From a virus: DNA of 64,000 nt. This document shows, piece after piece, positions 1-64,000 of this stretch. The position numbers were made by a program, and so were the translations under genes. Below the pieces are notes generated by a model, which worked only from the letters and a program-made list of their open reading frames with translations, made no database searches and had not been told where the DNA came from. The stretch is taken from IMG/VR virus record IMGVR_UViG_3300009514_000014, positions 19,956 through 83,955 of that record; one strand, written 5' to 3'. Positions within the stretch are counted from its first letter, which is position 1; each line of letters starts with the position of its first letter.

Positions 1-128
1 TATCACCAGCCTCCATTCCAGCAGACAATACCCAGATTTTTGCTATCGAGTTGTGGGCAAGAGTTCCGACAGGGTTCGCTGGTGGTGTAGCTATTGAGTT
101 CTTAGAGATCAACTGGGTCTACAACTAG
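1..128 (+). CDS. Partial C-terminus of an upstream tail protein
   Basis: The window opens inside a reading frame starting at base 3 and ending at a TAG at 126-128. It gives about 41 residues ending in a hydrophobic/aromatic stretch (FLEINWVYN). It lies 11 nt upstream of the tail spike gene and reads the same way, so it is probably the end of another tail or receptor-binding gene. No family can be assigned from so little sequence. Confidence 0.6.
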   Translation, partial: SPASIPADNTQIFAIELWARVPTGFAGGVAIEFLEINWVYN

Positions 129-139
129 GGAGCAACACG

Positions 140-2293
140 ATGGACGTTAGACGATACGGTGCCACTGGCGATGGTGTAACTGATGACACTGCAGCCATCC
201 AAGCCTGCTTGGATGGCCTTCCGCCAAATCGTACTGTGGGCGTGAATGGCAGCGAAACGGTCAGAGCGGTTGTCCCGCCTGGAACTTACATGATCAATGC
301 GGTCACCAAGCTTATACCGCCAGCTGGCGTTGTGATCGAGTTCCTCGACGGTGCGGTGTTTCAGGTCATCACCAACGATCAGGATGCGTACCGCTGCCTC
401 GAGTTGACGGCGAATGGCATCACCTTGATCAATCCGACGGTAGTTGGGGATCGCACCACCCATACGGGCGGCACAGGTGAGCACGGGCATGGAATTGTGC
501 TGTCCGGAAACAACTGCACGATCATCAACCCTACAGTCAGTGACTGCTGGGGGGACGGAATCGCTATTTACGGCGGCACCGGTAATACGCTTACGAATGT
601 CACCCTCAATAACAACCGCCGAAACAACCTAACGATCACATCGTCAATAGACTTGCTGATCGACGGGGCGCTGATAACAAACGCCAACGGGGTGAATCCA
701 CAGCTCGGAGTGGATATCGAGCCCAACACCACAGCCGACGATCTCTACAATGTTGTGCTTCGAAACATTCGCACGAGTGGCAACACCAATGGTGGAATGC
801 TTGTATCTTTGGCGACGCTCATCAACGTTGACAAGACGATCAAGATCGAAATCGATAACCACCACGATGATGCTGCTGGATCAATTGGGAGTTCACTATC
901 CCTGAGCCACGCGCTTACATCGGCTAGCTACCTCCTAGATGGCTCAATCACTGTGCGCTACCCGTACAGCGACACTCCCGGAGCGAACGGGATTGAGGTG
1001 CGCAATTGGCACGCGGTCGATACTCCTGCGATTTTGATCGATTATCCGTTTTGTCGTAATCCAAACGAGGTTGATCAGGCATCGGGGAAATACGGATCGG
1101 GCATCGCTTTCTATTCGGAGGCTGGTGATGGTGCAGGTACGCGCGGAAACTGTACAATCCGCAATCCGATCTGCATAGACGACCGCGAAACTCCACGAGT
1201 AGTTAATGCGTTTCATGTCGTAGGAACCGGCCTCCAGAACCTTCATCTGATCGATCCTATAAGGTGGGAGGGGATGGCCCCTGAGCTGATGATGGCTGGC
1301 CAAAACGGGGGCGTGAAGGTGAAGGACAGCTTTGGCGTGATGACTCGCGTTGTGCCGGGCGGGGCTACGACGATGTACGCGCCTCTTGTGACGAAGATTC
1401 ATAACGAGGGGGCAGCATCCCGTTCTGACATCTACCTCTATCGGCAGTGGCTGGAGCCGGTGCCGTTGACGCTGGAAAATCGAACGAGCTTCGGACTGCG
1501 GATTTACCCAGGAGACGCAGGATATGAAGCTGCTTGCTACCCGTTGCAGCCATCGGCGGGTACTTTCTTCGAGACCACCGAGATTGGCGCGTCGATCACA
1601 CTCGTGCAGACGGATGACACTGAGTACTACGTCGATAAAGTCATAGGCGTATGGACAGGTGGCGGGGCAGGCGGCGGGGATATCACCGCTATCCATGACG
1701 ACACCGCCAGCGAGATTAGTGCCATCACTGAAAAGACGGCGCCGGTTGGTGCCGATATGGCGTTGATCGAAGACAGCGCCGCAGCCAACGTCAAGAAGAT
1801 GGTGCAGCTGTCCAACCTCGGTTTGGCGATCAAGCTCGATGATCTCGCAGCACCTGATGATACCACCGACCTGGATGTGTCGACGTCGCTGCATGGACTC
1901 ACCCCCAAGGCGCCCAACGTCGCTCGACAGCGTCTTGATGGCACTGGCTCATGGGTCGTCCCTGGGGTCGACATTGGCGTCAAGGACACTAGCTACGGTG
2001 TCACTTCGGCGGACAACTTGGTCGTCTTCACCAATGAGGGCGCACTTGGATTGGTGACGTTCACGTTGCCGACGGCCGTCGCCGGATTGCAGTACTCGTT
2101 CGTCACGATCGATGGCGACGGCATCAGAATCGACGCCAACACCGGCGACACAATTCGTATTGATACTGCAGTCAGCGCCTCCGCTGGCTACATTCAAGGT
2201 ACAACAATCGGCGAGACAATCACTCTTGTCGCCGTCAATGCCACTGAGTGGGTTGCGTTGTCCTACGTTGGCACCTGGACGATCGACTCCTAA
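140..2293 (+). CDS. Tail spike / tail fibre with pectate-lyase-like beta-helix
   Basis: A 717-residue protein beginning MDVRRYGATGDGVTDDTAAI, the classic N-terminal signature of the Pectate_lyase_3 right-handed beta-helix fold used by phage tail spikes. Residues ~80-330 are rich in N, G, I and V with repeated short strands, as expected of parallel beta-helix coils. Residues after ~510 form a Gly-rich linker (WTGGGAGGG) followed by a D/T-rich beta region, probably trimerisation or receptor-tip domains. GGGAG precedes the ATG by 8 nt. The role, adsorption and possibly surface-glycan depolymerisation, is inferred from the fold; catalytic residues were not identified. Confidence 0.85.
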   Translation: MDVRRYGATGDGVTDDTAAIQACLDGLPPNRTVGVNGSETVRAVVPPGTYMINAVTKLIPPAGVVIEFLDGAVFQVITNDQDAYRCLELTANGITLINPTVVGDRTTHTGGTGEHGHGIVLSGNNCTIINPTVSDCWGDGIAIYGGTGNTLTNVTLNNNRRNNLTITSSIDLLIDGALITNANGVNPQLGVDIEPNTTADDLYNVVLRNIRTSGNTNGGMLVSLATLINVDKTIKIEIDNHHDDAAGSIGSSLSLSHALTSASYLLDGSITVRYPYSDTPGANGIEVRNWHAVDTPAILIDYPFCRNPNEVDQASGKYGSGIAFYSEAGDGAGTRGNCTIRNPICIDDRETPRVVNAFHVVGTGLQNLHLIDPIRWEGMAPELMMAGQNGGVKVKDSFGVMTRVVPGGATTMYAPLVTKIHNEGAASRSDIYLYRQWLEPVPLTLENRTSFGLRIYPGDAGYEAACYPLQPSAGTFFETTEIGASITLVQTDDTEYYVDKVIGVWTGGGAGGGDITAIHDDTASEISAITEKTAPVGADMALIEDSAAANVKKMVQLSNLGLAIKLDDLAAPDDTTDLDVSTSLHGLTPKAPNVARQRLDGTGSWVVPGVDIGVKDTSYGVTSADNLVVFTNEGALGLVTFTLPTAVAGLQYSFVTIDGDGIRIDANTGDTIRIDTAVSASAGYIQGTTIGETITLVAVNATEWVALSYVGTWTIDS

Positions 2294-2310
2294 ACAACAA
2301 TCACATACCT

Positions 2311-2384
2311 CGGGATGAGGGCTTGATGGTAAGCCGCCTGGTTCGGGGCCAGGAGTTGTGCGAGTTCGACTCTCGCCATCCCGA
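2311..2384 (+). tRNA. tRNA-Pro(CGG)
   Basis: Acceptor strands CGGGATG (2311-2317) and CATCCCG (2377-2383) pair fully, with discriminator A. The anticodon loop TTCGGGG gives CGG. It opens the first tRNA cluster directly after the tail spike gene and ends 2 nt before the flank of the first permuted tRNA. Confidence 0.92.
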
Positions 2385-2385
2385 T

Positions 2386-2520
2386 AGAGAGGACCGCAGA
2401 TTTGGATTATCTATTGGAACGGGAAGTCGCAGGTTCAAGTCCTGCTGCGGGCCTAGCCCGTATAGTTCAGTCGGCAGAACGCCCGTCTTGAAACTCCAAG
2501 TCGTTTCCTTTGTTCTCTCT
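2386..2520 (+). tRNA. Circularly permuted tRNA gene, probable tRNA-Gln(TTG)
   Basis: The 3' half comes first: anticodon strand ACGGG 2419-2423, T arm 2429-2445 with loop TTCAAGT, acceptor strand TGCGGGC 2446-2452. After three bases the 5' half follows: acceptor GCCCGTA 2456-2462, D arm 2465-2480, anticodon strand CCCGT 2482-2486. Acceptor strands pair over 7 bp and anticodon strands over 5 bp only in this permuted order. The flanks pair as helix A (2386-2394 with 2512-2520, 9 bp) and helix B (2401-2406 with 2495-2500, 6 bp). The anticodon depends on the joining site, but both plausible joins give TTG. How the RNA is processed is unknown. Confidence 0.75.
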
Positions 2521-2527
2521 CGCTTTT

Positions 2528-2635
2528 TGGATGGACCGCTTGTCTTGGGTTATCTGGTTAAGCAGCCGGCTAGTTCGCCGGTAAAGCTAGACGGGTTCAA
2601 ATCTCGTCATCCAAGCAAATTTCTTCGTTCATCCA
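2528..2635 (+). other. Degenerate fourth copy of the tRNA-interrupting element
   Basis: Flanks match the other copies: helix A strand TGGATGGAC 2528-2536 pairs over 9 bp with GTTCATCCA 2627-2635, and helix B CTTGGGT 2544-2550 pairs with ATCCAAG 2609-2615. The same GGACCGC and GGGTTATC blocks are present. The 54-nt interior has a T arm (ACGGG, loop TTCAAAT, CTCGT) and a CCGGC/GCCGG hairpin, but no separate acceptor or D arm, so it is not a complete permuted tRNA. Helix B could double as an acceptor stem of a short tRNA-like RNA of ~72 nt. It may be a relic, or the circular product of a shrunken gene. Confidence 0.5.
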
Positions 2636-2639
2636 TTTT

Positions 2640-2724
2640 GACCTTGTGGCGGAATAGGTAGACGCGCTAGATTCAGAATCTGGTCCTCGCAACGGGGGTG
2701 AGAGTTCGACTCTCTCCAAGGTCA
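2640..2724 (+). tRNA. tRNA-Leu(CAG)
   Basis: Acceptor GACCTTG (2640-2646) pairs with CAAGGTC (2717-2723), discriminator A. Class II variable arm and 3-bp D stem as usual for leucine; anticodon loop TTCAGAA gives CAG. Confidence 0.92.
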
Positions 2725-2728
2725 CAAC

Positions 2729-3055
2729 ATGAAAAAGAAGAAGAAACCGAAGATGAATCCGGTTTTGACTCTGCGGAAAGCCTGGGTGTCGTTGGTCCGC
2801 ACGCGAATCAAAGCTGAAACTGAATTGCTGCAGGTGCTGGCCGAAATCGGCGAACCGGAGCTCGACGAAGATGGCTTCGACAACTTGCCACGGTTGGACG
2901 ACAACGTCGCAGTGCAGCAGGCTGTGACGTACTTCAGGACGGTGTTTCTGGCGTCACCGGATTCACAAGCAGCGACTGACTTGATCAATCGACTGAATCG
3001 GTCGCATTGGGCTCCTGTGCCGTACAGAGGGACAGGGCGCCTGGTTCAACGTTAG
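2729..3055 (+). CDS. Small basic hypothetical protein within the tRNA cluster
   Basis: 108 residues starting with a lysine run (MKKKKKPKM), then a helical region (residues ~12-60) and a conserved-looking alternation of charged and hydrophobic residues. The ATG lies 5 nt after the end of tRNA-Leu, so translation probably starts close to a processed 5' end; no clear Shine-Dalgarno sequence is seen. A role in RNA binding would fit the basic N-terminus but is a guess. Confidence 0.6.
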   Translation: MKKKKKPKMNPVLTLRKAWVSLVRTRIKAETELLQVLAEIGEPELDEDGFDNLPRLDDNVAVQQAVTYFRTVFLASPDSQAATDLINRLNRSHWAPVPYRGTGRLVQR

Positions 3056-3056
3056 C

Positions 3057-3128
3057 GCCCGTAAAGCATTGACGGCGATGCGCCGGCCTCGTAAGTCGGG
3101 GAGTCGGGTTCAAGTCCTGATACGGGCT
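3057..3128 (+). tRNA. tRNA-Thr(CGT)
   Basis: Acceptor GCCCGTA (3057-3063) pairs with TACGGGC (3121-3127). D stem GCAT/ATGC, anticodon stem CCGGC/GTCGG, loop CTCGTAA giving CGT. It starts 1 nt after the stop codon of the preceding small gene. Confidence 0.9.
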
Positions 3129-3199
3129 CACTACGTTTACGTAGCTCGGCGGTGCTGAGCACGTGATCGTGAGGTGGGGTTTTTAGAGTAAGTTTGTTT

Positions 3200-3272
3200 G
3201 CCCTCGTAGCTCATACGGTAGAGCAGCTGCCTTGTAAGCAGCAGGCGACCAGTTCGAGTCTGGTCGAGGGCT
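3200..3272 (+). tRNA. tRNA-Thr(TGT)
   Basis: Acceptor GCCCTCG pairs with CGAGGGC; D stem GCTC/GAGC; anticodon stem GCTGC/GCAGC; loop CTTGTAA giving TGT; T arm ACCAG/CTGGT. Confidence 0.92.
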
Positions 3273-3282
3273 TTTGTAGTAT

Positions 3283-3410
3283 CTCTGGAGAGCTCGGATG
3301 GTCGAGCGCCGTAAACATCCAGCGCGTCTTTTTGTTCATCTTGATGGACCGCTTGTGTTGGGTTATCGCTTTAGGGGCCGGAGGAGGGGGTTCGAATCCC
3401 CCGCCAGAGA
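3283..3410 (+). tRNA. tRNA-Leu-type (TAG) interrupted by a 56-nt intron-like insert
   Basis: Normal half order. 5' part: acceptor CTCTGGA 3283-3289, D arm GCTC/GAGC 3292-3307, then CCG (positions 27-29) at 3309-3311. 3' part from 3368: GC, loop TTTAGGG, GCCGG, T arm 3386-3402, acceptor GCCAGAG 3403-3409 (6 of 7 pairs), discriminator A. Joining 3311 to 3368 restores a perfect CCGGC/GCCGG anticodon stem and anticodon TAG. The insert 3312-3367 folds as helix B (ATCCAG 3317-3322 / TTGGGT 3358-3363), an internal loop, and helix A (GTTCAT 3334-3339 / ATGGAC 3344-3349) closed by a CTTG tetraloop. The variable loop is only 4 nt, unusual for leucine. Confidence 0.72.
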
Positions 3411-3413
3411 ATT

Positions 3414-3546
3414 CGAGGACCGAAAGATTTTGGATTATCCCTGCTAAGGACGAGGCCGCAGGTTCGAATCCTGCACACTCCAAACTGGGGGGTGTTAGCT
3501 CAGCGGTAGAGCACGTAAAACTCCAGAGTCAACTCTCTTGTTCTCG
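3414..3546 (+). tRNA. Circularly permuted tRNA gene, probable tRNA-Ser(GCT)
   Basis: The 3' half precedes the 5' half. 3' half from about 3439: CC, loop CTGCTAA, GGACG (3448-3452), T arm 3458-3474, acceptor ACACTCC 3475-3481, discriminator A. 5' half from 3489: acceptor GGGGTGT 3489-3495, D arm GCTC/GAGC 3498-3512, CGT 3514-3516. Acceptor strands pair over 7 bp; joining CGT to CC restores CGTCC/GGACG and anticodon GCT. Flanks form helix A (CGAGGAC 3414-3420 / GTTCTCG 3540-3546) and helix B (TTTGGA 3429-3434 / TCCAGA 3522-3527). The variable loop is short for serine, so the charging identity is uncertain. Confidence 0.75.
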
Positions 3547-3550
3547 ATTT

Positions 3551-3623
3551 GGGTTGCAAGCTCATGAGGAAGAGCGCCCGGCTGTTAACCGGATGGTTTT
3601 GGGTTCGAATCCCAAGCGACCCT
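3551..3623 (+). tRNA. tRNA-Asn(GTT)
   Basis: Acceptor GGGTTGC pairs with GCGACCC (one G-T), D stem GCTC/GAGC, anticodon stem CCCGG/CCGGA with loop CTGTTAA giving GTT, T arm TTGGG/CCCAA. It starts 4 nt after the flank of the permuted serine gene. Confidence 0.92.
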
Positions 3624-3629
3624 CACGTT

Positions 3630-3704
3630 GTCCCTGTCGTCTAGCGCGGCCAAGGATGTCGGCTTCTCACGCCGGAGACACGGGTTCAAATCCCGTCAGG
3701 GACG
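3630..3704 (+). tRNA. tRNA-Glu(CTC)
   Basis: Acceptor GTCCCTG pairs with CAGGGAC, discriminator G. D arm of the bacterial Glu type, anticodon loop TTCTCAC giving CTC, T arm ACGGG/CCCGT. Confidence 0.92.
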
Positions 3705-3708
3705 TACT

Positions 3709-3782
3709 GACCTAGAAGGCGAACTGGTAGAGCCGTCAGCCTTTCAAGCTGAAGATAGCGGGTTCAAGTCCCGTCTAGGTCA
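3709..3782 (+). tRNA. tRNA-Glu(TTC)
   Basis: Acceptor GACCTAG pairs with CTAGGTC; D stem GGC/GCC; anticodon stem TCAGC/GCTGA with loop CTTTCAA giving TTC; T arm GCGGG/CCCGT. Confidence 0.9.
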
Positions 3783-3801
3783 CTTGCTGAAGGAATGCAC
3801 A

Positions 3802-4131
3802 ATGGCGAAGAAGCCAGTCGTTATCACCATGCGCGTCACCTTTGAGGTCAACCCGCCCGTCAAGGACGCGCTGCCGGAGCTCGTGACGTCTGTCGAGTTG
3901 ACGCCAAAAGATCTCAAGCGCAAGAACGTCGCCGAGCGCGCTGTTCTTAGGCTTCGCAGAGCACTTACCAATGGTGCTGCGGCCTTTGAGATGGTAGGGT
4001 CAGGACTCAACAAGGCGATCCGAGAAGCCATCGGAGCGCAAAAAGGGGAGAAGTCTAAATGCCACACCCAACACAAAGCCACGTCAGACGTCTCGTCAAA
4101 TCCAAAACTGTCGAGCCACCTGCTTGTGTAG
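3802..4131 (+). CDS. Hypothetical protein, N-terminal beta/alpha domain
   Basis: 109 residues from an ATG preceded by AAGGA (3790-3794), 20 nt after tRNA-Glu. Residues 1-85 (starting MAKKPVVITMRVTFEV) read as a compact domain; the C-terminal ~25 residues overlap the start of the next gene in another frame and look less protein-like. No family recognised. Its position directly upstream of the nucleotidyltransferase suggests co-translation. Confidence 0.6.
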   Translation: MAKKPVVITMRVTFEVNPPVKDALPELVTSVELTPKDLKRKNVAERAVLRLRRALTNGAAAFEMVGSGLNKAIREAIGAQKGEKSKCHTQHKATSDVSSNPKLSSHLLV

Positions 4132-4943
4132 TCTCTGGCCTGCAGTTCGAGACGCTGATGGGCTCACATGCCTACGGGGTTTCCACCGACCAGAGCGACG
4201 CAGACATCTACGGATTCTGCACTCCGGAGAAGCAAGACGTCTTCACGCACCTCAAAGGTGTGATCCCCGGCTTTGACAAGCAAGTGGCCAACTTCAAGTT
4301 GTGGCAACAGCCGCATGTCACCTGGCGTCACAACCTTGAGCCGATGTCACCTGGCGTCGCCAAGTTCGATTTCAACATCTACTCGATTATCGAGTTCTTC
4401 AGTCACGCCATGCGTAACACGCCCAACGTGTTGGACTGCTTGTTCGTTCCTGTGGACGTGATCACCTTCCGCACGAAACTCGCCGACATGGTGCTTGAAC
4501 GTCGCAAGCTCTTCTTGCACAAAGGCGCCAAGCATCGCTACCTCGGATTTGCTCACAGTCAGTTGGACAAGATGCGAAAGCTGGCTGCAGAGAACGAAGC
4601 CGAAAAAGGCGAGATAGCGACGTTCAAGCAAAACGCGCGACAGGTCAAGGCACTGAAGCACGCGTACCATGCCGTACGGTTGTGCTTGCAGGTCCGCCAG
4701 TTGCTTGCCGACGGTGACATGCAATTCGTCTTCGCCCAGTACCTACGCGAGATTCGCTCCGCAAAGTACTCGTACGAAGTCATCGTCGAACGTTGCGCGG
4801 AGTTGGAAGTTGAAATCGAAGAACTCTACGCCACCTCCAATGCGGTGCCCTACAAGCCTGACGAGCCTGCGATCAAGGAGCTCCTGCTCAATTGCCTCGA
4901 AGAGGCCTACGGCAGCCTTGACGGCTGCGTGGCACGCAGCTGA
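4059..4943 (+). CDS. Predicted nucleotidyltransferase (COG3541/RlaP-like, RNA-repair associated)
   Basis: 294 residues. The motif GSHAYGVSTDQSDADIYGF (residues ~34-52) contains the GS...D-x-D signature of the DNA-polymerase-beta-type nucleotidyltransferase superfamily and matches the 'predicted nucleotidyltransferase' group (COG3541), whose RlaP members have been linked to RNA ligase and RNA repair operons. Residues ~130-290 are helical and charged. The enzyme probably adds nucleotides to an RNA or protein target; the substrate is not known. It overlaps the preceding gene by 73 nt in another frame. Its position just after the permuted and split tRNA genes makes a role in tRNA end repair or joining attractive, but that is inference. 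Confidence 0.75.
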   Translation: MPHPTQSHVRRLVKSKTVEPPACVVSGLQFETLMGSHAYGVSTDQSDADIYGFCTPEKQDVFTHLKGVIPGFDKQVANFKLWQQPHVTWRHNLEPMSPGVAKFDFNIYSIIEFFSHAMRNTPNVLDCLFVPVDVITFRTKLADMVLERRKLFLHKGAKHRYLGFAHSQLDKMRKLAAENEAEKGEIATFKQNARQVKALKHAYHAVRLCLQVRQLLADGDMQFVFAQYLREIRSAKYSYEVIVERCAELEVEIEELYATSNAVPYKPDEPAIKELLLNCLEEAYGSLDGCVARS

Positions 4944-5230
4944 TGGCGCCTCTACGACGCTTGATCATCGCCGAGACGGCGTCCAGCACGTGGAGCTACC
5001 ACCTGCGGATCCTTGAGCCCGGTGAAGAACCAAAGTATGGTGGAGGGGCTGGTTTCGCGCTGTGTGGCGCAAAGGTTGGCTGGGACACACAGATGCCAAT
5101 GAGCGCATGGGACAAAAAGGTCGCGCACATTCCAGAGTCTTTTTGCGTTAAGTGCGAGCTAGAAGCCGCAAAGCGAGGATTCACCGTCGCAGCGGCGGCG
5201 GACAGGGAGGAGTCCAGTGGACAAAAGTAG
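4943..5230 (+). CDS. Small cysteine-containing hypothetical protein
   Basis: 95 residues starting in a TGATG overlap with the upstream gene, so translationally coupled. A CxxC pair (FCVKC, residues ~72-76) and an earlier ALCG could bind one metal ion. The last 14 nt overlap the Tat-signal gene. No family recognised. Confidence 0.6.
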   Translation: MAPLRRLIIAETASSTWSYHLRILEPGEEPKYGGGAGFALCGAKVGWDTQMPMSAWDKKVAHIPESFCVKCELEAAKRGFTVAAAADREESSGQK

Positions 5231-5588
5231 ACGCGGATTCTTCAAACGGATAGGTCTCGGTGTCGGTGCGGCGGTTGTTGCCGGTTTGCCCGCCAAGGTT
5301 GCCGCAGAACAAGCTCCACGAGTCCTCAAAATCATCAACTGCGTCGAAGGCGCTAACGTAGGCGTGTTCGAACATACCGAAGGGCGCCAATTGTTTCTTG
5401 GCTCCACCGTCTCTGATGGCGTTGTGGATGGCATTGTTGAAGTACCGATGGATGAGCTCGCCGTCCAGACTGTCGTTGTGCGGGTGCGCAAGTGGGGCTA
5501 CGTGCCGTTCAGTCATACTTGTGAGCTGCGCGAGAGCGGGCTCACCATAGTCAGCGCTTACATGCGTCTGGACGAGTTGTTGACCTAA
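5217..5588 (+). CDS. Twin-arginine (Tat) signal protein
   Basis: 123 residues. The N-terminus MDKSRRGFFKRIG is a textbook twin-arginine motif (S-R-R-x-F-x-K), followed by a weakly hydrophobic, Ala/Val-rich segment and a KVAAE cleavage region near residue 31. The mature part (~90 residues) is strand-rich and resembles small beta-sandwich domains. It should be exported folded to the host periplasm through the host Tat system. No enzyme motif or cofactor site is evident. GGAGG lies 5 nt upstream of the GTG/ATG region at 5208-5217, giving good initiation. Confidence 0.72.
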   Translation: MDKSRRGFFKRIGLGVGAAVVAGLPAKVAAEQAPRVLKIINCVEGANVGVFEHTEGRQLFLGSTVSDGVVDGIVEVPMDELAVQTVVVRVRKWGYVPFSHTCELRESGLTIVSAYMRLDELLT

Positions 5589-5594
5589 CGTGCT

Positions 5595-5927
5595 ATGCTG
5601 ACACCTAAAGACCAACATTGGTTGACGCTGGCCGGACAGAAAGTTGAGGTAGACCGTTTTGGGTTTCTCATCAGATCGACGGACTGGTCGTTTGCGATTG
5701 CTGAGGCCTTGGCAGTCCTCGAAGCGATCGAGCTCGAACATGCGCACTGGCGGCTCATCAGACTCGTCAGAAAATTCCATCGAGAACGCCATCGAGTGCC
5801 TAGTGTCCGGGAGATCTGTGACGCCGGAGACGTTACCCTCCGACAGCTCTACGATTTGTTTCCACCAACAGTGCTCAAATTGTTTCGCGTCTCGGGAATG
5901 TCAAAGCCGGGTTGCGGAGGTTACTAA
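5595..5927 (+). CDS. DsrC/TusE-family sulfur carrier
   Basis: 110 residues. The pattern DRFGFLIRSTDWS near the N-terminus and the C-terminal LYDLFPPTVLKLFRVSGMSKPGCG match the DsrC/TusE/DsvC family. The C-terminal cysteine that carries sulfur is present, four residues from the end. The second cysteine of true DsrC proteins (about ten residues upstream) is replaced by Phe, so it is TusE-like. In bacteria TusE passes sulfur to MnmA for 2-thiouridine at position 34 of tRNA-Glu, -Gln and -Lys; tRNA-Glu(TTC) and a probable Gln(TTG) are encoded nearby. It ends 9 nt before the tmRNA. Confidence 0.85.
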   Translation: MLTPKDQHWLTLAGQKVEVDRFGFLIRSTDWSFAIAEALAVLEAIELEHAHWRLIRLVRKFHRERHRVPSVREICDAGDVTLRQLYDLFPPTVLKLFRVSGMSKPGCGGY

Positions 5928-5936
5928 ATAGTTTTT

Positions 5937-6301
5937 GGGGATGAAAAGGTTTCGACAGGGATGATCGAAGTGAAAGAGTGCAAGCCGGGGAATGATTGGT
6001 CACCTCGTGAAAAAGACTGGTCAAGTTCAAACGCCAATGACAACGCTTACGCGGAGCCTATGGCTCAAGCTGCCTAGTGCAGCTTCGTCTCGCCACCCCT
6101 CCTGACTGTGACAGGTGGATGAGACGTCATTGAACGGTCTAGGAGCCGGCAGTCCTCGTCGGGTCGGTTCCGAGATGCAGACGAGAAACGAACCGTGTGG
6201 AGCCTGTCGCTGGGCGCTCTCGGGGGTTAAATCAGCGACTAAGCTTGTAGGATCTCTGCATGACGCGTTTCTGGACTCGGGTTCGATTCCCGACTTCTCC
6301 A
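5937..6301 (+). ncRNA. ssrA: Transfer-messenger RNA (tmRNA)
   Basis: The 5' end GGGGATG followed by GGTTTCGACAGGGATG is the conserved tmRNA start. The 3' end has a T arm (TCGGG, loop TTCGATT, CCCGA) and acceptor strand CTTCTCC; six of seven acceptor pairs form. The tag frame runs from GCC at 6033 to TAG at 6075 and encodes ANDNAYAEPMAQAA, a typical proteolysis tag ending in two alanines. It is a one-piece tmRNA of ~365 nt. It would rescue stalled ribosomes and mark products for ClpXP-type proteases; the altered tag could change which protease acts. Confidence 0.95.
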
Positions 6302-6359
6302 AACCATTGACAAATGCCCCCGATGATTTGGTCTATGAAAAAGGGTGGGCCGGGCGATG

Positions 6360-6815
6360 CTATTCGGCGGATGCGTCCTGAACGTCGGGCGCGTCTGGCT
6401 GCACTGACGTCGGCGGCTCTGAACGATCGTCCGACGAGTCATTCGATTGAGGCGATGATTCAGACGTCTCGGCCGGGATGGGGGATGCCTTGGTACCGTC
6501 TGCCACCTTCGCTAATTGTTCCAGCTGGTGCACCGAGTAAGTCAGGAAATCAGCGGCGATAATCCGCAACACCTCGATACTGACAGGGTTGTGTCCACCC
6601 TTGATGATTTGTGGTTTGCCATCCGGACTCAGTCGCCAGCCTCGTTGCAGCAAGCGACCCGTGAACAGGTCAAAGTTCTTGTCTGCTTCTACCTTCCGCA
6701 GTTGTCGCAGCTCTTGCAGCCATAACGACAGTTGTCGGTGTTCTCGTCCTCGTTCGTCGTCGCTCTCGCCGCCGATTTGTGCGGCGTGATTGATCGCATC
6801 GTTCAAGCTTTTCAT
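6360..6815 (-). CDS. Hypothetical protein, leftward in the tRNA region
   Basis: 151 residues from an ATG preceded by GGAGG on the minus strand (6822-6826). Residues 1-110 are helical and charged; the C-terminal ~45 residues are Ser/Pro/Asp-rich and probably disordered. No family recognised. It is the only leftward gene between the tmRNA and tRNA-Thr(GGT). Confidence 0.65.
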   Translation of the reverse strand: MKSLNDAINHAAQIGGESDDERGREHRQLSLWLQELRQLRKVEADKNFDLFTGRLLQRGWRLSPDGKPQIIKGGHNPVSIEVLRIIAADFLTYSVHQLEQLAKVADGTKASPIPAETSESSPQSNDSSDDRSEPPTSVQPDAPDVQDASAE

Positions 6816-6847
6816 TTTTGTCCTCCGTGGACACACTACTACAATCT

Positions 6848-6920
6848 GCCGGCGAAGCTCAATAGGCAGAGCGCCTGCTTGGTATGCAGGAGGTTATCGG
6901 TTCAATTCCGATCGTCGGCT
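6848..6920 (+). tRNA. tRNA-Thr(GGT)
   Basis: Acceptor GCCGGCG pairs with CGTCGGC (one G-T); anticodon stem CCTGC/GCAGG, loop TTGGTAT giving GGT; T arm ATCGG/CCGAT. With CGT and TGT genes, all threonine codons are covered. Confidence 0.92.
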
Positions 6921-6987
6921 CTCCGAATTAATGGGGTACTACAATAGGTAAACGAGGTACTTTCGCGATTCGAGTACCGCATTTGTA

Positions 6988-7058
6988 GGGTACGCGCTGG
7001 GTTACGCTCACTGGTCTCCAAAACCGGTTGGATGCGGGGTTCGATTCCCTGGTGCCCT
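6988..7058 (+). tRNA. tRNA-Trp(CCA)
   Basis: Acceptor GGGTACG against GGTGCCC (six pairs, last mismatched), anticodon stem CTGGT/ACCGG, loop CTCCAAA giving CCA, T loop TTCGATT. Confidence 0.85.
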
Positions 7059-7067
7059 GTAGTCACC

Positions 7068-7112
7068 GCAGAGGTGGAGACTGCGAGTTCATGTCGCAGT
7101 GGGACCTCAATG
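7068..7112 (+). other. Structured inverted repeat between tRNA genes
   Basis: GAGGT (7072-7076) pairs with ACCTC further on, and ACTGCGA pairs with TCGCAGT around a GTTCATG loop, making a two-part hairpin with a T-arm-like tip. A second D-arm-like hairpin, GTGC...GCAC with GACGGA loop, follows at about 7112-7125. No complete tRNA could be built. It could be a broken or permuted tRNA. Confidence 0.35.
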
Positions 7113-7147
7113 TGCGACGGAGCACTCTGCGCTGTTGGTGGCTTTAT

Positions 7148-7327
7148 GGGCTTGTGGCCGAATGGAACGGCGGCTGTGCCCCTGCGAAGCGAGCGAACCA
7201 GTTGATCATGGGGAGTGGACTTTGCGGGCGGACACCGGGGGCGTCCAATACATTGTTGGACCCAGCAGTGTGGCGGAGATCGCGTCCCTCGCTAATGTGG
7301 TTGCAGGTTCGAATCCTGCCAAGTCCA
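7148..7327 (+). tRNA. Interrupted tRNA-like gene, anticodon unresolved
   Basis: GGGCTTG (7148-7154) pairs over 7 bp with CAAGTCC (7320-7326), discriminator A. A standard class II-type D arm (GCC, loop GAATGGAAC, GGC) follows the 5' strand, and a perfect T arm (GCAGG, loop TTCGAAT, CCTGC) precedes the 3' strand. About 130 nt lie between, roughly 90 more than a normal tRNA. The strand GCTG after the D arm could pair with CAGC at 7263-7266, placing the interruption in the anticodon loop. An alternative 9-bp pairing of AGTGGACTT (7215) with AAGTCCACT also exists. The flanks seen at 2.4-3.5 kb are not recognisable here. Confidence 0.45.
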
Positions 7328-7332
7328 CTTTT

Positions 7333-7405
7333 GAGTCCATAGCCAAGACGGTAAGGCAGCCGCCTGCAAAGCGGCCAATCCTCGGTTCGATTCCGAGTGG
7401 ACTCT
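7333..7405 (+). tRNA. tRNA-Cys(GCA)
   Basis: Acceptor GAGTCCA pairs with TGGACTC; D stem GCC/GGC; anticodon stem GCCGC/GCGGC with loop CTGCAAA giving GCA; T arm CTCGG/CCGAG. Confidence 0.92.
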
Positions 7406-7410
7406 CTTTT

Positions 7411-7479
7411 GCTCTGCGGTAAGGATGCCAGGCAGGCCTTCTAAGCTAGCTGTGCCAGGTTCGATTCCTGGGCAGAGTG
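7411..7479 (+). tRNA. tRNA-Arg(TCT), short D region
   Basis: Acceptor GCTCTGC pairs with GCAGAGT; T arm CCAGG/CCTGG with loop TTCGATT; anticodon loop CTTCTAA giving TCT, but the stem CAGGC/GCTAG has one mismatch. The D region is shortened (GGTA/TGCC with a 4-nt loop), and the whole gene is only 69 nt. It may be functional but is atypical. Confidence 0.65.
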
Positions 7480-7501
7480 AATTCGTGCTACGCTGCGTGA
7501 C

Positions 7502-7723
7502 ATGCATGAGTGGCAAGAGGATTGGAAAGAGCAACCGGGTTGTCGCGGAGACGCCCGACGATGTAGCTGCATATACTGCCATGGCCGACCGTGGGGTTGT
7601 GCGCACTGCTACGTTTGTTCCAGCTGCAAACGCCCCGTCCTGCTGTACGCAGCAGGCCACCCGCAGGGGTTGACACCGATACCGTGCAAATGCGCTGATG
7701 AAAAAGCGCTGATGAGAAAGTGA
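7502..7723 (+). CDS. Cysteine-rich small protein (zinc-ribbon-like)
   Basis: 73 residues with nine cysteines, including CSCIYC, CAHCYVCSSC and a later CKC, spaced as in zinc-binding ribbons. It lies directly upstream of the next gene (6-nt gap) and begins soon after tRNA-Arg. No strong Shine-Dalgarno sequence is seen. An ORF on the opposite strand overlaps but has no plausible start signal. Confidence 0.5.
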   Translation: MHEWQEDWKEQPGCRGDARRCSCIYCHGRPWGCAHCYVCSSCKRPVLLYAAGHPQGLTPIPCKCADEKALMRK

Positions 7724-7729
7724 ACGTGG

Positions 7730-8011
7730 ATGGCCGACTTTTACACCGACGACGATCTGGACAAGCTCTACAACAGGATTGACACCTTGTTGCGCAGTGG
7801 GGACTTGGACGCCATCAACGAAGAGCTCAGGAAATGCGTTACGCGCATCGACAAGATGTGCGTCATGGAAATGATTGGCTACCTGACAATCACATTTGCT
7901 GCAGCTAAAAACCTCTCGTGTCGACCTCTACTAGTTAACGCCGTGCGCACCGAGATGGCACGACGCGGAATGTCGAACGCAGAGATTGCAGCGGAGCTCT
8001 ACGGATTGTAA
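7730..8011 (+). CDS. Small acidic helical protein
   Basis: 93 residues, beginning MADFYTDDDLDKLYNRID, almost entirely helical by composition. A C-terminal NAEIAAELYGL resembles the end of a helix-turn-helix but is too short to call. It ends 1 nt before tRNA-Arg(CCT). Function unknown. Confidence 0.65.
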   Translation: MADFYTDDDLDKLYNRIDTLLRSGDLDAINEELRKCVTRIDKMCVMEMIGYLTITFAAAKNLSCRPLLVNAVRTEMARRGMSNAEIAAELYGL

Positions 8012-8012
8012 T

Positions 8013-8086
8013 GGCCTCGTGCCCAAATGGAGAAGGGAACGGTTTCCTAAACCGTCAATGTGCAGGTTCGAGTCCTGCCGAGGTCG
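8013..8086 (+). tRNA. tRNA-Arg(CCT)
   Basis: Acceptor GGCCTCG pairs with CGAGGTC; D stem CCC/GGG; anticodon stem ACGGT/ACCGT with loop TTCCTAA giving CCT; T arm GCAGG/CCTGC. Confidence 0.9.
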
Positions 8087-8096
8087 AGCGATAATG

Positions 8097-8129
8097 CCAG
8101 GGCAGCAGCAATGGCTGCGGCTGCCCTGG
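8097..8129 (+). other. Strong stem-loop between tRNA genes
   Basis: CCAGGGCAGC (8097-8106) pairs perfectly with GCTGCCCTGG (8120-8129) around a 13-nt loop. There is no T-run on either side, so it is more likely a processing or stability element than a classical terminator. Confidence 0.5.
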
Positions 8130-8178
8130 GCCTAACCGGAGGGCGTGCCTGACCGGCTCTAGGACGCAGAGACAGCCT

Positions 8179-8250
8179 GGGAGTGTAACTCAGTGGAAGA
8201 GTGTTTGCTTTACACGCAAGTGGCCGGAGGTTCGAATCCTCTCACTCCCA
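8179..8250 (+). tRNA. tRNA-Val(TAC)
   Basis: Acceptor GGGAGTG pairs with CACTCCC; D stem ACTC/GAGT; anticodon stem TTTGC/GCAAG with loop TTTACAC giving TAC; T arm GGAGG/CCTCT. Confidence 0.9.
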
Positions 8251-8254
8251 TCAT

Positions 8255-8327
8255 GCCGCCATCGTCTAACGGAAAAGGACGCAGGTCTTCGGAACCTGCC
8301 ATGAGGGTTCGAATCCTTCTGGCGGTG
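8255..8327 (+). tRNA. tRNA-Arg(TCG)
   Basis: Acceptor GCCGCCA pairs with TGGCGGT (first pair G-T), discriminator G; anticodon stem CAGGT/ACCTG with loop CTTCGGA giving TCG; T arm GAGGG/CCTTC. Confidence 0.88.
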
Positions 8328-8333
8328 ATCAAG

Positions 8334-8366
8334 AAAAAACGCCCCCCGGTTCTTACCGGGAGGCGT
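8334..8366 (-). terminator. Rho-independent terminator for leftward transcription
   Basis: On the minus strand, ACGCCTCCCGGT and ACCGGGGGGCGT form a 12-bp stem with one mismatch and a 4-nt loop, followed at once by six T. It would stop leftward transcripts coming from the membrane-protein gene at 9113-9718. Confidence 0.65.
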
Positions 8367-8431
8367 CAGGGGCGATGTGCCCTCCACCATCCACTCGTTC
8401 GCATGAGGGGAACGCACAAGGTATCATCTTT

Positions 8432-8504
8432 GGGTGTGTAGCTCAACCGGAAGAGCGTCTGCGCGACATGCAGAAGGTAGGGGGTTCGACACCCTCCACG
8501 CCCA
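8432..8504 (+). tRNA. tRNA-Val(GAC) with C at position 33
   Basis: Acceptor GGGTGTG pairs with CACGCCC; D stem GCTC/GAGC; anticodon stem TCTGC/GCAGA; T arm GGGGG/CCCTC. The loop is GCGACAT, giving anticodon GAC, but position 33, almost always U, is C. Otherwise a regular tRNA. Confidence 0.82.
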
Positions 8505-8517
8505 CTAGGAGCTCGAG

Positions 8518-9135
8518 ATGGCCGTCGACATCAAAGACCAGTACGAAGTAGTCCTAGAGCGGCGTGTAGTGCCCCAGCCGGTGCCAGCACTGTCTGAGGG
8601 TGGTGATTGCGCTGCCTGCGTCTTGGCGGGCGTGACGGGCCTCTCCTTGGAGCTGGTGGTGGCTGAGCTGCTCAACGACAAGGACAGTGTCGGCTACTTC
8701 GATACTCGGACGGCTCTCGAGATTGCGCACAACGAAGGGCTCCTTGATCGTGTCGTCACCGACATGCCCATGTGGGTAGAGCGCATCGGCAAGGCGGCGT
8801 GGGGGCACCCGAGTTGGGCCAACAGCATGGCCTGGTTCGAATATGTGCAGATGGCGATCGATGCAGGCTACTACGCCTTGGCGTCGATCAGCTTTGATGG
8901 CGGTGGCCCGCTCGTCGACACCGATCATGCAGTGCTTATCTGCGGTGTGAAGCAGTGGATAGAACCGCATCCGACAGTGGAAGGCGCCGGTCGCTACATG
9001 CACTCCATACTGGTGAGCTGCAGCGCGAAGAGCTCGCCTGCCGAGTACTGGATCGACGCTGAAAAGTTTCTGACAGAGTTTGGCGGATTCAACGTGATGC
9101 TTGCCCGTCCGGCTAAGCTCTTAAACGGTCGTTGA
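8518..9135 (+). CDS. Putative cysteine-protease-fold protein
   Basis: 205 residues. A GGDCAACVLAGV segment (residues ~27-38) followed by a late TDHAVLICGVK (His in a strand, ~145-155) and a WIDAEKFLTEFGG segment resembles the Cys...His layout of papain-like or C39-like folds. Peptidase activity is not proven; non-peptidase relatives are common. GAGCTCGAG precedes the start. The 3' end overlaps the converging membrane-protein gene by 23 nt. Confidence 0.6.
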   Translation: MAVDIKDQYEVVLERRVVPQPVPALSEGGDCAACVLAGVTGLSLELVVAELLNDKDSVGYFDTRTALEIAHNEGLLDRVVTDMPMWVERIGKAAWGHPSWANSMAWFEYVQMAIDAGYYALASISFDGGGPLVDTDHAVLICGVKQWIEPHPTVEGAGRYMHSILVSCSAKSSPAEYWIDAEKFLTEFGGFNVMLARPAKLLNGR

Positions 9136-9718
9136 GTCGTACGCTCTTTCTGACTGACTGCACGATTCCGTAAGTCGTCAGGATGCCACCAAACACTGCA
9201 ACGGCGACTAAGATGAGCACGAGTTTGTCTTTGCCGTTGCTGTTGTCCCCGCTGAAGAAATCGCCTGTGCGGTCAAAGGCGCCGGGCAGGTGGCGTGCGG
9301 CGGACATCATGTTGTTGATTTGAGCGAAGGTGTTCCAGCCGGTGATCAGCATGTCGGTGCCTGAACGGCGTCTCGCCAGAGCGCGCCACGAGTGGATAGT
9401 GATCGCTAGGCCACTGCCAAGGATGGGGAGGATGATGACGATGTAGCCTAAGTCAGCGAAGGCTTGCAAGGTCTTCGGATCGAGCAGCACGGTTGTGGCT
9501 TTTGTCGCCTCGTCGGTTGTTGTGATGTTGATGCATATGAAACCAAGGATCACCATGTAGCACCAGGTGAATCCGCAAGCGCTCATCGTGCCGCCCATCC
9601 AGTTCATGAAATGAGCGAAGCCGCCCTTTGCCTTGGTGGAGTCCCAAGTATGGCCGACGCCCCAGGCGTTGAAGATTGAAATACTGAGATTGAGCACAAA
9701 GAAAATGAACAAGGTCAT
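9113..9718 (-). CDS. Multi-pass membrane protein
   Basis: 201 residues from an ATG with AGGAGG 9 nt upstream on the minus strand. Four hydrophobic segments are visible (about residues 5-22, 45-65, 88-112 and 172-192), with a loop containing a run of Thr residues. It is a single leftward gene ending toward the terminator at 8334-8366. Function unknown; superinfection exclusion or envelope modification are possibilities. Confidence 0.7.
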   Translation of the reverse strand: MTLFIFFVLNLSISIFNAWGVGHTWDSTKAKGGFAHFMNWMGGTMSACGFTWCYMVILGFICINITTTDEATKATTVLLDPKTLQAFADLGYIVIILPILGSGLAITIHSWRALARRRSGTDMLITGWNTFAQINNMMSAARHLPGAFDRTGDFFSGDNSNGKDKLVLILVAVAVFGGILTTYGIVQSVRKSVRLNDRLRA

Positions 9719-9843
9719 CCCGAAATTTCCTCCTACGGTACGAGGTTGCACTCCTCGTGCCGGTTGTTTTTCAAGTAATGTACACGAGTGCGACAAGAAG
9801 TAATAGGTGCGAATTGCCACTGCGTGGTGACTTACGCCGATAC

Positions 9844-9916
9844 GGCCCCGTGATCTAGATGGATGGGTGCCGCTCTACGAAAGCGGTCTACGCAGGTTCG
9901 AGTCCTGCCGGGGTCA
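9844..9916 (+). tRNA. tRNA-Arg(ACG)
   Basis: Acceptor GGCCCCG pairs with CGGGGTC; anticodon stem CCGCT/AGCGG with loop CTACGAA giving ACG; T arm GCAGG/CCTGC. Confidence 0.88.
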
Positions 9917-9921
9917 TTTAT

Positions 9922-10005
9922 GCCGAGGTGGCGAAGTTGGTATACGCGCGAGGTTTAGGTTCTCGTGGTCGAAAGACCGTAGGGGTTCGACTCCCCTCCT
10001 CGGTA
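9922..10005 (+). tRNA. tRNA-Leu(TAG)
   Basis: Class II gene. Acceptor GCCGAGG pairs with CCTCGGT; D stem GCG/CGC; anticodon stem CGAGG/TCTCG, loop TTTAGGT giving TAG; variable stem GGTC/GACC. Confidence 0.92.
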
Positions 10006-10008
10006 CTT

Positions 10009-10080
10009 GGTGGTAGGGAGGAATAGGATCCTCATCGGTCTCATACGCCGTGAAAGCCAGTTCGATTCTGGATACCACCA
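10009..10080 (+). tRNA. tRNA-Met/Ile2 (CAT)
   Basis: Acceptor GGTGGTA pairs fully with TACCACC, discriminator A; D stem GAGG/CCTC; four anticodon pairs CGGT/GCCG around loop CTCATAC giving CAT. Whether it is elongator Met or the lysidine-modified Ile tRNA cannot be decided by eye. Confidence 0.85.
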
Positions 10081-10085
10081 CTCGT

Positions 10086-10160
10086 GTCGGAGTGACGGGA
10101 AGTGGCATACCTACTGGATTTAAAATCCGGTGAGTGGGGGTTCGACTCCCCCCTCCGATA
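10086..10160 (+). tRNA. tRNA with TAA anticodon (Leu) and a short variable loop
   Basis: Acceptor GTCGGAG pairs with CTCCGAT; anticodon stem CTGGA/TCCGG, loop TTTAAAA giving TAA (UUA leucine codon); T arm GGGGG/CCCCC. The D arm looks like leucine tRNA, but the variable region is only 5 nt instead of a long arm. Confidence 0.82.
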
Positions 10161-10162
10161 AA

Positions 10163-10236
10163 CGGGATGTGGCCCAATCTGGTAGGGCGTTCGGCTGGGG
10201 GCCGAAAGATTGCTGGTTCAAATCCAGTCGTCCCGA
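10163..10236 (+). tRNA. tRNA-Pro(GGG)
   Basis: Acceptor CGGGATG pairs with CGTCCCG; D stem GCCC/GGGC; anticodon stem TTCGG/CCGAA with loop CTGGGGG giving GGG; T loop TTCAAAT. Confidence 0.9.
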
Positions 10237-10246
10237 TGATAGATTC

Positions 10247-10330
10247 GACCAGGTGGCGGAACTGGTAGACGCAGCAGTCTGAGAGGCTGCCGGCAGAAAT
10301 GCCGTGGGGGTTCGACTCCCCCTCTGGTCA
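10247..10330 (+). tRNA. tRNA-Leu(GAG)
   Basis: Class II gene. Acceptor GACCAGG against TCTGGTC; D stem GCG/CGC; anticodon stem GCAGT/GCTGC, loop CTGAGAG giving GAG; variable stem CGGC/GCCG. Confidence 0.9.
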
Positions 10331-10331
10331 A

Positions 10332-10535
10332 ATGAGAGTAACGAAACAAGATACGACAGAGATCTTGCGTCTCGTCAAACGTATCAGAAGAGATAGTGCA
10401 TCGGCACACCATATCCGTTATGATGACGACCGAGGTCATCTCTGGACGATCAAAAATGCCCAGGAAGAAGAGCTCGGCGTCGCGTGGTTCGGCGCCGATG
10501 GAGGCCCACACTTTAGTGTAACGAGAGCTCCATGA
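10332..10535 (+). CDS. Small hypothetical protein
   Basis: 67 residues starting 2 nt after the tRNA-Leu(GAG) end. N-terminal helix rich in Arg and Lys, then short strands (HLWTIKN, LGVAWFG). It overlaps the next gene by ATGA, so the two are translationally coupled. No family recognised. Confidence 0.6.
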   Translation: MRVTKQDTTEILRLVKRIRRDSASAHHIRYDDDRGHLWTIKNAQEEELGVAWFGADGGPHFSVTRAP

Positions 10536-10714
10536 ACAAGATAACCTTGGAAACCGTAGACGGTGACTTTGTCAGCTTGGCGCAAATTCCACCGTATAAA
10601 GAACTGCCGGGTGTCGTGATATGGGGCCAGCGCTATTTTGTGCTGCATTCTATCAACGAAGGACGACCCGCGTTCCGCGAGACATTTTTGGCTGTTGCGA
10701 CAACATTGGATTGA
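10532..10714 (+). CDS. Small hypothetical protein
   Basis: 60 residues, strand-rich (ITLETVDGDFVSL, VVIWGQRYFVL), coupled by an ATGA overlap to the gene before it. The stop codon TGA is directly followed by tRNA-Leu(CAA). No family recognised. Confidence 0.6.
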   Translation: MNKITLETVDGDFVSLAQIPPYKELPGVVIWGQRYFVLHSINEGRPAFRETFLAVATTLD

Positions 10715-10799
10715 GGCAAAGTGGCGGAATTGGCATACGCGCTGGGTTCAAAACCCGGTGGTCCTTGTGACCGTGGGGGTTCGAGTCCCCCCTTTGCTA
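10715..10799 (+). tRNA. tRNA-Leu(CAA)
   Basis: Class II gene. Acceptor GGCAAAG pairs with CTTTGCT; D stem GCG/CGC; anticodon stem CTGGG/CCCGG, loop TTCAAAA giving CAA; variable stem GGTC/GACC. It makes leucine one of the best-covered amino acids here. Confidence 0.92.
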
Positions 10800-10830
10800 T
10801 CGAAACGTGACCATGATCGACTAACCCATT

Positions 10831-10850
10831 GCCCGAGAACCGTCTCGGGC
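10831..10850 (+). other. Stem-loop upstream of the HNH gene
   Basis: GCCCGAGA and TCTCGGGC form an 8-bp perfect stem with an ACCG loop. No T-run follows, so it is probably an mRNA-stability or processing hairpin between tRNA-Leu(CAA) and the HNH gene. Confidence 0.45.
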
Positions 10851-10903
10851 GAGGAGCCGCAACAATGAACTGGCCTCAACAGTAGAGGACCCCGAGGTGC
10901 ACC

Positions 10904-11407
10904 ATGCGAACACTAGTACTCACGAATGGCTATGAGCCCATCAACACTACCTCTTGGCGACGAGCATTGAAGATGCTCACGTTGGGGAAATGTGAAGTCG
11001 TGGAGACCTACGATCGCAAGATCCGCACATCGCATGTTGCGGTGAAGATGCCAGCCGTCATTCGCTTGGTCCACACCATCGTAAAGCGAAAGCAACGTAT
11101 CAAGTACGGCAAGCTCAGCATCTTCGCTCGAGACCGTTGGACTTGCCAGTACTGCGGTCAAGAGAAGAACATCAACGAGCTGACAAGAGATCATGTCCTC
11201 CCTAAGGCACAGGGTGGACGGAGCAACTGGGAAAACGTTGTCGCCGCTTGCCAAACTTGCAACGCGGACAAAGGCAACCGAACCCCGCAACAGGCGGGCA
11301 TGGCGCTTTTGACGAAGCCACGCAAGCCGACATGGATTCCGCTGTTGACGGTGCGCATCGGCCGTGCTGCAATGCCGCCACCGTGGAAGCCGTATTGCTA
11401 CTCATAA
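10904..11407 (+). CDS. HNH endonuclease
   Basis: 167 residues. The C-terminal half holds CQYCG...RDHVLPKAQGG...NVVAACQTCNADKG, the full HNH signature with two CxxC zinc pairs and the catalytic His of DHV. The N-terminal ~70 residues (VLTNGYEPINTTSWRRAL) are the usual lead-in of the family widespread in phages and bacteria. Free-standing HNH enzymes in phage tRNA clusters are often mobile. It is followed by a strong terminator. Confidence 0.9.
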   Translation: MRTLVLTNGYEPINTTSWRRALKMLTLGKCEVVETYDRKIRTSHVAVKMPAVIRLVHTIVKRKQRIKYGKLSIFARDRWTCQYCGQEKNINELTRDHVLPKAQGGRSNWENVVAACQTCNADKGNRTPQQAGMALLTKPRKPTWIPLLTVRIGRAAMPPPWKPYCYS

Positions 11408-11416
11408 GTCTCGCAC

Positions 11417-11451
11417 CCCCACCCGGAAATACCGGGTGGGGATTTCTTTTT
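11417..11451 (+). terminator. Rho-independent terminator after the HNH gene
   Basis: CCCCACCCGG and CCGGGTGGGG form a perfect 10-bp stem with an AAATA loop, followed by ATTTCTTTTT. It separates the HNH transcript from tRNA-Ser(TGA), which starts 1 nt later. Confidence 0.88.
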
Positions 11452-11538
11452 GGAGAGGCTGGGAATTGGTGATCCTCACGGTCTTGAAAACCGCAGGCAG
11501 CGGAAGCCGCCTTGAGGGTTCAAATCCCTCTCTCTCCG
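11452..11538 (+). tRNA. tRNA-Ser(TGA)
   Basis: Class II gene. Acceptor GGAGAGG pairs with TCTCTCC and discriminator G, typical of serine. Anticodon stem ACGGT/ACCGC, loop CTTGAAA giving TGA; long variable arm with GGC/GCC; T arm GAGGG/CCCTC. Confidence 0.92.
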
Positions 11539-11551
11539 TAGGAGCAATCGA

Positions 11552-12226
11552 ATGGCGATAGAACCCAAAGACCGGCTCATCTTTGCCCTCGACGTCCCGG
11601 ACGAACAGACGGCCAAGCGCTACGCTCGCATGCTCAAAGATCACGTCTGGGGCTTCAAGGTCGGACTCGAGCTCTACACAGCAGCTGGTCCCAACCTCGT
11701 CAGAGACCTGACCTTCATGGGGTATAACGTCTTCCTCGACTTGAAGCTCTACGACATCCCGACGACCGTCGTGCGCACGCTCAAGATCATCGACAAGATG
11801 GACGTGACCATGACGACCATTCATGCTCGCCGCGAGCAGATGATGGCAGCACGTGACGCCGACCTGAAGGTAGGAGTCATTGGCGTCACGGTGTTGACCA
11901 GTGTCAAAGAAGACTCGCTGCCACAGGGCTTGTCCACTGTCGTTCTCGCCGGTCAGCGTGCAAATCAGGCGAAGTTGGCCGACATTCGTGGCATCGTCTG
12001 TGCCGGCACCGAAGTCGCCGTCATACGCAACCAGCTCGGTCCAGATCAAATCATCATCACGCCAGGCACCAGATCGCGTGGCGAGGAAGTGCATGACCAG
12101 AAGCGCGTAGTGACGCCCGGTGAGGCCATCCGCGCCGGTTCCGACATGCTGGTCATTGGCCGGCAAGTTCGAGACGCTGACGACCCTGTAGCAGCCATGG
12201 AGGCCATCGCCGGAGAGATTGCGTAG
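11552..12226 (+). CDS. pyrF: Orotidine 5'-phosphate decarboxylase
   Basis: 224 residues of the OMP decarboxylase TIM barrel. LIFALDVPD (residues ~9-17), the catalytic DLKLYDIPTT segment (Asp-Lys-Asp network, ~66-75), a VTVLTS strand and the C-terminal GTRS...VTPGEAIRAGSDMLVIGR phosphate-binding region are all present at full family length. It makes UMP from OMP in de novo pyrimidine synthesis and would raise UTP/CTP/dTTP supply, working with ThyX and the nucleoside kinase encoded at 20-27 kb. AGGAGCAATCGA precedes the ATG. Confidence 0.93.
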   Translation: MAIEPKDRLIFALDVPDEQTAKRYARMLKDHVWGFKVGLELYTAAGPNLVRDLTFMGYNVFLDLKLYDIPTTVVRTLKIIDKMDVTMTTIHARREQMMAARDADLKVGVIGVTVLTSVKEDSLPQGLSTVVLAGQRANQAKLADIRGIVCAGTEVAVIRNQLGPDQIIITPGTRSRGEEVHDQKRVVTPGEAIRAGSDMLVIGRQVRDADDPVAAMEAIAGEIA

Positions 12227-12228
12227 GC

Positions 12229-12678
12229 ATGGCGCGTCTACTGCCGCTGCTTGTGCTCCTTTATGTGTCAGGCTGCAGTGAAGAGGAATTCTTCGCTTGT
12301 ATTGGAAAGCCAGCGACTGGTGACTTGATCTACTTCGGCAGTGCCATGAACGATGCAAGTGTCGGCTGTGTGAACTGCCATCGTGAACGCAGAGATGGTG
12401 GTCCTGACATCTCAGGCCCTGAAGCCAAGATAGGCGTCTCGCATTCAGCGATCACTCAACTCGGCGCGCATCCCGTCGGTTCGAACTATCAAGCAGCAAA
12501 AAACTTCAACCCGAAACTCAATCTTCGAGAGATTGCCGACCTCGACGAGCGCATCGTGCTCGTCGACGGAACTGTGCAATGCGCAACATGCCACACTGAT
12601 CACACTGCAGGTGAGACACACGACACGGCATTACCCATGAAGGCCAGTGAGTTGTGCTTCGCCTGCCATGCAATGTAA
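12229..12678 (+). CDS. Triheme c-type cytochrome lipoprotein
   Basis: 149 residues. A short hydrophobic leader ends in a lipobox (YVSGC, Cys ~16), so the mature protein should be anchored to a membrane outside the cytoplasm. Three CxxCH haem-binding motifs are visible: CVNCH (~46), CATCH (~123) and CFACH (~145), the last two spaced as in the doubled-CXXCH family; several further His can serve as distal ligands. Haem attachment would rely on the host cytochrome c maturation system. It follows pyrF with a 2-nt gap. An electron-transfer role is inferred from the family. Confidence 0.88.
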   Translation: MARLLPLLVLLYVSGCSEEEFFACIGKPATGDLIYFGSAMNDASVGCVNCHRERRDGGPDISGPEAKIGVSHSAITQLGAHPVGSNYQAAKNFNPKLNLREIADLDERIVLVDGTVQCATCHTDHTAGETHDTALPMKASELCFACHAM

Positions 12679-12718
12679 CAAATCAGACGTCCAGCAAGGC
12701 GTCTGTAAGGGGGGCTAG

Positions 12719-13441
12719 ATGCCGAGACACACGGAAGAACCGAAAGTAACCAGAGACGAAACGGGTGCCCATAAGGGGCAGCGTAACGAGACACATCCTG
12801 CGTACGGAATGATTGGTGTACATCGCGTTACAGGTCGAACCAAGCTGTACGGGTCGGCCCTCGATCATCATGACAGCTTCTTGACTGTCTCGATTCGACG
12901 CTGTACACGCCACAGCGATACCGGTCGGGATTGGCATCACGGTGGTGAGGAATTGATCGAAGTCGCCATGAGCCACGCGCAGTTTGCGGAGATGATCACT
13001 ACACCCAACATGGGCTTCGGTGTACCGTGCACCCTGCAGCGTGTCGACGGTGCACACGTCCCCGGCATACCGGATACCGTCCGAACCGAAGCCGCTGAAG
13101 TCATCAGCGAGTTCAATGTACGCCAGCAGTCTTTCGTGGACCAATTGCACAAGCTCGCCGAAGAAGTTCACACGTTACTTGCGAAGCCACGCATCGGTGT
13201 GCGTGATAAGGAAGTGATCGGCGCCATAGTCACCGAAGTCGTGCAAGAGGTCGAAACCAACAGGCCCTTCGCCGTTCAGCAGTTCCAAGAAGCAGCAGAG
13301 AAAGTCGTGACACAGGCTAAAGCAGAAATCGACGCCACACTGGCCGGTATGCTGCGTCAAGCTGGCGTGCAGAAACTAAAGGAGCTGCGACAACTGCAAG
13401 AGGGGCTGGACGGCGACAAGAAACTTCCTGAAGGTTCTTGA
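12719..13441 (+). CDS. Hypothetical protein with C-terminal coiled coil
   Basis: 240 residues. Residues ~25-120 (HPAYGMIGVHRVTGRTKLYG, later AMSHAQFAEMITTPNMG) match a recurrent uncharacterised phage/bacterial domain as far as I recall it. Residues ~125-235 are long amphipathic helices (coiled coil). AGGGGGGCTAG stands 5 nt before the ATG. Function unknown. Confidence 0.75.
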   Translation: MPRHTEEPKVTRDETGAHKGQRNETHPAYGMIGVHRVTGRTKLYGSALDHHDSFLTVSIRRCTRHSDTGRDWHHGGEELIEVAMSHAQFAEMITTPNMGFGVPCTLQRVDGAHVPGIPDTVRTEAAEVISEFNVRQQSFVDQLHKLAEEVHTLLAKPRIGVRDKEVIGAIVTEVVQEVETNRPFAVQQFQEAAEKVVTQAKAEIDATLAGMLRQAGVQKLKELRQLQEGLDGDKKLPEGS

Positions 13442-13496
13442 CTCCTGAAAAAATGAGAGTAGGCTCGGTTGGTTTGCTTATGCGGAAATCAAGAAA

Positions 13497-13826
13497 ATGC
13501 CTACGACGAAACACGTGCCGGAAGACCGGCTTTTACACACGATCAAAGCCCTGCTAGCAGCCGACCTCGCCGACTCGGTTCGCGTCATCTCCTGCCCCGT
13601 CTTTGACTTACCAGAAGACCACCAGTGGCATCACAGCCACTACATCGAGGTGCACCCCGATGGCCTGGTAGAGCTCTGGCAGTTCGACGGCGGGCAGCAC
13701 GTCATGGTGACCGCTTGCCAGGACCCTCAGGGAGAGAAGGCAGTAGCGGCTGCTCCTCTTGCGCCAGAGATGGCGTCTGCATTTCTGCGTGGACCCGATC
13801 TGCAATATGCGAGCGCCACACCCTGA
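13497..13826 (+). CDS. Hypothetical protein
   Basis: 109 residues; helix at the N-terminus (residues 8-30) and a strand region HSHYIEVHPDGLVELWQFDGG (~45-65). Weak ribosome binding site. Its 3' end overlaps the convergent gene by 125 nt; both frames look protein-like, so the boundary between them is uncertain. Confidence 0.5.
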   Translation: MPTTKHVPEDRLLHTIKALLAADLADSVRVISCPVFDLPEDHQWHHSHYIEVHPDGLVELWQFDGGQHVMVTACQDPQGEKAVAAAPLAPEMASAFLRGPDLQYASATP

Positions 13827-13977
13827 GACATAGCGCAAGGGGTGCCACCCCTTTGCAGATCTCTCCACTGGCAGATTTGAACTCCTCGCGAGTCAGTAGA
13901 CCATCATTGTACAAGTCGACGAGCTCTCCGTACTTGTGCCCCGCCATCAGCATCTGATCTAGTTTCTTGCGACGCAT
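13702..13977 (-). CDS. Small hypothetical protein (SHOCT-like helix)
   Basis: 91 residues from an ATG with a near-perfect GGAGGTGA 4 nt upstream on the minus strand. The region KYGELVDLYNDGLLTREEF (residues ~15-33) resembles the short helical SHOCT-type segment. The C-terminal part overlaps the converging gene and may be less constrained. Confidence 0.6.
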   Translation of the reverse strand: MRRKKLDQMLMAGHKYGELVDLYNDGLLTREEFKSASGEICKGVAPLALCLRVWRSHIADRVHAEMQTPSLAQEEQPLLPSLPEGPGKRSP

Positions 13978-14008
13978 TCGTCACCTCCTACTAGCTATAC
14001 TTAGAAGC

Positions 14009-14037
14009 GTGACAAAATCGGCAGACGCTGCTAGATT
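14009..14037 (+). promoter_or_regulatory. Candidate sigma-70 promoter
   Basis: GTGACA, 17 nt, TAGATT. It lies 70 nt upstream of the start at 14107 and would drive the 14107-15778 genes and the SRP-like RNA. Inferred from sequence only. Confidence 0.4.
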
Positions 14038-14106
14038 GTTAGCTTCCGTGGCGGTCGAAGTCCTGACGTGGCGTCAGGCAGAAATTCCGTCCGAAGGAGA
14101 AAAATC

Positions 14107-14931
14107 ATGGAAGCGAACTTGTGCACCGTAGAGGTGCGCGTTCACGGACGTCCTGTTCGTGAATACCGACACAACGGCCAAACTTTCATCGAGGGACGCA
14201 AGGGGACAGACTTCGTCTTGCGTGTCCGCAACACGATCGGCTGCCGCATTCTGGCGGTGATCTCAATCGACGGTCTCAGCATCATGGACGGGAAGGTCGC
14301 CAGCGTGAATGACATCGGGTACATTATCGATCCGTACGAGTTCATCGACATTCCTGGCTGGCGCCTCAATGACCACGCTATCGCGAAATTCGTGTTCGAT
14401 GCGTCGGCAGGCAGCTACGCCGCACAGATGGATAAACCGCAAAACATCGGCGTTATTGGCTGCGCCATTTTCAAAGAAGAGCCACGTCCTCCAGTTATGC
14501 GTCATACGGTGCTCGACATGAACCGAGGTGGCGACCCCCGTGGTCAAACCAGGGGCGGGCATTCGGGCGTGGGTAACATGACCTACAACTCGGCGACTTG
14601 GACGGGCGGACCAACAAGCTCGACGACATCGCCATTCAAAGGTGGCGAGTCTGTTGCCACGGTCTATTGCAGCTCGACGCCACAAGTCCAACAAGAGGTC
14701 GGCACTGGATTCGGCGCAGAGCAGACACACGAAGTCACGTCGGTGGAGTTCAATCGCAACAACCTGACCCCCGACGAGACACTCGAGATCCGTTATGACT
14801 CGAAGAAGGCCCTCAAGAAGCGAGGCGTGCCGATGCGCAAACCAGTCACCGTGACACGCAAAGAGCCGACACCGTTTCCCGCAGACGAAAACTGCAAGCC
14901 ACCTCCAGGGTGGAAAGGAGCTAGGCGTTGA
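14107..14931 (+). CDS. Conserved uncharacterised protein
   Basis: 274 residues from an ATG with GAAGGAGA 7 nt upstream. The first ~130 residues (EVRVHGRPVREYRHNGQTFI, then VISIDGLSIMDGK and NIGVIGCAIF) form a beta-rich domain of a family I recognise from many bacterial genomes without assigned function. Residues ~140-215 are Gly/Ser/Thr-rich, and the C-terminus is basic and Pro-rich. It overlaps the next gene by TTGA. Confidence 0.75.
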   Translation: MEANLCTVEVRVHGRPVREYRHNGQTFIEGRKGTDFVLRVRNTIGCRILAVISIDGLSIMDGKVASVNDIGYIIDPYEFIDIPGWRLNDHAIAKFVFDASAGSYAAQMDKPQNIGVIGCAIFKEEPRPPVMRHTVLDMNRGGDPRGQTRGGHSGVGNMTYNSATWTGGPTSSTTSPFKGGESVATVYCSSTPQVQQEVGTGFGAEQTHEVTSVEFNRNNLTPDETLEIRYDSKKALKKRGVPMRKPVTVTRKEPTPFPADENCKPPPGWKGARR

Positions 14932-15107
14932 AGAGCCAAATCAAGCTGTCAGAGTTGATAGAAGTCTGGGAAATACTACACGTCAAAGACACCGGCGACA
15001 TCGGCTTCTGCGACGTCGACAAAGCCCTCCAGGATGTCGGTGTGACGATCGTAAACGATTGTTCATCGGAGCAGCCGAAAGAGCTTGACCAGCACTCTGC
15101 ACGTTGA
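14928..15107 (+). CDS. Small protein with TTG start
   Basis: 59 residues, from a TTG whose last two bases form the stop of the gene upstream (TTGA). AAAGGAG lies 8 nt upstream of the start. The sequence (KSQIKLSELIEVWEILHVKD, then IGFCDVDKALQDVG) is regular and acidic, so it is likely real. Function unknown. Confidence 0.55.
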   Translation: MKSQIKLSELIEVWEILHVKDTGDIGFCDVDKALQDVGVTIVNDCSSEQPKELDQHSAR

Positions 15108-15430
15108 TAGGGTCAGCAAGTTCAAGTGAGAGACCGTTGGGTGGTAGGTCGTTAAACCGAGGGGGAAACTCCTCAGTGGCCAGCATCACCCTGAAGGGGG
15201 CTAGGATCGAGGGATAGGCGGCGGCGAGCATAGCTGGCGCACTAACCACGGTCTGAGGGATTTGCTTCCAGGCAAGATAAACCGGTCTGGCTGCGGTGTA
15301 AGAACCGGGTCGGGATTGGTGTAAGAGCCTGAGTAGCGGGGATGATGTAAGGAGGTCATCGGCAGGGAGCATCAGCTTTGATCTGTCGGAACCAGACCGC
15401 AGCATTCACTTAGGTCACAGTGCAACACTT
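15108..15430. other. Unassigned 320-nt stretch
   Basis: No convincing gene on the plus strand. A minus-strand frame (14983-15405) reads LAWKQIPQTVVSAPAMLAAA and similar plausible segments but lacks a ribosome binding site and overlaps the TTG-start gene. Several short inverted repeats are visible. It may hold the 5' part of the SRP-like RNA transcript or another RNA. Confidence 0.4.
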
Positions 15431-15491
15431 GAGCCGCTAAGGCGCGCCAACTGCCAGGCCCGGAAGGGAGCAACAGTCGGCGCGCTTTTTT
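15431..15491 (+). ncRNA. SRP RNA (4.5S)-like hairpin with terminator tail
   Basis: GGAA (15462-15465) caps a CCC/GGG stem. Below it is the symmetric internal loop CAGG (15455-15458) / AGCA (15469-15472), the highly conserved Ffh-binding core of bacterial SRP RNA domain IV. The stem continues as ACTG/CAGT and GCGCGCC/GGCGCGC and ends in six T. The hairpin is about 50 nt, shorter than usual 4.5S RNA (~90-115 nt). It could offer a binding site for host Ffh and so modify or sequester SRP. The match rests on the core motif; a chance terminator hairpin would not be expected to have it. Confidence 0.72.
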
Positions 15492-15568
15492 CGTTCAGGG
15501 TATTGACAAGTTGCCCGCCATGTCTCACAAAGAATGTAACAGATGTTACAACTTTGGCACCACGAGAC

Positions 15569-15778
15569 ATGTATCACCACTGCGACAGATGCCGCGAGCG
15601 CGCCTTACCGGCCCTTGCACACTTACACGGGCTAGGCGAGCTTCTATGCTGGTCTTGCACGCAAGGCATCCTTTTGTGCAGAAGAAAAGAAGAGGAACGG
15701 TTGACAGTAGAACGGCTGGCCCTAAGCTATGATCTGCTGCGGGGGATGAACCCCCGCCAACCGAAACTCGCAGCTTGA
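15569..15778 (+). CDS. Small zinc-finger protein
   Basis: 69 residues starting MYHHCDRCRERALPALAHLH, with CDRC and CWSC pairs about 25 residues apart, a typical four-cysteine zinc site, followed by a basic helix. CACGAG precedes the ATG. The frame is open further upstream to 15503, but the extension is less convincing. Confidence 0.5.
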   Translation: MYHHCDRCRERALPALAHLHGLGELLCWSCTQGILLCRRKEEERLTVERLALSYDLLRGMNPRQPKLAA

Positions 15779-15789
15779 AGGTAAAGACC

Positions 15790-16135
15790 ATGCGACCGTG
15801 ACAGTCAGCCTACTCGGCAATCAAACCCGCCTCTCTACCACTACGTAATCGTTAGAAAAGATCTACCGCTAGGTATGCTCGCGGCGCAAGTCGTCCATGC
15901 GGCCGGAGAATCCAGCCCTGGTGAGCTCCCTGCGGGCACTCACGCGGTTGTTCTTTCGGCCGGCACGGTTGGGCTCCATGCGCTCTCCGAGCGCCTGACG
16001 AGCGAATCTGTACCTCATAGCCCCATAATCGAGAACGATCCTCCTTACGAGAACCAGCTGATGGCGATCGGAATCACCCCCGCTCGCAAAGAGGAGATCT
16101 ATCCGTACGTCAGAAAGTTCGAGTTGCTCAAGTAA
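15790..16135 (+). CDS. Peptidyl-tRNA hydrolase Pth2/PTRHD1-like, with an apparent +1 frameshift
   Basis: The domain reads YHYVIVRKDLPLG, MLAAQVVHAAGESSPG, GTHAVVLSA, then PPYENQLMAIGITP at its C-terminus, the signature of Pth2-type peptidyl-tRNA hydrolases of the PTRHD1 subgroup. They free tRNA from stalled peptidyl-tRNA, complementing the tmRNA here. The homologous frame has no ATG, GTG or TTG between an in-frame TAA at 15782 and residue YHYV. A well-placed GAAGG followed by ATG at 15790 opens a frame that meets CCG-TGA-C at once; a +1 shift there enters the homologous frame. An internal ATG at 15875 would lose the first strand. Confidence 0.72.
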
Positions 16136-16180
16136 GAACAATGATTCTACTTGTTTACATAATGATCAAAAAGTGTTCGA

Positions 16181-16254
16181 TGGCAGGAGATGTAGTGGCG
16201 CATGCGCGCAACTCTCGAGTCCGCGTCGACCAGGTTCGAATCCTGGCCTGCCAG
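16181..16254 (+). tRNA. tRNA of irregular anticodon arm (possibly Glu CTC)
   Basis: TGGCAGG pairs fully with CCTGCCA, T arm CCAGG/CCTGG with loop TTCGAAT, D arm ATGT/GCAT. The anticodon region does not form a standard 5-bp stem: CGCG/CGCG encloses a 13-nt loop containing ACTC/GAGT. The best 7-nt loop reading, CTCTCGA, gives CTC with two stem mismatches. Confidence 0.5.
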
Positions 16255-16346
16255 TTTGGATGTGTCACAGGAGAGGTATGGGGGGCCGTATGCGACGTCA
16301 CCCCCTCTTGGCCGCTAAATCTTCGTGATGCTTGGCGTCGCGCCAC

Positions 16347-16429
16347 GCTCGGCCCCCTTACGTTGGAGGGGGGGATTGCGCAGCCTAGCTGCACGATTTC
16401 ACATGGTTCGAATCCATGGCCGGGCGCCA
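16347..16429 (+). tRNA. Irregular tRNA with encoded CCA; apparent anticodon CTA
   Basis: GCTCGGC (16347-16353) pairs with GCCGGGC (16419-16425), followed by G and an encoded CCA. T arm CATGG/CCATG with loop TTCGAAT; D arm CCCT/GGGG with GG in its loop. The anticodon arm GCGCA / TGCAC (four pairs) has loop GCCTAGC, apparent anticodon CTA, with C at position 33. That anticodon would read UAG, but TAG is an ordinary stop here, so function is doubtful. Confidence 0.45.
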
Positions 16430-16431
16430 AT

Positions 16432-16507
16432 GCGGGAATAGCTCAGTTGGCAGAGCGCCGTGGACTACGGCTCCCGGAGGTCGGAGGTTCGATCCCTCCT
16501 TCCCGCA
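16432..16507 (+). tRNA. tRNA-Arg(ACG)-like with extended anticodon stem
   Basis: GCGGGAA pairs with TTCCCGC; D stem GCTC/GAGC; T arm GGAGG/CCTCC. The anticodon arm has three extra bases: CCG/CGG outside and GGA/TCC inside, with a bulge, around loop CTACGGC (ACG). Confidence 0.55.
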
Positions 16508-16518
16508 TCGAGTATTAC

Positions 16519-16666
16519 AGGGGGGTAGCTGAGAGCATCAATTGCCGCCATGCAGCCGGCTGTGTGTCGGAGGTGGGCCAGCGACCGGAGGCAGAAGCTC
16601 ACGGGGGGTTAACACCCTGTTTGTGGAAATCATCGGGAGACGGAGGTTCGAACCCTTCCCCCCCTA
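16519..16666 (+). tRNA. tRNA-Leu(TAA)-like with 55-nt D-loop insertion
   Basis: AGGGGGG (16519-16525) pairs fully with CCCCCCT (16659-16665). D stem GCT (16528-16530) / AGC (16596-16598). The D loop begins GAG and ends AGGCAGA, with 16534-16588 inserted just before the invariant GG. Anticodon arm GGGGG/CCCTG (four pairs), loop GTTAACA giving TAA; a 22-nt variable arm fits leucine; T arm GGAGG/CCTTC. Confidence 0.55.
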
Positions 16667-16671
16667 TTTAT

Positions 16672-16810
16672 GGCGCGGTAGCTCAGAATGGGCTTGCATT
16701 GTTGGCGGTGAAACTGGTACCAGTGGATCTGCGGAATGCGATGCAAGACTCCAGGCCAGAGCGTCGACCCCCAAGGTCGAAGGTCGGATGTTCGACTCAT
16801 CCCCGCGCCG
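16672..16810 (+). tRNA. tRNA with 66-nt D-loop insertion, apparent anticodon CCA
   Basis: GGCGCGG (16672-16678) pairs fully with CCGCGCC (16803-16809). D stem GCTC (16681-16684) / GAGC (16759-16762) encloses AG, a 66-nt insert (16687-16752) and AGGCCA. The insert includes a 7-bp stem CTTGCAT/ATGCAAG and an ACTGGTACCAGT palindrome. Anticodon stem TCGAC/GTCGA is perfect, loop CCCCAAG (CCA) with C at position 33. T arm GGATG/CATCC. Confidence 0.6.
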
Positions 16811-16815
16811 CTTGT

Positions 16816-16885
16816 GCATCGGTCCCGAGGAGGGCCTGTCAGGTTACGGCTCTGACGGTGCCGGGTTCGAGTCCCGGCCTTTGCG
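16816..16885 (+). tRNA. Weak tRNA-Arg(ACG)-like gene
   Basis: A perfect T arm (CCGGG, loop TTCGAGT, CCCGG) follows an anticodon arm TCAGG/TCTGA with loop TTACGGC (ACG). The acceptor GCATCGG/CCTTTGC has only five of seven pairs. Probably a decayed or heavily modified tRNA. Confidence 0.4.
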
Positions 16886-17036
16886 TATCCAACCCCGTCT
16901 TGATGCTGTCATACACCCGACGTTCGGCATCGGGCATCGCTTCGATGTGGCGCTTGTAACGATGGTCACGACATAGCTGGCACCTGCAGGGATAGCTTAG
17001 GTGCGTGCTTTCTCGGCAAATGTTCGGGCTCGGCAT
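16839..17036 (-). CDS. Small cysteine-containing protein (uncertain)
   Basis: Up to 65 residues, with CRCQLCRDHRYKRHIEAMPD and an ERRVYDSIKTGL helix that look protein-like. The last ~15 residues run through the tRNA-like T arm at 16861-16877, so the true end or reality of the gene is uncertain. It starts just after the stop of the next leftward gene. Confidence 0.4.
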   Translation of the reverse strand: MPSPNICRESTHLSYPCRCQLCRDHRYKRHIEAMPDAERRVYDSIKTGLDTQRPGLEPGTVRAVT

Positions 17037-17039
17037 CGG

Positions 17040-17759
17040 CTATTTCTTGCTGTTCTTCTTTGAGGCCATATCCAAGCTATCGGGTAGTTGTTGAATCTTG
17101 GTGATTGGTTGCGTGGTTGGCATGGCCCTCCGCTCGAGCCTTTTACGATGCTTGCGCTCCGCTCTCAGCTTCCGTGCCGACGCGATTACCGCTTTGCGAC
17201 TGGCGATCATGTCGGCCGCGACAGCCTTGGGTACGCGCAGGCATTTGGCGCCGACGCGCACACGACCCGTCAGGCACTTCGGTGGTGCCGCCACGTCCTC
17301 CACTGCAGCTGGGGCAGCAGGCTTGACCTTCACTGCGTCGAGCTTCTTGTGTAAAGCCTCGAGCTCGGCCTGAAGTTGCATGGACGTCCTCGCCTCCTGC
17401 TTGGCCTGTTGGGCGACCTGCCACAGCTGCAGGGAGTTGAGCACCTTGGCCATCTGATTCTGCTGCCGACGAAGAGTGTCGTAGACCTTGTCCGACTTCA
17501 CTTCAGCCTGAGCGGCCTGATGTTGCGCGTCGGGGTCGCCCTTGATCAGACCGTACCACGCGGCTCCTGCCGACGAGATAGAGCCGATTAGCACCGTCGC
17601 GATGCCGACCCATCGCGGCAGTTTGCGGCCGTTGCCGGCAGGTGCAGTTGCGCCTTCCGCCTTGATGTCCTCTGGGGCATCTTCGGTCGGCACGTTTTGG
17701 ATTGGGGCCCCGGAGGTTTCCGGGGTCTCGTCAACGGCAGGATCGGTCGTGTCGCTCAT
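17040..17759 (-). CDS. Membrane-anchored coiled-coil protein
   Basis: 239 residues from an ATG with GGAGG 5 nt upstream. An acidic, Pro/Thr-rich N-terminus (~1-45) precedes one transmembrane segment (WVGIATVLIGSISSAGAAWY, ~50-70), a long Gln-rich coiled coil (~75-140), and a basic C-terminus with a CLTGRVRVGAKC pair. Topology suggests an N-in anchor with a periplasmic rod. An envelope or lysis role is possible but not shown. Confidence 0.7.
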   Translation of the reverse strand: MSDTTDPAVDETPETSGAPIQNVPTEDAPEDIKAEGATAPAGNGRKLPRWVGIATVLIGSISSAGAAWYGLIKGDPDAQHQAAQAEVKSDKVYDTLRRQQNQMAKVLNSLQLWQVAQQAKQEARTSMQLQAELEALHKKLDAVKVKPAAPAAVEDVAAPPKCLTGRVRVGAKCLRVPKAVAADMIASRKAVIASARKLRAERKHRKRLERRAMPTTQPITKIQQLPDSLDMASKKNSKK

Positions 17760-17796
17760 GGTTGCCTCCAAGTTATTGAAGGCGAGAGTGTAACAT

Positions 17797-18081
17797 CTAC
17801 TCGGTAGATGAGGCGACCAAAGGCGTCACGCCTCGTTGTCGCGTGGTTGAGGTAAGAGCGGCAACGCTGCGGTGCACAGCTGAGCCTCCACCTCGCCGGG
17901 CGATCTCGTTGCGCGCGACGTCGACTTCTTGCTGCAGCGCGGCCAGGATGGTCTCGGCCCGCTGCATGTTACGCAAAGCGATCTGGACTTTAGCTCGACG
18001 GTCTTGAAGATGGGCACGCAGCTCTTCGTCGCCAAGACTCCCTACCATACTGCCCCCATTTGCTCGTGCTGGCATCGTCAT
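17797..18081 (-). CDS. Small helical hypothetical protein
   Basis: 94 residues with AAGGAGAC 4 nt upstream of the ATG. Residues ~17-63 form a continuous charged helix (likely coiled coil); the ends are Gly/Ser/Thr-rich. It abuts the P-loop gene, so they are probably one operon. Confidence 0.65.
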   Translation of the reverse strand: MTMPARANGGSMVGSLGDEELRAHLQDRRAKVQIALRNMQRAETILAALQQEVDVARNEIARRGGGSAVHRSVAALTSTTRQRGVTPLVASSTE

Positions 18082-18339
18082 TTACGTCTCCTTCGCCTGG
18101 GTTGACTTGCGTTGCTGAAACGTCTTGATCATCACTAGGGTATTTTGTGGGGCCTCGCTTGACAAGTATTTATGTAACCGATCTTGCGCCAAATGCGCTC
18201 CAGCGTCGATTACGTCCCCGTCTACCACTTCGACGTTGAACCCCAATTTTAGCAGCTGTTCGCTAATTAACATGGCCATGTGGGTCTTGCCTGACCCGGA
18301 ACCACCCTTGATTTCGATGGCTAATGTCTGCTTTTTCAT
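18082..18339 (-). CDS. Minimal P-loop NTPase
   Basis: 85 residues. GGSGSGKTHMA (residues ~12-22) is a Walker A motif, followed by a VEVVDGD strand that could provide a Walker-B-like Asp. It is much shorter than usual kinases or AAA proteins, so it may act as a subunit or be a reduced nucleotide-binding protein. Overlaps the upstream gene by ATGA. Confidence 0.7.
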   Translation of the reverse strand: MKKQTLAIEIKGGSGSGKTHMAMLISEQLLKLGFNVEVVDGDVIDAGAHLAQDRLHKYLSSEAPQNTLVMIKTFQQRKSTQAKET

Positions 18340-18707
18340 GGGCGCTGGCTTACTGGCCGCACAAGCGCTTCGACACCGATACCGTGGTGAGCGCCGATGT
18401 CCGCCTCCACCAACTCGTCGAGAACTTTGACGTCCTCGACATACAACTCAACGCTTTCCGTCATCCCGATTACGGTCCCTGGAGCGTCGCTGAGGCTCAC
18501 GATCAGACCACCCGAGCCGTCGTGTCGTCGAGGCGTGACAGTGAGTTGAATGCGCATCGAGTCCTGCATCACCACGACGCCGCGCGACACCTGCGCGTCG
18601 ACAGGCACATGCAGCGGCGCGCTGAACAGACGCGCATCGACAGTGACAGACTGCGTCGGCGACGCCATCATCCGGGAGGGCTCACCCACTCCGAGTGTGT
18701 TTTGCAT
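18336..18707 (-). CDS. Hypothetical protein
   Basis: 123 residues, beta-rich (VTVDARLFSAPLHVPVDAQ, GGLIVSLSDAPG). It starts about 90 nt downstream of a good leftward promoter (18797-18825) and is translationally coupled to the P-loop gene. No family recognised. Confidence 0.65.
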   Translation of the reverse strand: MQNTLGVGEPSRMMASPTQSVTVDARLFSAPLHVPVDAQVSRGVVVMQDSMRIQLTVTPRRHDGSGGLIVSLSDAPGTVIGMTESVELYVEDVKVLDELVEADIGAHHGIGVEALVRPVSQRP

Positions 18708-18796
18708 TGGTCTAGCCTTTCAGTTGGCACCGAACGAAAGCACTCGGTCGGTGGGTTATATAGGTGTAGACAGCAACCCGCCCGCACCAGCCATTG

Positions 18797-18825
18797 AGGA
18801 TACAAACAGAATAAAATACTGTCAA
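18797..18825 (-). promoter_or_regulatory. Sigma-70-like promoter, leftward
   Basis: On the minus strand: TTGACA, 17 nt, TATCCT. The surrounding bases are AT-rich in an otherwise GC-rich region. It faces the genes from 18707 leftwards to 17040. Confidence 0.6.
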
Positions 18826-18832
18826 TAGGTGT

Positions 18833-19501
18833 TTAGGATAATCTGCGATTCTTTCCGATGTGCGCTTGTTCTTGCTTGGCGATCTCCGCGTCACGTTCCG
18901 CATCCTCACCGGTTTGACGGAACCAGTAGATGGATGGTGAAAGCAAGTCGTCGCTCACGCCATCAGCCCATTCGTCCTCGTCTCCGCGCGCCCATGCTGG
19001 TTTTTTGAAGGTGCAGCCATCGGGTTTGATGTGCATAGAACCCGTTTCCGGGTCGTACGATTCGATGGTTGCCGGTTGGTCATTGTAGTAGATAGTTCGA
19101 CCCACAAGGTCAGCATCACCCTTACGCAAGTCTGCCGGATGCTCGTCGAGCTTCATCAACACGTCTGGTAGGCGACGCAAAAGAGCGTCGGCAGAGCGTG
19201 CCCCTTCGACGTAGACTAGCTTGTCGTCGTAGTACATGTTGGCGACGCAAGACTTGCGAACTTCGTTGCCGGATAGTTCGGATCGCTTCAAGTAGTTGCT
19301 CTCCTTGATGTCGATTCGCAAGCACGTACGGTGGCCGTCGAAGCCTTCAATGGAGCCATCAGGCCAACGTGCGTAGACTGTGTTGGCGGAGCGGGAGTGC
19401 GGGTGCTCGCCGAAGATGAGCTCCACGACCTCGCCTTCGACTTTGGTGGTGGCAAATGGCTTTTCTTTGGCGCTATTGCCTACTCCCCATTGTTCTGACA
19501 T
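18833..19501 (-). CDS. Hypothetical protein
   Basis: 222 residues from an ATG with AGAGGTG upstream. Mixed alpha/beta composition; ARWPDGSIEGFDGH and IYYNDQPATIESYDPETG look like small beta-barrel repeats. The C-terminus is charged and helical. It is divergent from the lipoprotein gene at 19538. No family recognised. Confidence 0.65.
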   Translation of the reverse strand: MSEQWGVGNSAKEKPFATTKVEGEVVELIFGEHPHSRSANTVYARWPDGSIEGFDGHRTCLRIDIKESNYLKRSELSGNEVRKSCVANMYYDDKLVYVEGARSADALLRRLPDVLMKLDEHPADLRKGDADLVGRTIYYNDQPATIESYDPETGSMHIKPDGCTFKKPAWARGDEDEWADGVSDDLLSPSIYWFRQTGEDAERDAEIAKQEQAHIGKNRRLS

Positions 19502-19537
19502 AGTTCACCTCTTTGACTTGCTCAGGAGAATAGCACG

Positions 19538-19774
19538 ATGAAGAAACTAATTGGACTACTGGCAATCCTGCCGTTGGTGCTTTTTGTCGCCTGTGGTGAT
19601 GATGTCACCCCTACGACTGACGCAGCTCTGGTTATGGAAGCCAGTATCGTCGAGGCCGGTTCGGATGCGGTTGGCTCCGATGCCGTCACGGTCGATGCAG
19701 CTGCAATCAAACCTGACGTTGTGGTTGTCGCACCGGATGCGGCGCCTGCCGACGCGGCCCCCGCTACAGACTAA
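19538..19774 (+). CDS. Small Asp/Ala-rich lipoprotein
   Basis: 78 residues. A signal peptide ends in the lipobox LFVAC (Cys ~19), followed by a low-complexity Asp/Ala/Pro/Val tail (PDAAPADAAPATD). Such tails are frequent in lipoproteins of Myxococcota-like bacteria. CAGGAG stands 9 nt before the ATG. Surface exposure suggests exclusion of other phages or membrane alteration; not shown. The end overlaps the convergent TSCPD gene by 11 nt. Confidence 0.7.
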   Translation: MKKLIGLLAILPLVLFVACGDDVTPTTDAALVMEASIVEAGSDAVGSDAVTVDAAAIKPDVVVVAPDAAPADAAPATD

Positions 19775-20420
19775 TCGGATCATCACCGTCGTCGGAGACT
19801 GCCTTCAGCTCTCCGGCGGCAGGTTCTTTCTCTACTTCCGGTACGTCGAGGGCTCTCAGCGCTCCGTCCGGAAATCTGAAGTCTAAGTACTCCCCCAGAT
19901 AGTCCAAGATTGATTTCTTGAAGCCGCGTAAGTCATCGGGCGCTCCACGCACCATACCGGCCGGTGAGAACTGCGAGTGGCGAAATCGACTTGTGAACAC
20001 GTGCAGAGGTACACCGTGTTGCAGGGCGATCGACACGGTGTAGGTCAGCGCATTCATGATTCCAGAGATGAATGAGCCCGGCTTGCTCATGTTCAGGAAG
20101 AGCTCACCGAGTCTTCCATCGGGGTACAAGCCCATGGTCAGGTAGCCTTTGGCGATCTCTTTTTCGTCCACCAGCTCAAAGCAATGCGTGAATGATTGAC
20201 GCTCGCCTGGCAACCGCCAGCGATGGGGTGCGCTGGTTGGCAATTTGGTTTTGGCGATCACCTTCTCTCGAATGAATGTCTCCCAGGCAATCAGACGCTC
20301 ACGTGTGGCTTCGGTTGCGGCAATTGGCGTACCGGTCCCACTGGCTTTTTGGGCTGCGTCGAACAGCTCGACGAGTTCGGCCACCGATGGGATGTTTTCT
20401 TCAGCTAGTTTGGTGGACAT
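19764..20420 (-). CDS. Stand-alone TSCPD-domain protein (ribonucleotide-reductase-like)
   Basis: 218 residues starting in a TAATG overlap with the nucleoside kinase. Residues ~55-175 (RLPGERQSFTHCFEL, GYLTMGLYPDGRLGELFLNM, SGIMNALTYTVSIALQHGVPL, FRHSQFSPAG) match the TSCPD domain found at the C-terminus of B12-dependent ribonucleotide reductases and in stand-alone proteins. It probably acts with a reductase encoded elsewhere or by the host. The final ~40 residues are acidic. Confidence 0.82.
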   Translation of the reverse strand: MSTKLAEENIPSVAELVELFDAAQKASGTGTPIAATEATRERLIAWETFIREKVIAKTKLPTSAPHRWRLPGERQSFTHCFELVDEKEIAKGYLTMGLYPDGRLGELFLNMSKPGSFISGIMNALTYTVSIALQHGVPLHVFTSRFRHSQFSPAGMVRGAPDDLRGFKKSILDYLGEYLDFRFPDGALRALDVPEVEKEPAAGELKAVSDDGDDPISL

Positions 20421-21088
20421 TATCGAAGCTCGATGCAGGACTCTTTGAGCATGTCCGCTGTTCGGTCCCACTCTTGGTCGTTTACGGTGCGAGGATCCCA
20501 AGGTACGACCAAGACGTTGACAGCATGCGACCAAGGAAACAAAGCTGTTTTTGCTTCTTTGATCAATCGCTGGTAGCCGTCGTGAATCATTTGGAGGTAG
20601 GCCAACGTTATGCCCTGCTCTTGCGGTCGATTGCGCTCTTTGATGCGTTCGAGGCAGGTCTCAGGGCGAGCGTTGAGGTAGACGAGAGTCGTAGGCGGAA
20701 AGAGCACAAGTGACATATTGCGCACTGCAGACTGGTAGATCTCCCACTCCTTTTTGTGCATGGCGCCAGTCTCGGCGAGTGCCCGTGCGAACACGAGATC
20801 GCCCCACAGACTTCGATCGAGGATGGCGCCAGCGTAGCCGCCATCAACGAGAGTCTCGGCTGCGGCAGACATCTGCATGGCCCAGTGACGGTGGAGCATT
20901 TCCATCTGGAACGGGAATGACCAACGCATGTAGTCGTCGTAGAAGAGCTGCAAGAGTTCGTGGTCAACCGGCTCTTCGAGTAAACGCAACCCCAGACGCT
21001 TTGCCAGCTTCTTGCTGGCGGTACTTTTGCCTGTGCCAATGTTGCCCTCGACGATGATCAACGCTTTGCCGCGACTAGCCGTCACCAT
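20420..21088 (-). CDS. Deoxynucleoside kinase
   Basis: 222 residues. Walker A GNIGTGKST (~15-23), the EPVD substrate segment, DRSLWGDLVFA (~93-103, DRS motif) and the lid arginines in RPETCLERIKERNRPQE identify the dCK/dGK-type kinase family at normal length. It salvages deoxynucleosides to dNMPs for phage DNA synthesis. Next to the TSCPD gene, and with ThyX further upstream, it forms a dNTP-supply group. Confidence 0.9.
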   Translation of the reverse strand: MVTASRGKALIIVEGNIGTGKSTASKKLAKRLGLRLLEEPVDHELLQLFYDDYMRWSFPFQMEMLHRHWAMQMSAAAETLVDGGYAGAILDRSLWGDLVFARALAETGAMHKKEWEIYQSAVRNMSLVLFPPTTLVYLNARPETCLERIKERNRPQEQGITLAYLQMIHDGYQRLIKEAKTALFPWSHAVNVLVVPWDPRTVNDQEWDRTADMLKESCIELR

Positions 21089-21101
21089 ACAGTCCTCGCT
21101 C

Positions 21102-21446
21102 TCAATAGGAAAAGTGGTTGGGGAATCTTTCGATCAAATAATTCATTAGAAGATATGTGTGGCAAAACTTTCCGTCTCGGCAGTAACAGAGGAATGTCAG
21201 AACTCCACTGGGTTGTGTGCTTAGCGCCCCGAAACGGTAGAGCTCGGCGTACAAATCTTCCGGTATCCCAGCCAAAATTTCTAGGTATTTTTTCGTGTAA
21301 GTACCGTCGGAGATCGTGTTTGTTTTGTGTGCCCGTATCATGTCCCAGGTGGGGGCAAAAACGAGGCCAAGTCCCTCACCTGATTTGCGGGTGACGTCGA
21401 GTCCGTTGTCGGTGCGATTGATGGCGGCGCGGGTGAGTCTGATCAT
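21102..21446 (-). CDS. DUF488-like protein
   Basis: 114 residues. TKKYLEILAGIPEDLYAELYRFG and the C-terminal LTFLCYCRDGKFCHTYLLMNYL resemble the DUF488 / phage homologue pattern with its conserved CxC...CH. Activity unknown. Coupled by ATGA overlap to the DUF1653 gene. Confidence 0.65.
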   Translation of the reverse strand: MIRLTRAAINRTDNGLDVTRKSGEGLGLVFAPTWDMIRAHKTNTISDGTYTKKYLEILAGIPEDLYAELYRFGALSTQPSGVLTFLCYCRDGKFCHTYLLMNYLIERFPNHFSY

Positions 21447-21841
21447 GTTCTAGAGTGCAGAGTGAATTTCTTGAGGAACTCCTGCTCCTCGCGCACAAAG
21501 ACTTGGCCGGGGTGCACGTACTGGCTGTAGACCACGACACGTAACCCGTCGCGCTCGTTGGTGCAATCAAATCCAATGGTGTGCACGCTGTAGACCACTC
21601 CAGATTTGTCGTGCGTGTAGAGTTTGCCGTCCACCTGCTTTTTGTGTGAGTAGCACTTGCGGACTGTGGGCTCTTCCACTGGCTGCACGATTACTCCTAA
21701 CTCGCTGCTACCGACAGGATCGTTAACGCCTTGAGCGACGAGCTCTTGCTCATGCATCTCTTTGGGGCAATCGGGTGCGCAGCCGCGATAAGCGGTTCCG
21801 CATTCTGCTGTATGATTCATGTGCCATTTATCGGATTCCAT
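21443..21841 (-). CDS. DUF1653-domain protein
   Basis: 132 residues from an ATG with GAGGAGA upstream. The N-terminal ~50 residues have CGTAYRGCAPDC; residues ~60-125 (RKCYSHKKQVDGKLYTHDKSG, VVYSQYVHPGQVFVREEQEF) match the small DUF1653 beta-domain. Function unknown; the domain is common in phages and plasmids. Overlaps the SLOG gene by 25 nt. Confidence 0.7.
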   Translation of the reverse strand: MESDKWHMNHTAECGTAYRGCAPDCPKEMHEQELVAQGVNDPVGSSELGVIVQPVEEPTVRKCYSHKKQVDGKLYTHDKSGVVYSVHTIGFDCTNERDGLRVVVYSQYVHPGQVFVREEQEFLKKFTLHSRT

Positions 21842-22368
21842 ATTGTCTCCTCTTCGGTCGGCTGGCCGTCGATTGGATCCCAGTAGCAATTGCGGTCCAT
21901 CAACCACACGGGGATGCCCAATGAGGCCGCGACACGCATTGCGTGACCGGTCCCACTCCAACCTGGTTTGTGGTAGCTAGGGAAGGCGTAGACGCAGCTC
22001 ACGGGCTTATCAAAGCGCATGACGATCATCGCGTTGCGAATCATCAAACGGCGCACACCTTGTCCTAAGTGGTCCCAGGCCGAGTGCGCGTTTTTTGCTG
22101 CTTCGATGTGGGCAGGAGTTGCCTGGTTTGCCGTCCAGTACTGTTGACCGACAGGCATCTTTGCCCGCTCGTAGTTGGCCCAGGGCAGGTAAAGCTCGAC
22201 TGTGCCGTGAACTCGTGCGCCCTTGGCGAACGCCTGGTCGCAGCCGATGGCGTTTCCGCTTGTCAGCGTTATATTGGCCTGCACGATTCGTGTAGCCATG
22301 TCCGAGATGAAGGCCTGTTGAAGGGCCGTCAGCTCGCGACGACCGATTCCGGCTACATAGCGGTCCAC
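21817..22368 (-). CDS. SLOG-family (YspA/DprA-like) nucleotide-binding protein
   Basis: 183 residues. YVAGIGRRELT (residues ~4-14) and ITLTSGNAIGCDQAFAKGA (~33-51) are the strand-loop-Gly and GGA-type motifs of SLOG Rossmann domains. Phage SLOG proteins are thought to sense or process nucleotides or nucleic acids. Ends overlapping the DUF1653 gene. Confidence 0.78.
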   Translation of the reverse strand: MDRYVAGIGRRELTALQQAFISDMATRIVQANITLTSGNAIGCDQAFAKGARVHGTVELYLPWANYERAKMPVGQQYWTANQATPAHIEAAKNAHSAWDHLGQGVRRLMIRNAMIVMRFDKPVSCVYAFPSYHKPGWSGTGHAMRVAASLGIPVWLMDRNCYWDPIDGQPTEEETIWNPINGT

Positions 22369-22982
22369 TTGTATACCTTGCGCAGTCGTTTGGCGTCAGC
22401 ATCGGTCAATTCTTGTGGTCGCTTGTTGATTTGTTCATGCATGATTGATGTTGATTTGTCGTCATGCGCCAACCCGACACCATGTCCGAACTCGTGTTTG
22501 ACGACTTTCGGATTGAACGAGTGATACTTACCGAGGCGAATTCGACCGCCAACAATTCGTCCTTTTTCGTTCCAACGTAGTTCAGTGCTGCCGCCGTGTT
22601 CTGGTGCGGTGTCGACGACGTCAATCAGCAATGCACCGGAGAACTGCAATCCTTTGTCCCACATCTCGAGATACTTTGACCAGACGGCGCGCTCTGTTGG
22701 TGTGCCCAAGTCGTACAACGTACCGCATTGTGCATTGATCTCTCGTACGGTGGCGCGCAATGCGGCCAAGGTGGGGGTATCGATGTCTTCAGGGTAGTAC
22801 CAGAATACAGGCGTACTCGGCCAACGGAGGTTGGCGCCGTTTTCGTCCTTCATGAAGCCTCGGTCTTGCTGGGTCCGCACGGCCCAAATGATGACGATAG
22901 GCACCCCGATCAAAAAGATGACGCCGAGAGATCCAAAGAGGATTTTGTTGAAGAGAGACATTGCGGAAAAGAATTCAATCAT
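22353..22982 (-). CDS. Membrane-anchored matrixin-type metallopeptidase
   Basis: 209 residues. A transmembrane segment near residues 10-33 is followed by an extracytoplasmic domain with HEFGHGVGLAHD (zinc-binding HExxHxxGxxHD, ~160) and a SIM Met-turn, complete for a metzincin. It could cleave host envelope proteins or process a phage surface protein. GGAGGTG lies 5 nt before the ATG. Confidence 0.85.
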   Translation of the reverse strand: MIEFFSAMSLFNKILFGSLGVIFLIGVPIVIIWAVRTQQDRGFMKDENGANLRWPSTPVFWYYPEDIDTPTLAALRATVREINAQCGTLYDLGTPTERAVWSKYLEMWDKGLQFSGALLIDVVDTAPEHGGSTELRWNEKGRIVGGRIRLGKYHSFNPKVVKHEFGHGVGLAHDDKSTSIMHEQINKRPQELTDADAKRLRKVYKWTAM

Positions 22983-23485
22983 GAAGCACCTCCACCGGTA
23001 TCATAACGCACGTGAACAAAAGAGGGGTGAGTCAAAATCGAGTGCAGCAGCGGCACAACGACGCCCTCCGCCAAGCCTCCGTTTCCGCAGCCGACTGAAG
23101 GTACGAGGATATAGCCGCCAGTGTGTTCGTCGCTCTCAGCATGCGCCTGCAGCTCTCTCAGGCTGCGTTCGATCAGTCGGAGGCATGCAGGCTGTTGCCA
23201 CGACCTGTATGGCTGTTCGAGGTTCAGCGGCTTCACAGGCAACAGAATGATGTACTTCCCCCACTTGCCGCCAGGCATCATGCAAACTGGTGCCGAAGGG
23301 CCGTGTTGCTTGCAATACTGGCCATAGGACAATGCAGCCCAAGGCATGCGACGGGTGAGCTGACGCGCGATGCCGGCCCCCATGACGTTCTTGCCGTCGG
23401 ACAGTTTCCAACCGATGTTGGTGGGGACAACGATGCTGTCGTCTTTGCGGCTTAATTGCCAGATGTCTCCGACTACAGTTTCCAT
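22979..23485 (-). CDS. Macro-domain protein
   Basis: 168 residues. GDIWQLSRKDDSIVVPTNIG at the N-terminus, VMGAGIARQL (~36-45), and PSVGCGNGGLAEG (~135-147) are the ADP-ribose-binding loops of the macro fold. Likely activities are removal of ADP-ribose from targets or hydrolysis of ADP-ribose-1''-phosphate; the latter is a product of one tRNA-splicing route, a link worth testing given the split tRNAs. Overlaps the protease gene by ATGA. Confidence 0.82.
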   Translation of the reverse strand: METVVGDIWQLSRKDDSIVVPTNIGWKLSDGKNVMGAGIARQLTRRMPWAALSYGQYCKQHGPSAPVCMMPGGKWGKYIILLPVKPLNLEQPYRSWQQPACLRLIERSLRELQAHAESDEHTGGYILVPSVGCGNGGLAEGVVVPLLHSILTHPSFVHVRYDTGGGAS

Positions 23486-23488
23486 GAA

Positions 23489-24412
23489 CTAGCGCTGCTT
23501 TCCGTGTTTTATTGGTCGAAGCTCATTAGCGGCCATCTTGAATGCGAGAGTCTCTTCTAGATCGACACCTAAGCTCGCTGTCAGATCGAGTAGACGAATT
23601 AACGTATCGGCGAGCTCTTCGACAAAGTTGACGTAGATGGTGCACTGATCTTCGCCAATTTGATCGGGGTCGCCTAGCTGCTCGGGCGACTCTTTGCACA
23701 CACGCATGCAATGTGCAAGCGTAGTTGGCGTCAAGTGACGGTAAGCTTCCATCGCTTCGCCACAAAGTTCGCCAACGATCAGTGCCATCTTCTCCGGTAC
23801 ATTCATCCAGTCCGTCGTGAACTGTTTGGACTCGCGATACTTGGCGATCTGGTCGGCAAGGTGAGAGAGAGAAGCCGGACCTTGAAGTAAGCGACTGTAA
23901 AGAATAGTGAGCGTTTCTGTCCGCGACGGTATCTTGTTTGGGTTGGAGTTGTCTTTTGCGATCCCTGCACGGACATTTTCGATTTGTTCTTGCGGCTTCA
24001 ACACGGGTACGATCGCGCGCTTCTGTGCTTTTTCTTCAAGATCGGCGACTAATTCGGTGAAGGCGATCTCGTCCGATTTAGATTGCATGCTGCAGTATCG
24101 GGCGTAGTGGAGGCATTTATGATGCTCCACCATGTCATGCAGGTAGCTTTTGGCCATTCGTAGGGTGTCACTGACACCTTTGCCACTACGTTTGGTCCAC
24201 AAAAACTCGGCAAAGAATTCGCAATGCGAGCATCCGGCGACTACTCTTCGCCAATCGTTAGCTTCGGTCTCGAATGTCGCCGGAGGAGCTGGGGGCCCAT
24301 CTTCACCCCAAAACTGTGGGGCGGGGTTTAGTACACCGAGTGATATGCCAGACGTGATGGCGAGCGCTTGCTGGTGCCACGTCAGACCGAGATGTTGGAT
24401 GCGGCTTTTCAT
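23489..24412 (-). CDS. MazG-like nucleotide pyrophosphohydrolase with N-terminal extension
   Basis: 307 residues, start fixed by an ATGA overlap with the nuclease gene. The C-terminal ~110 residues (VPEKMALIVGELCGEAMEAYR, VNFVEELADTLIRLLDLTASLGVDLEETLAFKMAANE) show the ExxE...ExxD acidic pairs of all-alpha NTP pyrophosphohydrolases. The N-terminal ~190 residues, with several His/Cys, are unassigned. Roles include nucleotide-pool cleansing or lowering ppGpp-type signals. Confidence 0.78.
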   Translation of the reverse strand: MKSRIQHLGLTWHQQALAITSGISLGVLNPAPQFWGEDGPPAPPATFETEANDWRRVVAGCSHCEFFAEFLWTKRSGKGVSDTLRMAKSYLHDMVEHHKCLHYARYCSMQSKSDEIAFTELVADLEEKAQKRAIVPVLKPQEQIENVRAGIAKDNSNPNKIPSRTETLTILYSRLLQGPASLSHLADQIAKYRESKQFTTDWMNVPEKMALIVGELCGEAMEAYRHLTPTTLAHCMRVCKESPEQLGDPDQIGEDQCTIYVNFVEELADTLIRLLDLTASLGVDLEETLAFKMAANELRPIKHGKQR

Positions 24413-24900
24413 TTGTTTTTCTTCCTCCACAGCCAAGGCGCCATAGGTGTCTTGCCGGCCCACAGGCCAATGGATTCTTTCTTCGCTTTCTTTTCGGCGC
24501 GGGCAAGAAGCTTGCTTTTAGAGTACTTCTTGTAGTGCCACGCCCAACCCTTGCGCACGAGTTGATAGCTCAAGCAGCGATACTTATTCTTGCCTCGGCA
24601 CAGGTCACCAAGCCATCGCCCGTACTTTCCTTTGCCGTTGACGTTGACTGTGACGTCACGCCCGAAGACGAACGCGACGGCGAACTTGGTTGCGTCTTTG
24701 CCGAAGGCTTGTTTCTTCTCGGGTGCGTCGACGCCTTGAATACGGACACGTTGGATGGTCCAGCAGCCCTTAGCACCGGGACGTAGGACGTCGACCGTGT
24801 CGGCGTCAAGAACACGTACGACTTTGCCTTTCCAGGTTTTTGTTTCGGCCCAAGCTGTGGTTGAAATAAACAGGGCTAACAGAATTGTGATGAATCTCAT
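24409..24900 (-). CDS. Secreted thermonuclease (SNase family)
   Basis: 163 residues from an ATG with AAGGAGACGACAA before it. A signal peptide (RFITILLALFISTTAWAE) leads to the SNase OB-fold: VVRVLDADTVDV, RVRIQGVDAPE (catalytic Arg/Glu region), YGRWLGDL (second Arg) and a Lys-rich C-terminus. It should degrade nucleic acid in the periplasm or medium, perhaps host or competing phage DNA. Confidence 0.88.
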   Translation of the reverse strand: MRFITILLALFISTTAWAETKTWKGKVVRVLDADTVDVLRPGAKGCWTIQRVRIQGVDAPEKKQAFGKDATKFAVAFVFGRDVTVNVNGKGKYGRWLGDLCRGKNKYRCLSYQLVRKGWAWHYKKYSKSKLLARAEKKAKKESIGLWAGKTPMAPWLWRKKNK

Positions 24901-25187
24901 TTGTCGTCTCCTTCTTTTAGCAAACCCAGCTCGTCCAGCATCTGCAAGCATTGGTCTGCGCGATACAGTGCGTTTTCTCGTTCAGCGCCCTTCAAACAAA
25001 CGAAGTGCGCGGCTTCTATTTTCCTCATCGCCATTGGGTTGATGTCGGCGGTCGAAGCAACCGACAGGAGCGTCTGGCGTTCGCAAACATGAAATTGCTC
25101 AGCGAGCTCCTCTCGCAGTTTCACCTTCCACGGCGGAAGCTCGGGTCGCTCTGCTTGCCAAACACTCACCAGTACTCCTTCCATCAA
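24897..25187 (-). CDS. Small hypothetical protein
   Basis: 96 residues, helical, three cysteines; begins by overlapping the methyltransferase stop and ends in an ATGA overlap with the nuclease. No family recognised. The tight coupling on both sides suggests it is translated. Confidence 0.6.
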   Translation of the reverse strand: MMEGVLVSVWQAERPELPPWKVKLREELAEQFHVCERQTLLSVASTADINPMAMRKIEAAHFVCLKGAERENALYRADQCLQMLDELGLLKEGDDK

Positions 25188-26185
25188 TACTGTACTTTCA
25201 AGCGCACCACAGAGCCGGGTTGCTCGCGTTCGAGTTTGTTGATGGCTTCGTTCTCGTTGATGTACTTCATGTTGACGTCACAGATGACTGAGCGACGTCC
25301 GTGTTTCAACGCAGCTTCGGCCACAACACCGGACCCGGCGAAGGGGTCCAGCACCCATTCACGTTCGACGGTGGAGTTCAGCACGAGACGTTCCACGACC
25401 TCCAACGGTTTTTGTGTTGGCGGGTCATTGCGACCGGCGCGTTTGCCGACGAGGACGTTGGGGTACGAGCGGTCGTTGAGTGCGCGTTTGCCCTTCTCTA
25501 AGAACAGGATGCGCTCGGTCGATGTGGCCCAGTGGTAGCCGGTGCCCTTGCGGATAATCTTGTATGCAATCTCCACAATCTTCTGGCGCGCGGTGAGCAA
25601 CGGGTTATTCACGATTGCCAACAGCGTTTCGAGAAAGGTCTTGTCGACAGTCTCGCGGACCTTCAACCAGGTCAGCGTCGGCCATGGATGCCACGATTTG
25701 CCTACGACCGCGTGTAGCGGAGCGAGCAGTCCACCGAATGTCGCGTTGGTGTACTCGACGAGCACCGCATCATTTTTGAGGTAGAACGGATTGCGTCCGC
25801 TGTAGATGACGTGTTCGGTCTCGCAGTCGCAGAAACAGTACAGATGTGTATTGGGTCGCTGGACCTCGTGAAGCCAGTACAGCAAGTCCCAGTAGCGCGT
25901 GTTGGCCAAGATCGAAAACCAGGGATTGGAGCTCGCCTTGGAGTCCTTGAGCCGCGTTGTGGTGCCTACAGCCCGATGGCGCTCCAAGGACTCGTAGGGC
26001 GGGTCGGTGATCGTCAGTGCAATCACCTCGGGCAGTAAAGGGAGAATATGATCCCAGCTGCCCTCGATGATGATGCACTTTGTGGGTTCGACGTCATTCA
26101 TCGCCAGACCAAGAGCGACGTACAGGTCGTTTCTGGTCGCGATCAGGTCGTCGCGGAGGTTTGCCTGTCTACCAAAAAAATTCAT
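25184..26185 (-). CDS. DNA methyltransferase (amino-methyltransferase, DPPY type)
   Basis: 333 residues. ITDPPYESLERHR (~57-69) is the catalytic DPPY; the AdoMet-binding VLDPFAGSGVVAEAALKHGRR (~290-310) follows near the C-terminus with TQKPLEVVERL, the order of beta-class enzymes. It methylates adenine N6 or cytosine N4, probably to protect phage DNA from restriction. No restriction partner is seen. Confidence 0.88.
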   Translation of the reverse strand: MNFFGRQANLRDDLIATRNDLYVALGLAMNDVEPTKCIIIEGSWDHILPLLPEVIALTITDPPYESLERHRAVGTTTRLKDSKASSNPWFSILANTRYWDLLYWLHEVQRPNTHLYCFCDCETEHVIYSGRNPFYLKNDAVLVEYTNATFGGLLAPLHAVVGKSWHPWPTLTWLKVRETVDKTFLETLLAIVNNPLLTARQKIVEIAYKIIRKGTGYHWATSTERILFLEKGKRALNDRSYPNVLVGKRAGRNDPPTQKPLEVVERLVLNSTVEREWVLDPFAGSGVVAEAALKHGRRSVICDVNMKYINENEAINKLEREQPGSVVRLKVQY

Positions 26186-26188
26186 AAA

Positions 26189-26977
26189 CTAGAGCATCCA
26201 GTCCATGTCTTCGAAGCAGCACGGAATCAGCTTGATGAACATCGCGAGTGCTTGCTTCATCGTGCTGCGAATTTCCCACTGCGCGTGTCCGTCGCAGCGC
26301 AGTGTGAAGACGTGCCGCCATTGGCGGATGTTGTACGTCGTGCAGACTTCCGTCTTGCAGGCGTTTGGCAAGACGAAACGCGCGTCCTCAGCCTTAACGC
26401 CGTTCGCCAGCAGATTGAGGTAGGTTTGATAGCTTGTCAGGCACTGATACAGGAACGCGTTTGTTCGTTCTGTTTCAGGTGAAGGTGGCATATTGGCGGA
26501 GATGAGCTTGTGACCTTGATTGAGTGGAGCAGCCTCGTTTCTGAAAACCATGACGTCGCGCGCTTGATTCAATCGATACACGGTACCTGCAGGTAAGTCG
26601 TCGATGGTTGATGGGCAGATGACCTTCAGCAACTTACCGTGTTTCTTTTTGCCATAGTTGCAAAAGCGCTGTGACTCTTGCGAGTATGCGGCGATGCGGT
26701 GCCGCACGAGCTGATGGGACGCTGTTCGCGAAAACGTAAAGCGACCTGTGATGGCGCCGTGCTCCAACACCGACTCGTGTTTCGAGACCTCGTCTTTGCC
26801 TTTGATGGCAACGCGTTTGATCAGTGTGTCGGCAGAATCTTCGGTGATCTTATCCTCCGATTTGTAGCAAACGCGGATGCAGCGCTCCAACAATTGTGGG
26901 ATGCGGGCGACCTCCTCGGGGTCACTGAGGAGCTCGAAGGAGGGTGTGACGATTTGAATTCCTGGATGATCGATCAT
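26189..26977 (-). CDS. thyX: Flavin-dependent thymidylate synthase
   Basis: 262 residues with the ThyX signature RHRIAAYSQESQRF (RHRxxSxxxxSxR variant, ~95-108), SVLEHGAITGRFTFSRTASHQLVRH upstream and a C-terminal RxxAR-like VLPNACKTEV region. It converts dUMP to dTMP using FAD, NADPH and methylene-tetrahydrofolate. In line with PyrF and the nucleoside kinase, it feeds phage DNA synthesis. Confidence 0.92.
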   Translation of the reverse strand: MIDHPGIQIVTPSFELLSDPEEVARIPQLLERCIRVCYKSEDKITEDSADTLIKRVAIKGKDEVSKHESVLEHGAITGRFTFSRTASHQLVRHRIAAYSQESQRFCNYGKKKHGKLLKVICPSTIDDLPAGTVYRLNQARDVMVFRNEAAPLNQGHKLISANMPPSPETERTNAFLYQCLTSYQTYLNLLANGVKAEDARFVLPNACKTEVCTTYNIRQWRHVFTLRCDGHAQWEIRSTMKQALAMFIKLIPCCFEDMDWML

Positions 26978-26992
26978 GGCGGTTCCGTTCGG

Positions 26993-27154
26993 TTATTGGG
27001 TTAGACACAGCATGCCTAGCGCTGCCGCAAGCAACACGGCACATCCTGCGAAGTTGTATTTCCATGTCCTGACGCGATCGCGCAGCACGTCGTTGTCATG
27101 TTGAAGCGCGATGTACGCCTCTTTGATTGCAAACTCGTCCATGGCTTGGCTCAT
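26993..27154 (-). CDS. Small single-pass membrane protein
   Basis: 53 residues starting in an ATGA overlap with the HAD gene. N-terminal charged helix, then one hydrophobic segment near the C-terminus (GCAVLLAAALGMLCL). Function unknown. Confidence 0.6.
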   Translation of the reverse strand: MSQAMDEFAIKEAYIALQHDNDVLRDRVRTWKYNFAGCAVLLAAALGMLCLTQ

Positions 27155-27837
27155 TGGGCGTTTTCGCTCTCGTAGGCATTCAGGCCGTCGTTGATCATTT
27201 TGCATATTGCTTCCTCTGGCATTCGCCGAACTTTCTCGTGTCGACGCTTGCATGCCGAGTTCCAGGGGCGGGCCACTACCAGCACTTGCAAGCGGTTGGT
27301 GGTGTCTTGCTCCGCGATGTCGACGGCTTGGTTGTAGTCGTCTTCGATGAACACTGTCTTGCGTCGTGGATATTGCAAATAGTGTGTGTACAGCGCGGAG
27401 TACTTTGAAGCTTGCAAGCAGGAAAAATGCACTTGAGTGTCGGGTCCGAAGCCGTGACTGAACAGCCAACTGCTGGTGGCTTTCTCCAGACCGAAGTTGA
27501 CGCGTCTGGCAGTGATGAAATCTGTGCCAGGCCAGCGCTGGAGGACTTGCCACATGCGCATGTAGGAAGCCAAGCCGTAGTAGAAACCGGGATTGCTCCA
27601 CAGCTTAGCTGTAACCTCCGCGACGAACTTCGGGTAGTCCGGTACATCTTGCCCGTGTTGCAACAGAAAGTCATGAACTTGAGGCTCGGAGGGGAATTCG
27701 GTGCAAACAGAAATTGGCACTGCAACATCGAATCGTTGCCATAGCCAAGTGAGCATTGCTGAGTGGATGTTGACCAGCACGCCGTCGATGTCGGAGACGA
27801 GGTTGGTGTCTTCAGGGTTGAATTTGTGGTTGGCCAT
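27151..27837 (-). CDS. HAD-family 5'-nucleotidase-like phosphatase
   Basis: 228 residues. VSDIDGVLVN (~14-23) is the HAD nucleophile motif DxDG, FITARR (~103) motif II and VFIEDDYNQA (~163) motif III/IV. It resembles 5'(3')-deoxyribonucleotidases and would recycle or trim nucleotides. GGAGA precedes the ATG. Confidence 0.82.
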   Translation of the reverse strand: MANHKFNPEDTNLVSDIDGVLVNIHSAMLTWLWQRFDVAVPISVCTEFPSEPQVHDFLLQHGQDVPDYPKFVAEVTAKLWSNPGFYYGLASYMRMWQVLQRWPGTDFITARRVNFGLEKATSSWLFSHGFGPDTQVHFSCLQASKYSALYTHYLQYPRRKTVFIEDDYNQAVDIAEQDTTNRLQVLVVARPWNSACKRRHEKVRRMPEEAICKMINDGLNAYESENAQ

Positions 27838-27883
27838 TACCGGGTCTCCATGAGGTCAAAGTTGAGCGCGAATGGCGAGAACT

Positions 27884-28081
27884 CTATCCATTTTCCGTGT
27901 CCTTTTTCTCTGCGGCCTTCTTGGCGAGATAGCGTTTGCGTGCGCGTGCGGAGTCTCGAGCCTGCAAGCAGCGCTGTTCGTAGCACCACTTGGTGTCTCG
28001 CTTTTTGCCTTTGAAGGTCTCGCCGCAGTTAGTGCAAATGCAGGTGTAACGTGCTCGATGTTGTCCTGGCGGTTTTGCCAT
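27884..28081 (-). CDS. Small basic zinc-finger protein
   Basis: 65 residues: CICTNCGETF and KWCYEQRCLQAR give four cysteines of a treble-clef-type finger, followed by a very basic C-terminal helix. Likely binds nucleic acid. Confidence 0.65.
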   Translation of the reverse strand: MAKPPGQHRARYTCICTNCGETFKGKKRDTKWCYEQRCLQARDSARARKRYLAKKAAEKKDTENG

Positions 28082-28084
28082 CGG

Positions 28085-28630
28085 TTACTCTTTTGCTGTT
28101 GGGTCGTCGAGGAGTGCCGCGAAGCGTCTCGAGTTAGGGTCTGTTTGCTTTTCACCGAGAGCCTCACCGATCACTTCTTGCTCGGTGAGCTCCGGAACGA
28201 TGGGCGCTGTTCCTACTTTTGATTCGATGCCGCCACGACTGACGTACACTGGACGTTTCGCTTTTAGAATACGAGCATCGCCGTCGGAGAATAGAATGAC
28301 GTATGCGGCGCGACGAACTGCCTCTTGGCTGCGCACGTGCTGCAAAGTGGCTTCTCTGAATGTGACGCCTCTTTGCATGTCTCTCATGTTCAGTTCAAGC
28401 AGACCATTGGCCGTGATGCGACCGATCATGACCTGTAGCTCTCGACGTTCCGCTCGCACGAAGTCTTTGTCGCGTACTGGAGCTACACCACGTCGGTCGA
28501 GTCCACTTGGCATTCGCACCCACGGTTTGGTCGCCCCACGCTCGCGCTCGCCACTGGCTGCATCTGGGACGGCTGGAGCGACTGCGTTGATGAAATCCAA
28601 GAAAGGACTACTTGGCTTTCTGTTTTTCAT
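28085..28630 (-). CDS. Hypothetical protein
   Basis: 181 residues. N-terminal ~60 residues are basic and Pro-rich; a central REATLQHVRSQEAVRRAAYVI helix region and an acidic C-terminus follow. The start overlaps the end of the ribbon-helix-helix gene by 23 nt. No family recognised. Confidence 0.55.
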   Translation of the reverse strand: MKNRKPSSPFLDFINAVAPAVPDAASGERERGATKPWVRMPSGLDRRGVAPVRDKDFVRAERRELQVMIGRITANGLLELNMRDMQRGVTFREATLQHVRSQEAVRRAAYVILFSDGDARILKAKRPVYVSRGGIESKVGTAPIVPELTEQEVIGEALGEKQTDPNSRRFAALLDDPTAKE

Positions 28631-28769
28631 CCTGCTTGTCCAAGAAGTCCACGCACAGGTCATCAACAAACTGTGCGATGGTGATGTCTTTCTTCACGCA
28701 ATGCGCGACGACTTTAGCATGTGTATCACCCTTGATGGAGACTTGCGTTTTCTTTGTTTTTCTTTTCAT
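28608..28769 (-). CDS. Ribbon-helix-helix (CopG/Arc-like) regulator
   Basis: 53 residues. KTQVSIKGDTHAKVVAHC matches the RHH strand-helix pattern, followed by DITIAQFVDDLCVDFL as the second helix; basic N-terminal tail. GGGGGAGG lies upstream. It overlaps the Fis-like gene by ATGA. Probably a DNA-binding repressor acting near 29.14 kb. Confidence 0.62.
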   Translation of the reverse strand: MKRKTKKTQVSIKGDTHAKVVAHCVKKDITIAQFVDDLCVDFLDKQDEKQKAK

Positions 28770-29137
28770 GTCGGTTGGCCTCCCCCTTGTGACAATTCAT
28801 GCAAGATAGCAGGCGTCAGTCCTGCACGTTTCATCTCGATGAACATGGCGCCAGTCTTGATGCCGAGGTAGTTTGCGACCTCACGTCGATTGCCGCAGAA
28901 ACGAAACCAGGCTTGAGTGAACAGCGAGCGTGCTGCAGTGACAGCCGCCAGTCGTTTTCGGAAAGCCAGGTAGGTCTCGCCTTCGCGCTGTCCTAGCATG
29001 TTTAGCTTCTCTAAGTAACCCAAAGATGGAACGTCCTCTTCAGGCCGTCTTGGCGGTCTAGGGGCTCCTCGCTTCTTCTTTGGCTTAGCTGGCTCGGTTG
29101 CTCCGGGTGTAGGAATTGTAGGTGGTGCGTCGCTCAT
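28766..29137 (-). CDS. Fis-type helix-turn-helix protein, first gene of the leftward block
   Basis: 123 residues. Pro/Lys-rich N-terminus, then a helical domain ending in GNRREVANYLGIKTGAMFIEMKRAGL (residues ~85-110), a Fis/EBP-type helix-turn-helix. The -10 element TACAGT lies so close that the mRNA would begin at or next to the ATG. Likely a transcription regulator of the leftward block. Confidence 0.65.
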   Translation of the reverse strand: MSDAPPTIPTPGATEPAKPKKKRGAPRPPRRPEEDVPSLGYLEKLNMLGQREGETYLAFRKRLAAVTAARSLFTQAWFRFCGNRREVANYLGIKTGAMFIEMKRAGLTPAILHELSQGGGQPT

Positions 29138-29144
29138 GCATACA

Positions 29145-29172
29145 ACTGTAATCGAAACAGGCATAGAGTCAA
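29145..29172 (-). promoter_or_regulatory. Leftward sigma-70-like promoter, apparently leaderless
   Basis: On the minus strand TTGACT, 16 nt, TACAGT; the predicted start lies about one base from the ATG at 29137, with no ribosome binding site. It would drive the 29.1-27 kb genes and possibly the whole leftward block. Confidence 0.5.
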
Positions 29173-29207
29173 GCATATTTTTTTACCAATTTTTTATCAT
29201 TTATTAC

Positions 29208-29236
29208 TTGCGGTACAGATCTACTATTGGTAATCT
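29208..29236 (+). promoter_or_regulatory. Rightward sigma-70-like promoter
   Basis: TTGCGG, 17 nt, TAATCT, in an AT-rich divergent region, 26 nt upstream of the ATG at 29262, which has GAAGGTGA before it. Confidence 0.5.
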
Positions 29237-29261
29237 GCCCTTGAGAAGTGAAGGTGAATCG

Positions 29262-29576
29262 ATGGCTAAAGTTAGGCCTAAGACTAAAAAGAAGACCACC
29301 AAGAAGGCGCGCACTCCGGTGTCGCCCAGCAAGGCTGCTGTGCCTGAGAAGACACGTCAGACCTACGTATTCGATCATGAAACGCTCGGTGATGCTGCAT
29401 TCATTCAGCGGGTGTTACGCGCTTCCACTGCGACGCACGCAGCGAAGTACGCCATTCGTCGTGTCGCTGAGATGTTGCGCTACGTTGACGAGGGTGGACA
29501 GATTCAAGTTGGATTCAAGGGTAACCGAAAGACGGTCATACTCGACTTCCCACGAAGTGACGGCAAGACTGTCTGA
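29262..29576 (+). CDS. Small protein with basic N-terminal tail
   Basis: 104 residues. The first ~25 are Lys/Arg/Thr-rich (KTKKKTTKKARTP), then a helical and strand domain (TYVFDHETLGDAAFIQRVLR; VGFKGNRKTVILDF). The tail could bind nucleic acid. Its TGA overlaps the next ATG. Confidence 0.65.
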   Translation: MAKVRPKTKKKTTKKARTPVSPSKAAVPEKTRQTYVFDHETLGDAAFIQRVLRASTATHAAKYAIRRVAEMLRYVDEGGQIQVGFKGNRKTVILDFPRSDGKTV

Positions 29577-30148
29577 TGTTTCGCCCTCCGGTTCGCGACA
29601 AACAAGCCAACTTCAATCTGTGGACATCAGGAGCGTACGGCAATCGTTTGCATGCCTGGCCCACTGTCGCTGCCTATCGGGCCTCAGGTTTTCCTGGTCG
29701 AATAGTGTTGCGGTACCTTGGTGCCACTGGTTGCGGGTTGTGTGAGTACAATCTGTATGACAGTGAGATTGACGCCATTGTCGAGGAGTGGCGAAAGCAA
29801 GGCGCCGATCCTGACCTGGTGATGGTTAACGAAGCGGCTCCGGACTACGCTGTGACGCTACAGGGTGAGCTGTTCACAGGCGTCACACCTGACAATCGAC
29901 CTGACTACTTCCTCTACTCGACAGTGGTTGCGCATATGCGACCTGCACTTGCCGCACGCTCGCGAGTCGTCACAGGATTGACGACTCGCATGTTGTTGCG
30001 CCAGCACATGACGCCTTCAAGCCTCGCAGATTTAGATCTGTTAATCGACAACTACCCTGATCACGTGCTAGAGATTAGCGTGTTTCGAATTTGTCTCGGC
30101 GACATTCCAGGTCGTAACTCTCTAGTCTGGGAGGTTCGTCGATACTGA
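29576..30148 (+). CDS. Hypothetical protein
   Basis: 190 residues, coupled to the preceding gene by overlap. Contains GATGCGLCEYNLYDSEID and a strand-rich middle (YAVTLQGELFTGVTP). No family recognised; position before the lysis-like genes may be informative. Confidence 0.6.
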   Translation: MFRPPVRDKQANFNLWTSGAYGNRLHAWPTVAAYRASGFPGRIVLRYLGATGCGLCEYNLYDSEIDAIVEEWRKQGADPDLVMVNEAAPDYAVTLQGELFTGVTPDNRPDYFLYSTVVAHMRPALAARSRVVTGLTTRMLLRQHMTPSSLADLDLLIDNYPDHVLEISVFRICLGDIPGRNSLVWEVRRY

Positions 30149-30160
30149 AAGGACCAGTCG

Positions 30161-30679
30161 ATGTACCTCGCCTTATTGCTTGCACTAGCCAACGGCCATG
30201 CACCCCCAGCGATTTCCGCCACTATCAAAGCTCAGGCTGTAGAAGTCGTCTCCGGCCGGCTGTCCGTCTACCACCCGCATGACGGTTTCAATCGGGGCAT
30301 CTTGAGCTGCTCGGGTGCCGCCCCCATCAAGTTCACGTGGGAGCAAAATCACATTGCCTTCAGACAGTGGCGGCGCATGGGCTGCGGGCGTCAAGTTCTT
30401 GTCTGCGCCAAAACGACTGGTCGATGCGCCGTATCCAAAGTACGTGATGCAGGTCCTTACGGCATCTACACCGGCAAGCTTCATGGAGCCGTGAAAGACG
30501 GTCGTTGGAAGGTGTGGGTCAAACGGCGTCCACCTAAGGGCTGGAAGTGGCGCGCTGCCGTCGATTTGTCGTATGGATTGTGGAAGCGACTAGGAAAGCC
30601 TGGCGGCCTGACAAACGTGTCGATGCACTTCCTGCCTAAGGAATCGAACGGCGGCTACGGTAGGGTGCCTTCCGCTTAG
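30161..30679 (+). CDS. RlpA-like double-psi beta-barrel protein, candidate endolysin
   Basis: 172 residues. A signal-like N-terminus (LALLLALANGHAPP), then RLSVYHPHDG, CAKTTGRCAVSKVRDAGPYGIY and AVDLSYGLWKRLGKPGG, the strand-turn features of RlpA-type barrels (SxY; V-x-DxGPY; DLS). Some RlpA proteins are lytic transglycosylases. It stands against the membrane lysis-like genes on the other strand, with a 44-nt tail overlap. Confidence 0.7.
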   Translation: MYLALLLALANGHAPPAISATIKAQAVEVVSGRLSVYHPHDGFNRGILSCSGAAPIKFTWEQNHIAFRQWRRMGCGRQVLVCAKTTGRCAVSKVRDAGPYGIYTGKLHGAVKDGRWKVWVKRRPPKGWKWRAAVDLSYGLWKRLGKPGGLTNVSMHFLPKESNGGYGRVPSA

Positions 30680-31178
30680 GCGGAAGTTTGACGGGCTGCT
30701 GCTTGACGTAGATGATCTTTGTCTTCTGAGCTGACAGTTTCTTCAAGGCTTCCGCCATGTTTGCCTGGCGTTTTTTGTCCGTCTCTGCGGCGATCTTGAA
30801 GCGCTCCATCTTTTGCCCGACCGTCACGACTCCCCATAGCAGTGAGCCAAGGAAGCCCAGGACTGTAGCTACTCCGACGGCGACACCCACCCAGTACTTC
30901 AAACCCTTGGGCGTAGCGACTGGTGTCATGTCGGAGAGTATTTTGGCGTGCTGCTCCGCGTTTTCTGCGATGGTTTGGTCAAGTGCATCGCGGATGCCAT
31001 CGCGGAGTGCGGCACATTCAGTTTGGCGGACGGCCGAACCATTTAGTCGACTGAGATGCGCATTGACATCCGACAGGCCACCTTCGAGGTCTCTTTGCCC
31101 TTGCTCCAGATTCTTGATGCCTTTTCTGGATTCTCCGACGTGGATGAGTATTTGTGTGAGGGGGTCGGTCTCGCTCAT
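30636..31178 (-). CDS. Coiled-coil membrane protein
   Basis: 180 residues from an ATG in an ATGA overlap. Two coiled-coil stretches (residues ~5-85) precede one transmembrane segment (YWVGVAVGVATVLGFLGSLL, ~98-118) and a basic Lys/Pro C-terminus. N-terminal charged part probably cytoplasmic. Possible role in lysis or in anchoring. Confidence 0.65.
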   Translation of the reverse strand: MSETDPLTQILIHVGESRKGIKNLEQGQRDLEGGLSDVNAHLSRLNGSAVRQTECAALRDGIRDALDQTIAENAEQHAKILSDMTPVATPKGLKYWVGVAVGVATVLGFLGSLLWGVVTVGQKMERFKIAAETDKKRQANMAEALKKLSAQKTKIIYVKQQPVKLPPKRKAPYRSRRSIP

Positions 31179-31615
31179 TGCACTGTTCCAGTTTTCTTCA
31201 CAGCAACTGCAATCCCAACCGTTGCTCCTGCCCCTACCACGAATCCGACGGTCATCCATAAGTATGGAGATCGCCACCAGGCGTCTTTGCTGGCAAATGC
31301 CTTGGCTTGTGCTTCGGCAGTATCTTTCCAGGCCTTGGTGATGGCCTGATTAGTCTTTTCGTTGAGCTCAAGAATGCGCACACGATCGATGTTATTGCTG
31401 AGACGCGCCTCGGTCTTCTTCAACGTCGCCCTGACCTTCGGCAGCTGCTTGGCGTCCTTCAACCTTCGACGTGCGACTGGCATAGGGAACCAGACGCCCT
31501 TCACACCTTTGTGCAGCATGCCGACGGCGTCGGTCTTACTGGGCTGGGACGTAGGCTGTCCGTAGGCAGAGGAGCTCACCAGCAGACTCACGATCACGAT
31601 GCAGCATCTCAGCAT
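31175..31615 (-). CDS. Signal-peptide protein with C-terminal membrane anchor
   Basis: 146 residues. N-terminal signal peptide (CCIVIVSLLVSSSAYGQP), a helical middle part (~50-100), then a transmembrane segment (LWMTVGFVVGAGATVGIAVAV). Placed between the other small membrane genes, so likely part of the lysis set. Confidence 0.62.
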   Translation of the reverse strand: MLRCCIVIVSLLVSSSAYGQPTSQPSKTDAVGMLHKGVKGVWFPMPVARRRLKDAKQLPKVRATLKKTEARLSNNIDRVRILELNEKTNQAITKAWKDTAEAQAKAFASKDAWWRSPYLWMTVGFVVGAGATVGIAVAVKKTGTVQ

Positions 31616-31617
31616 GG

Positions 31618-31953
31618 CTATTTCTCCAGCTCGTTGAACTCGGCGATGACGTCGGCGTCTGAGAGCCCGTCAACCTCTTTGACGACAGCAACTGTGGCGC
31701 GTTTGGCCTCGATTATCTTCTTGTCGAGCTCGAGGCCCTTTTCGCGATTGGTGATCAATTCAATCTTACGGGCCTCCTTGTCCGCTTCAAGTCCGGCAAC
31801 TTTGGCGGTTGTCTTCATCATGGCCAACTCGCCTCGAAGCTGCTCCGCCACTTTCTTTTGGCGGAGCAGCAATAGGACGAAGAGGAGAATGACGCCTGCG
31901 CCACCTGCAATGAGTGCGATGCCGAGGCGCCAATGTGTTCTCCACCAGCTCAT
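31618..31953 (-). CDS. Spanin-like inner-membrane coiled-coil protein
   Basis: 111 residues: transmembrane segment at the N-terminus (LGIALIAGGAGVILLFVLLLL, ~10-30) and a long charged coiled coil for the rest, the plan of Rz-type inner-membrane spanins. No embedded Rz1-like lipoprotein gene was recognised. Confidence 0.6.
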   Translation of the reverse strand: MSWWRTHWRLGIALIAGGAGVILLFVLLLLRQKKVAEQLRGELAMMKTTAKVAGLEADKEARKIELITNREKGLELDKKIIEAKRATVAVVKEVDGLSDADVIAEFNELEK

Positions 31954-31956
31954 GGC

Positions 31957-32562
31957 CTACTCCGCGTCCGCCTTCTTGGGTGCCGGTGACGGTTCGTCCG
32001 TCTTCTTTTTGCTGCCGAGGAAGGGCACATACTTGAATGCTGCCGAGTACATGCCTGCAGCCGACGTACCCATGGTTATGCCACCGACAATGGCGTCGAG
32101 CCACCCGCTGCCGGCTGCAATGGCAAACGCTCCTTGACCGATAACACCGAGACCGATGGCGACCCAGGGTAGTACCTTTGGTGGAATCTTTTTGCCGACT
32201 AAAGTGTTCAGCAGCCATGTCAGCAGCATGAGCAGAATACCGACGAACAGCGCCCACTTTCCTGACTTGGCTGCCGCAATCATGCTGGTGATCATGTTGA
32301 GCGGACTGTCCTTGTCGACATCCTTTGGCGCGTTGGTCGGTGTCGGTGCCGGAACTTGCTCGATCTTCGTGATGGCGGGCTGTGATGTCGGAGCCTTGGT
32401 TGCCGCTGCTGCGACTTTTGTTGCCGTCTTTGCAGGCGCTTTAGTGGTGGTCTTCGCGACTGCGGGTTTGACTGCGCCGTCGGCGGCGAGTGCTGTGGAG
32501 CCGATCGTGGCGACGCTGAACAGCAGCGTCAGCATAATTGCTGTCTTCTTCTGGGTTCTCAT
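31957..32562 (-). CDS. Holin-like membrane protein with signal peptide
   Basis: 201 residues. Signal peptide (residues ~8-26), an Ala/Lys/Thr-rich linker (~28-75), and two hydrophobic segments (ALFVGILLMLLTWLLNTLV, ~104-122; a second ~135-170 with Gly-rich helix). The C-terminal domain resembles holins that follow a KxLPWxAxxLG pattern. Charged C-terminus. Confidence 0.62.
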   Translation of the reverse strand: MRTQKKTAIMLTLLFSVATIGSTALAADGAVKPAVAKTTTKAPAKTATKVAAAATKAPTSQPAITKIEQVPAPTPTNAPKDVDKDSPLNMITSMIAAAKSGKWALFVGILLMLLTWLLNTLVGKKIPPKVLPWVAIGLGVIGQGAFAIAAGSGWLDAIVGGITMGTSAAGMYSAAFKYVPFLGSKKKTDEPSPAPKKADAE

Positions 32563-32579
32563 TATGTTCCTCCATGCGC

Positions 32580-32978
32580 TTATGCGCTAGCCTGCGTGAT
32601 GTTTGGCAGGAATTCAATGATGCCTCGTGCTAATCGCACCCGCTCAGGGGTCGCGAGTAGCGCCTTGATATCGTAGTTCCAGGTGCCAGCCAAGTCGGCC
32701 GTATCGTCGTGCTTGAAGGTCACCTTGAATATGCCTGAAGCGGGCGTGACGATCGCCATCTCCGTCGCCTCGGCAGTGCTGTAGGCCAGCAAGGCTTCAG
32801 AGTCCGCATCGGTGTTGTCCCGCTTGATGGTGAACCACAGTTTGGCGCCAGTCAGATCGAGTGGCGTGTCTGCCGGACGTTCCACCGTAAAGGTGTGGGT
32901 GTAGTCGTCACCGGCATGAATCGGTCGAAAGTTGTTACGTTCTAGTGCTGCAGCGGTGATGTTGTATTCTTGACTCAT
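32580..32978 (-). CDS. Tail/baseplate-type beta-domain protein
   Basis: 132 residues. DDYTHTFTVERPADTPLDLTG, AKLWFTIKRD and GIFKVTFKHDDTADLAGTWNY match the Ig-like N-terminal modules of phage baseplate upper proteins. ATG/TAG junction abuts the next gene. Confidence 0.65.
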   Translation of the reverse strand: MSQEYNITAAALERNNFRPIHAGDDYTHTFTVERPADTPLDLTGAKLWFTIKRDNTDADSEALLAYSTAEATEMAIVTPASGIFKVTFKHDDTADLAGTWNYDIKALLATPERVRLARGIIEFLPNITQASA

Positions 32979-33490
32979 TAGCCGACTTCCACTTCTAGGG
33001 GTGCAGACGCATCGTCCTCCACCACCAGTTTTGCACTCGCATCGGATGCCACAGTCAGATTGCTGCTGGCACCTGTAGCGACTAATGCCTTTACAGCTTC
33101 CACGCGCACAGAAATCGTCTGTGTGGCAGCAGGCGCTGCCCTCAAGATTTTGCTCGCCGGATTGTTGACGACCAATGTAGCGGCCGCATACACGCCTTCG
33201 GTTGCGAGTTGCAGTAGAGTTTGTGCATCTGACTCAACGATCAGTGACAATGAAGCTTGAGGGTGCACAATCACCTTGGTTGTCGGGTCTAAAGCCAGGG
33301 TCAATGCCATAGCACTGTCGGAGTCTACCACCAATAGTCGGTCTGCGTCAGCAGATGTCGGCGTCGGCAGTAAGTTGACGTACAAAACCTGAAGCGGCAT
33401 TCCCGGTTGCGGGATCAAGTACGCCCTTCCCGACAAGAATTGCGAAGACAGTCGCAGCATTTGCGCGCTGGCGCCGTTTTGTGAGTGCAT
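32978..33490 (-). CDS. Repetitive beta-strand virion protein
   Basis: 170 residues of short V/L/A/D-rich strands (LLVVDSDSAMALTL, LVVEDDASAPLEVEV), suggesting a stacked beta structure of a fibre or decoration protein. Located in the leftward tail-fibre operon. Confidence 0.6.
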   Translation of the reverse strand: MHSQNGASAQMLRLSSQFLSGRAYLIPQPGMPLQVLYVNLLPTPTSADADRLLVVDSDSAMALTLALDPTTKVIVHPQASLSLIVESDAQTLLQLATEGVYAAATLVVNNPASKILRAAPAATQTISVRVEAVKALVATGASSNLTVASDASAKLVVEDDASAPLEVEVG

Positions 33491-33491
33491 G

Positions 33492-35180
33492 CTAGGCAAT
33501 GGCTGCAAGTCCGATCGTGGAGTATTGAACTCCGAATCCTGGCACGGTGGCGGTTGCGATCGTGTAATAAGGTGCTGTAGTTAGTGGAATGCCCGCTGTT
33601 GTTTTTGTTAGCTGAAAGACTCCCTGAGTGTCGACTGAGCCGGCCTGGCTAAAAACAGTATTACCTGCCTCGTCGTACAACGTGACGGTCACCGCAGAAG
33701 GCACGACCAACGTGCTACCTTGTTGACACCAGATGTGGCCTTTGAAAATATCATTTGCAAAATCTAGCACGAAACTCTGATTGACCTTGATGGCGTTGGT
33801 CAAACTTTCAAGCGTTGACTGCCTAGCCAATTGATAGTTTTTAACGACTACGCAGGTGTCGGCGCTTTCATCGGTAAGGTCGAAGTTGCCCATCAAATGG
33901 ATGAAACCGGCTGTGTTTGTGTCCTCAAGCTGTATGTGCGCTCCTGTCGTATGGATCGCCACGATCCCGAAGTCGGTCATGCCTCGGACTTTCAGGTGCC
34001 CGTGGAAGTCAACGATCGAGCAATTCCTGCCGCCTCCGTTGACATTAATGATAGCCGGGTCGAGCGCGCCCCTTCGGCCCGAATAGCATTTCCAAAGCTC
34101 CAGACCAGCAGCACCGCCAAGCACCATCTCGCCTTCGATTTCTGAGCGATGGATATCGCCTTCGACAAACCCAAGGTCCAAAACAACACACTCATTAATA
34201 TACGAGTTGTCGTCCAGCGAACCGGACAGTGTGAGATCTCTAAAGTTGCAACCGGTAACATCAGCCCCCGCTTCAACCGTTAACGTAACCGTCAACTTAT
34301 TTGCCCCCGTTACTTGAAAGCCGGGGATAGACACGCCGGCCGCCAGTGTTGCACTGCTGATAAATCTTAACGAGCGAAACCCGCGTCCGACTTGTGCGTC
34401 AATCAGTAGAGCATCAGCGACGTTGCTTGACGGGGCATGAGGGGCGCCGGCAGGATAGGACGTGCCGGATACTGCATTGCCGGTGACGTTTTCAACATCG
34501 ATGGAGATTCGGCCGCCAAAGGTTCCCGCCTCTAGCTGCGTTTGGTTCGCCGTCGATGCCGCCGTTGATTCTGTTGTCTCGAGATACACCCCAAACGTAG
34601 GCAGCGCTTTCGGGATATTTGCGCCCGCATAGCTTCTGGCGACTAAGTTGCCCCCAGAGATCGAACACCTGACTATTTCATTGATCTTGTAGCTATCCCC
34701 TAAACCCCATTCGTTGTCGACTCCTCCAGACAGCGCAGTGCAGTAAAGAAGTGTATCGCTGATGGTAGTCAAGACTTCACAAGTTGACCCGTCAGTCAGG
34801 TTTCGAATCAGCATCCCTTGCGTCACGCCGTTGGCGAGGAAGAGCGCAGATGCATCGTATAGATCAGTGCCAGCAGGATGGCCGGTGGTGACTGTCCCAA
34901 CTTGTTTGATGTTGTGTCGCGCCTCGAATGCGACAGCCATGTTATTGGCGGTGACTGTGAGTCCAACGAAGTCGCCGCTACTCAGTTCTTCCTCACCTCC
35001 TGAACGCAAAATCAGTTTGCGTTTGTCTATATTTGCAACGTCGTCGGAGATGGCGCGACAGGTGTCTAGGATATCTTGAATCGTAACTTCTGTGATTGGT
35101 GCAGGAACCCAAAGAATCCTCAGATCATTGCTGTCTGGATTCCTGCCCCAATCGACAAATGCTCCGGCAATTTCGGACAT
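33492..35180 (-). CDS. Tail fibre protein
   Basis: 562 residues. N-terminal ~60 residues look like an attachment domain; residues ~280-430 contain a beta-helix-like run of short strands (TGCNFRDLTLSGSLDDNSYI, SIVDFHGHLKVRG). A final small beta-sandwich follows (VTVTLYDEAGNTVFSQ). Probably carries receptor or glycan binding. Confidence 0.7.
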   Translation of the reverse strand: MSEIAGAFVDWGRNPDSNDLRILWVPAPITEVTIQDILDTCRAISDDVANIDKRKLILRSGGEEELSSGDFVGLTVTANNMAVAFEARHNIKQVGTVTTGHPAGTDLYDASALFLANGVTQGMLIRNLTDGSTCEVLTTISDTLLYCTALSGGVDNEWGLGDSYKINEIVRCSISGGNLVARSYAGANIPKALPTFGVYLETTESTAASTANQTQLEAGTFGGRISIDVENVTGNAVSGTSYPAGAPHAPSSNVADALLIDAQVGRGFRSLRFISSATLAAGVSIPGFQVTGANKLTVTLTVEAGADVTGCNFRDLTLSGSLDDNSYINECVVLDLGFVEGDIHRSEIEGEMVLGGAAGLELWKCYSGRRGALDPAIINVNGGGRNCSIVDFHGHLKVRGMTDFGIVAIHTTGAHIQLEDTNTAGFIHLMGNFDLTDESADTCVVVKNYQLARQSTLESLTNAIKVNQSFVLDFANDIFKGHIWCQQGSTLVVPSAVTVTLYDEAGNTVFSQAGSVDTQGVFQLTKTTAGIPLTTAPYYTIATATVPGFGVQYSTIGLAAIA

Positions 35181-35183
35181 ACG

Positions 35184-38100
35184 CTACGGCAGGTCAACGT
35201 TTTCGTCGGCCTGCAAGTTGGCCGCGATGTTGGCTCCAGTTGAACCGAACGTCGCTGTACCATCAGCGGGCAACCAACCTTTGAGACGACCAACCCAGTA
35301 GATCGGGAAGTCGCCGATGTACTGGAGAGTATTTGACGCCGATGCTGCAGACGCTTCACCTTCGATGAGGGCCACATGGGCGTTGTACGTTGCGACCAAG
35401 TCCGCCGCGCCCGTCACATCACCGATGGTGTTCTGGCCGATGCCTTGCTGAAGGTGGAAACGACCGTTAGTCCGGTCGACAGTATCGTACACAAAGCTCA
35501 GGTACGTGCCTGTGCCGTTGGGGTCCAAGATGCGGAGCACGCCCGTATCTGGAACATCCAATGGCATCGGCACTGCTCGCGTTTGCGCATCAAGCTCTAT
35601 ATCGCTATCGCTGGCGCCATTGTAGATACCTCCAACTGTGCCTACCTGGAACTCGGTGCGAAGAATCGTCTTCAGACCGGCACCCGTCGATCGATAGGCC
35701 GCAACGCGTACTCCAGTGAGGCCCGGGAGCGCCGTGTTTGCGTCGGTCATGACCAACGACTGCAAGTTTGGCGGTGTTCGAGGGCTGCCTGCTGCGGTGA
35801 TCACCGTGAAGTTTTGGATGTCCGCTGCGAGCAGATCTTCCTTGATAATGAACCAACCTTGGCTAAACGCTGCCTTGCCGCCAGAGAAGCTGGCAATAGG
35901 GCAACCCTGCGTGTTGATCGGATACGTGCTCACCAGTGAAGGGAAGATATTACCGGCAAGGCCGGCATCTGCGGTGCCTGGCCCGCCAATCAACGTTGTG
36001 ATCTCGGAGGAGGTGCGGTACTTGGCATATTCGTAGACGTTCAAGACCGTGACCAGTGGTGTCGCATCGTCCTGAATGTTGGGGGCGACCAGCGCGTTAT
36101 AATTCTCGGCACCACTACCATCTCCCAGGTTGTAAGGCACGGTTGTCGAATCTGCATTGGAGGCAGGCGTGAATGTCGATCCCGAGGTGGCTCCGGTGAT
36201 CTGATTGGTGTCCAACGTGCCCGAAATCTCTTCGACGTACATGTCCCCTGCCGCGTCTAGCCCCATGAAATAGCCGGACCATGCTGAGACGGCTTGGTTC
36301 AAAACTTCGCCGTAAACAAAAGCGGCTGAAGCTGCCACTGACTCCACCAACTTGCGGCCAACCGTGAGCAGTTTGATGTCGTCAGCATAGCCGGCCACCA
36401 GGTTTGCAACCGAACTGAAGGTCGCCGTTGCCGCGCTGATCTGTCCCGTGATCGTTTCGGCGCTGCCGAATTGAGTGGCCGGCGTTTTCAAGATGTAGTC
36501 GAGCGTGTCCCCGGTTGTGTCTTCAGCGGTCACGATGCCGATCGCGCCCGTGGTCCCGCCGATGATCTCTTCACCGACAGTAAAGGCGCCCACACCCGTG
36601 TACGTGATTCGATGCGTACCAGTCAGGTTGTTAGGATCGACGATGGTGTTGAATGCGACACCGGCTAGACCACCGACCTGACCGGTAGTCACCCAGAAAT
36701 AGGTGGTACCATACTCTTTGGCGTGGACAGTGACGTTGCCGCCATCGATAAGCTGGCCCAGGGTGGCAACTGCAGGTTGAATGTACCGCACGTCGGTGGA
36801 GGTCTTGTTTTTGACCAAGACATCGATGTGGCCTGCGATCCACCAGTTGTCCAGCACTCGACCGTCCTGCTCCACGTAGAGGTTGGGTTGAGGAGTCGGA
36901 TTGGTGCTGTCGTAGAAGAAGCCGTGATCTCCAACGCGGGCAAGAGTCGAACCAGACTGGATACCGGTCCAGATGTTATTCTTACTCGAATCCTGCCACG
37001 CGCCTTTCTCAAGGAAGCGAAACGACAGGTCGGGGATTTTCCAGCCGTTGATGATCGTGTACAACTGGTCTTTAACGTTGGCGCGAAGCGGAGCAAAATC
37101 GTCCAAGTAGCCCTGCTCATCAACCACGTCCTGCACCAAACCGTAGAATTGGCTGGAGCTGCGGACGATGTTGAGACTGCCAGCGGGGTAAATACCGCCT
37201 TGGCTGACGCGTTGCTCATCGAGTACACCACCGAGAGCCGCCGGAACGTTGATCGTAGCAGCATCCAGATAGGCGTTTTGAGCATTCTCAACTTCAGCGT
37301 ATTTCACCCAAGTCTTGTCGCTCTGTTCGACGTGCAACTCGTCAGCGTCTGCGAATGCTCCGGCGATCTTATCCGCCAAGATCAACTTGCCAGTTGAATC
37401 CCCGTCGTCGATGACTGCAACCACGCGACCGGCAACTCCCGTGAGACCGGCATTGTAGCCCTGCACATGATCGCCAACCGAGAAGACCTTACCGGCGACC
37501 AGAGTGTCGTAGTACACGCAATCCAAGATGCGTAGGTTGTTGTTATCCGTCCACGCGCCTCCTGTGGTATCGGAGTCCACCAAGCGCAACGATCCTGCCG
37601 TGGCAGTACCGTAGACTTTCTGTACGCGACCTTCCGCTCCGGACACATTGTCCGTAACCCGTGCATCGGCAGGGATCAACTGGCCGCCAGCATCGTAGTG
37701 AATGATGACGCTGTTGTTGGTGTTAGTCGTTCCTGGAACAACTAGATCAGTATCGAGTGCGGCGCCTGTCCACACTCCACTGTTATCAGTGCCGACGCCG
37801 TTTGTGTCGCAAACGTCGGATTGAATTCGTGCGGTGGGAAGCAAAATGTTGAGCACCTCAGGATTCGTGAACGGCTCGCCCGTCATAGGCTCGCCGTAGA
37901 TGATCCCCTCACCTGACGTTTCCTGGTTGTACTCGATTGCATACACCACGATGGTCGCTGAAGATGTCGCACCCTGCAACGTGTCACCAACCTGGAAACC
38001 GCCGTTCCCCGCTGTGACGGAATCAAAGGCGAGCGTCGACAACTGAAGAACAGACTCGCCACTCACCCATCTGCCAACCACGTTGGTCAGCGTCAGCGTC

Positions 38101-38279
38101 CCTGTGGCCGCTGAGCCAGTCCGCGCGATGACTTTGCCGACTGCTCCGGATGTTTGACCTCGGACGTACTGGCCGACAGCAGGTTGAGTGCCTGTACCCG
38201 TGGTGTACGAGATGATTCCATCCACGTGGTAAATCCACTGATTTACGTCGTCGAACAGCCAGTCATTAGCGATACTCAT
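35184..38279 (-). CDS. Large tail fibre / adhesin protein
   Basis: 1031 residues, Asp/Gly/Thr/Val-rich, with tandem beta-modules (VGQYVRGQTSGAVGKVIART, VGDTLQGATSSATIVVYAIE, GDHVQGYNAGLTGVAGRVVA), which repeat a V.G..V.G..SG..G.V pattern at least five times. The C-terminal ~36 residues (RLKGW...ADENVDLP) are shared with the 38507-40669 protein. Likely an elongated fibre. Confidence 0.72.
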   Translation of the reverse strand: MSIANDWLFDDVNQWIYHVDGIISYTTGTGTQPAVGQYVRGQTSGAVGKVIARTGSAATGTLTLTNVVGRWVSGESVLQLSTLAFDSVTAGNGGFQVGDTLQGATSSATIVVYAIEYNQETSGEGIIYGEPMTGEPFTNPEVLNILLPTARIQSDVCDTNGVGTDNSGVWTGAALDTDLVVPGTTNTNNSVIIHYDAGGQLIPADARVTDNVSGAEGRVQKVYGTATAGSLRLVDSDTTGGAWTDNNNLRILDCVYYDTLVAGKVFSVGDHVQGYNAGLTGVAGRVVAVIDDGDSTGKLILADKIAGAFADADELHVEQSDKTWVKYAEVENAQNAYLDAATINVPAALGGVLDEQRVSQGGIYPAGSLNIVRSSSQFYGLVQDVVDEQGYLDDFAPLRANVKDQLYTIINGWKIPDLSFRFLEKGAWQDSSKNNIWTGIQSGSTLARVGDHGFFYDSTNPTPQPNLYVEQDGRVLDNWWIAGHIDVLVKNKTSTDVRYIQPAVATLGQLIDGGNVTVHAKEYGTTYFWVTTGQVGGLAGVAFNTIVDPNNLTGTHRITYTGVGAFTVGEEIIGGTTGAIGIVTAEDTTGDTLDYILKTPATQFGSAETITGQISAATATFSSVANLVAGYADDIKLLTVGRKLVESVAASAAFVYGEVLNQAVSAWSGYFMGLDAAGDMYVEEISGTLDTNQITGATSGSTFTPASNADSTTVPYNLGDGSGAENYNALVAPNIQDDATPLVTVLNVYEYAKYRTSSEITTLIGGPGTADAGLAGNIFPSLVSTYPINTQGCPIASFSGGKAAFSQGWFIIKEDLLAADIQNFTVITAAGSPRTPPNLQSLVMTDANTALPGLTGVRVAAYRSTGAGLKTILRTEFQVGTVGGIYNGASDSDIELDAQTRAVPMPLDVPDTGVLRILDPNGTGTYLSFVYDTVDRTNGRFHLQQGIGQNTIGDVTGAADLVATYNAHVALIEGEASAASASNTLQYIGDFPIYWVGRLKGWLPADGTATFGSTGANIAANLQADENVDLP

Positions 38280-38282
38280 GAT

Positions 38283-38510
38283 CTACTCCTTGTACTCGTC
38301 AGGCCAGTCCGCAACAGGTATTCCCTGTTGCTCAGCCATTTTGATAAAAGCAAGGCGCCCGTCTTCGGGCATTGACAGGATTTCCCCGTCACGCACCCAC
38401 ATTAGATTTCCGGAAACCTGGTTAATCTTTCGTGTTGCCCCACACAACCGACACTGATCTTCTTTTATGCAATCTTCTTTACTGCAAATGGGGCAATCTC
38501 TAGCACTCAT
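38283..38510 (-). CDS. Small zinc-ribbon protein between fibre genes
   Basis: 75 residues. CPICSKEDCIKEDQCRLCG gives CxxC...C....CxxC, a compact zinc site; a helical acidic C-terminus follows. It overlaps the next gene by ATGA. A chaperone or assembly role for the fibres is conceivable. Confidence 0.6.
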   Translation of the reverse strand: MSARDCPICSKEDCIKEDQCRLCGATRKINQVSGNLMWVRDGEILSMPEDGRLAFIKMAEQQGIPVADWPDEYKE

Positions 38511-40669
38511 GGCAGATCCACATTTTCGTCAACACGCATCGCTGCGGCATGCGACAACCCGTCTGTGGTTATCGTGTCGGAGGCTCGATAGTTAGACCAG
38601 CCCTTCAATCTGACTACCACAGTGACTGCGAGGTCGCCCGTGTAGTTGTAGGTGGCATCGGTCACGACGCCGGAGCCGTTAGTGGTCCCCGTCATAATTG
38701 CAGCGCCAGTGCTAGTGTTCTCCACACGAACGCGCAAACCTGCGACCGCCGCCGCGCCAAGTTTGCAAGTCACGGTTAGCGTTTTTGTGTTTACTACAGT
38801 GGTAGAGGCGCCTGTGCCGTTACGTACACTAGGAGAGTCACCGCTACCCGACACGTTGATTGTGACGGCGCCGGCAGTATCGTTAAAAACAGCTGCCTTG
38901 GACGAGTAGAAACTATGTATTTCTCCGCCCGAGCCGTCAGCCAGTGTGATCGCGCTGGAACCGGCTACGCCTGCAGCTCTCGTCAGGTGCACTGTGAACG
39001 TCGTGCCGGACGCAACGTTGACGTAGTATTTGGTTGCATCAGTCAAGTTGATCGAATCGGTTCCGCCTTCTTTGTTGTAGAAGACAGCATCTCCCGATGT
39101 GAATCCATGCGCGGCGTTTGTAGTGATAACGTTGGAAGCCACACCCGTCTGGGTGTGAAAATTCCAGCCAAGGTCTGCAGGCGCCCAGTAGTTGGTGAAC
39201 TTATTGCCTACTGAATTCGTTGACCCTGTGGCGGTGATCTCCATTGCATGACCAAAGTCGTGACCCCCACCCCCATCGAAAGAGCAGTAGGTAATCCCAT
39301 TCATTGCAGCCAAAGGAGTGAATAGCGACTCGCCCTCCCCCAATGTGAAGTCGGAAAGCAAAACGGTAGTCAAAGCAGCGGTGGAAGCTACGACATTTCC
39401 GATGCTCTGCACGAAACCTTTGGAGATGGTGCACTTCGATGTCAAGGTCATGACCCTGATACCTTCGAAGATGCACGCCGTGGCGACCAATCCTGCCGTG
39501 GAGGTCGTACCCGTCACCGTGAAGTCGGCGCGGTTATCTGGATCTCGTATGATGCTCTGGTTCTCGCCGGGTGCAGATGGAACCGTCAGTGCTTCGATGG
39601 TGCCAGCGAAGGCATTGGTCCGAGAGGTGCTCAGACCAAAAGTGTCGGCGTCGTTGACGAACACCCAAAACGATCCCGGTTCTGGACCGATGTCATGAGA
39701 GCCACCCTCCCTGGAGTAAGTGACGTAGTCGCCGGTGTTCAGGCCGTGCCCTGGAATCGTGATGTGATCGCTGGTCGCGTTGGTCTGCAGTGCCGTGTCG
39801 AACCATTTTTTGGTGACGCTGTGGCCATTGCCGGTGAACGAACAAACGTCCAAGGTCACCGCTGTGGAGGCGTTTTGGAGATCGACCTTTATGCCGAGAG
39901 CGCCTTCACCTACGCGAGCCCAAGGAAAGACGAGCTTCGTGTTGCTGGCAGTGAACGTTGTAGCGGTAGCAGAACCTATGGCCAGCATTGCCCCTACGAA
40001 GATGACGTCGTCCTTCGTCGTGGCGATGCCGTAGCGATTGCCGGTTGTCCCTTCGTCAAACGTCACAAAGTCAGCGAAGCTGCCGCCTGTGCCCACCCAG
40101 AGCAGGCCCTGCCCTGTGGTTACAAAGTCGATGGCATCCATCGCCAAGTTCTCGGACTTTGCCGACGAGACCGACATGGTGGCAACATGCGCCCAATAAT
40201 TGACCGCACTCAACGTGACCGCACCTCCCGGTGATGCATCAACGTAAGCGGCCTCATTGAGGTCGATCGGCGGAAACAACCAACCACCTGGAGCTGGGTA
40301 GGTGGACTTAGTGTAAAGGTAGTACTGATTGTAAAGCGTGGGTTGACCACTTCCGGCTGTGGCACCACTGCCGATTTCAATCTTATTGCCGGCCGCCCTG
40401 GTAGTCTGCAAAACACCGGGCGTTGTGGCCAGAGCCTTGAAGATGAAGGTGTCGCCTGCGACGTTGTAGGTGACCGAGTTAGGGATGAAGCAGACCCCAG
40501 TCTCGCTTGTCTTGACCTTTTCCGAGACAGACTGCGCACCCTCGTAGAAGAACTCGCCCTCTAGAACAGCCGCACCCCCTGCGGTATCTTCCCAGACGCC
40601 AGCTACGGGAGTGGAAGGAGACAACGCCTCTGCGTCAGTAATGCGAGTTCCTTGAAAGGTCACGGCCAT
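38507..40669 (-). CDS. Large tail fibre protein
   Basis: 720 residues from the ATG at 40669. Beta-rich with Gly/Thr/Ser repeats, including twice the pattern HGxxxGDxVxYxxEGGxxxI (residues ~300 and ~525), a small ligand-domain repeat. C-terminus RLKGW...RVDENVDLP is shared with the neighbouring 1031-residue fibre. Function: host attachment, inferred. Confidence 0.68.
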   Translation of the reverse strand: MAVTFQGTRITDAEALSPSTPVAGVWEDTAGGAAVLEGEFFYEGAQSVSEKVKTSETGVCFIPNSVTYNVAGDTFIFKALATTPGVLQTTRAAGNKIEIGSGATAGSGQPTLYNQYYLYTKSTYPAPGGWLFPPIDLNEAAYVDASPGGAVTLSAVNYWAHVATMSVSSAKSENLAMDAIDFVTTGQGLLWVGTGGSFADFVTFDEGTTGNRYGIATTKDDVIFVGAMLAIGSATATTFTASNTKLVFPWARVGEGALGIKVDLQNASTAVTLDVCSFTGNGHSVTKKWFDTALQTNATSDHITIPGHGLNTGDYVTYSREGGSHDIGPEPGSFWVFVNDADTFGLSTSRTNAFAGTIEALTVPSAPGENQSIIRDPDNRADFTVTGTTSTAGLVATACIFEGIRVMTLTSKCTISKGFVQSIGNVVASTAALTTVLLSDFTLGEGESLFTPLAAMNGITYCSFDGGGGHDFGHAMEITATGSTNSVGNKFTNYWAPADLGWNFHTQTGVASNVITTNAAHGFTSGDAVFYNKEGGTDSINLTDATKYYVNVASGTTFTVHLTRAAGVAGSSAITLADGSGGEIHSFYSSKAAVFNDTAGAVTINVSGSGDSPSVRNGTGASTTVVNTKTLTVTCKLGAAAVAGLRVRVENTSTGAAIMTGTTNGSGVVTDATYNYTGDLAVTVVVRLKGWSNYRASDTITTDGLSHAAAMRVDENVDLP

Positions 40670-40673
40670 GCTA

Positions 40674-41213
40674 TCAACCCACCACCAGCTCATAGACGCC
40701 CATGCTGTGTTCTGCGTCTAAGTAGCCCAAAAATGCGCCCATAAGGCGTTCGGCACGTTTCTCCAACTCGGGTTTGATCACTACCCTGTCACCTGTGTCA
40801 TTCGGTGGGACTGAGTCGTAGTCCACGACGATCACGGGCACTCCATTGAGGGCGACCAGCCGTTCGATCATGTCTCGGCCGGTTGTTGTGACGGCGTCAG
40901 CGCGCACTTCGATCACGAAGGCCCAGTGGCCGCCATTGAGCTCGTTAGCGGAGCACATCACGCCCGACAGGTCTGGACGATCCTTCGGGAGACCCACACC
41001 CCGCAACCAAGAACATTGGAAGTCGCAGCATGTGGGCGGACGCTCAGCGTTCCCAAATATTTGACAGCCATCAGATCCCTGATGCGGGCAGCCGGTGTGG
41101 GCCGCCTTGGTCAGCTCGGGGACGCCCCCGATATAGCAACAAACCGTACATGCGCCACACGCCCTTTCGTCGGCGGCAGAGGGGTTGCTGGTTCTGTGGG
41201 CTGTGTCAGGCAA
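40674..41213 (-). CDS. YkgJ-like Fe-S/zinc cysteine-cluster protein
   Basis: 179 residues. ACGACTVCC (residues ~17-25), GCPHQ, GCQIF and RPPTCCDFQC form the cysteine set of the YkgJ family, which binds an Fe-S cluster or zinc. Its presence among tail-fibre genes is odd; it may modify or mature a virion protein. Remaining ~110 residues are alpha/beta without further motifs. Confidence 0.7.
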   Translation of the reverse strand: MPDTAHRTSNPSAADERACGACTVCCYIGGVPELTKAAHTGCPHQGSDGCQIFGNAERPPTCCDFQCSWLRGVGLPKDRPDLSGVMCSANELNGGHWAFVIEVRADAVTTTGRDMIERLVALNGVPVIVVDYDSVPPNDTGDRVVIKPELEKRAERLMGAFLGYLDAEHSMGVYELVVG

Positions 41214-41240
41214 GTTAGCACCCTGCTACTGCACCGTGAC

Positions 41241-41708
41241 CTAGTGGCCGATAACGTGCGGCTCGAATTTGAGCTTCGCCGTCATTGCGTCGACGCCACC
41301 GGTTGTTGTCACCAAAATCTTCGATCCCCACAGTATGGGCAAATGAATCTGCGTCGTGTCGGAGGTGACAAACGACACTTCGGTAGTCCCGGAGAACAAT
41401 TCTACCAGATTGTCGTTGATGTCCTTTAGCTCAACCTTCCAGGTAGATTGATTACCGCCGAGTGCCAATTCTATCGCCACGACGCGAAGTGCGTCTTTCG
41501 GCTCGAATGCGTACAGCGTGTCGTCGGTCGGATCGAAGAGGCCGCCTTCTAGTCCGGGAGCAAACTCAAAGATATCATCGGCGAACGTCGGCACAAGAGC
41601 GACAAGGGGGCCACCATCCTTCGGTGTCAGGCCAGCAAAGTCGCTGCCGGCCTTTATGGCCTGGTGAATTGCGCACAAGCGCTCAACCTTCGCAAGAACT
41701 GTGGCCAT
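41241..41708 (-). CDS. Virion-associated beta-domain protein
   Basis: 155 residues. N-terminal helix (LAKVERLCAIHQAIKAG), then a beta-sandwich-like part (LRVVAIELALGGNQSTWKVEL, KILVTTTGGVDAMTAKLKF). First gene of the leftward fibre operon, just below the promoter region. Probably a collar or fibre-base protein. Confidence 0.6.
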   Translation of the reverse strand: MATVLAKVERLCAIHQAIKAGSDFAGLTPKDGGPLVALVPTFADDIFEFAPGLEGGLFDPTDDTLYAFEPKDALRVVAIELALGGNQSTWKVELKDINDNLVELFSGTTEVSFVTSDTTQIHLPILWGSKILVTTTGGVDAMTAKLKFEPHVIGH

Positions 41709-41735
41709 AACTTACCTCCGGGTATTTGGCAACTT

Positions 41736-41764
41736 ATCATAGGACTTTACGCCACACAATGCCA
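41736..41764 (-). promoter_or_regulatory. Candidate leftward promoter for the fibre operon
   Basis: On the minus strand a perfect TATGAT -10 with TGGCAT 17 nt upstream as a weak -35. It faces the ATG at 41708, which has GGAGGTAA before it. Confidence 0.45.
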
Positions 41765-41774
41765 CTTCTTTGGT

Positions 41775-41803
41775 TTGACCTCGGAGGCTATGCCATCTAT
41801 GAT
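41775..41803 (+). promoter_or_regulatory. Strong rightward promoter for the virion operon
   Basis: TTGACC, 17 nt, TATGAT, close to the sigma-70 consensus; predicted start about 40 nt upstream of the portal ATG. No other comparable promoter is seen up to the tape measure gene, so the head-tail genes may form one long unit. Confidence 0.7.
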
Positions 41804-41850
41804 AGCCGGAAATACTAGCAGCTCGCGAGAGTACTAGAAGGTTGCGACAT

Positions 41851-43611
41851 ATGAGCCAAGACACTAGCGTGGAAGAAACCGAATCCGTAGCACTCGTCAA
41901 GGCTGAAATAATGGGTGGAGGCGGAGCTCGATCAAACCTGATCGAGCTCTTGACGCAATCTCAGGACGCCATGCCTACAGGGGCGATGACCCCTCCGTAC
42001 GACTTCCAGATGCTGTACAATTTGTTTGAGTCATCTTCGCTACTTAGACCAAACATCGATGCCTACAAGACGAACATCGACTCGTTCGGCCACCATTTCG
42101 TTCCGATTGTCGACCTGACGGCTAAGGAATCTACCCAACAGATTTCAGACGCCATGCTCTACGAGAGCATGATGGCGGTGCAATCCGGTGCCACGTCGCT
42201 GGCCGACGTCGAGGAACCGACTCCTGAGGAGGTTAAAGAGCGCAAAGACCACCTCCAGAAGGTGGCGCGTCTCGAGCACGCACGCCTGCGGGCATTCTTC
42301 TCGTTCGTGTGTCCGGATTTGAGCTTCACCGAGCTACGCCGTAGAACGCGGCAGGACTACGAGGTCACCGGCAACGCCTGGTGGGAGGTGATCCGCAACG
42401 CACTCGACGACGTTGCCCACGTCTACTATGCGCCACCAATCAACATCCGCCTACTTGCCAAAGATGATGAAGCAATTCAGGTTGAGGAGCGGGTGCAGGT
42501 CACCGATATCACATGGACGACAGTCAAGCGCTGGCGCCGATTCCGCCGATTTGTGCAGGTCGACACGAGCCGCGACCCAATTTTCTTCAAGGAATACGGC
42601 GATCCACGCACCGTCTCGCGCGCGACCGGTGCCTACTACCGCGATGTCGCCGCCTTGATGGCCGAGGAGCCGGACGCCAAGCCTGCATCAGAACTTCTGC
42701 ACTTCGCGCTGTTCACGCCGAACTCTCCTTATGGGATTCCGCGCTGGATCTCCAACCTGCCAGGCGTGCTTGGCACCCGTGAGCTCGAGGAGGTCAACTA
42801 CGACTACTTTCGCAATAACGTCGTGCCCCCTCTTGCACTCCTGTGCAGTGGCGGTCGCTTCGGGAAAGGCGTCGCCACCAAGATCGAGGAGTACATCGAA
42901 GAGCACCTCAAGGGGCGCAAGGGCACCCATCGCATCCTCGTGTTGGAAGCTGAGGGCCAAAAGGGCGCCGGAGAGTCAGGTCCGAGGTCAGTGCCGAAGG
43001 TGCAGTTCGTGCCACTGCGAGACGCGCAGCAGTCAGACTCCCTCTTTCAAAACTACGATTTGCGCAACTCCGAGAAGGTCGCGCACTCCTTCCGCCTGCC
43101 TCGAATCCTCAGGGGTGATGACACCAAGATCAATCGAGCTACGGCTTTCATCGCATTACGCTTCGCCGAGGAACAGGTATTCGAGCCTGAGCGCGAGACC
43201 TTCGACGATGTGATCAATCGGCAACTATTTCCGGTGCTCGGCGTCACCTTCTGGCGCTATAGGTCCAATGCGCCTGTCGTGCGCGATCCAGACAAGCTCG
43301 CTGAGATGTTGGAGCGCCTGGTCAAGGCTGGAATCTTGTTGCCACGAGAAGCTCGAGAGATTGCCGCCGACATCTTCAACCGCAACTTCGTCGACATCTC
43401 TGAAGAGTGGACCGGTAAACCGCTACCCTTCACCTTGGCGCAACTCCGCTCCAACCCAGATGCACCAGTGGACGATCCACCGAAGGACGACGATGACGCG
43501 GATGAAGACGAACCAGCGCCGACCCCCACTGTCGCCGCACAAAGACCGCCGACCAGAGACGACTCGACGTTTCTGCGCGCCGGCAGGCCATACAAAGCGT
43601 TGGGCGAGTAA
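41851..43611 (+). CDS. Portal protein
   Basis: 586 residues from the ATG at 41851 with AGAAGG 10 nt upstream. FARLEHARLRAFFSF-type region, YEVTGNAWWEVIRNALD, YGIPRWISNLPGVLG and the EEVNYDYFRNNVVPPLALL segment match the PBSX-type phage portal family at normal length. The C-terminus is acidic/Pro-rich. Forms the dodecameric DNA gate of the head. Confidence 0.9.
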   Translation: MSQDTSVEETESVALVKAEIMGGGGARSNLIELLTQSQDAMPTGAMTPPYDFQMLYNLFESSSLLRPNIDAYKTNIDSFGHHFVPIVDLTAKESTQQISDAMLYESMMAVQSGATSLADVEEPTPEEVKERKDHLQKVARLEHARLRAFFSFVCPDLSFTELRRRTRQDYEVTGNAWWEVIRNALDDVAHVYYAPPINIRLLAKDDEAIQVEERVQVTDITWTTVKRWRRFRRFVQVDTSRDPIFFKEYGDPRTVSRATGAYYRDVAALMAEEPDAKPASELLHFALFTPNSPYGIPRWISNLPGVLGTRELEEVNYDYFRNNVVPPLALLCSGGRFGKGVATKIEEYIEEHLKGRKGTHRILVLEAEGQKGAGESGPRSVPKVQFVPLRDAQQSDSLFQNYDLRNSEKVAHSFRLPRILRGDDTKINRATAFIALRFAEEQVFEPERETFDDVINRQLFPVLGVTFWRYRSNAPVVRDPDKLAEMLERLVKAGILLPREAREIAADIFNRNFVDISEEWTGKPLPFTLAQLRSNPDAPVDDPPKDDDDADEDEPAPTPTVAAQRPPTRDDSTFLRAGRPYKALGE

Positions 43612-43640
43612 CCTAAAACCAACCACCACAGGTACAGAAA

Positions 43641-44045
43641 ATGAGCGACAAGAACGACAAGACAGACCCGAAGACCGAAAAGGCGATCGCCAATGTGTTG
43701 GCCGACGCCAAGTTGGATATCGATCCCACGCCTTTCCGTTCGTTTATTCGAAATGAGCGGGACTTGGTTGTAGTTTACAAGGCGCTTGAGAAGGCGATCA
43801 TGCGCAGTTTCGCCGAGGACCTCCGTCGCAACCCATTCGGCAGGTTGGCGCAGAGTGGGGTCAAGGAGTCTGACCTTCAGGAGCGCTTCAAGATGTGCGA
43901 GACATGGATCAGACGAGCTCGGGGTGACCTGGGCTTCTCTCTCGACAAGACTCTCGACCTGATGCCGCATGCCTTGCGCTGCGAGATAGACGGTCAGACC
44001 TTCGATCCTGCCACCATGAGAACCAGTATTTGGACTCCGACATAA
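43641..44045 (+). CDS. Hypothetical head-module protein
   Basis: 134 residues, helical and charged, ending LMPHALRCEIDGQTFDP. It overlaps the next ORF. Position between portal and protease suggests a head-assembly factor; no family recognised. Confidence 0.65.
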   Translation: MSDKNDKTDPKTEKAIANVLADAKLDIDPTPFRSFIRNERDLVVVYKALEKAIMRSFAEDLRRNPFGRLAQSGVKESDLQERFKMCETWIRRARGDLGFSLDKTLDLMPHALRCEIDGQTFDPATMRTSIWTPT

Positions 44046-44062
44046 GGAATGGATGCATAGCT

Positions 44063-47000
44063 ATGCCCACAAATAAGTCTGAGCTGACTGCCGCCATCAA
44101 GCGGCTTAGCAGTCTTGTCTCGAGCCTCAGCGATCTGCCAGCTTCGGCGCCGGCTCCAGCCGTCGTGGTCCCGCAGGGATCCATCATTACGTTCGAGAAG
44201 AAGTACGTCGACTTAATCTGCGCCGGCAAGAAAACGCTGGTCGTCAATCCTGATAGATTGGCGCTGGATGCATCCGCCCTGCTGCTGTCGGACGGCACCA
44301 GTTTGTTCGGCAAGCTCACGTTGGCCAAAGGGCGGCCAATGCCCGTCGCCGAGTTCAGGCGGCGCAAGGCAGAGCATGGCATCCCCGATGACGAACGCAA
44401 GAAAGCTTGGCCGCAGAAGCGTCGGTTGTTCTCGCACAAGATCGAAGCGCTGGAAGTGTTCGACACACCGATCGCCAAGGACGCCACCAAGCCTCCAGAA
44501 CCGGTGCCGCGCGTGCTCGACACCTACTACAAGCGCAGCCTCCGCAAGGCGGAACTCGCCGACCTGGCCGCGAATGAAGAGGCTGTCGAGGCCTTTGATC
44601 GAATCCAAGAGCTAGCGCTGTTGCTCTCGAAGCGCGTCAAGCCTCTGGTCGAGCACACCATCGAGTTCATGCAACCACCTAAAGAGGACGAGAATCTGCT
44701 CATCGAGTTGTCGCCGATCGGTCGCCAGGTCCATGACGCCTACTCGCAGGTCATCGGAATGACCGGCACCGTGAAACGCCCCAAACAGCCGGAGACTTAC
44801 AACTCGTTCGTCGTCGCCGAGGAGCTGCTGCGCCAGATGGATATGGCGCAGAAAGTTCTGCCACCGCGCTCCTACCTGGCTGACCTCGCCCGACTGGCCT
44901 CGAAAAGGTTGGCAGCCTTTTTGAAGCTCGAGCCGCGCTTCCAAGAGGGCTCACGCCCCTTCGAGTTGCCGGAGGCGGCCAGTACCAAGAAGGCGGACTC
45001 TAAACCTGTGTTCGCCGACAGCCCAGTTGTCGACCTTGATCTTATATCACCGCACGACATCATAAAAAGCGCCGGTCGACCCTGGTTGGGTGAGCGGTCA
45101 CTGGTAGCGACAGAACTCGACCAGCTCGACAACCAACACTTGGCCGCCATGCACATTGCAATGAGTCGCACTATTGCATCGCCGTCAGTATCGGTGTCAA
45201 AGGACGAACGCGAGCTCGCCAGAAATGTGCAAAAGGCGTCACGGACTCTTCTCCTAAAACGTGGCGCCACGTTTGGAGATGAAGAACCGGAGCTACAGTG
45301 GGCGCCCCTACCAGACTTGACGGCTATCGCTGCTGCACTGCCAGATCTGCCACCGGAGCTTGATGGGAACCCTGAAGCGTCGGCGCTGGCAAAGGCCTTC
45401 GTGGATGCGTTGCCGAAGCTGAGCGAGGCCGGCATCCCGGTCGCTGCAGTGTATGACCTTGTCGCCAATAGAAGCGAGGAAGTCGAAGCAGCCGTCGACA
45501 TGGCAGCCACAGGTGAGCACTTCTTATGCGGTATCGACAAGGCAGCAACGCAACCGCACTTGAAGTTCGTCGGCACTGAGAAAGCCACACAGGGCGTACT
45601 GCAGATTCATTTCCGAGGCAAGACTGCGCACGCTGACTTCCGTTTCAAATCGGACGGGCACCTGATCGGCTACACGATGGCCGTCCAGTCCGCCGGAAAG
45701 GTACCGGAGCTGAGCAGTAAATCTGAGGCGTTCGCCTTGGCACGCAAGTTCGACGCTAAAGGCAGCGGGTGGAACAAGTCGTTCTTCGCGCCGCATAAGA
45801 TTTTCACCACGCTCAAGCCTGCGCATCCCAACCCGTGGCTAAAAGCGCACAACGTGGAGTTCGAACCAGGTGAAGTCGGTGCGACGCACAACAAGCCCGG
45901 CTACATGTTCGTGGTCGCGAAGCCAATGGTGACTCGCGGCACCGCGCATCCGCTGTTTCACGAGTACTTCTTGGAAGGCGACGCCAAATTCCGTGGTCGC
46001 CTTGTATTCCGCAAGGTCATGCAAAAGGACGTCGAAGGTGGAGACCCCCGTTTAGAGTCCGGACGACGACCGGCCAGTGGCTTCTGGGTGGCCTTGATGG
46101 CCGAGGACCTGATGCCGTACGTCTTGACGACAAAGGCAGTACGTCGCGGCAAGATCCCACCCAAGGGCTGGTCTGCACTACCGCCAGGATTGAAGGCCGT
46201 CGTGCCCAAGCAACTGCGGTACTGGCTCGCTGATAGCGAGAAGGAGCGCAAGCGGGTTCGACAAGAGCTCGTCAAGTCCAAATTCTTCACCCGTGACAAC
46301 ATCAAGATCGTTGACGGTGCTTTTCGGCGCGTCGTCGCGAAGTACTTCCTCTATCAGCCAGAGGTGGAGGTCGAAACGGAGAAGAGCGCGGAGGTCGCAG
46401 TCGAGAAGCGTGTCGGAGCTCAGCTGTGGGGCTCCACGGCAGGCAAGTCGAACATCGCCAAGCCGCTATCCACGCTATTCCCACTGCACAAGCGCTACGT
46501 GGAGCCCTTCGCTGGGGGTGCTGCACTGTTTTACGCCAAGGAGCCCGGCGCTGAGGAAGTCCTCAACGACATGGACGCCGAGGTCGCGCACGCCTTCCAG
46601 TTCGTCCGCGACATGACACCTCAGCAGCATGCAGCCCTGAAGCGCATGAACTGGGTGGGGAGCAAGGAGCAGTACAAAAAACTGGCCGAGCTCGATCCGG
46701 CCAACCCCATCGACCGCGTCTACAAGTTCATGTACATGACGACCTTCGGCTTCATGCGCAATCGACATCGCAAGACAGCTGTCGACCCGTCACGCATGGG
46801 TTCGAAGTCGACGATACCCGATCGTATCGACAAAACTCAAGCACGCCTGCAGGGCGTACACATCAGCTCGACCGACTACGCGGCTGTGATCGACAAGTAC
46901 GACGGGCCAGACACCCTGTTCTTCTTGGACCCGCCGTATGCCAAGGCGAATCAAGAAGTAGGTGAGAGTGCCTTCGACATCGATCGATTCTGGGGCACAC

Positions 47001-48469
47001 TCAAGACCATCAAGGGCAAGTTCTTGGCCACCTGCGACGTGCCGTCGCCGGACAGCTCTGGATTTCAGGTGCGAAAGTTCACCCATGCAGCCGGTGCAGG
47101 CCACCATGGTGGCACCAAGCAGTACGTGACGTACTTGATCTCCAACTACACCCTACCGGCCAAGCTCGGCAAGAACGCCCACGGTTTTCTCGAGAAGAGC
47201 GACCAGCGGCGGGACTGCTGCATGCAATGCCAAAGCGCACCAGAGATCGAATGCGTTTGGGCTGACGGTCGAGGACGTGCGTGGTTCTGCAAGACGCACT
47301 GGGATGCCTGGCGCAAGGAGTACGGCTTCGATATCAACAAGCACCGCCGAGTCATCGGCGGGGCAGTCGGCGTGCGCTATGGCGAGACGGCAGTGAACAA
47401 GAAGCTGAGCGAGAAACAAAACAAGGAGTACGAAGCCGAGACCGCCAAGATCCGCGAAAACAAGAAGCTCCCCGCAGCAGCCAAACGACACAAGTTCAAG
47501 GCTGCCGAATTCACACACAAGAACGGCCATCCGCGATGTTTGATCTGCGGCGACGAGCCCGACATGGATGGAATGTGCGAGGGGATTGAGAAGAGCGATA
47601 CCAGTAGTAGGCACCAACGCCCACCCACCGACCTTGAGGATATAGACACAGATATAGTCGGTCAAGACAAAAATTCAGAAATCCGCAAGATGGTGGGCAT
47701 CGTTTGTTCTTGCGACAAGCTGGCGGAAGATTCCTACGCTGTCGGCTACGCCGTGGGGCCAGTGGAAGCCGACTCTGGCTGGTCAGATACCGTGGAGGTT
47801 GGCAACCATCTATATGTACCCGTAGGCAAAGCGCACGTCTCGGAAGTGCCGGACATGCACGCGGTGGCCACCGGTACGGCTACGATCGAGGTACCCATTC
47901 ACGAACTTCTATACGACATATCTAAGAGTGACAGCCGACGTCTGCTGTCCTTGGCGAAAGCCGGAAGCGAGTTCGTAGATCGAGTGCCCTTCGCTGCCAG
48001 TGAGCTTACCGCCATGCTACGTGATGGTGAGACAGTGACCAGCGAGGCTGAAGTTCGCGACAGTTTGCTGAAACGGTTCGGTAGGCCAGGCGGCACGTGC
48101 TTGTCGTCGATCGTTAAGAGCTCGGATGATGAACGTTACGTGCTTGGTGTGGTACTTATTCCGGACGTTGAGGACTCTCAAGGTGATTTCTACAGTGCCG
48201 AGGAAGTCCGCAAAGCGTCTGAATACTTCATGGAATTCGCTCGCACTCTTGGGTTGATGCACGAGAGTTCGCTTGACGACACCAAGATCAAAATCCTCGA
48301 GAACTACATCGTCAAGGTCGACCAGACCATCAACGGTGTCGCAATCAAGCAGGGCACATGGATGCTAGCTGCTAGAATTATTGACGATGACTTGTGGCTC
48401 GCAGTAAAGACTGGTAGGCTCACGGGGTGGAGCATAGAGGGATCAGCTATCGCACAGCGTCTTCGCTGA
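44063..48469 (+). CDS. Giant fusion: ASCH-like, LigD-PE-like, Dam methyltransferase and XkdF protease
   Basis: 1468 residues from ATG 44063. In order: an ASCH-like region (GSIITFEKKYVDLICAGKKT, ~40-140); helical region; a part resembling the LigD phosphoesterase fold (LQIHFRGKTAHADFRFKSDG, ~510-760); a D12-class adenine methyltransferase (YVEPFAGGAALFY, DMDAEVAHAF, FFLDPPYAKAN, ~785-1030); cysteine fingers (CCMQCQSAPEIEC; CLICGDEPDMDGMC); and an XkdF-type domain at the C-terminus (VLGVVLIPDVEDSQGDFYSA...TGWSIEG). XkdF is a putative prohead protease of PBSX-like phages. The frame is open throughout. The ASCH and LigD assignments are less certain than the others. Confidence 0.82.
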   Translation: MPTNKSELTAAIKRLSSLVSSLSDLPASAPAPAVVVPQGSIITFEKKYVDLICAGKKTLVVNPDRLALDASALLLSDGTSLFGKLTLAKGRPMPVAEFRRRKAEHGIPDDERKKAWPQKRRLFSHKIEALEVFDTPIAKDATKPPEPVPRVLDTYYKRSLRKAELADLAANEEAVEAFDRIQELALLLSKRVKPLVEHTIEFMQPPKEDENLLIELSPIGRQVHDAYSQVIGMTGTVKRPKQPETYNSFVVAEELLRQMDMAQKVLPPRSYLADLARLASKRLAAFLKLEPRFQEGSRPFELPEAASTKKADSKPVFADSPVVDLDLISPHDIIKSAGRPWLGERSLVATELDQLDNQHLAAMHIAMSRTIASPSVSVSKDERELARNVQKASRTLLLKRGATFGDEEPELQWAPLPDLTAIAAALPDLPPELDGNPEASALAKAFVDALPKLSEAGIPVAAVYDLVANRSEEVEAAVDMAATGEHFLCGIDKAATQPHLKFVGTEKATQGVLQIHFRGKTAHADFRFKSDGHLIGYTMAVQSAGKVPELSSKSEAFALARKFDAKGSGWNKSFFAPHKIFTTLKPAHPNPWLKAHNVEFEPGEVGATHNKPGYMFVVAKPMVTRGTAHPLFHEYFLEGDAKFRGRLVFRKVMQKDVEGGDPRLESGRRPASGFWVALMAEDLMPYVLTTKAVRRGKIPPKGWSALPPGLKAVVPKQLRYWLADSEKERKRVRQELVKSKFFTRDNIKIVDGAFRRVVAKYFLYQPEVEVETEKSAEVAVEKRVGAQLWGSTAGKSNIAKPLSTLFPLHKRYVEPFAGGAALFYAKEPGAEEVLNDMDAEVAHAFQFVRDMTPQQHAALKRMNWVGSKEQYKKLAELDPANPIDRVYKFMYMTTFGFMRNRHRKTAVDPSRMGSKSTIPDRIDKTQARLQGVHISSTDYAAVIDKYDGPDTLFFLDPPYAKANQEVGESAFDIDRFWGTLKTIKGKFLATCDVPSPDSSGFQVRKFTHAAGAGHHGGTKQYVTYLISNYTLPAKLGKNAHGFLEKSDQRRDCCMQCQSAPEIECVWADGRGRAWFCKTHWDAWRKEYGFDINKHRRVIGGAVGVRYGETAVNKKLSEKQNKEYEAETAKIRENKKLPAAAKRHKFKAAEFTHKNGHPRCLICGDEPDMDGMCEGIEKSDTSSRHQRPPTDLEDIDTDIVGQDKNSEIRKMVGIVCSCDKLAEDSYAVGYAVGPVEADSGWSDTVEVGNHLYVPVGKAHVSEVPDMHAVATGTATIEVPIHELLYDISKSDSRRLLSLAKAGSEFVDRVPFAASELTAMLRDGETVTSEAEVRDSLLKRFGRPGGTCLSSIVKSSDDERYVLGVVLIPDVEDSQGDFYSAEEVRKASEYFMEFARTLGLMHESSLDDTKIKILENYIVKVDQTINGVAIKQGTWMLAARIIDDDLWLAVKTGRLTGWSIEGSAIAQRLR

Positions 48470-48542
48470 GTTTGTTTCCGGGGAATCCCCAAAGAACTAT
48501 CTTGACTTCCAGCCCTCAGGGCTGCCAAATTAGCAATTGACT

Positions 48543-50075
48543 ATGCCACGCGAGTTCGATAGATTAGCTCCGCACCGTCAAAAGCGACGTCTAAGTGACA
48601 TCGAGCCTGAAAAGGTAGATCTTGTCGATAGAGCGGCCAACCAAACCCGTTGGGTCGTTGTCAAGCAGGAGGATAGAATGCCAGGACCAACGCTCACGCC
48701 AGCAGCTGGAGGCGGATTCAATACTCCCGCAGCTGCCAACCTCATTCAAGCCGAAGAGGCTTTGGCGAAACTGACAACGGCTGTCACCGCGTTTCGCGAC
48801 AAGCTCGCCAAGGGCGAGGAAGCCGATGCCAGTGAAGCTCTGGCCGCGACGCAAGCCGCTGCCGCCGAGTTGGCCGAGAAGGCCGAAGGGGGCATCAAGG
48901 CCGCGTTGACGCAAGTCGCCGAGTTGGCCGCTGAGTTGGCCGCCGTCGAAGACATGCCAGCAGAAGAGATGGCCGTCAAGATCAAAGAGTTGATGACCAT
49001 GCTCGAGACCGCCGTCAATGGCGGCGAAGCCGACGATCCGGCAAAGAACGCCGCGCCGCCCCCCGCAGCAGCACCTCCCGTCGATCCAACAGCAACCCCA
49101 GCACCGGCCGCCACCGACAAAAACGCGGATGGCGCCCTGGCCGCAGCCCTTCGGACCGTGTCTGACAGCTGCGTCGAGTTGGCCGGACGGTTGAACGACC
49201 AAGACGGTATCGCCAAGGCGGAAGTCACGAGTGCAAAGGGCATCGCCGATCAGCTCGACGCGATGGTGACCAAGATGGCCATCGTCAAGAGCGAAACTGC
49301 ACCGCGTCTGCCCGACGTGTTCGGGACCGAGTCGCCGCTGCACGCCGAAATCGCCAAGGGCGCTATCGAAGTGCTCCGTGACATCGCCGGTCGCGCGGCC
49401 ACGGTCGCCAAGATGGTCGACGGTGTCGATCCTTCAGACGCAAGCAAAAAAGAAATCGGTGTTCTGGCTCAGTTGGCAACCGCTCTTCAGGAGCGAATGC
49501 CCACGTTCACCGCGAAAGCCGCTACGACGTTGCAGGAGAGCATCTCCAACACCGCGATGCGTATCCTCAACCTCTCCGATCGCGTGGCCAAGTCGACCTT
49601 CGCCGATGCAGTCGCCTTGCGCGAGTTCGCCAACACCCGCACGCTCATCGACGCCGTGATCGCCAAGCAAGTCGATGGCGGAACGCCCTCGATGACCGAT
49701 CTCGGTCAGGTCCTTCAGGCCGACAAGTGGCTCGGAGACTTCGAGCGCCGTGTCGCCGCCCACGAGACGGCTTCGGCCGCGCCGGCACCTGCTCCGGCCG
49801 CACCTGCGGTCCCGGCTACTCCACCGGCCACCGTCGCCAAGTCCGCCGATCCCGCAAGCGATGCGTTCAAAACCAAGTTCGAAGCGCTCAAAACGCAGAT
49901 GAATGAGATGCAGACGGCTATCTCTAAAGCCGCCGGCATCACACCGCCACCGGCAGCCGGTGGAGGCGAAGGCGACAAGGGCGGCCAGTCGGAGTACGAG
50001 TTGTTCCCCGATAATTTCAACGATCCCGCTTTCAAAGCGGAAGTCGCGAAACGTGAACAGGCCCCAAACGGCTAG
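48543..50075 (+). CDS. Capsid scaffold / assembly protein
   Basis: 510 residues from ATG 48543. The start (REFDRLAPHRQKRRLSDIEPEKVDLVDRAANQTRW) resembles the lead sequence that often accompanies XkdF-type proteins; the rest is Ala/Glu/Lys-rich helix and Pro/Ala linkers. Immediately precedes the capsid gene, as scaffolds do. Confidence 0.75.
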   Translation: MPREFDRLAPHRQKRRLSDIEPEKVDLVDRAANQTRWVVVKQEDRMPGPTLTPAAGGGFNTPAAANLIQAEEALAKLTTAVTAFRDKLAKGEEADASEALAATQAAAAELAEKAEGGIKAALTQVAELAAELAAVEDMPAEEMAVKIKELMTMLETAVNGGEADDPAKNAAPPPAAAPPVDPTATPAPAATDKNADGALAAALRTVSDSCVELAGRLNDQDGIAKAEVTSAKGIADQLDAMVTKMAIVKSETAPRLPDVFGTESPLHAEIAKGAIEVLRDIAGRAATVAKMVDGVDPSDASKKEIGVLAQLATALQERMPTFTAKAATTLQESISNTAMRILNLSDRVAKSTFADAVALREFANTRTLIDAVIAKQVDGGTPSMTDLGQVLQADKWLGDFERRVAAHETASAAPAPAPAAPAVPATPPATVAKSADPASDAFKTKFEALKTQMNEMQTAISKAAGITPPPAAGGGEGDKGGQSEYELFPDNFNDPAFKAEVAKREQAPNG

Positions 50076-50142
50076 TTAACACTAGGCCGTTGTTGCCTGC
50101 CGGAAACTCCGGTACTGCACGCAGGCCTTTAGGAGGAATCTG

Positions 50143-51066
50143 ATGCCACAAGATAACCGAACCCTCCTCCGCAAAGCGGAGCTGGAAGTCGCAGACTTCA
50201 CCAATAAGGGTCTGCTCAACAGCGAGCAAGCCAGCAAGTTCATCCAGCTGGCGATCAAGGAGCCCGTGCTGTTGCAAGACGTCACGGTCACCTCGATGAA
50301 GGCGTTCAAAGAGGAACGCGACAAGATGCGTTTCGCGAATCGCGTGTTGCGTGGCGGCCAAGAATCGACGCCGCTACCCAATGCTTCCTGGGCTACACCG
50401 ACGCTCGGCATGTTCGAGCTCGACGCCCAACTCTTCAAGGCCGAAGTTCGCATGTCGGACGAAGTCCTCGAAGACCAGATCGAGCGTGGCACCTTCCAGA
50501 CCACACTGATGAAATCTTTGGCGAAAGCCATCGGTCGCGACATGGAGTACGTCGCGATTCAAGGCGACACCGCCTCCGCCGATCCGACCCTCGCAAAACT
50601 GGATGGCATCCTAAAGCAGGTCGCCACCCATGTCGTCAACGCGGCTTCGGCCAAGTTGACCAAAACTATCCTGCGCGACATGATGCGCACCATGCCCGAC
50701 GAGTTCGCCAACAACCCGAACTTGAAGTACTACACCAATCGGGCGGCGCGCATCGACTACCGCGATTCACTCGGCGACCGCGCCACTGGCCTGGGCGATC
50801 TCATGATCCAAACCCAGGGCAAGACGCAGTACTCCGACTACCCCGTCGAGCAAGTTCCGGAATTCCCGGTGGACGGCTCGGACAACACGCAGGCGCTCTT
50901 CATCGACCCCGAGAGCATCTACTTGGGCATCCTGCGCGACATCAAAGTCAAGGTCGCCGAAGACATTTCGGCGGGCACCGTCATCATCGTGGTGACAACC
51001 CGTTTCGACGTCAAAGTCGCCGAGACCGCAGCGGTCGTGAAGGCCATCAACCTCAAGGGCGCGTAA
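50143..51066 (+). CDS. Major capsid protein (HK97 fold)
   Basis: 307 residues with AGGAGGAATCTG before the ATG. SKFIQLAIKEPVLLQDVTV, FELDAQLFKAEVRMSDEVLED, an E-loop-like MRFANRVLRGGQE and a P-domain region ending VVTTRFDVKVAE fit the HK97-type capsid family. A perfect 11-bp hairpin follows the gene. Confidence 0.85.
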   Translation: MPQDNRTLLRKAELEVADFTNKGLLNSEQASKFIQLAIKEPVLLQDVTVTSMKAFKEERDKMRFANRVLRGGQESTPLPNASWATPTLGMFELDAQLFKAEVRMSDEVLEDQIERGTFQTTLMKSLAKAIGRDMEYVAIQGDTASADPTLAKLDGILKQVATHVVNAASAKLTKTILRDMMRTMPDEFANNPNLKYYTNRAARIDYRDSLGDRATGLGDLMIQTQGKTQYSDYPVEQVPEFPVDGSDNTQALFIDPESIYLGILRDIKVKVAEDISAGTVIIVVTTRFDVKVAETAAVVKAINLKGA

Positions 51067-51105
51067 GCATTCTAAGGTTGCAACGTTAATCTGTGTCTGC
51101 AGCAT

Positions 51106-51130
51106 GGCCTGAGGGGATGCCCCTCAGGCC
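51106..51130 (+). other. Strong hairpin downstream of the capsid gene
   Basis: GGCCTGAGGGG and CCCCTCAGGCC form 11 perfect pairs with an ATG loop. No T-run follows, so it more likely stabilises the capsid mRNA or acts as a partial attenuator than as a full terminator. Confidence 0.6.
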
Positions 51131-51165
51131 GTGACCGCAGATAGCGAAATACTCGGAGGAACCAA

Positions 51166-51492
51166 ATGGCACTCGGAACAATGACCCTCACCAATGACGA
51201 GCGCAAGGGTGCATCGGCACCTCTGGCTGCCGCAGAGATCAGCTTTCTCGGCGACACGGCGTATCCGACAGGCGGATCGACGGGTTTCCAAGCTCTCGTT
51301 CGAACCTTGTTGCAGCGCAACGTGACGATCTTGGCCGTCGTTCCGGTCGGCTTGTCGATCTACACGCCGATCTACGACAAGGCCAATGACACCTTGATCA
51401 TGGTCGAAGGCACGGCCGGCGCCAACGCTGAAGTCGGCGCAGCGACGGCGATGGACGGCATCACCTTCAAACTACTGGTGCTTTACTTCTAA
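51166..51492 (+). CDS. Capsid decoration-type protein
   Basis: 108 residues; Ala/Thr/Gly/Val-rich strands (ILAVVPVGLSIYTPIYD, ITFKLLVLYF). Directly after the capsid gene, with CGGAGGAACCAA before the ATG. Likely a head-stabilising protein; inferred from position and composition. Confidence 0.62.
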   Translation: MALGTMTLTNDERKGASAPLAAAEISFLGDTAYPTGGSTGFQALVRTLLQRNVTILAVVPVGLSIYTPIYDKANDTLIMVEGTAGANAEVGAATAMDGITFKLLVLYF

Positions 51493-51582
51493 GTGAGCGA
51501 CTGTAGTTGCCAATAACACACGATAAGGCTGGCGCCATGACGGTGATCAGCCTTATCGGCGTATTACACGCGAGGTACAGAA

Positions 51583-52047
51583 ATGGCACAAGAATTTTGC
51601 GCGCGCCTCTTTCCAGTGGCACACAATCTCGGCTACTTCGTCGAGACTTACTCCCTTCGTGGTCAAAAGTTCACCGGCGGCAGACGTCCGACGTGGTACA
51701 CGATCACGGCAGCACAAAAAGCCGAGCTCGAGGTGCTGAAGCAAGACCAGTACGACGTTCGGTCGCGAATGCTGTTCGAGATCGTCACCCCTGAAGAAAA
51801 AGCCGTCATCGAGCAGCAAGACCGCGAGAAGTACATGGCCATGCTCGGCGTCACCACTTCGACTGTCGCCCTGCCGCAATCTTCATCGTTGGCGCAGACT
51901 CGTGACATTCGACCAGCTGACGCGCAAGCAGATCCGCCACCAGCCGGTCGGGCAGCAGCTCTGCCACCATCGAATGTCGGTGAAGGTGGCGCCCTCACGA
52001 CGGAGTCTCTGCCGTCCATTCCGACGCCGAATGCAACAGAGGGGTAA
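51583..52047 (+). CDS. Hypothetical head/neck protein
   Basis: 154 residues: an alpha/beta N-terminal half (VETYSLRGQKFTGGRRPTWY) and a Pro/Ala/Ser-rich tail. A 10-bp inverted repeat (CGATAAGGCT/AGCCTTATCG, 51519-51557) lies just upstream. Confidence 0.6.
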   Translation: MAQEFCARLFPVAHNLGYFVETYSLRGQKFTGGRRPTWYTITAAQKAELEVLKQDQYDVRSRMLFEIVTPEEKAVIEQQDREKYMAMLGVTTSTVALPQSSSLAQTRDIRPADAQADPPPAGRAAALPPSNVGEGGALTTESLPSIPTPNATEG

Positions 52048-52375
52048 CGGCCACGGACGTGTGAGCGCAGGCCAGTCCGAGTCGCGACGTTCGTTAAGCA
52101 AAACATTGGCCTATAAGGCCCTCCCTGGGGGCCTTGTTGAAGTCTACGACTTGGACTTCGCCGCATTTTGCTTGCTCAAAGAATTGGCGATTGCCGACAT
52201 GATCAAAGAGGGGGGTCATCGCGGCCCTCCTCGTTTTCGCTTCGTGTTCAAAACCGAGGATGCGGCCGTAGATAAATGCGCTGTGGAGTACATCAACTCC
52301 GACTGCGCGCGCTTCGCTGACTGCGTTCGGCGGCTGAAGAAGACCACTCGACAGACGGGGACACGTGAGCGGTAA
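52031..52375 (+). CDS. Hypothetical head/neck protein
   Basis: 114 residues from ATG 52031, overlapping the previous gene by 17 nt. GGLVEVYDLDFAAFCLLKEL and PRFRFVFKTEDAA resemble small DUF5659-like or completion proteins but not strongly. A GTG at 52061 is an alternative start. Confidence 0.55.
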   Translation: MQQRGNGHGRVSAGQSESRRSLSKTLAYKALPGGLVEVYDLDFAAFCLLKELAIADMIKEGGHRGPPRFRFVFKTEDAAVDKCAVEYINSDCARFADCVRRLKKTTRQTGTRER

Positions 52376-53421
52376 TGAACGGCGTCGTCAAAGGCATCAC
52401 GACCTCCTGCGATATTCCACTTTTGCCTTTCTTCTACCAGGTTGAGGGCATTCTCACCGACGTCTTCGCACTGCGCTATGAGGTCTACAAGGTAGGAGTA
52501 GTTGCTGAGGTCGACTCGGGCACGTCGACGATGACGCTCTGCTCCGCTGGCGGTCACAAGGTAAGCGATGGTTACTACATCGCGCCGGTGGATACGTCGG
52601 CTTTCGATCTTGGCGCCCACGAGATGGTCTGGTTTTACACTCCAACCGATGGCGGTACCGAGTACACGGCGTCATATCGTTTCGAGGTTCTTGACCCTGC
52701 GTACTTTCGTGTCAGTGCAAGTTACAAGAGTTATGTCGGGTCTGACGTCGAATCGCTCACGGCGTACCCCATTCACACGCGCCAGCAGGCCCTTCACGCA
52801 GCTTCGCGCGAGGTAGACCGGTTGACGGGGCGTTTCTTCTCGCCAATCCACATGGACGTCCTGCACAGCGTGAGACCCGATTCCTCGATGATCTGGATCG
52901 ACCAGCCCATCATCGGTGTCAGCGCATTGACTATCGAATCGGCAGGTGTCGTCGTCGGTGAACTCCAGTCCTACGACTTGAGCACCGAAAGCGTCAAAGT
53001 GTTCAACCGGCATCTAGCCAATTTGCTCACGCCGGACGATCGCGACAACCCAAAAATCCAGTTCTCTCAGGTAGGAAATCCAGCAGAAGGTATTGCGCCG
53101 TCAAGGTTCCCCTCAGGGGTGAAGAACATCCGCATCACGGGGGCCTTCGGTTACACCGATCCCGATGGCGGCCCATTCGGTATGACGCCGTTGCCCATCG
53201 TCGACGTGGTGACAGTGCTTGCCTATCGTCAACTGGTCGACCCCTTAGGCTCCGACCCGTTCCTACAGAATCCTGGCCGCGTGAAAATGGCCAAGACTCG
53301 CGATCAACAGATCGCATTTGATACGTCAGCGTCGAGCTCCGCGACGATGACAGGTGACGCACGCCTCGATAACATCCTCTTGGATTACTTCAGGCCTACG
53401 CACGTAGGGTCAGCGGGGTGA
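52375..53421 (+). CDS. Head-tail connector with N-terminal beta domain
   Basis: 348 residues. N-terminal ~125 residues look like a beta-sandwich (LTDVFALRYEVYKVGVVAEVD). Residues ~135-340 (TRQQALHAASREVDRLTGRFF, IDQPIIGVSALTIES, VKNIRITGAFGYTDP) fit head-tail connector (gp6/gp15-like) proteins, which plug the portal. Confidence 0.72.
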   Translation: MNGVVKGITTSCDIPLLPFFYQVEGILTDVFALRYEVYKVGVVAEVDSGTSTMTLCSAGGHKVSDGYYIAPVDTSAFDLGAHEMVWFYTPTDGGTEYTASYRFEVLDPAYFRVSASYKSYVGSDVESLTAYPIHTRQQALHAASREVDRLTGRFFSPIHMDVLHSVRPDSSMIWIDQPIIGVSALTIESAGVVVGELQSYDLSTESVKVFNRHLANLLTPDDRDNPKIQFSQVGNPAEGIAPSRFPSGVKNIRITGAFGYTDPDGGPFGMTPLPIVDVVTVLAYRQLVDPLGSDPFLQNPGRVKMAKTRDQQIAFDTSASSSATMTGDARLDNILLDYFRPTHVGSAG

Positions 53422-53425
53422 TAAA

Positions 53426-53959
53426 ATGTTCAGCGTCCCATTGCTGCTCAACGTCTCTTTGGCAGTCATTCATCGACTGAGTCCGGCATCCACCGACGAT
53501 GCTGCGCCCTTCGCAGGCCAGACGACAGGCTACGACGACGACTTTCAGGAACCGGTAGTCTACGCCGACGATCGTGCGGGCGGCGTTACGGTTCGCGAGA
53601 CAGCACGCATCGAGCTGCCGCCCATCAGGGTGCCTTGCCAATTTGAGCCAGTGAAGCTCGAGGAGTTGCGCCAGCGTTTTTCAGGCGACATGCCGAGTTC
53701 ACACATTCAGCTAGTGCTGCATCGGCAAGACCTGACGCTCATGAAACTTATCGACACTTACACCGGTGCACCCCTGTTGAAGGTAAATGATCGCGTGGAG
53801 CGTCTCGAGGCACGCAGCAACCCTGGCAAGTCGACGATTCCATTCAAGGCACCGGGGCTCTACATCTTCGAGATCAGTCCGGCCTCGGCCGGCTTCGGCG
53901 ACGCGGGGCACGACCTTTACCTGGCGTTTTTGCACGAGCGAGAGCGTGTTCTTGCATGA
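53426..53959 (+). CDS. Neck / head-closure protein
   Basis: 177 residues, beta-rich, including VPCQFEPVKLEELRQRFSGDMPSS and LMKLIDTYTGAPLLKVNDRVERLE, resembling phage head-closure proteins. 4-nt gap to the connector gene and ATGA-type overlap with the next. Confidence 0.65.
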   Translation: MFSVPLLLNVSLAVIHRLSPASTDDAAPFAGQTTGYDDDFQEPVVYADDRAGGVTVRETARIELPPIRVPCQFEPVKLEELRQRFSGDMPSSHIQLVLHRQDLTLMKLIDTYTGAPLLKVNDRVERLEARSNPGKSTIPFKAPGLYIFEISPASAGFGDAGHDLYLAFLHERERVLA

Positions 53960-54621
53960 TGGTGGTTACGCTCAGTGGGGACTTGCAGAAGGCGACTAAC
54001 GTCTTGAAGGAGATTCAAGCGCGCAATAAGCAAGCTGTCGATTTTGCTCTGCGAGAGCTCGCCAAGAGGATGATGACGAACCTGAAGACGAGCATTCGAG
54101 GGGGCAAGCTCACAGGGAAAAATCTAGCTTCGGCCACGCTGCTCAAGCGCAAGTTTGGTAAGCAGGCCGGCGGGCCAGGAAGTTCGACGCCCTTCGGTGT
54201 CCCCACCTACCAGGGCGCAATGCCGTTGCATCAATCCGGCGCACTCGCCAACGCTATCTGGTGGCGAAATGAGGGACCGACGAGGAAGAAAGTAGAGATT
54301 CGTTCTGGCGCTCTCGGTCCGCAAGGACAAAGTCTGCAAGACATCGCAATCGCGCAAGAGTTCGGATTCACAGCTTCCATACCGATGAGCAAGCGCATGC
54401 TATCGTATTTATTGCTGCTATACGGTAGAATCACACCAAAGAGAAGTAGCGGCAAGCGCAACGACGACCCTGACAAGCTGACTGGCAGGGTGATCCACGT
54501 AGTAGTCCCACCAAGACCGGTCTGGGCTACCACGTGGAATTTGTCGCTGACGTTCATGCCGATGTGGTTCACCAAAAGTTGGGTGAAACATCTACGCCTC
54601 AGTGACGGAGTGTGGTCCTAA
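53956..54621 (+). CDS. Tail completion protein (HK97 gp10-like)
   Basis: 221 residues. The start (LSGDLQKATNVLKEIQARNKQAVDFALRELAKRMM) with helix and later YQGAMPLHQSGALANAIWW matches the HK97gp10 neck/tail completion family, with a longer C-terminus. Confidence 0.7.
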   Translation: MMVVTLSGDLQKATNVLKEIQARNKQAVDFALRELAKRMMTNLKTSIRGGKLTGKNLASATLLKRKFGKQAGGPGSSTPFGVPTYQGAMPLHQSGALANAIWWRNEGPTRKKVEIRSGALGPQGQSLQDIAIAQEFGFTASIPMSKRMLSYLLLLYGRITPKRSSGKRNDDPDKLTGRVIHVVVPPRPVWATTWNLSLTFMPMWFTKSWVKHLRLSDGVWS

Positions 54622-55587
54622 ATGGCTGTACCTACTCTAGATTCTGTTACACCGTCCAGTGGCGATGCTGGCGGTGAAGGTGTCGTTCAATTGGCCGGCA
54701 CCAACTTTCGATTGTACGCAGTGCCGGTGTCAGGATACGTCGGAGGTGACGATCCGCAACTCGTCCGTGTCACATTCGATGGAGTGGAAGCGACCAATGT
54801 CGACGTGATCAGCGCCACTACGTTGGAGGTCACTCCCCCAATGTACACCGGAGACCTGCAACCTACGACGTTTCCACCAGTGGACGTCACGGTCACCAAT
54901 CTAGACGACAATGGCGACCCTATCGCAGGCGAGACAGCCACACTAGCGGCTAGCTACACTTACGTCCGTCAGCCATTGCTGCCGCCGACGAAGACGCATG
55001 ATTCCCCATTCGAGCGCATAGCACGAATGGTCATACAGATGTTCAAGAGAGAAATGCTCTTGAAATCAGGGGTTAACACGCACACTGATTACTCGTCTGA
55101 CGGCATAGTGATCGCCCAAGCCGATGTGCCCACGTTGCATCTGGTGGGTCCGGTGGTGCGCGAGGACGACTACGGTTGGGAGAATGAGGAAGTTGAGGAG
55201 GACTTGGTCGACGATGAGGCCGACATTTGGCCTCACCCGATCATGCACACCGTGACATTCACCCTGATAGGTTCGTCTGACAACTACAGCGAATTCTTGA
55301 CTATGATGGCCGCAACCCGCAAGATATTACGTAGTAATTCGCGGTTGATAATTGCTGGCGATGTGCCGGCCGGTTCGACGTTGAGACTGCCGATCGTTGT
55401 GACATCCGACCCATCGAAAACCAGAACCGCCGGCAACTCGAACTCTCATGGGTTCTCGGCGACGTTCGAATTGATCCGTGTCCCTGTGCTCTACTTGCCG
55501 CCATATTTGCGAACTAAAAAAGCGGCGGCACTAGAGCTACAAGCGCAAAATACTACAGGGAGTCTGGTGGAAGTAATTGCCCTGTGA
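54622..55587 (+). CDS. Tail terminator with N-terminal IPT/TIG domain
   Basis: 321 residues. Residues 1-110 (PTLDSVTPSSGDAGGEGVVQL, NFRLYAV, VTFDGVEATNV) form an IPT/TIG Ig-like domain, common on virion surfaces. Residues ~130-300 have the mixed fold of tail-tube terminator proteins (HTVTFTLIGSSDNYSEFLTMM). It starts at the stop of the gene before. Confidence 0.7.
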   Translation: MAVPTLDSVTPSSGDAGGEGVVQLAGTNFRLYAVPVSGYVGGDDPQLVRVTFDGVEATNVDVISATTLEVTPPMYTGDLQPTTFPPVDVTVTNLDDNGDPIAGETATLAASYTYVRQPLLPPTKTHDSPFERIARMVIQMFKREMLLKSGVNTHTDYSSDGIVIAQADVPTLHLVGPVVREDDYGWENEEVEEDLVDDEADIWPHPIMHTVTFTLIGSSDNYSEFLTMMAATRKILRSNSRLIIAGDVPAGSTLRLPIVVTSDPSKTRTAGNSNSHGFSATFELIRVPVLYLPPYLRTKKAAALELQAQNTTGSLVEVIAL

Positions 55588-55628
55588 TAGTGTAGTGCGA
55601 GTTTGCCCTACCAGGCCTGGAGGCGAAA

Positions 55629-57833
55629 ATGGCTGAGCTTCTTTCTTCCAAAATCACCGTCGGCGAAGAAGACCCGACTATCCGCTCGTTTCCATCCCTG
55701 GCCAGCGCCGTTCTGGCGATTCAGGGCATAGCAGAAATGGGCCCTATCGGCACGTGGACGCTGTTGACTTCCTTCGAGGAGTACCAGGAAATCTACGGAG
55801 GATACCTGGCATCCTACCAGCTAGCACAGGCTGTCCGAGCGTTTTTCCTGAACGGCGGCAACCAGTGTTACGTCTCTCGCACGGCACACTACTCGAGTGT
55901 CTCCGCCGGTACATTGGCCACAGCGGCCAAGGGCGCTGTCACCCTTCAAACTACCGGCGGTGCAGCAACAGCGGCCGAGGTCACGGGCGCCGTAGCTGGT
56001 CCTTGGGCCTTCGCTCCCGGCGATACGTTGGGCGTCAAGATCGATCAGGGTGGTGTGCTCACCGCGACCTTCGACGCAGCGGCAGGCTACCAGGACGACA
56101 CCACGACCTACCCGGTGGCTGATCAAAACGGCAACAACATCACCGTCCAGTTCGACGGTGGAGCCGTACAGACCGTAACGTTTTCTGGGGTCACGACGAC
56201 GTTGGTCTCCGTCATCAACCAGATCAACGCGCAGATCTACGGCGGTTTTGTTGTCGATCAAGGCGGACAGGTTCGAGTCACCTCAGACACCAAAGGCACC
56301 AACAGCACCGTGCTTTGCGGAGTCGGCACTTCCGGTCTGACGTTCGGTTCAGCCACGGCAGGCACCGGCGACGTCGCCGATATCCTCTCCGTCACCGCTG
56401 CTGAAATCGAGACCGTGGTCGAGGCGGATGTCGCCGGCACGGTTGTCACTGAAGAAGCCGGCGGCTTCATCAAGCTCGCAACGACAGACACTGGCTCGAC
56501 GGCGTACATTCAGGTGGACGCTGCCGGTTCTACGGTGGAGGCAGTTCTCGGTCTCGCGACAACGGAGTTCCAAGGTTCCGATTCTGCACCGCAGGACACG
56601 TTGACGATGACGGCCAAGTACTACGGCGCATACGCCAACGCTCTCAAGATCAAAGTCACGGCGGCCAGTAGCGCCGTTGCTTCCGAGTTCAACCTGCAGG
56701 TCTTGCTCGGCACGGCCGTTCTCGAGTCGTTTGCCAACGTCACGATGGATGACACGGCAGATCGTTACGTTCTCACAGTCGTCAACAACGCGGACGTCGG
56801 ATCGTTGCGCTTCGTAGCCAGTGATGATGCGGCCACCGGCTCACCGACAGTCATTCGACCGGCGGACACTTCTGGTGCCACCGTGGTCGGTGGCGATGAC
56901 GGCCTAACGAGTCTTGACGACAACGACTTCATCGGAGATCCGGCCGGCTCCACAGGCCTCTACGCCTTCGATACGGCCGACGATGCGACATTGCTCGCCT
57001 CGCCCGACAGAATCACTGCAGCAGTGCAGAACGCCATGATGACGTACTGCGGCGACGACCGCAAAGGTTTCATGTTCGCGCTGCTCGATCCCCCTCTCGG
57101 GCAGACGGCGGCTCAGATGCTCACGTATCGGTCCACCCTCACGTCAACAGCGTACCCCGAGTTCGGTGCGTTGTATTGGCCGCAGGTCAAAATCGTCAAT
57201 CCGTCGGTTTCGATTTTCGGTACCGGTGCGGACATCACCGTCGCACCGTGCGGCTACGTTGCCGGTATCATGGCCCGCAACGATGCCAATGAGCAAGCAG
57301 GTCCATTCGTGCAACCTGCCGGTGTCGAGGAAGGCAAGCCTTCTGGTCTCATCGGCGTAGGCATGGATGAAGTCAAATTGGAGGCGAAGCGCGACTTGGT
57401 GTTTCCGCAACGCATCAACCCCATCTCCTATCTCAAGCGCTACGGCTACTTCGTGGACGGTGCGCGCACGCTGAAAGGTGACGGCAACTTCCCAAGTGTC
57501 GGCGAACGTCGTGGCGTCTCGCATATCGAGCGGCTCTTGAGTGACGGCCTGCAGTGGGTGCGGCACAAAAACAATACGGAGCAGTTGCGCGAGGATGTGG
57601 AGACGACGGTTTACGCCGAGCTCCGAAGTTGGATGGATAAAGGTGCGTTTGCGTCCAACGACCCCGCCACTGCGTTCTTCGTGGACGTGTCCGACGCTTT
57701 GAATCCGCCATCCGTCATTCGGGCAGGAAAGCTGGTGCTACGTGTAGGTATGGCAACCAACACACCGGCAGAGTTCGTCATCATCAAGGTAACCAAAGAC
57801 ACTCGCGCGCTCAACGAAGAGCTCTTGGGCTAG
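55629..57833 (+). CDS. Tail sheath protein
   Basis: 734 residues. N-terminal EEDPTIRSFPSLASAVLAIQG and C-terminal VFPQRINPISYLKRYGYFVDGARTL plus FINDRRLEQYI-like SHIERLLSDGLQWVRHKNNTE are hallmarks of contractile sheath proteins. A beta-rich insertion at ~115-440 enlarges it. Confirms a contractile tail. Confidence 0.9.
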   Translation: MAELLSSKITVGEEDPTIRSFPSLASAVLAIQGIAEMGPIGTWTLLTSFEEYQEIYGGYLASYQLAQAVRAFFLNGGNQCYVSRTAHYSSVSAGTLATAAKGAVTLQTTGGAATAAEVTGAVAGPWAFAPGDTLGVKIDQGGVLTATFDAAAGYQDDTTTYPVADQNGNNITVQFDGGAVQTVTFSGVTTTLVSVINQINAQIYGGFVVDQGGQVRVTSDTKGTNSTVLCGVGTSGLTFGSATAGTGDVADILSVTAAEIETVVEADVAGTVVTEEAGGFIKLATTDTGSTAYIQVDAAGSTVEAVLGLATTEFQGSDSAPQDTLTMTAKYYGAYANALKIKVTAASSAVASEFNLQVLLGTAVLESFANVTMDDTADRYVLTVVNNADVGSLRFVASDDAATGSPTVIRPADTSGATVVGGDDGLTSLDDNDFIGDPAGSTGLYAFDTADDATLLASPDRITAAVQNAMMTYCGDDRKGFMFALLDPPLGQTAAQMLTYRSTLTSTAYPEFGALYWPQVKIVNPSVSIFGTGADITVAPCGYVAGIMARNDANEQAGPFVQPAGVEEGKPSGLIGVGMDEVKLEAKRDLVFPQRINPISYLKRYGYFVDGARTLKGDGNFPSVGERRGVSHIERLLSDGLQWVRHKNNTEQLREDVETTVYAELRSWMDKGAFASNDPATAFFVDVSDALNPPSVIRAGKLVLRVGMATNTPAEFVIIKVTKDTRALNEELLG

Positions 57834-57886
57834 ACAGGTAACCTCGCAGTCGACGTAAGTAAGTCGATCATTTAGGGAGGATCAAA

Positions 57887-58384
57887 ATGGCAGATGTCAA
57901 ACTCTTGGGCGGCCAGCGCGAGTTGCACCCCAAGCACCAGTTTCTGGTGCAAATTCCCGGTGGCTGGAGCGCCGGCTTTCAGAAATGCTCTGAGCTCTCC
58001 ACCGAGATAGCAAAGATCGAGTACTACGAGGGCGGCTCCATGATCCCCTGGAAAGTACCAGGGCGAGTGTCCTTCGCCGACGTGACGCTGGAACGTGGTA
58101 CATCCAGCTCGTTGAAGTTCTACGAGTGGATGTTGCAAGTCGCCAACGCAACAGTCGGCACATTTCCCACACGAGGTTTCGGCCTACAAACTCCGACGTA
58201 CATGAAGGATGTAAAAATCATTCAACTCGATCGAGATGGTCTAGTCGCCGGTTCGCCGCGCATTTGGCGCGTCACCAATGCATGGGTGCAGAAGTACATG
58301 GCGGGTGACTGGGACAATACGGCAGACGAGGTGGTTATCGAATCGCTCACACTGACGTTCGACCACTTCTCCAAAGTAAAGTAG
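57887..58384 (+). CDS. Tail tube protein
   Basis: 165 residues of the gp19-type tube family: HPKHQFLVQIPGGWSAGFQKCS, EYYEGGSMIPWKVPGRVSFAD, VTLERGTSS, FYEWML. AGGGAGG lies upstream. Directly follows the sheath gene. Confidence 0.88.
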   Translation: MADVKLLGGQRELHPKHQFLVQIPGGWSAGFQKCSELSTEIAKIEYYEGGSMIPWKVPGRVSFADVTLERGTSSSLKFYEWMLQVANATVGTFPTRGFGLQTPTYMKDVKIIQLDRDGLVAGSPRIWRVTNAWVQKYMAGDWDNTADEVVIESLTLTFDHFSKVK

Positions 58385-58443
58385 ACGCATGACGCGTCGG
58401 GTGGGAGCACAGCTCCGCCCCAACAGGTATAGTGAGGAAAAAT

Positions 58444-59202
58444 ATGTCTCTCGAGGTCAAATGCCCGTCCGGGCTGCACGGTGTTCTCCGTGGAATGAAG
58501 GTCAAAGACGAGGAGCTGTTCGCCGACCGCAAGCTTGCGCGGTCTGGAGGATTGATCACTAAGCTTTTGACGTCATGTTGGGAGCAAACGCTCGACGCCG
58601 GTCCGTACTCTTTCATCAATTCAGACACCCCCATCGACTGGGACAGGATCGCGTCAGCAGACCGCAACTACCTTCTCATCAAGCTGCGCGTCAGCACCTT
58701 CGGTTCGGATTACGAGTTCAAGGTCACATGCAACAAGTGCGCAAAGCACTTCGCTTGGGGTGTCGACCTGAACTCTCTCGACGTATTCGAGATGAGCGAA
58801 GAGGGTATCAGCTCACTGCGCACCGGCGACGCTGTGCCAATGCAAGTCGACGGCATGGAAGTGCTGTGCCGCGTGCTGCGCGGAGAGGACGAGCGCTTCT
58901 TTGCAACCTTGGATGGCGCTGAGTCCAACAAGGTCCTCACGTACACACTCACGCGTCGTATCGTGCAGATGCAAGGGCAGACAGAGTGGGAGCTCTTGCT
59001 GCCGTTGGTCGAAGACCTCGAGCGCCTCACGGCCGATAAGCTGTGGGACCTCACTGATAACTTGGAGGGCGGCATCGAGATGCTCTTCGATATCGACTGC
59101 CCGAGCTGTCAGACTGTGATGAACATAATGCTCCCTTTCGAAGAGGGCTTCTTTTCGAGCCGAAAGCGCTTTGCGAAGTCGAAAAGGAAGAGGATTGGTT
59201 AG
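58444..59202 (+). CDS. Tail assembly chaperone (first frame)
   Basis: 252 residues with two CxxC pairs (CNKC and CPSC, ~95 and ~220) that could hold zinc. Placed between tube and tape measure, the usual site of tail chaperones (P2 E/E', lambda G/GT). The final residues are basic; the -1 frame stays open across the end and continues to 59354. Confidence 0.7.
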   Translation: MSLEVKCPSGLHGVLRGMKVKDEELFADRKLARSGGLITKLLTSCWEQTLDAGPYSFINSDTPIDWDRIASADRNYLLIKLRVSTFGSDYEFKVTCNKCAKHFAWGVDLNSLDVFEMSEEGISSLRTGDAVPMQVDGMEVLCRVLRGEDERFFATLDGAESNKVLTYTLTRRIVQMQGQTEWELLLPLVEDLERLTADKLWDLTDNLEGGIEMLFDIDCPSCQTVMNIMLPFEEGFFSSRKRFAKSKRKRIG

Positions 59203-59207
59203 ACTTG

Positions 59208-59354
59208 ATGTTTGCGATGTGCGTGCAGTCGCCTAATCTGTCGTCGTTGAACATCAGTTGGGGAGACGTGCTCGAGATGCCGGTAGGTCGGCGGAACGCA
59301 CTTGCCGACAAACTGGAAGATCTGAAAAGCCGAGAGGCCGATCAACACAGATAA
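59208..59354 (+). CDS. Second frame of the tail assembly chaperone
   Basis: In the -1 frame relative to the gene upstream. From an ATG at 59208 it gives 48 residues, including SWGDVLEMPVGRRNALADKL; the frame is open upstream and reads EVEKEEDWLDL before the ATG, which looks protein-coding. It may be expressed as a frameshifted extension around 59130-59160 (a CTTCTTTTC stretch) or alone. Confidence 0.6.
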   Translation: MFAMCVQSPNLSSLNISWGDVLEMPVGRRNALADKLEDLKSREADQHR

Positions 59355-59368
59355 CGTAGAGGTGCCCT

Positions 59369-62071
59369 GTGCCCCGCAATGTTGGCTACTCCATGACCTT
59401 CACCTTTACGGGGTTGGACAAGTACACGCCAGTTGCGGCTCAAGTCAACAACGCCAATAAAAGCATTGGTGATAGCACTCAACGCATGGCCGACCGTTCG
59501 AAGTCGGCTATCTCCCAACTCGCTGGCGCCTACAACGCACTGATCGTCGCCAAGCATGCCGCTCGAGCGGTGGGTACTCTGCTCGGCCCTGCCGTCGACA
59601 TGCAACAAGCCATGGCCAACTTGGAAGCAGCCACTGGTGCAAGTGGAGATGCCATCGACAAATTCAAGGCAGCCGCAAACGAGGCTGCCGGCATCACCCC
59701 ATTTACGCCGGTAGAAGCAGTGCAGGCGTTGCAAGGGTTGAACCTAGCGATACGTGATACCAAGGCAGCCAGCGAATCGTTGATTCCTACATTATCTTTT
59801 GCCCACACCTTTATGAAAGGTGATGTCGCCGGTTCGACTAAATTGCTGTCGCGGCTTGTAAAAGGCTTCGGCATTAGCGCCGAAGAGGCTGCCGGCAAGT
59901 TGGATAAGCTTGTCGCCATTCAGCGTGTAACAGGTGTTCAGGCTGCAGATCTGGCCGAGGGTTTCAAAAAGCTAGGTGTTGTCTCCGGTATCTCTAAAAG
60001 CAATTTCGAAGACATTGCGCCTGTGTTCGCCCTGGTCACACGCGGTTTCGACAGTGCTTCTGCTACCACCACTGGTTTAATCCGTGGTGTGCAGCGTCTT
60101 GCAAACCCTGAAGTAGCTGGAAGGTTGCGAGAGCAATTCGGCATCATAGTGTCCAGCGAGGGCGGTTTCAAGTCAATGCAGAGAGTCATGATTGACTTGG
60201 CTAACGCCGCAAAGCTCAACGCAAATAATTGGCCCGCCTTTGTCGCACAAGTGACACAAGTGTTTGGCGCACGCGCAGCAAAAACATTTATCTCAGGTGT
60301 GCAGCAACTGAACAAAGGCTTCAAAGGCATGGGGACCGGCGTCCTACGCGGTGCTGACGCATTCAAGGTAATAAACGAGGCTATGGCGAAGTCTGGTGGA
60401 CTGCTGCATCAAATAACACAAGACGTGATGAAAACCACGCAAGGGCAACTGCTGTTGCTGAATGACGCCTGGATCAAAGTTCGAGGTAGCATGTTTGATG
60501 CGGCCGTGGCTGGTCTTGGTCCGCTAGTCACGCATTTGTTGCACGCTGTAGACGCCGTAACTTATCTGTTCACGGAGCTCGGCCCGCTGTCGTGGATCTT
60601 GCGTGGCCTGGTCAGAGTTTTGGTTATCGGCGGTGGCATACTTGGCGCATTCTACGCAGCGAAGCTGGTGTGGATTGGTGTGACGGCGATTGCGTCAAAT
60701 GCCATTGGCATGTTACGCAATCAGGTTTTGTTGACCAATGGAGCCATGGCAGGCACTATAACTAGCGCCAAGTCGGCGGTGGTTGGCTACGTGGCGTTGA
60801 TCAGATCGGCAGGCATAGCACGAGGCACACTACAGGCCTTGGGTTTGACTGCCAAAGCGATGTGGCGATCAGTGCTAGGCCCTATTGGTTTGATTTGGCT
60901 ACTAGTTGACGGTCTTAGTTGGTTGTACAAAGGTGCCAAAAAGTTGTTAGGCATATCGTCTGACACAGCAAAGAGCGACACAAAGAAATTGCAATCTGCG
61001 GCGGCTAAGCACAAGCAAGCCATCATGGACCAAATGCGGGTTACTTCGAAACTGGGTAACACCATTTCAGGTTTCGAAGGGGCCGTGAAGAACTGGAAGC
61101 AAGTCATTCAGTCCAAGTTGCCGATGCTGCCGCATAAAGCGCTTCAGTTCTTCTCGAAAGAGGTGGAAAAGTTGATCAGTTCCGGCGCAGTAAATGCTAA
61201 GGGCGCCGCACTGATGCGTGAACGTGTTGCTGATGTTAGGCAGGTGTTTACTGCTCGCGACGCGGCGACGCCTGAAGAGGTCAAGAAGAGCCAAAACGCT
61301 ATAACGTTTTTAGGCGAGTTGACGAAGGCCACTTCGCATGACACCAAGAAGGCAGCCGAAGCGACAAAGATGGCAGCGACTGAGGTCGATCGTTTTCGCA
61401 CGAAGTCAGATCGCATGGCGCGCACATTGATCGCTCTCGGTATCGGCACAGACGGCTTCAAAAAAGCACTGGACAAACAGCTTGTCGTCTCTACAAAGCA
61501 GGTTTACAAGACCGAGGAAGAGCTGCGAGCTCGCATTGCATTGGCGGAGCACGGTCATATCGGCATCGGCGCTGATATGAAGTCGAACAAAGAACTGCAA
61601 CGCAGCTACGCCAAGAATCGCGAGTTGGCGCTTGCCAGTGCCAAGGCGCTCGATAAACAAACGTTGGCACAAAGCAACCTGCAAAAAAGCACAGACATGG
61701 TGCGCAAGACGGAGGCGGGGGGTTACGGCGCTCTGCTAGACACTTACGCGCGTAAAGAACTAAAGCAGTCGCAAATCGACGCAAAGCTACGCAAGGCAGG
61801 ACCTGCTTTGGTGAAGCCTGGCGGTGCCACTACTAAGCCCGGTAAAGGCGGTGCAGGCGGAAAGAGTGGAAACGAATTGTCATCAATGGCTGCAGACACG
61901 CAGACACACGTGGCCTTGACTAAACAGCTATTGAAGGTCAACAAAGCTGTCGCAGAGCGGCTGAGAAATGTGCTTGGTACTGGCTCCTCGGATGACGGTT
62001 CAGGCTTGCGAGGTCCCGCCGCTGACGCTTTGTCCTCTGAATTGATGGAACTCGCCACGCGAGACCGCTAG
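59369..62071 (+). CDS. Tail tape measure protein
   Basis: 900 residues from a GTG start with AGAGGTG upstream (ATG at 59393 is an alternative). N-terminal ~250 residues (DMQQAMANLEAATGASGDAIDKF, FTPVEAVQALQGLN) match the TP901-type tape measure family; a membrane-like region follows at ~385-500, then long helices. Sets tail length and may help DNA entry. Confidence 0.9.
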   Translation: MPRNVGYSMTFTFTGLDKYTPVAAQVNNANKSIGDSTQRMADRSKSAISQLAGAYNALIVAKHAARAVGTLLGPAVDMQQAMANLEAATGASGDAIDKFKAAANEAAGITPFTPVEAVQALQGLNLAIRDTKAASESLIPTLSFAHTFMKGDVAGSTKLLSRLVKGFGISAEEAAGKLDKLVAIQRVTGVQAADLAEGFKKLGVVSGISKSNFEDIAPVFALVTRGFDSASATTTGLIRGVQRLANPEVAGRLREQFGIIVSSEGGFKSMQRVMIDLANAAKLNANNWPAFVAQVTQVFGARAAKTFISGVQQLNKGFKGMGTGVLRGADAFKVINEAMAKSGGLLHQITQDVMKTTQGQLLLLNDAWIKVRGSMFDAAVAGLGPLVTHLLHAVDAVTYLFTELGPLSWILRGLVRVLVIGGGILGAFYAAKLVWIGVTAIASNAIGMLRNQVLLTNGAMAGTITSAKSAVVGYVALIRSAGIARGTLQALGLTAKAMWRSVLGPIGLIWLLVDGLSWLYKGAKKLLGISSDTAKSDTKKLQSAAAKHKQAIMDQMRVTSKLGNTISGFEGAVKNWKQVIQSKLPMLPHKALQFFSKEVEKLISSGAVNAKGAALMRERVADVRQVFTARDAATPEEVKKSQNAITFLGELTKATSHDTKKAAEATKMAATEVDRFRTKSDRMARTLIALGIGTDGFKKALDKQLVVSTKQVYKTEEELRARIALAEHGHIGIGADMKSNKELQRSYAKNRELALASAKALDKQTLAQSNLQKSTDMVRKTEAGGYGALLDTYARKELKQSQIDAKLRKAGPALVKPGGATTKPGKGGAGGKSGNELSSMAADTQTHVALTKQLLKVNKAVAERLRNVLGTGSSDDGSGLRGPAADALSSELMELATRDR

Positions 62072-62084
62072 GACCAGTCGACTG

Positions 62085-62429
62085 ATGATCTTTGAAGATA
62101 GCCGATATGTCCTCTCCGACTTGTTTGTCGACTCGCAGAGTCGCGTCTACCTCGGTCCTCGCGAGCGTTTCTTCTTTGAAGATTTGGACGACGTGATACC
62201 CCACACAGTTAGAGAAGGGGACACATGGCACAGCCTTGCGCACCAGTACTATGGTCGCGCGCTAAGTGCTGAAGTCAATTTATGGTGGGCGCTGGCTGAC
62301 TTTCAACCTGAACCAGTTCTTGATCCGACACTAGTGTTAGCAGCCGGCACGATTGTGCTCATACCTCCCATTCGTGTTATGCAGGAAGAATTGGAAGGTC
62401 TTCCTGATGAATCACTGGCGACACTGTAA
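62085..62429 (+). CDS. Baseplate LysM-domain protein
   Basis: 114 residues. HTVREGDTWHSLAHQYYGR (~43-61) and the later TLVLAAGTIVLIPP form a LysM-like module seen in gp53/gpX-type tail proteins. ATG/TAA junction joins it to the hub gene. Confidence 0.78.
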   Translation: MIFEDSRYVLSDLFVDSQSRVYLGPRERFFFEDLDDVIPHTVREGDTWHSLAHQYYGRALSAEVNLWWALADFQPEPVLDPTLVLAAGTIVLIPPIRVMQEELEGLPDESLATL

Positions 62430-63715
62430 TGAGTCTTGAAGGCTACGACACTCTCAACCCTCGCGTGCACTTTAAAATATTGCAGGCGCCGGCCGGCATG
62501 ACTGCTGCGCAACTAGCTTTGCGTCTGATGAAGTTTGAGTACATCGATGAGCCTAGAAAGCGTCCGCATGCCATCATGGACTTCGACAACACCGACGGTC
62601 GCATTGTGAATGTTGCAGTACTCCTTCTCGGCCTGAAAGTTCGCGTCACCTTCGGCTATGACGGATTGCGTTCGAGGGCTTTTGATGTCGTCATCCGTAA
62701 AATAAAAGGCGGTATGGTTCGCAGTCCGCAAACGCGTTCACCGGCACCAAACGCCACGGGCGTGGTGCAGATGGAGGGCGTCGTACATAACACCAAATTG
62801 CACTGGCGGACCGAAGGCGACATCGGCGTTTGGCGTAACACAACCATGTCAAAGGTGGTCGCGCAGATCGCCAGGAGTGCAGGGTACAAAGAGGACAAAA
62901 TATTCGTGGAGTACGACGTTGACGCACATGGGCAACGAGAGCGCAACATTGACGAAATCAGTATCTCGGAGGATGACACCCTCGAGCACTTCCTACGCGA
63001 TGCTGCCCACGAACGAGGCTTTGTGACTTATCGACGCAATGGTGAGTTTCACTGGCACAGCCCGGGTTGGAAGGGCGCACACACGGAAGAAATAGAGTAC
63101 TTCAAAGGGCCAGACTTGCTGGACTTCGCTGTTGAAGGTGACTACCGAATAAACATGAGTAAAGTGCAGGGGCGGGCGCATAACGCCAGGTTGCGGCGCG
63201 TGTTCACATACGACGCCGAGAACAACAGATTCGGTGTCGCTCGACCTTCCTTGGCCGAAGCTCTGGCTCGGCCCTCTGTAAACCCGACAGACGTCGTGGC
63301 CGCTATTTCGGATAAAGCTAAAGAGAGAGCAGGAGCCCGGCTAGCCGTTCAAATTCGAAATCGGTGGAAGTTGAACCTGACGTTGGTGGGTAATCCAAAG
63401 GTGCTTCGTGGCGTGTCATTGCAGCTCGGCAACTTTGGGCCATTCATTGACGGCCGGTGGTACTGCAGAGGCTGCAGGCACATATTCGACACTTCCGGAT
63501 ACACCACTAAGATGTCACTCCGAGCCAAAACAACTGGTGGAGGGGGCGGCCAACGGCGGTTTAAGTTCACCGTCGATCCGGAAACTGGAAAGTTCGGGGT
63601 AGCTGTGAGCTACTACGGCTCACTGAAAAAGAAAAAGAAGAGCAAACGAAAGAACAAAAGCAAATTGGGGCCTAACACCTTTAGTGCATCATCTCGTCGA
63701 CGAACAAGGAAGTAG
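62429..63715 (+). CDS. Baseplate hub protein (gpD/gp27-like)
   Basis: 428 residues. RVHFKILQAPAGMTAAQLALRL, the SISEDDTLEHFLRDAAHERGF segment and YFKGPDLLDFAVEGDYR fit late-control gene D/VgrG-hub proteins. The C-terminus is very basic (KKKKKSKRKNKS). Four cysteines near 355-365 (WYCRGCRHIF) are notable. Confidence 0.8.
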   Translation: MSLEGYDTLNPRVHFKILQAPAGMTAAQLALRLMKFEYIDEPRKRPHAIMDFDNTDGRIVNVAVLLLGLKVRVTFGYDGLRSRAFDVVIRKIKGGMVRSPQTRSPAPNATGVVQMEGVVHNTKLHWRTEGDIGVWRNTTMSKVVAQIARSAGYKEDKIFVEYDVDAHGQRERNIDEISISEDDTLEHFLRDAAHERGFVTYRRNGEFHWHSPGWKGAHTEEIEYFKGPDLLDFAVEGDYRINMSKVQGRAHNARLRRVFTYDAENNRFGVARPSLAEALARPSVNPTDVVAAISDKAKERAGARLAVQIRNRWKLNLTLVGNPKVLRGVSLQLGNFGPFIDGRWYCRGCRHIFDTSGYTTKMSLRAKTTGGGGGQRRFKFTVDPETGKFGVAVSYYGSLKKKKKSKRKNKSKLGPNTFSASSRRRTRK

Positions 63716-63716
63716 T

Positions 63717-63836
63717 GTGGCCTTTCCAGAAGACCAAACAGCAGCGGGAACCAAAGGCCGTCGGATCTATGGTCTCATGTGGGGCATCGTGCTGAATAAC
63801 AACGACCCCGAAGTGCGCGGACGTGTACGCACTAAT
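63717..63836 (+). CDS. Start of baseplate assembly protein V (truncated by window/chimera)
   Basis: From GTG 63717 the frame reads [20 protein letters not shown], then [18 protein letters not shown], typical of the OB-fold start of gpV-type spikes. The phage sequence stops near 63.83-63.84 kb, where a bacterial gyrA fragment begins. Confidence 0.7.
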
Positions 63837-64000
63837 GTGCCACGATTACTGATCAACATAATCTCATCATCTGAAAATACTTGCTTCGCGCCAATAACTG
63901 CACCATTACGCTCGCTTGTTTGAATAGCAATAACCCCTTGACCGCCACGACCAATAGTACGGTATTCACTAACCGGCGTACGTTTACCGTAACCATTTTC
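63837..64000 (-). pseudogene. gyrA: Fragment of bacterial gyrA (chimeric end)
   Basis: On the minus strand, all of the last ~160 bases read [20 protein letters not shown], then [31 protein letters not shown] and GTLVRT, the C-terminal domain repeat of DNA gyrase subunit A. The sequence is more AT-rich than the phage. The junction falls within about 63820-63843, where the two share a few bases. Most likely an assembly chimera rather than part of the phage. Confidence 0.85.

What the first reader, a model, noticed from the sequence alone, without database searches (positions are those of the whole stretch)
44063..48469. 1468-residue fusion of head protease, DNA methyltransferase and other domains
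An XkdF-type domain ends a polypeptide that also contains an adenine methyltransferase and probable ASCH and LigD-PE-like domains. Placement between portal and scaffold suggests co-assembly into the prohead followed by self-cleavage, so enzymes could be packaged and delivered with the DNA.
Basis: partly seen in the sequence, partly recalled or inferred. Interest (0 to 1): 0.75.

Follow-up and report, generated by a model that had tools for sequence, protein, structure and literature searches.

The report
Head protease fused to DNA-repair enzymes
This virus makes one very long protein that joins its shell-maturing protease to DNA-handling enzymes (a DNA-end-cleaning domain, a DNA methyltransferase and others), and dozens of uncultured viruses carry versions of the same cassette, often with a DNA ligase, which suggests that some viruses pack DNA-repair and DNA-protection enzymes inside their particles.

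Summary
One intact 1468-codon ORF (44063-48469, +) lies between portal and scaffold. It encodes an ASCH domain, a LigD 3'-phosphoesterase (PE)-fold domain, a D12-class adenine methyltransferase, a zinc-motif stretch, an OB fold that matches the OB of relatives' DNA ligases, and a C-terminal XkdF head protease. PE and ASCH were verified by AlphaFold plus Foldseek. The fusion is not a one-off. In related viral contigs the same place holds polyproteins of up to 2310 aa ending in XkdF, carrying ATP-dependent DNA ligase + OB, one or two PE domains, metallo-beta-lactamase, 2H phosphoesterase or 1-3 Dam domains; other viruses hold the same modules as neighbouring genes. Catalytic residues are conserved (PE metal triad 35-36 of 37; Dam DPPY 34 of 34). 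The 20 nearest XkdF genes in bacterial genomes (mostly Myxococcota) are all Dam-XkdF fusions. The motif [ILVM]xK[SAQ] is enriched in scaffolds and at domain junctions (54% vs 30%, P=0.001; replication set P=0.02), a candidate cleavage site. Best explanation: the enzymes ride into the prohead on the protease, are cut free, and act on viral DNA in the head or at entry. Packaging and ejection are inferred. I found no report linking XkdF to this kit.

The parts
44063..48469 (+). Polyprotein ORF, 1468 aa, ASCH - helical region - LigD-PE - Dam - Zn motifs - OB - XkdF
44222..44503 (+). ASCH-fold domain (residues 54-147)
   Evidence: leave-window-out HMM 3.6e-21; AlphaFold + Foldseek ASCH hits
44504..45532 (+). 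Unassigned region, residues 148-490; only the first part has a relative (L013)
   Evidence: no Pfam hit
45539..46342 (+). LigD 3'-phosphoesterase-fold domain (PE1, residues 493-760); H516, H523, D525, R527 match PaeLigD H42, H48, D50, R52
46439..47155 (+). D12-class N6-adenine DNA methyltransferase domain (residues 793-1031), motif I PFAGGAALF and motif IV DPPY intact
47183..47617 (+). Two cysteine/histidine (zinc-type) motifs, residues 1041-1185, shared with L002
47681..47938 (+). OB fold homologous to the OB of the DNA ligases in sister polyproteins (residues 1207-1292); ligase core absent
   Evidence: (5.1e-5, leave-window-out)
48107..48448 (+). XkdF head-maturation protease domain (residues 1349-1462)
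   Evidence: 1.5e-27
45533..45544 (+). Candidate cleavage site I-D-K-A just before PE1
   Evidence: inference
47189..47200 (+). Candidate cleavage site L-E-K-S after Dam
   Evidence: inference
47585..47596 (+). Candidate cleavage site I-E-K-S between Zn region and OB
   Evidence: inference
47918..47929 (+). Candidate cleavage site I-S-K-S after OB
   Evidence: inference
48110..48121 (+). Candidate cleavage site I-V-K-S before XkdF core
   Evidence: inference
41842..43611 (+). Portal protein
   Evidence: Pfam Phage_portal 6.8e-15
43641..44045 (+). Small conserved ORF between portal and polyprotein
   Evidence: relatives in about 20 loci, between portal and protease
48537..50075 (+). Scaffold-position ORF; N-terminal segment resembles the N-terminal segment of XkdF proteins; contains several [ILV]xK[SA] motifs
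50143..51066 (+). Major capsid protein
   Evidence: Pfam Phage_capsid 7.8e-13, phrog_1623 1.2e-81

Best explanation
The ORF is a head polyprotein. Shown: a head-maturation protease (XkdF) at the C-terminus is fused to a string of folded nucleic-acid enzymes, in the head-gene slot between portal and scaffold, and this arrangement is conserved across many viruses. Inferred: XkdF carries the string into the prohead together with scaffold, the protease cuts it and the scaffold at lysine sites in the linkers ([I/L/V]-x-K-[S/A/Q]), the freed enzymes stay in the head, and they act on the viral DNA in the head or on entry into the cell. The sister proteins define the job best: PE domains clean 3' ends, ligase seals, and the metallo-beta-lactamase, PNKP-like or 2H domains process other ends; together a DNA-end repair and joining kit. 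In the window's lineage the ligase core and second PE are gone, and a Dam methyltransferase sits in the string, so this version most likely cleans 3' ends (with host ligase sealing) and methylates the incoming genome against restriction.
For: Domains verified. Homologous XkdF-terminated polyproteins of up to 2310 aa with DNA ligase, PE1/PE2, MBL, Dam or 2H domains. XkdF-fused PE1 domains form one group on the tree (support 95/81), with the window inside it. The same modules occur as adjacent genes beside XkdF (L077-L080, L082, L088) and beside portal, a different protease family and MCP in L087, so the kit belongs to the head locus whatever the protease. Conserved gene order. Catalytic residues conserved in PE1 (H 35/37, H 35/37, D 36/37, R 34/37) and Dam (DPPY 34/34), and the ligase lysine (EPKxNG/KKxDG) in all ten aligned, which argues for working enzymes. 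Motif enriched in polyproteins (2.5x) and scaffolds (3.4x) and at junctions (54% vs 30%, P=0.001; replication set 39% vs 20%, P=0.02), with no excess for R, E, D or Q versions at junctions. In most ligase carriers searched the polyprotein holds the only ATP- or NAD-dependent ligase found. Precedent: P1 Dar proteins, including the very large DarB, are packed in the head and ejected with the DNA, and DarA and MCP are cut by the head protease Pro (PMC12810830).
Against: I found no virion proteomics, cleavage or activity data for any member. The motif was first seen by eye, and KA matches are also enriched in MCP and portal, partly at conserved positions; the replication set is only modestly significant. 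PE1 lacks a clear counterpart of PaeLigD His84/Tyr88 (a lysine is conserved there instead, 34/37), so its chemistry may differ. No Ku was found, although the records are fragments. In the window the ligase core is missing, so a complete repair reaction would need host enzymes.
Confidence: 0.52

Rival explanations
1. Late cytoplasmic enzymes: the protease cuts the string, the enzymes are not packaged, and they act on replicating DNA in the infected cell (nick sealing, methylation of progeny DNA before packaging). Fusion only ensures equal expression.
For: In most ligase-bearing records the polyprotein holds the only ligase found, so replication could depend on it. Methylating progeny DNA before packaging would also defeat restriction.
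Against: Head-gene location next to scaffold, retained even with another protease family (L087), is a poor place for early replication enzymes. A head protease is normally active only inside the prohead (general knowledge), so release outside it is unexpected. The window lineage lost its ligase core while keeping XkdF and PE1.
Confidence: 0.22
2. Action inside the head only: the kit repairs nicks and ends of the DNA during or after packaging and is not ejected.
For: Same location and co-assembly evidence as the best explanation. PE and ligase chemistry suits nicks and blocked ends.
Against: Ligase needs ATP and Dam needs S-adenosylmethionine, which a sealed head would have to hold; DNA density leaves little room for large enzymes to move (general knowledge).
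Confidence: 0.13
3. Structural exaptation: the domains are inert filler or core proteins that help shape a large prohead, like internal head proteins.
For: Large internal masses do shape heads in other phages (P1 DarA/Hdf). Some members are degenerate: L018 has lost PE catalytic residues and the window's OB has lost its ligase core.
Against: Catalytic residues are conserved across 37 PE1 and 34 Dam domains and the ligase lysine in all aligned cores. Non-homologous enzymes with related chemistry (MBL, PNKP-like, 2H, ligase, PE) keep being recruited.
Confidence: 0.1
4. The main purpose in this virus is anti-restriction; the PE/ASCH parts are leftovers from a ligase-bearing ancestor. (A narrower version of the best explanation, so the two overlap.)
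For: The Dam-XkdF fusion alone is found in 20 of 20 nearest bacterial-genome relatives, some with three Dam domains. The window's Dam groups with these (85/85). Ligase core and PE2 are lost in the window and in its sister L017.
Against: PE1 keeps its metal triad in the window and is one of its best-conserved regions.
Confidence: 0.3

Closest known systems
XkdF-type head maturation proteases (Pfam PF14550; B. subtilis PBSX, Lactococcus 28201, Methanothermobacter psiM100, Otagovirus phiPsa374)
   Same: Same protease domain and same slot between portal and scaffold/MCP.
   Different: In the named phages inspected XkdF is small (151 aa) or carries only short extensions or a scaffold-like part; no named phage record covers 80% or more of the window ORF or of a Dam-XkdF fusion.
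LigD 3'-phosphoesterase (PE) family of bacterial and archaeal NHEJ
   Same: Same fold; metal-binding H, H, D and the Arg conserved; in sister viruses joined to an ATP-dependent ligase, as in LigD.
   Different: Very divergent in sequence; His84/Tyr88 not evident; no primase-polymerase domain seen and no Ku; fused to a head protease.
ANMV-1 archaeal virus 'ATP-dependent DNA ligase' (AJP62006)
   Same: Ligase + PE1 + PE2 in a CDS right after the portal.
   Different: No XkdF fusion and no Dam; the main text of the genome paper does not mention the ligase (PMC4372165).
Phage P1 Dar system (DarA, DarB, Hdf, Ulx, DdrA, DdrB)
   Same: DNA-modifying enzyme packed in the head, head protease processing of head cargo, anti-restriction at entry (PMC12810830).
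   Different: Separate genes, not fused to the protease; DarB is a methyltransferase-helicase of another family (PMC5512222).
Polyvalent proteins (Iyer et al. 2017)
   Same: Very large multidomain phage proteins mixing nucleic-acid enzymes, proposed to be injected with DNA.
   Different: The words XkdF, LigD and ASCH do not occur in that paper's main text; their signature domains were not seen here.

Membership tests
XkdF head protease (PF14550) | Pfam match above gathering cut-off | tested here: met
   96.5 bits vs 24
XkdF head protease (PF14550) | Located between portal and scaffold/MCP | tested here: met
XkdF head protease (PF14550) | Proteolytic activity on scaffold/MCP | not testable with these tools
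   only a candidate site motif
LigD 3'-phosphoesterase superfamily | PE fold | tested here: met
   7 of 7 PDB hits with E<1e-3 are LigD PE; Pfam LigD_N matches the PE2 region of relative L098 at 1.8e-4, below Pfam's own cut-off
LigD 3'-phosphoesterase superfamily | Metal triad His42, His48, Asp50 | tested here: met
   H516, H523, D525; 35-36 of 37 relatives
LigD 3'-phosphoesterase superfamily | Phosphate-binding Arg52, His84, Tyr88 | tested here: inconclusive
   Arg conserved (34/37); the likely His84 position holds Lys (34/37), Tyr88 not evident; alignment there is unsure
LigD 3'-phosphoesterase superfamily | 3'-end phosphoesterase activity | not testable with these tools
   needs assay
NHEJ system (LigD + Ku) | Ku gene present | tested here: not met
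   0 of 18 records, which are fragments
ATP-dependent DNA ligase (window protein) | Adenylation core with catalytic Lys | tested here: not met
   no PF01068 match anywhere in G000; OB only, 5e-5
D12-class Dam methyltransferase | Pfam match above cut-off and DPPY motif | tested here: met
   59.8 bits vs 22; DPPY present
Dam subfamily TIGR00571 | Curated cut-off 114.85 bits | tested here: not met
   56.7 bits; so GATC specificity should not be assumed
ASCH domain | ASCH fold | tested here: met
   Foldseek hits to ASCH structures; no Pfam match
Polyvalent proteins | Multidomain phage protein injected with DNA | not testable with these tools
   multidomain yes; injection unknown

The most novel reading that the evidence does not exclude
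Many tailed viruses, bacterial and probably archaeal, carry inside the capsid a ready-made NHEJ-like DNA-end repair kit (3'-end cleaning, nuclease, ligase, with methyltransferase as an option). The kit is loaded by direct fusion to the head protease and released by it, and it repairs or circularises and protects the genome on entry, without Ku.
Probability: 0.4. Interest if true: 0.87.

Novelty: new variant of a known kind. Interest (0 to 1): 0.76.

Why it matters
If true, virions would be more than DNA containers: they would deliver DNA-repair enzymes that rescue damaged or open-ended genomes before any viral gene is expressed. It gives a natural rule for loading enzymes into a capsid (fuse to the head protease, cut at lysine linkers), which is also useful for engineering. 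It suggests a role for LigD-like enzymes outside classical NHEJ, and points to culturable Myxococcus prophages in which the idea can be tested directly.

Tried and rejected
Chimeric assembly or chance ORF: rejected, because the architecture recurs in independent contigs and coding statistics are even. A DNA ligase in this virus: rejected, no core found. GATC-type Dam equivalog: not supported. 'DNA methyltransferase' labels on XkdF genes of Pseudomonas phages as prior examples of the fusion: rejected, those proteins are about 150 aa XkdF only. [ILV]xKA as a motif specific to head-protease targets: weakened, since it is also enriched in MCP at conserved sites; KS and the junction test carry the argument. 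PE1 scan of bacterial genomes: no relatives. Plasmids: only plain XkdF. PDB profile search with PE1: nothing; PE2 gave two archaeal LigD PE structures as its top hits at weak E-values of 0.17 and 0.55. Literature searches joining XkdF or LigD-PE with head or virion found no prior description; the library lacks many subscription papers.
Full report
WHAT IS THERE. The ORF runs from ATG 44063 (or TTG 44030) to the stop at 48469 and encodes 1468 aa. The window is part of an 83,955-base viral record. Pfam finds the D12 adenine methyltransferase and the XkdF protease above their gathering scores. The phosphoesterase and ASCH domains are below sequence-search reach in the window protein. AlphaFold models built on alignments of viral relatives find, respectively, only LigD 3'-phosphoesterases (7 of 7 PDB hits with E<1e-3) and ASCH proteins. 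HMMs built without the window sequence still find each domain in it (PE1 5e-88, Dam 5e-62, XkdF 8e-40, ASCH 4e-21, OB 5e-5). The OB fold is homologous to the OB of DNA ligases in sister polyproteins, but the ligase core is absent from the whole record.

A FAMILY OF SUCH PROTEINS. Scans of viral contigs gave relatives whose ORFs were mapped with Pfam and with HMMs made here. XkdF-terminated strings include: PE1-PE2-ligase-OB-XkdF (L007, L009, L011; 1345-1411 aa); ASCH-PE1-PE2-ligase-OB-XkdF (L013, 1797 aa); MBL-ASCH-PE1-ligase-OB-XkdF (L014, 1880 aa); MBL-ASCH-PE1-PE2-ligase-OB-XkdF (L015, 2306 aa, 2310 in the open frame); Dam-PE1-ligase-OB-XkdF (L019); Dam-Dam-PE1-PE2-ligase-OB-XkdF (L076, 1920 aa); ASCH-PE1-XkdF (L017); 2H phosphoesterase-XkdF (L025); Dam...XkdF (L018, L027, L036). 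L002 is cut by its contig end but shows Zn-PE2-ligase-OB-XkdF and is 44% identical (best segment) to the window within residues 721-1465. In other viruses the same modules are adjacent genes: [Dam-ligase][OB-PE1-PE2][XkdF] in L077-L080, L082 and L088; [ASCH-MBL-ligase-OB][PE1-PE2] next to portal, a head protease of another family and MCP in L087. L012 adds PNKP-like phosphatase and 2H domains. The archaeal virus ANMV-1 has ligase-PE1-PE2 immediately after its portal. A tree of 37 PE1 domains puts all 13 XkdF-fused rows on one side of a branch (95/81), with the window beside L017 (96/82); both lack ligase core and PE2. The simplest history is one fusion of an already existing head-locus repair cassette to XkdF, then loss of ligase and PE2 in the window/L017 line. 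The window's Dam groups with the first Dam of delta-proteobacterial prophage fusions, at moderate support (85/85).

BACTERIAL PROPHAGES. The nearest XkdF genes in 84,980 bacterial and archaeal genomes are 20 loci, mostly Myxococcota or other 'delta' lineages and including Myxococcus xanthus AM003; all are Dam-XkdF fusions, and L051, L052 and L058 have three Dam domains in a row. Where the contig reaches far enough, portal lies upstream and MCP downstream. This hints at a Myxococcota-like host for the window virus, by inference only. None of 50,697 named phage records holds a place covering 80% or more of the window ORF or of a Dam-XkdF fusion.

ARE THE ENZYMES ALIVE? PaeLigD needs His42, His48 and Asp50 for metal and has Arg52, His84 and Tyr88 around the phosphate (review PMC8656161). 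In 37 viral PE1 domains the matching residues are H 35, H 35, D 36 and R 34; a Lys (34/37) sits near the expected His84, and a nearly invariant His-Glu pair (HEYF) is added. Ligase cores keep the adenylation lysine. All 34 Dam domains keep DPPY. This speaks for function over filler, with exceptions such as L018 PE1.

CLEAVAGE SITE CANDIDATE. Reading the linkers suggested [I/L/V]-x-K-[S/A/Q]. Against within-protein shuffles it is enriched 2.5-fold in polyproteins and 3.4-fold in scaffolds; R, E, D and Q versions are weaker. Tail proteins show little or none (KA 1.0x, KQ 1.6x, KS 1.8x); MCP and portal show KA enrichment, partly at conserved positions, including an N-terminal VKA[ED] in the portal. 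Of 48 windows just upstream of a domain, 54% hold the motif against 30% of random windows (P=0.001; R, E, D, Q controls show no excess). In loci not used to form the idea it is 39% against 20% (P=0.02). Homologous junctions keep the motif while flanks differ, for example upstream of XkdF: IVKS in the window, VAKQ in L002, LVKQ in L013, IVKA in L007, LLKA in L027. This is a testable candidate, not a proven site.

MECHANISM. Shown: fusion, order, conservation, catalytic residues, motif enrichment. Inferred: entry into the prohead as part of the protease, cutting, retention, ejection, and DNA-end repair plus methylation at or before entry. The closest experimental precedent is P1, where Dar proteins are packed in the head, DarA and MCP are cut by the protease Pro, and the proteins are ejected with DNA to block restriction (PMC12810830). 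The rivals (late cytoplasmic work, action in the head only, structural filler, or mainly anti-restriction in this virus) are set out with their tests.

NOVELTY. Head-protease-processed internal proteins and polyvalent injected proteins are known kinds. Fusing a LigD-like end-repair kit to the protease itself was not found in any paper searched, with the caveat that the library is open-access only. I rate it a new variant of a known kind, and potentially more if packaging is shown.

Noticed in passing
L061 9201-9977 and 9344-10138; also L056, L057, L059, L062, L063, L065, L066, L068 (L054, L067, L070 similar): The major capsid gene of these Myxococcaceae prophages is split into two frames at the same place (HMM position about 195 of 306 in those aligned), with the downstream frame well conserved in independent genomes; programmed frameshifting or an old shared inactivation.
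   Followed up: partly
L086 2149-6714 (residues 992-1310); L015 polyprotein residues about 1747-2102; L011 2469-4121: Inteins: a Hint + LAGLIDADG intein between ligase core and OB in L086, a probable one splitting the OB in L015 (weak Pfam hit), and intein-type domains in an L011 head-region ORF.
   Followed up: no
L051 1-3066, L052 5226-8462, L058 1069-4062: Three tandem Dam methyltransferase domains fused to one head protease; the third Dam groups apart from the first two.
   Followed up: partly
phiPsa374 NC_023601 35996-36451; Boevelstad PQ464592 63315-63767: XkdF protease genes of about 150 aa are annotated 'DNA methyltransferase', probably spread from a mixed PHROG family (phrog_1530).
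   Followed up: yes
window 2310-16509: 22 tRNA genes and a tmRNA gene (tag ANDNAYAEPMAQAA) in the viral record.
   Followed up: no
window 25184-26185 (-): A second DNA methyltransferase-like ORF (DPPY and DPFAGSG motifs), separate from the polyprotein.
   Followed up: no
window 11552-12226 (+) and 26189-26977 (-): By eye, an orotidine-5'-phosphate decarboxylase-like ORF and a ThyX-like ORF; the former is an unusual gene for a phage.
   Followed up: no
L002 residues about 545-770: Three repeats of a His-rich unit (with HSHxxFVDEYTGNG and GHTHSIG stretches) between the zinc motif and the ligase in the sister polyprotein; not seen in other loci.
   Followed up: no
L035 7041-8507 and 8482-10260: A Dam-XkdF ORF followed by an ORF with a second Dam just after a scaffold-like N-terminal segment.
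   Followed up: no
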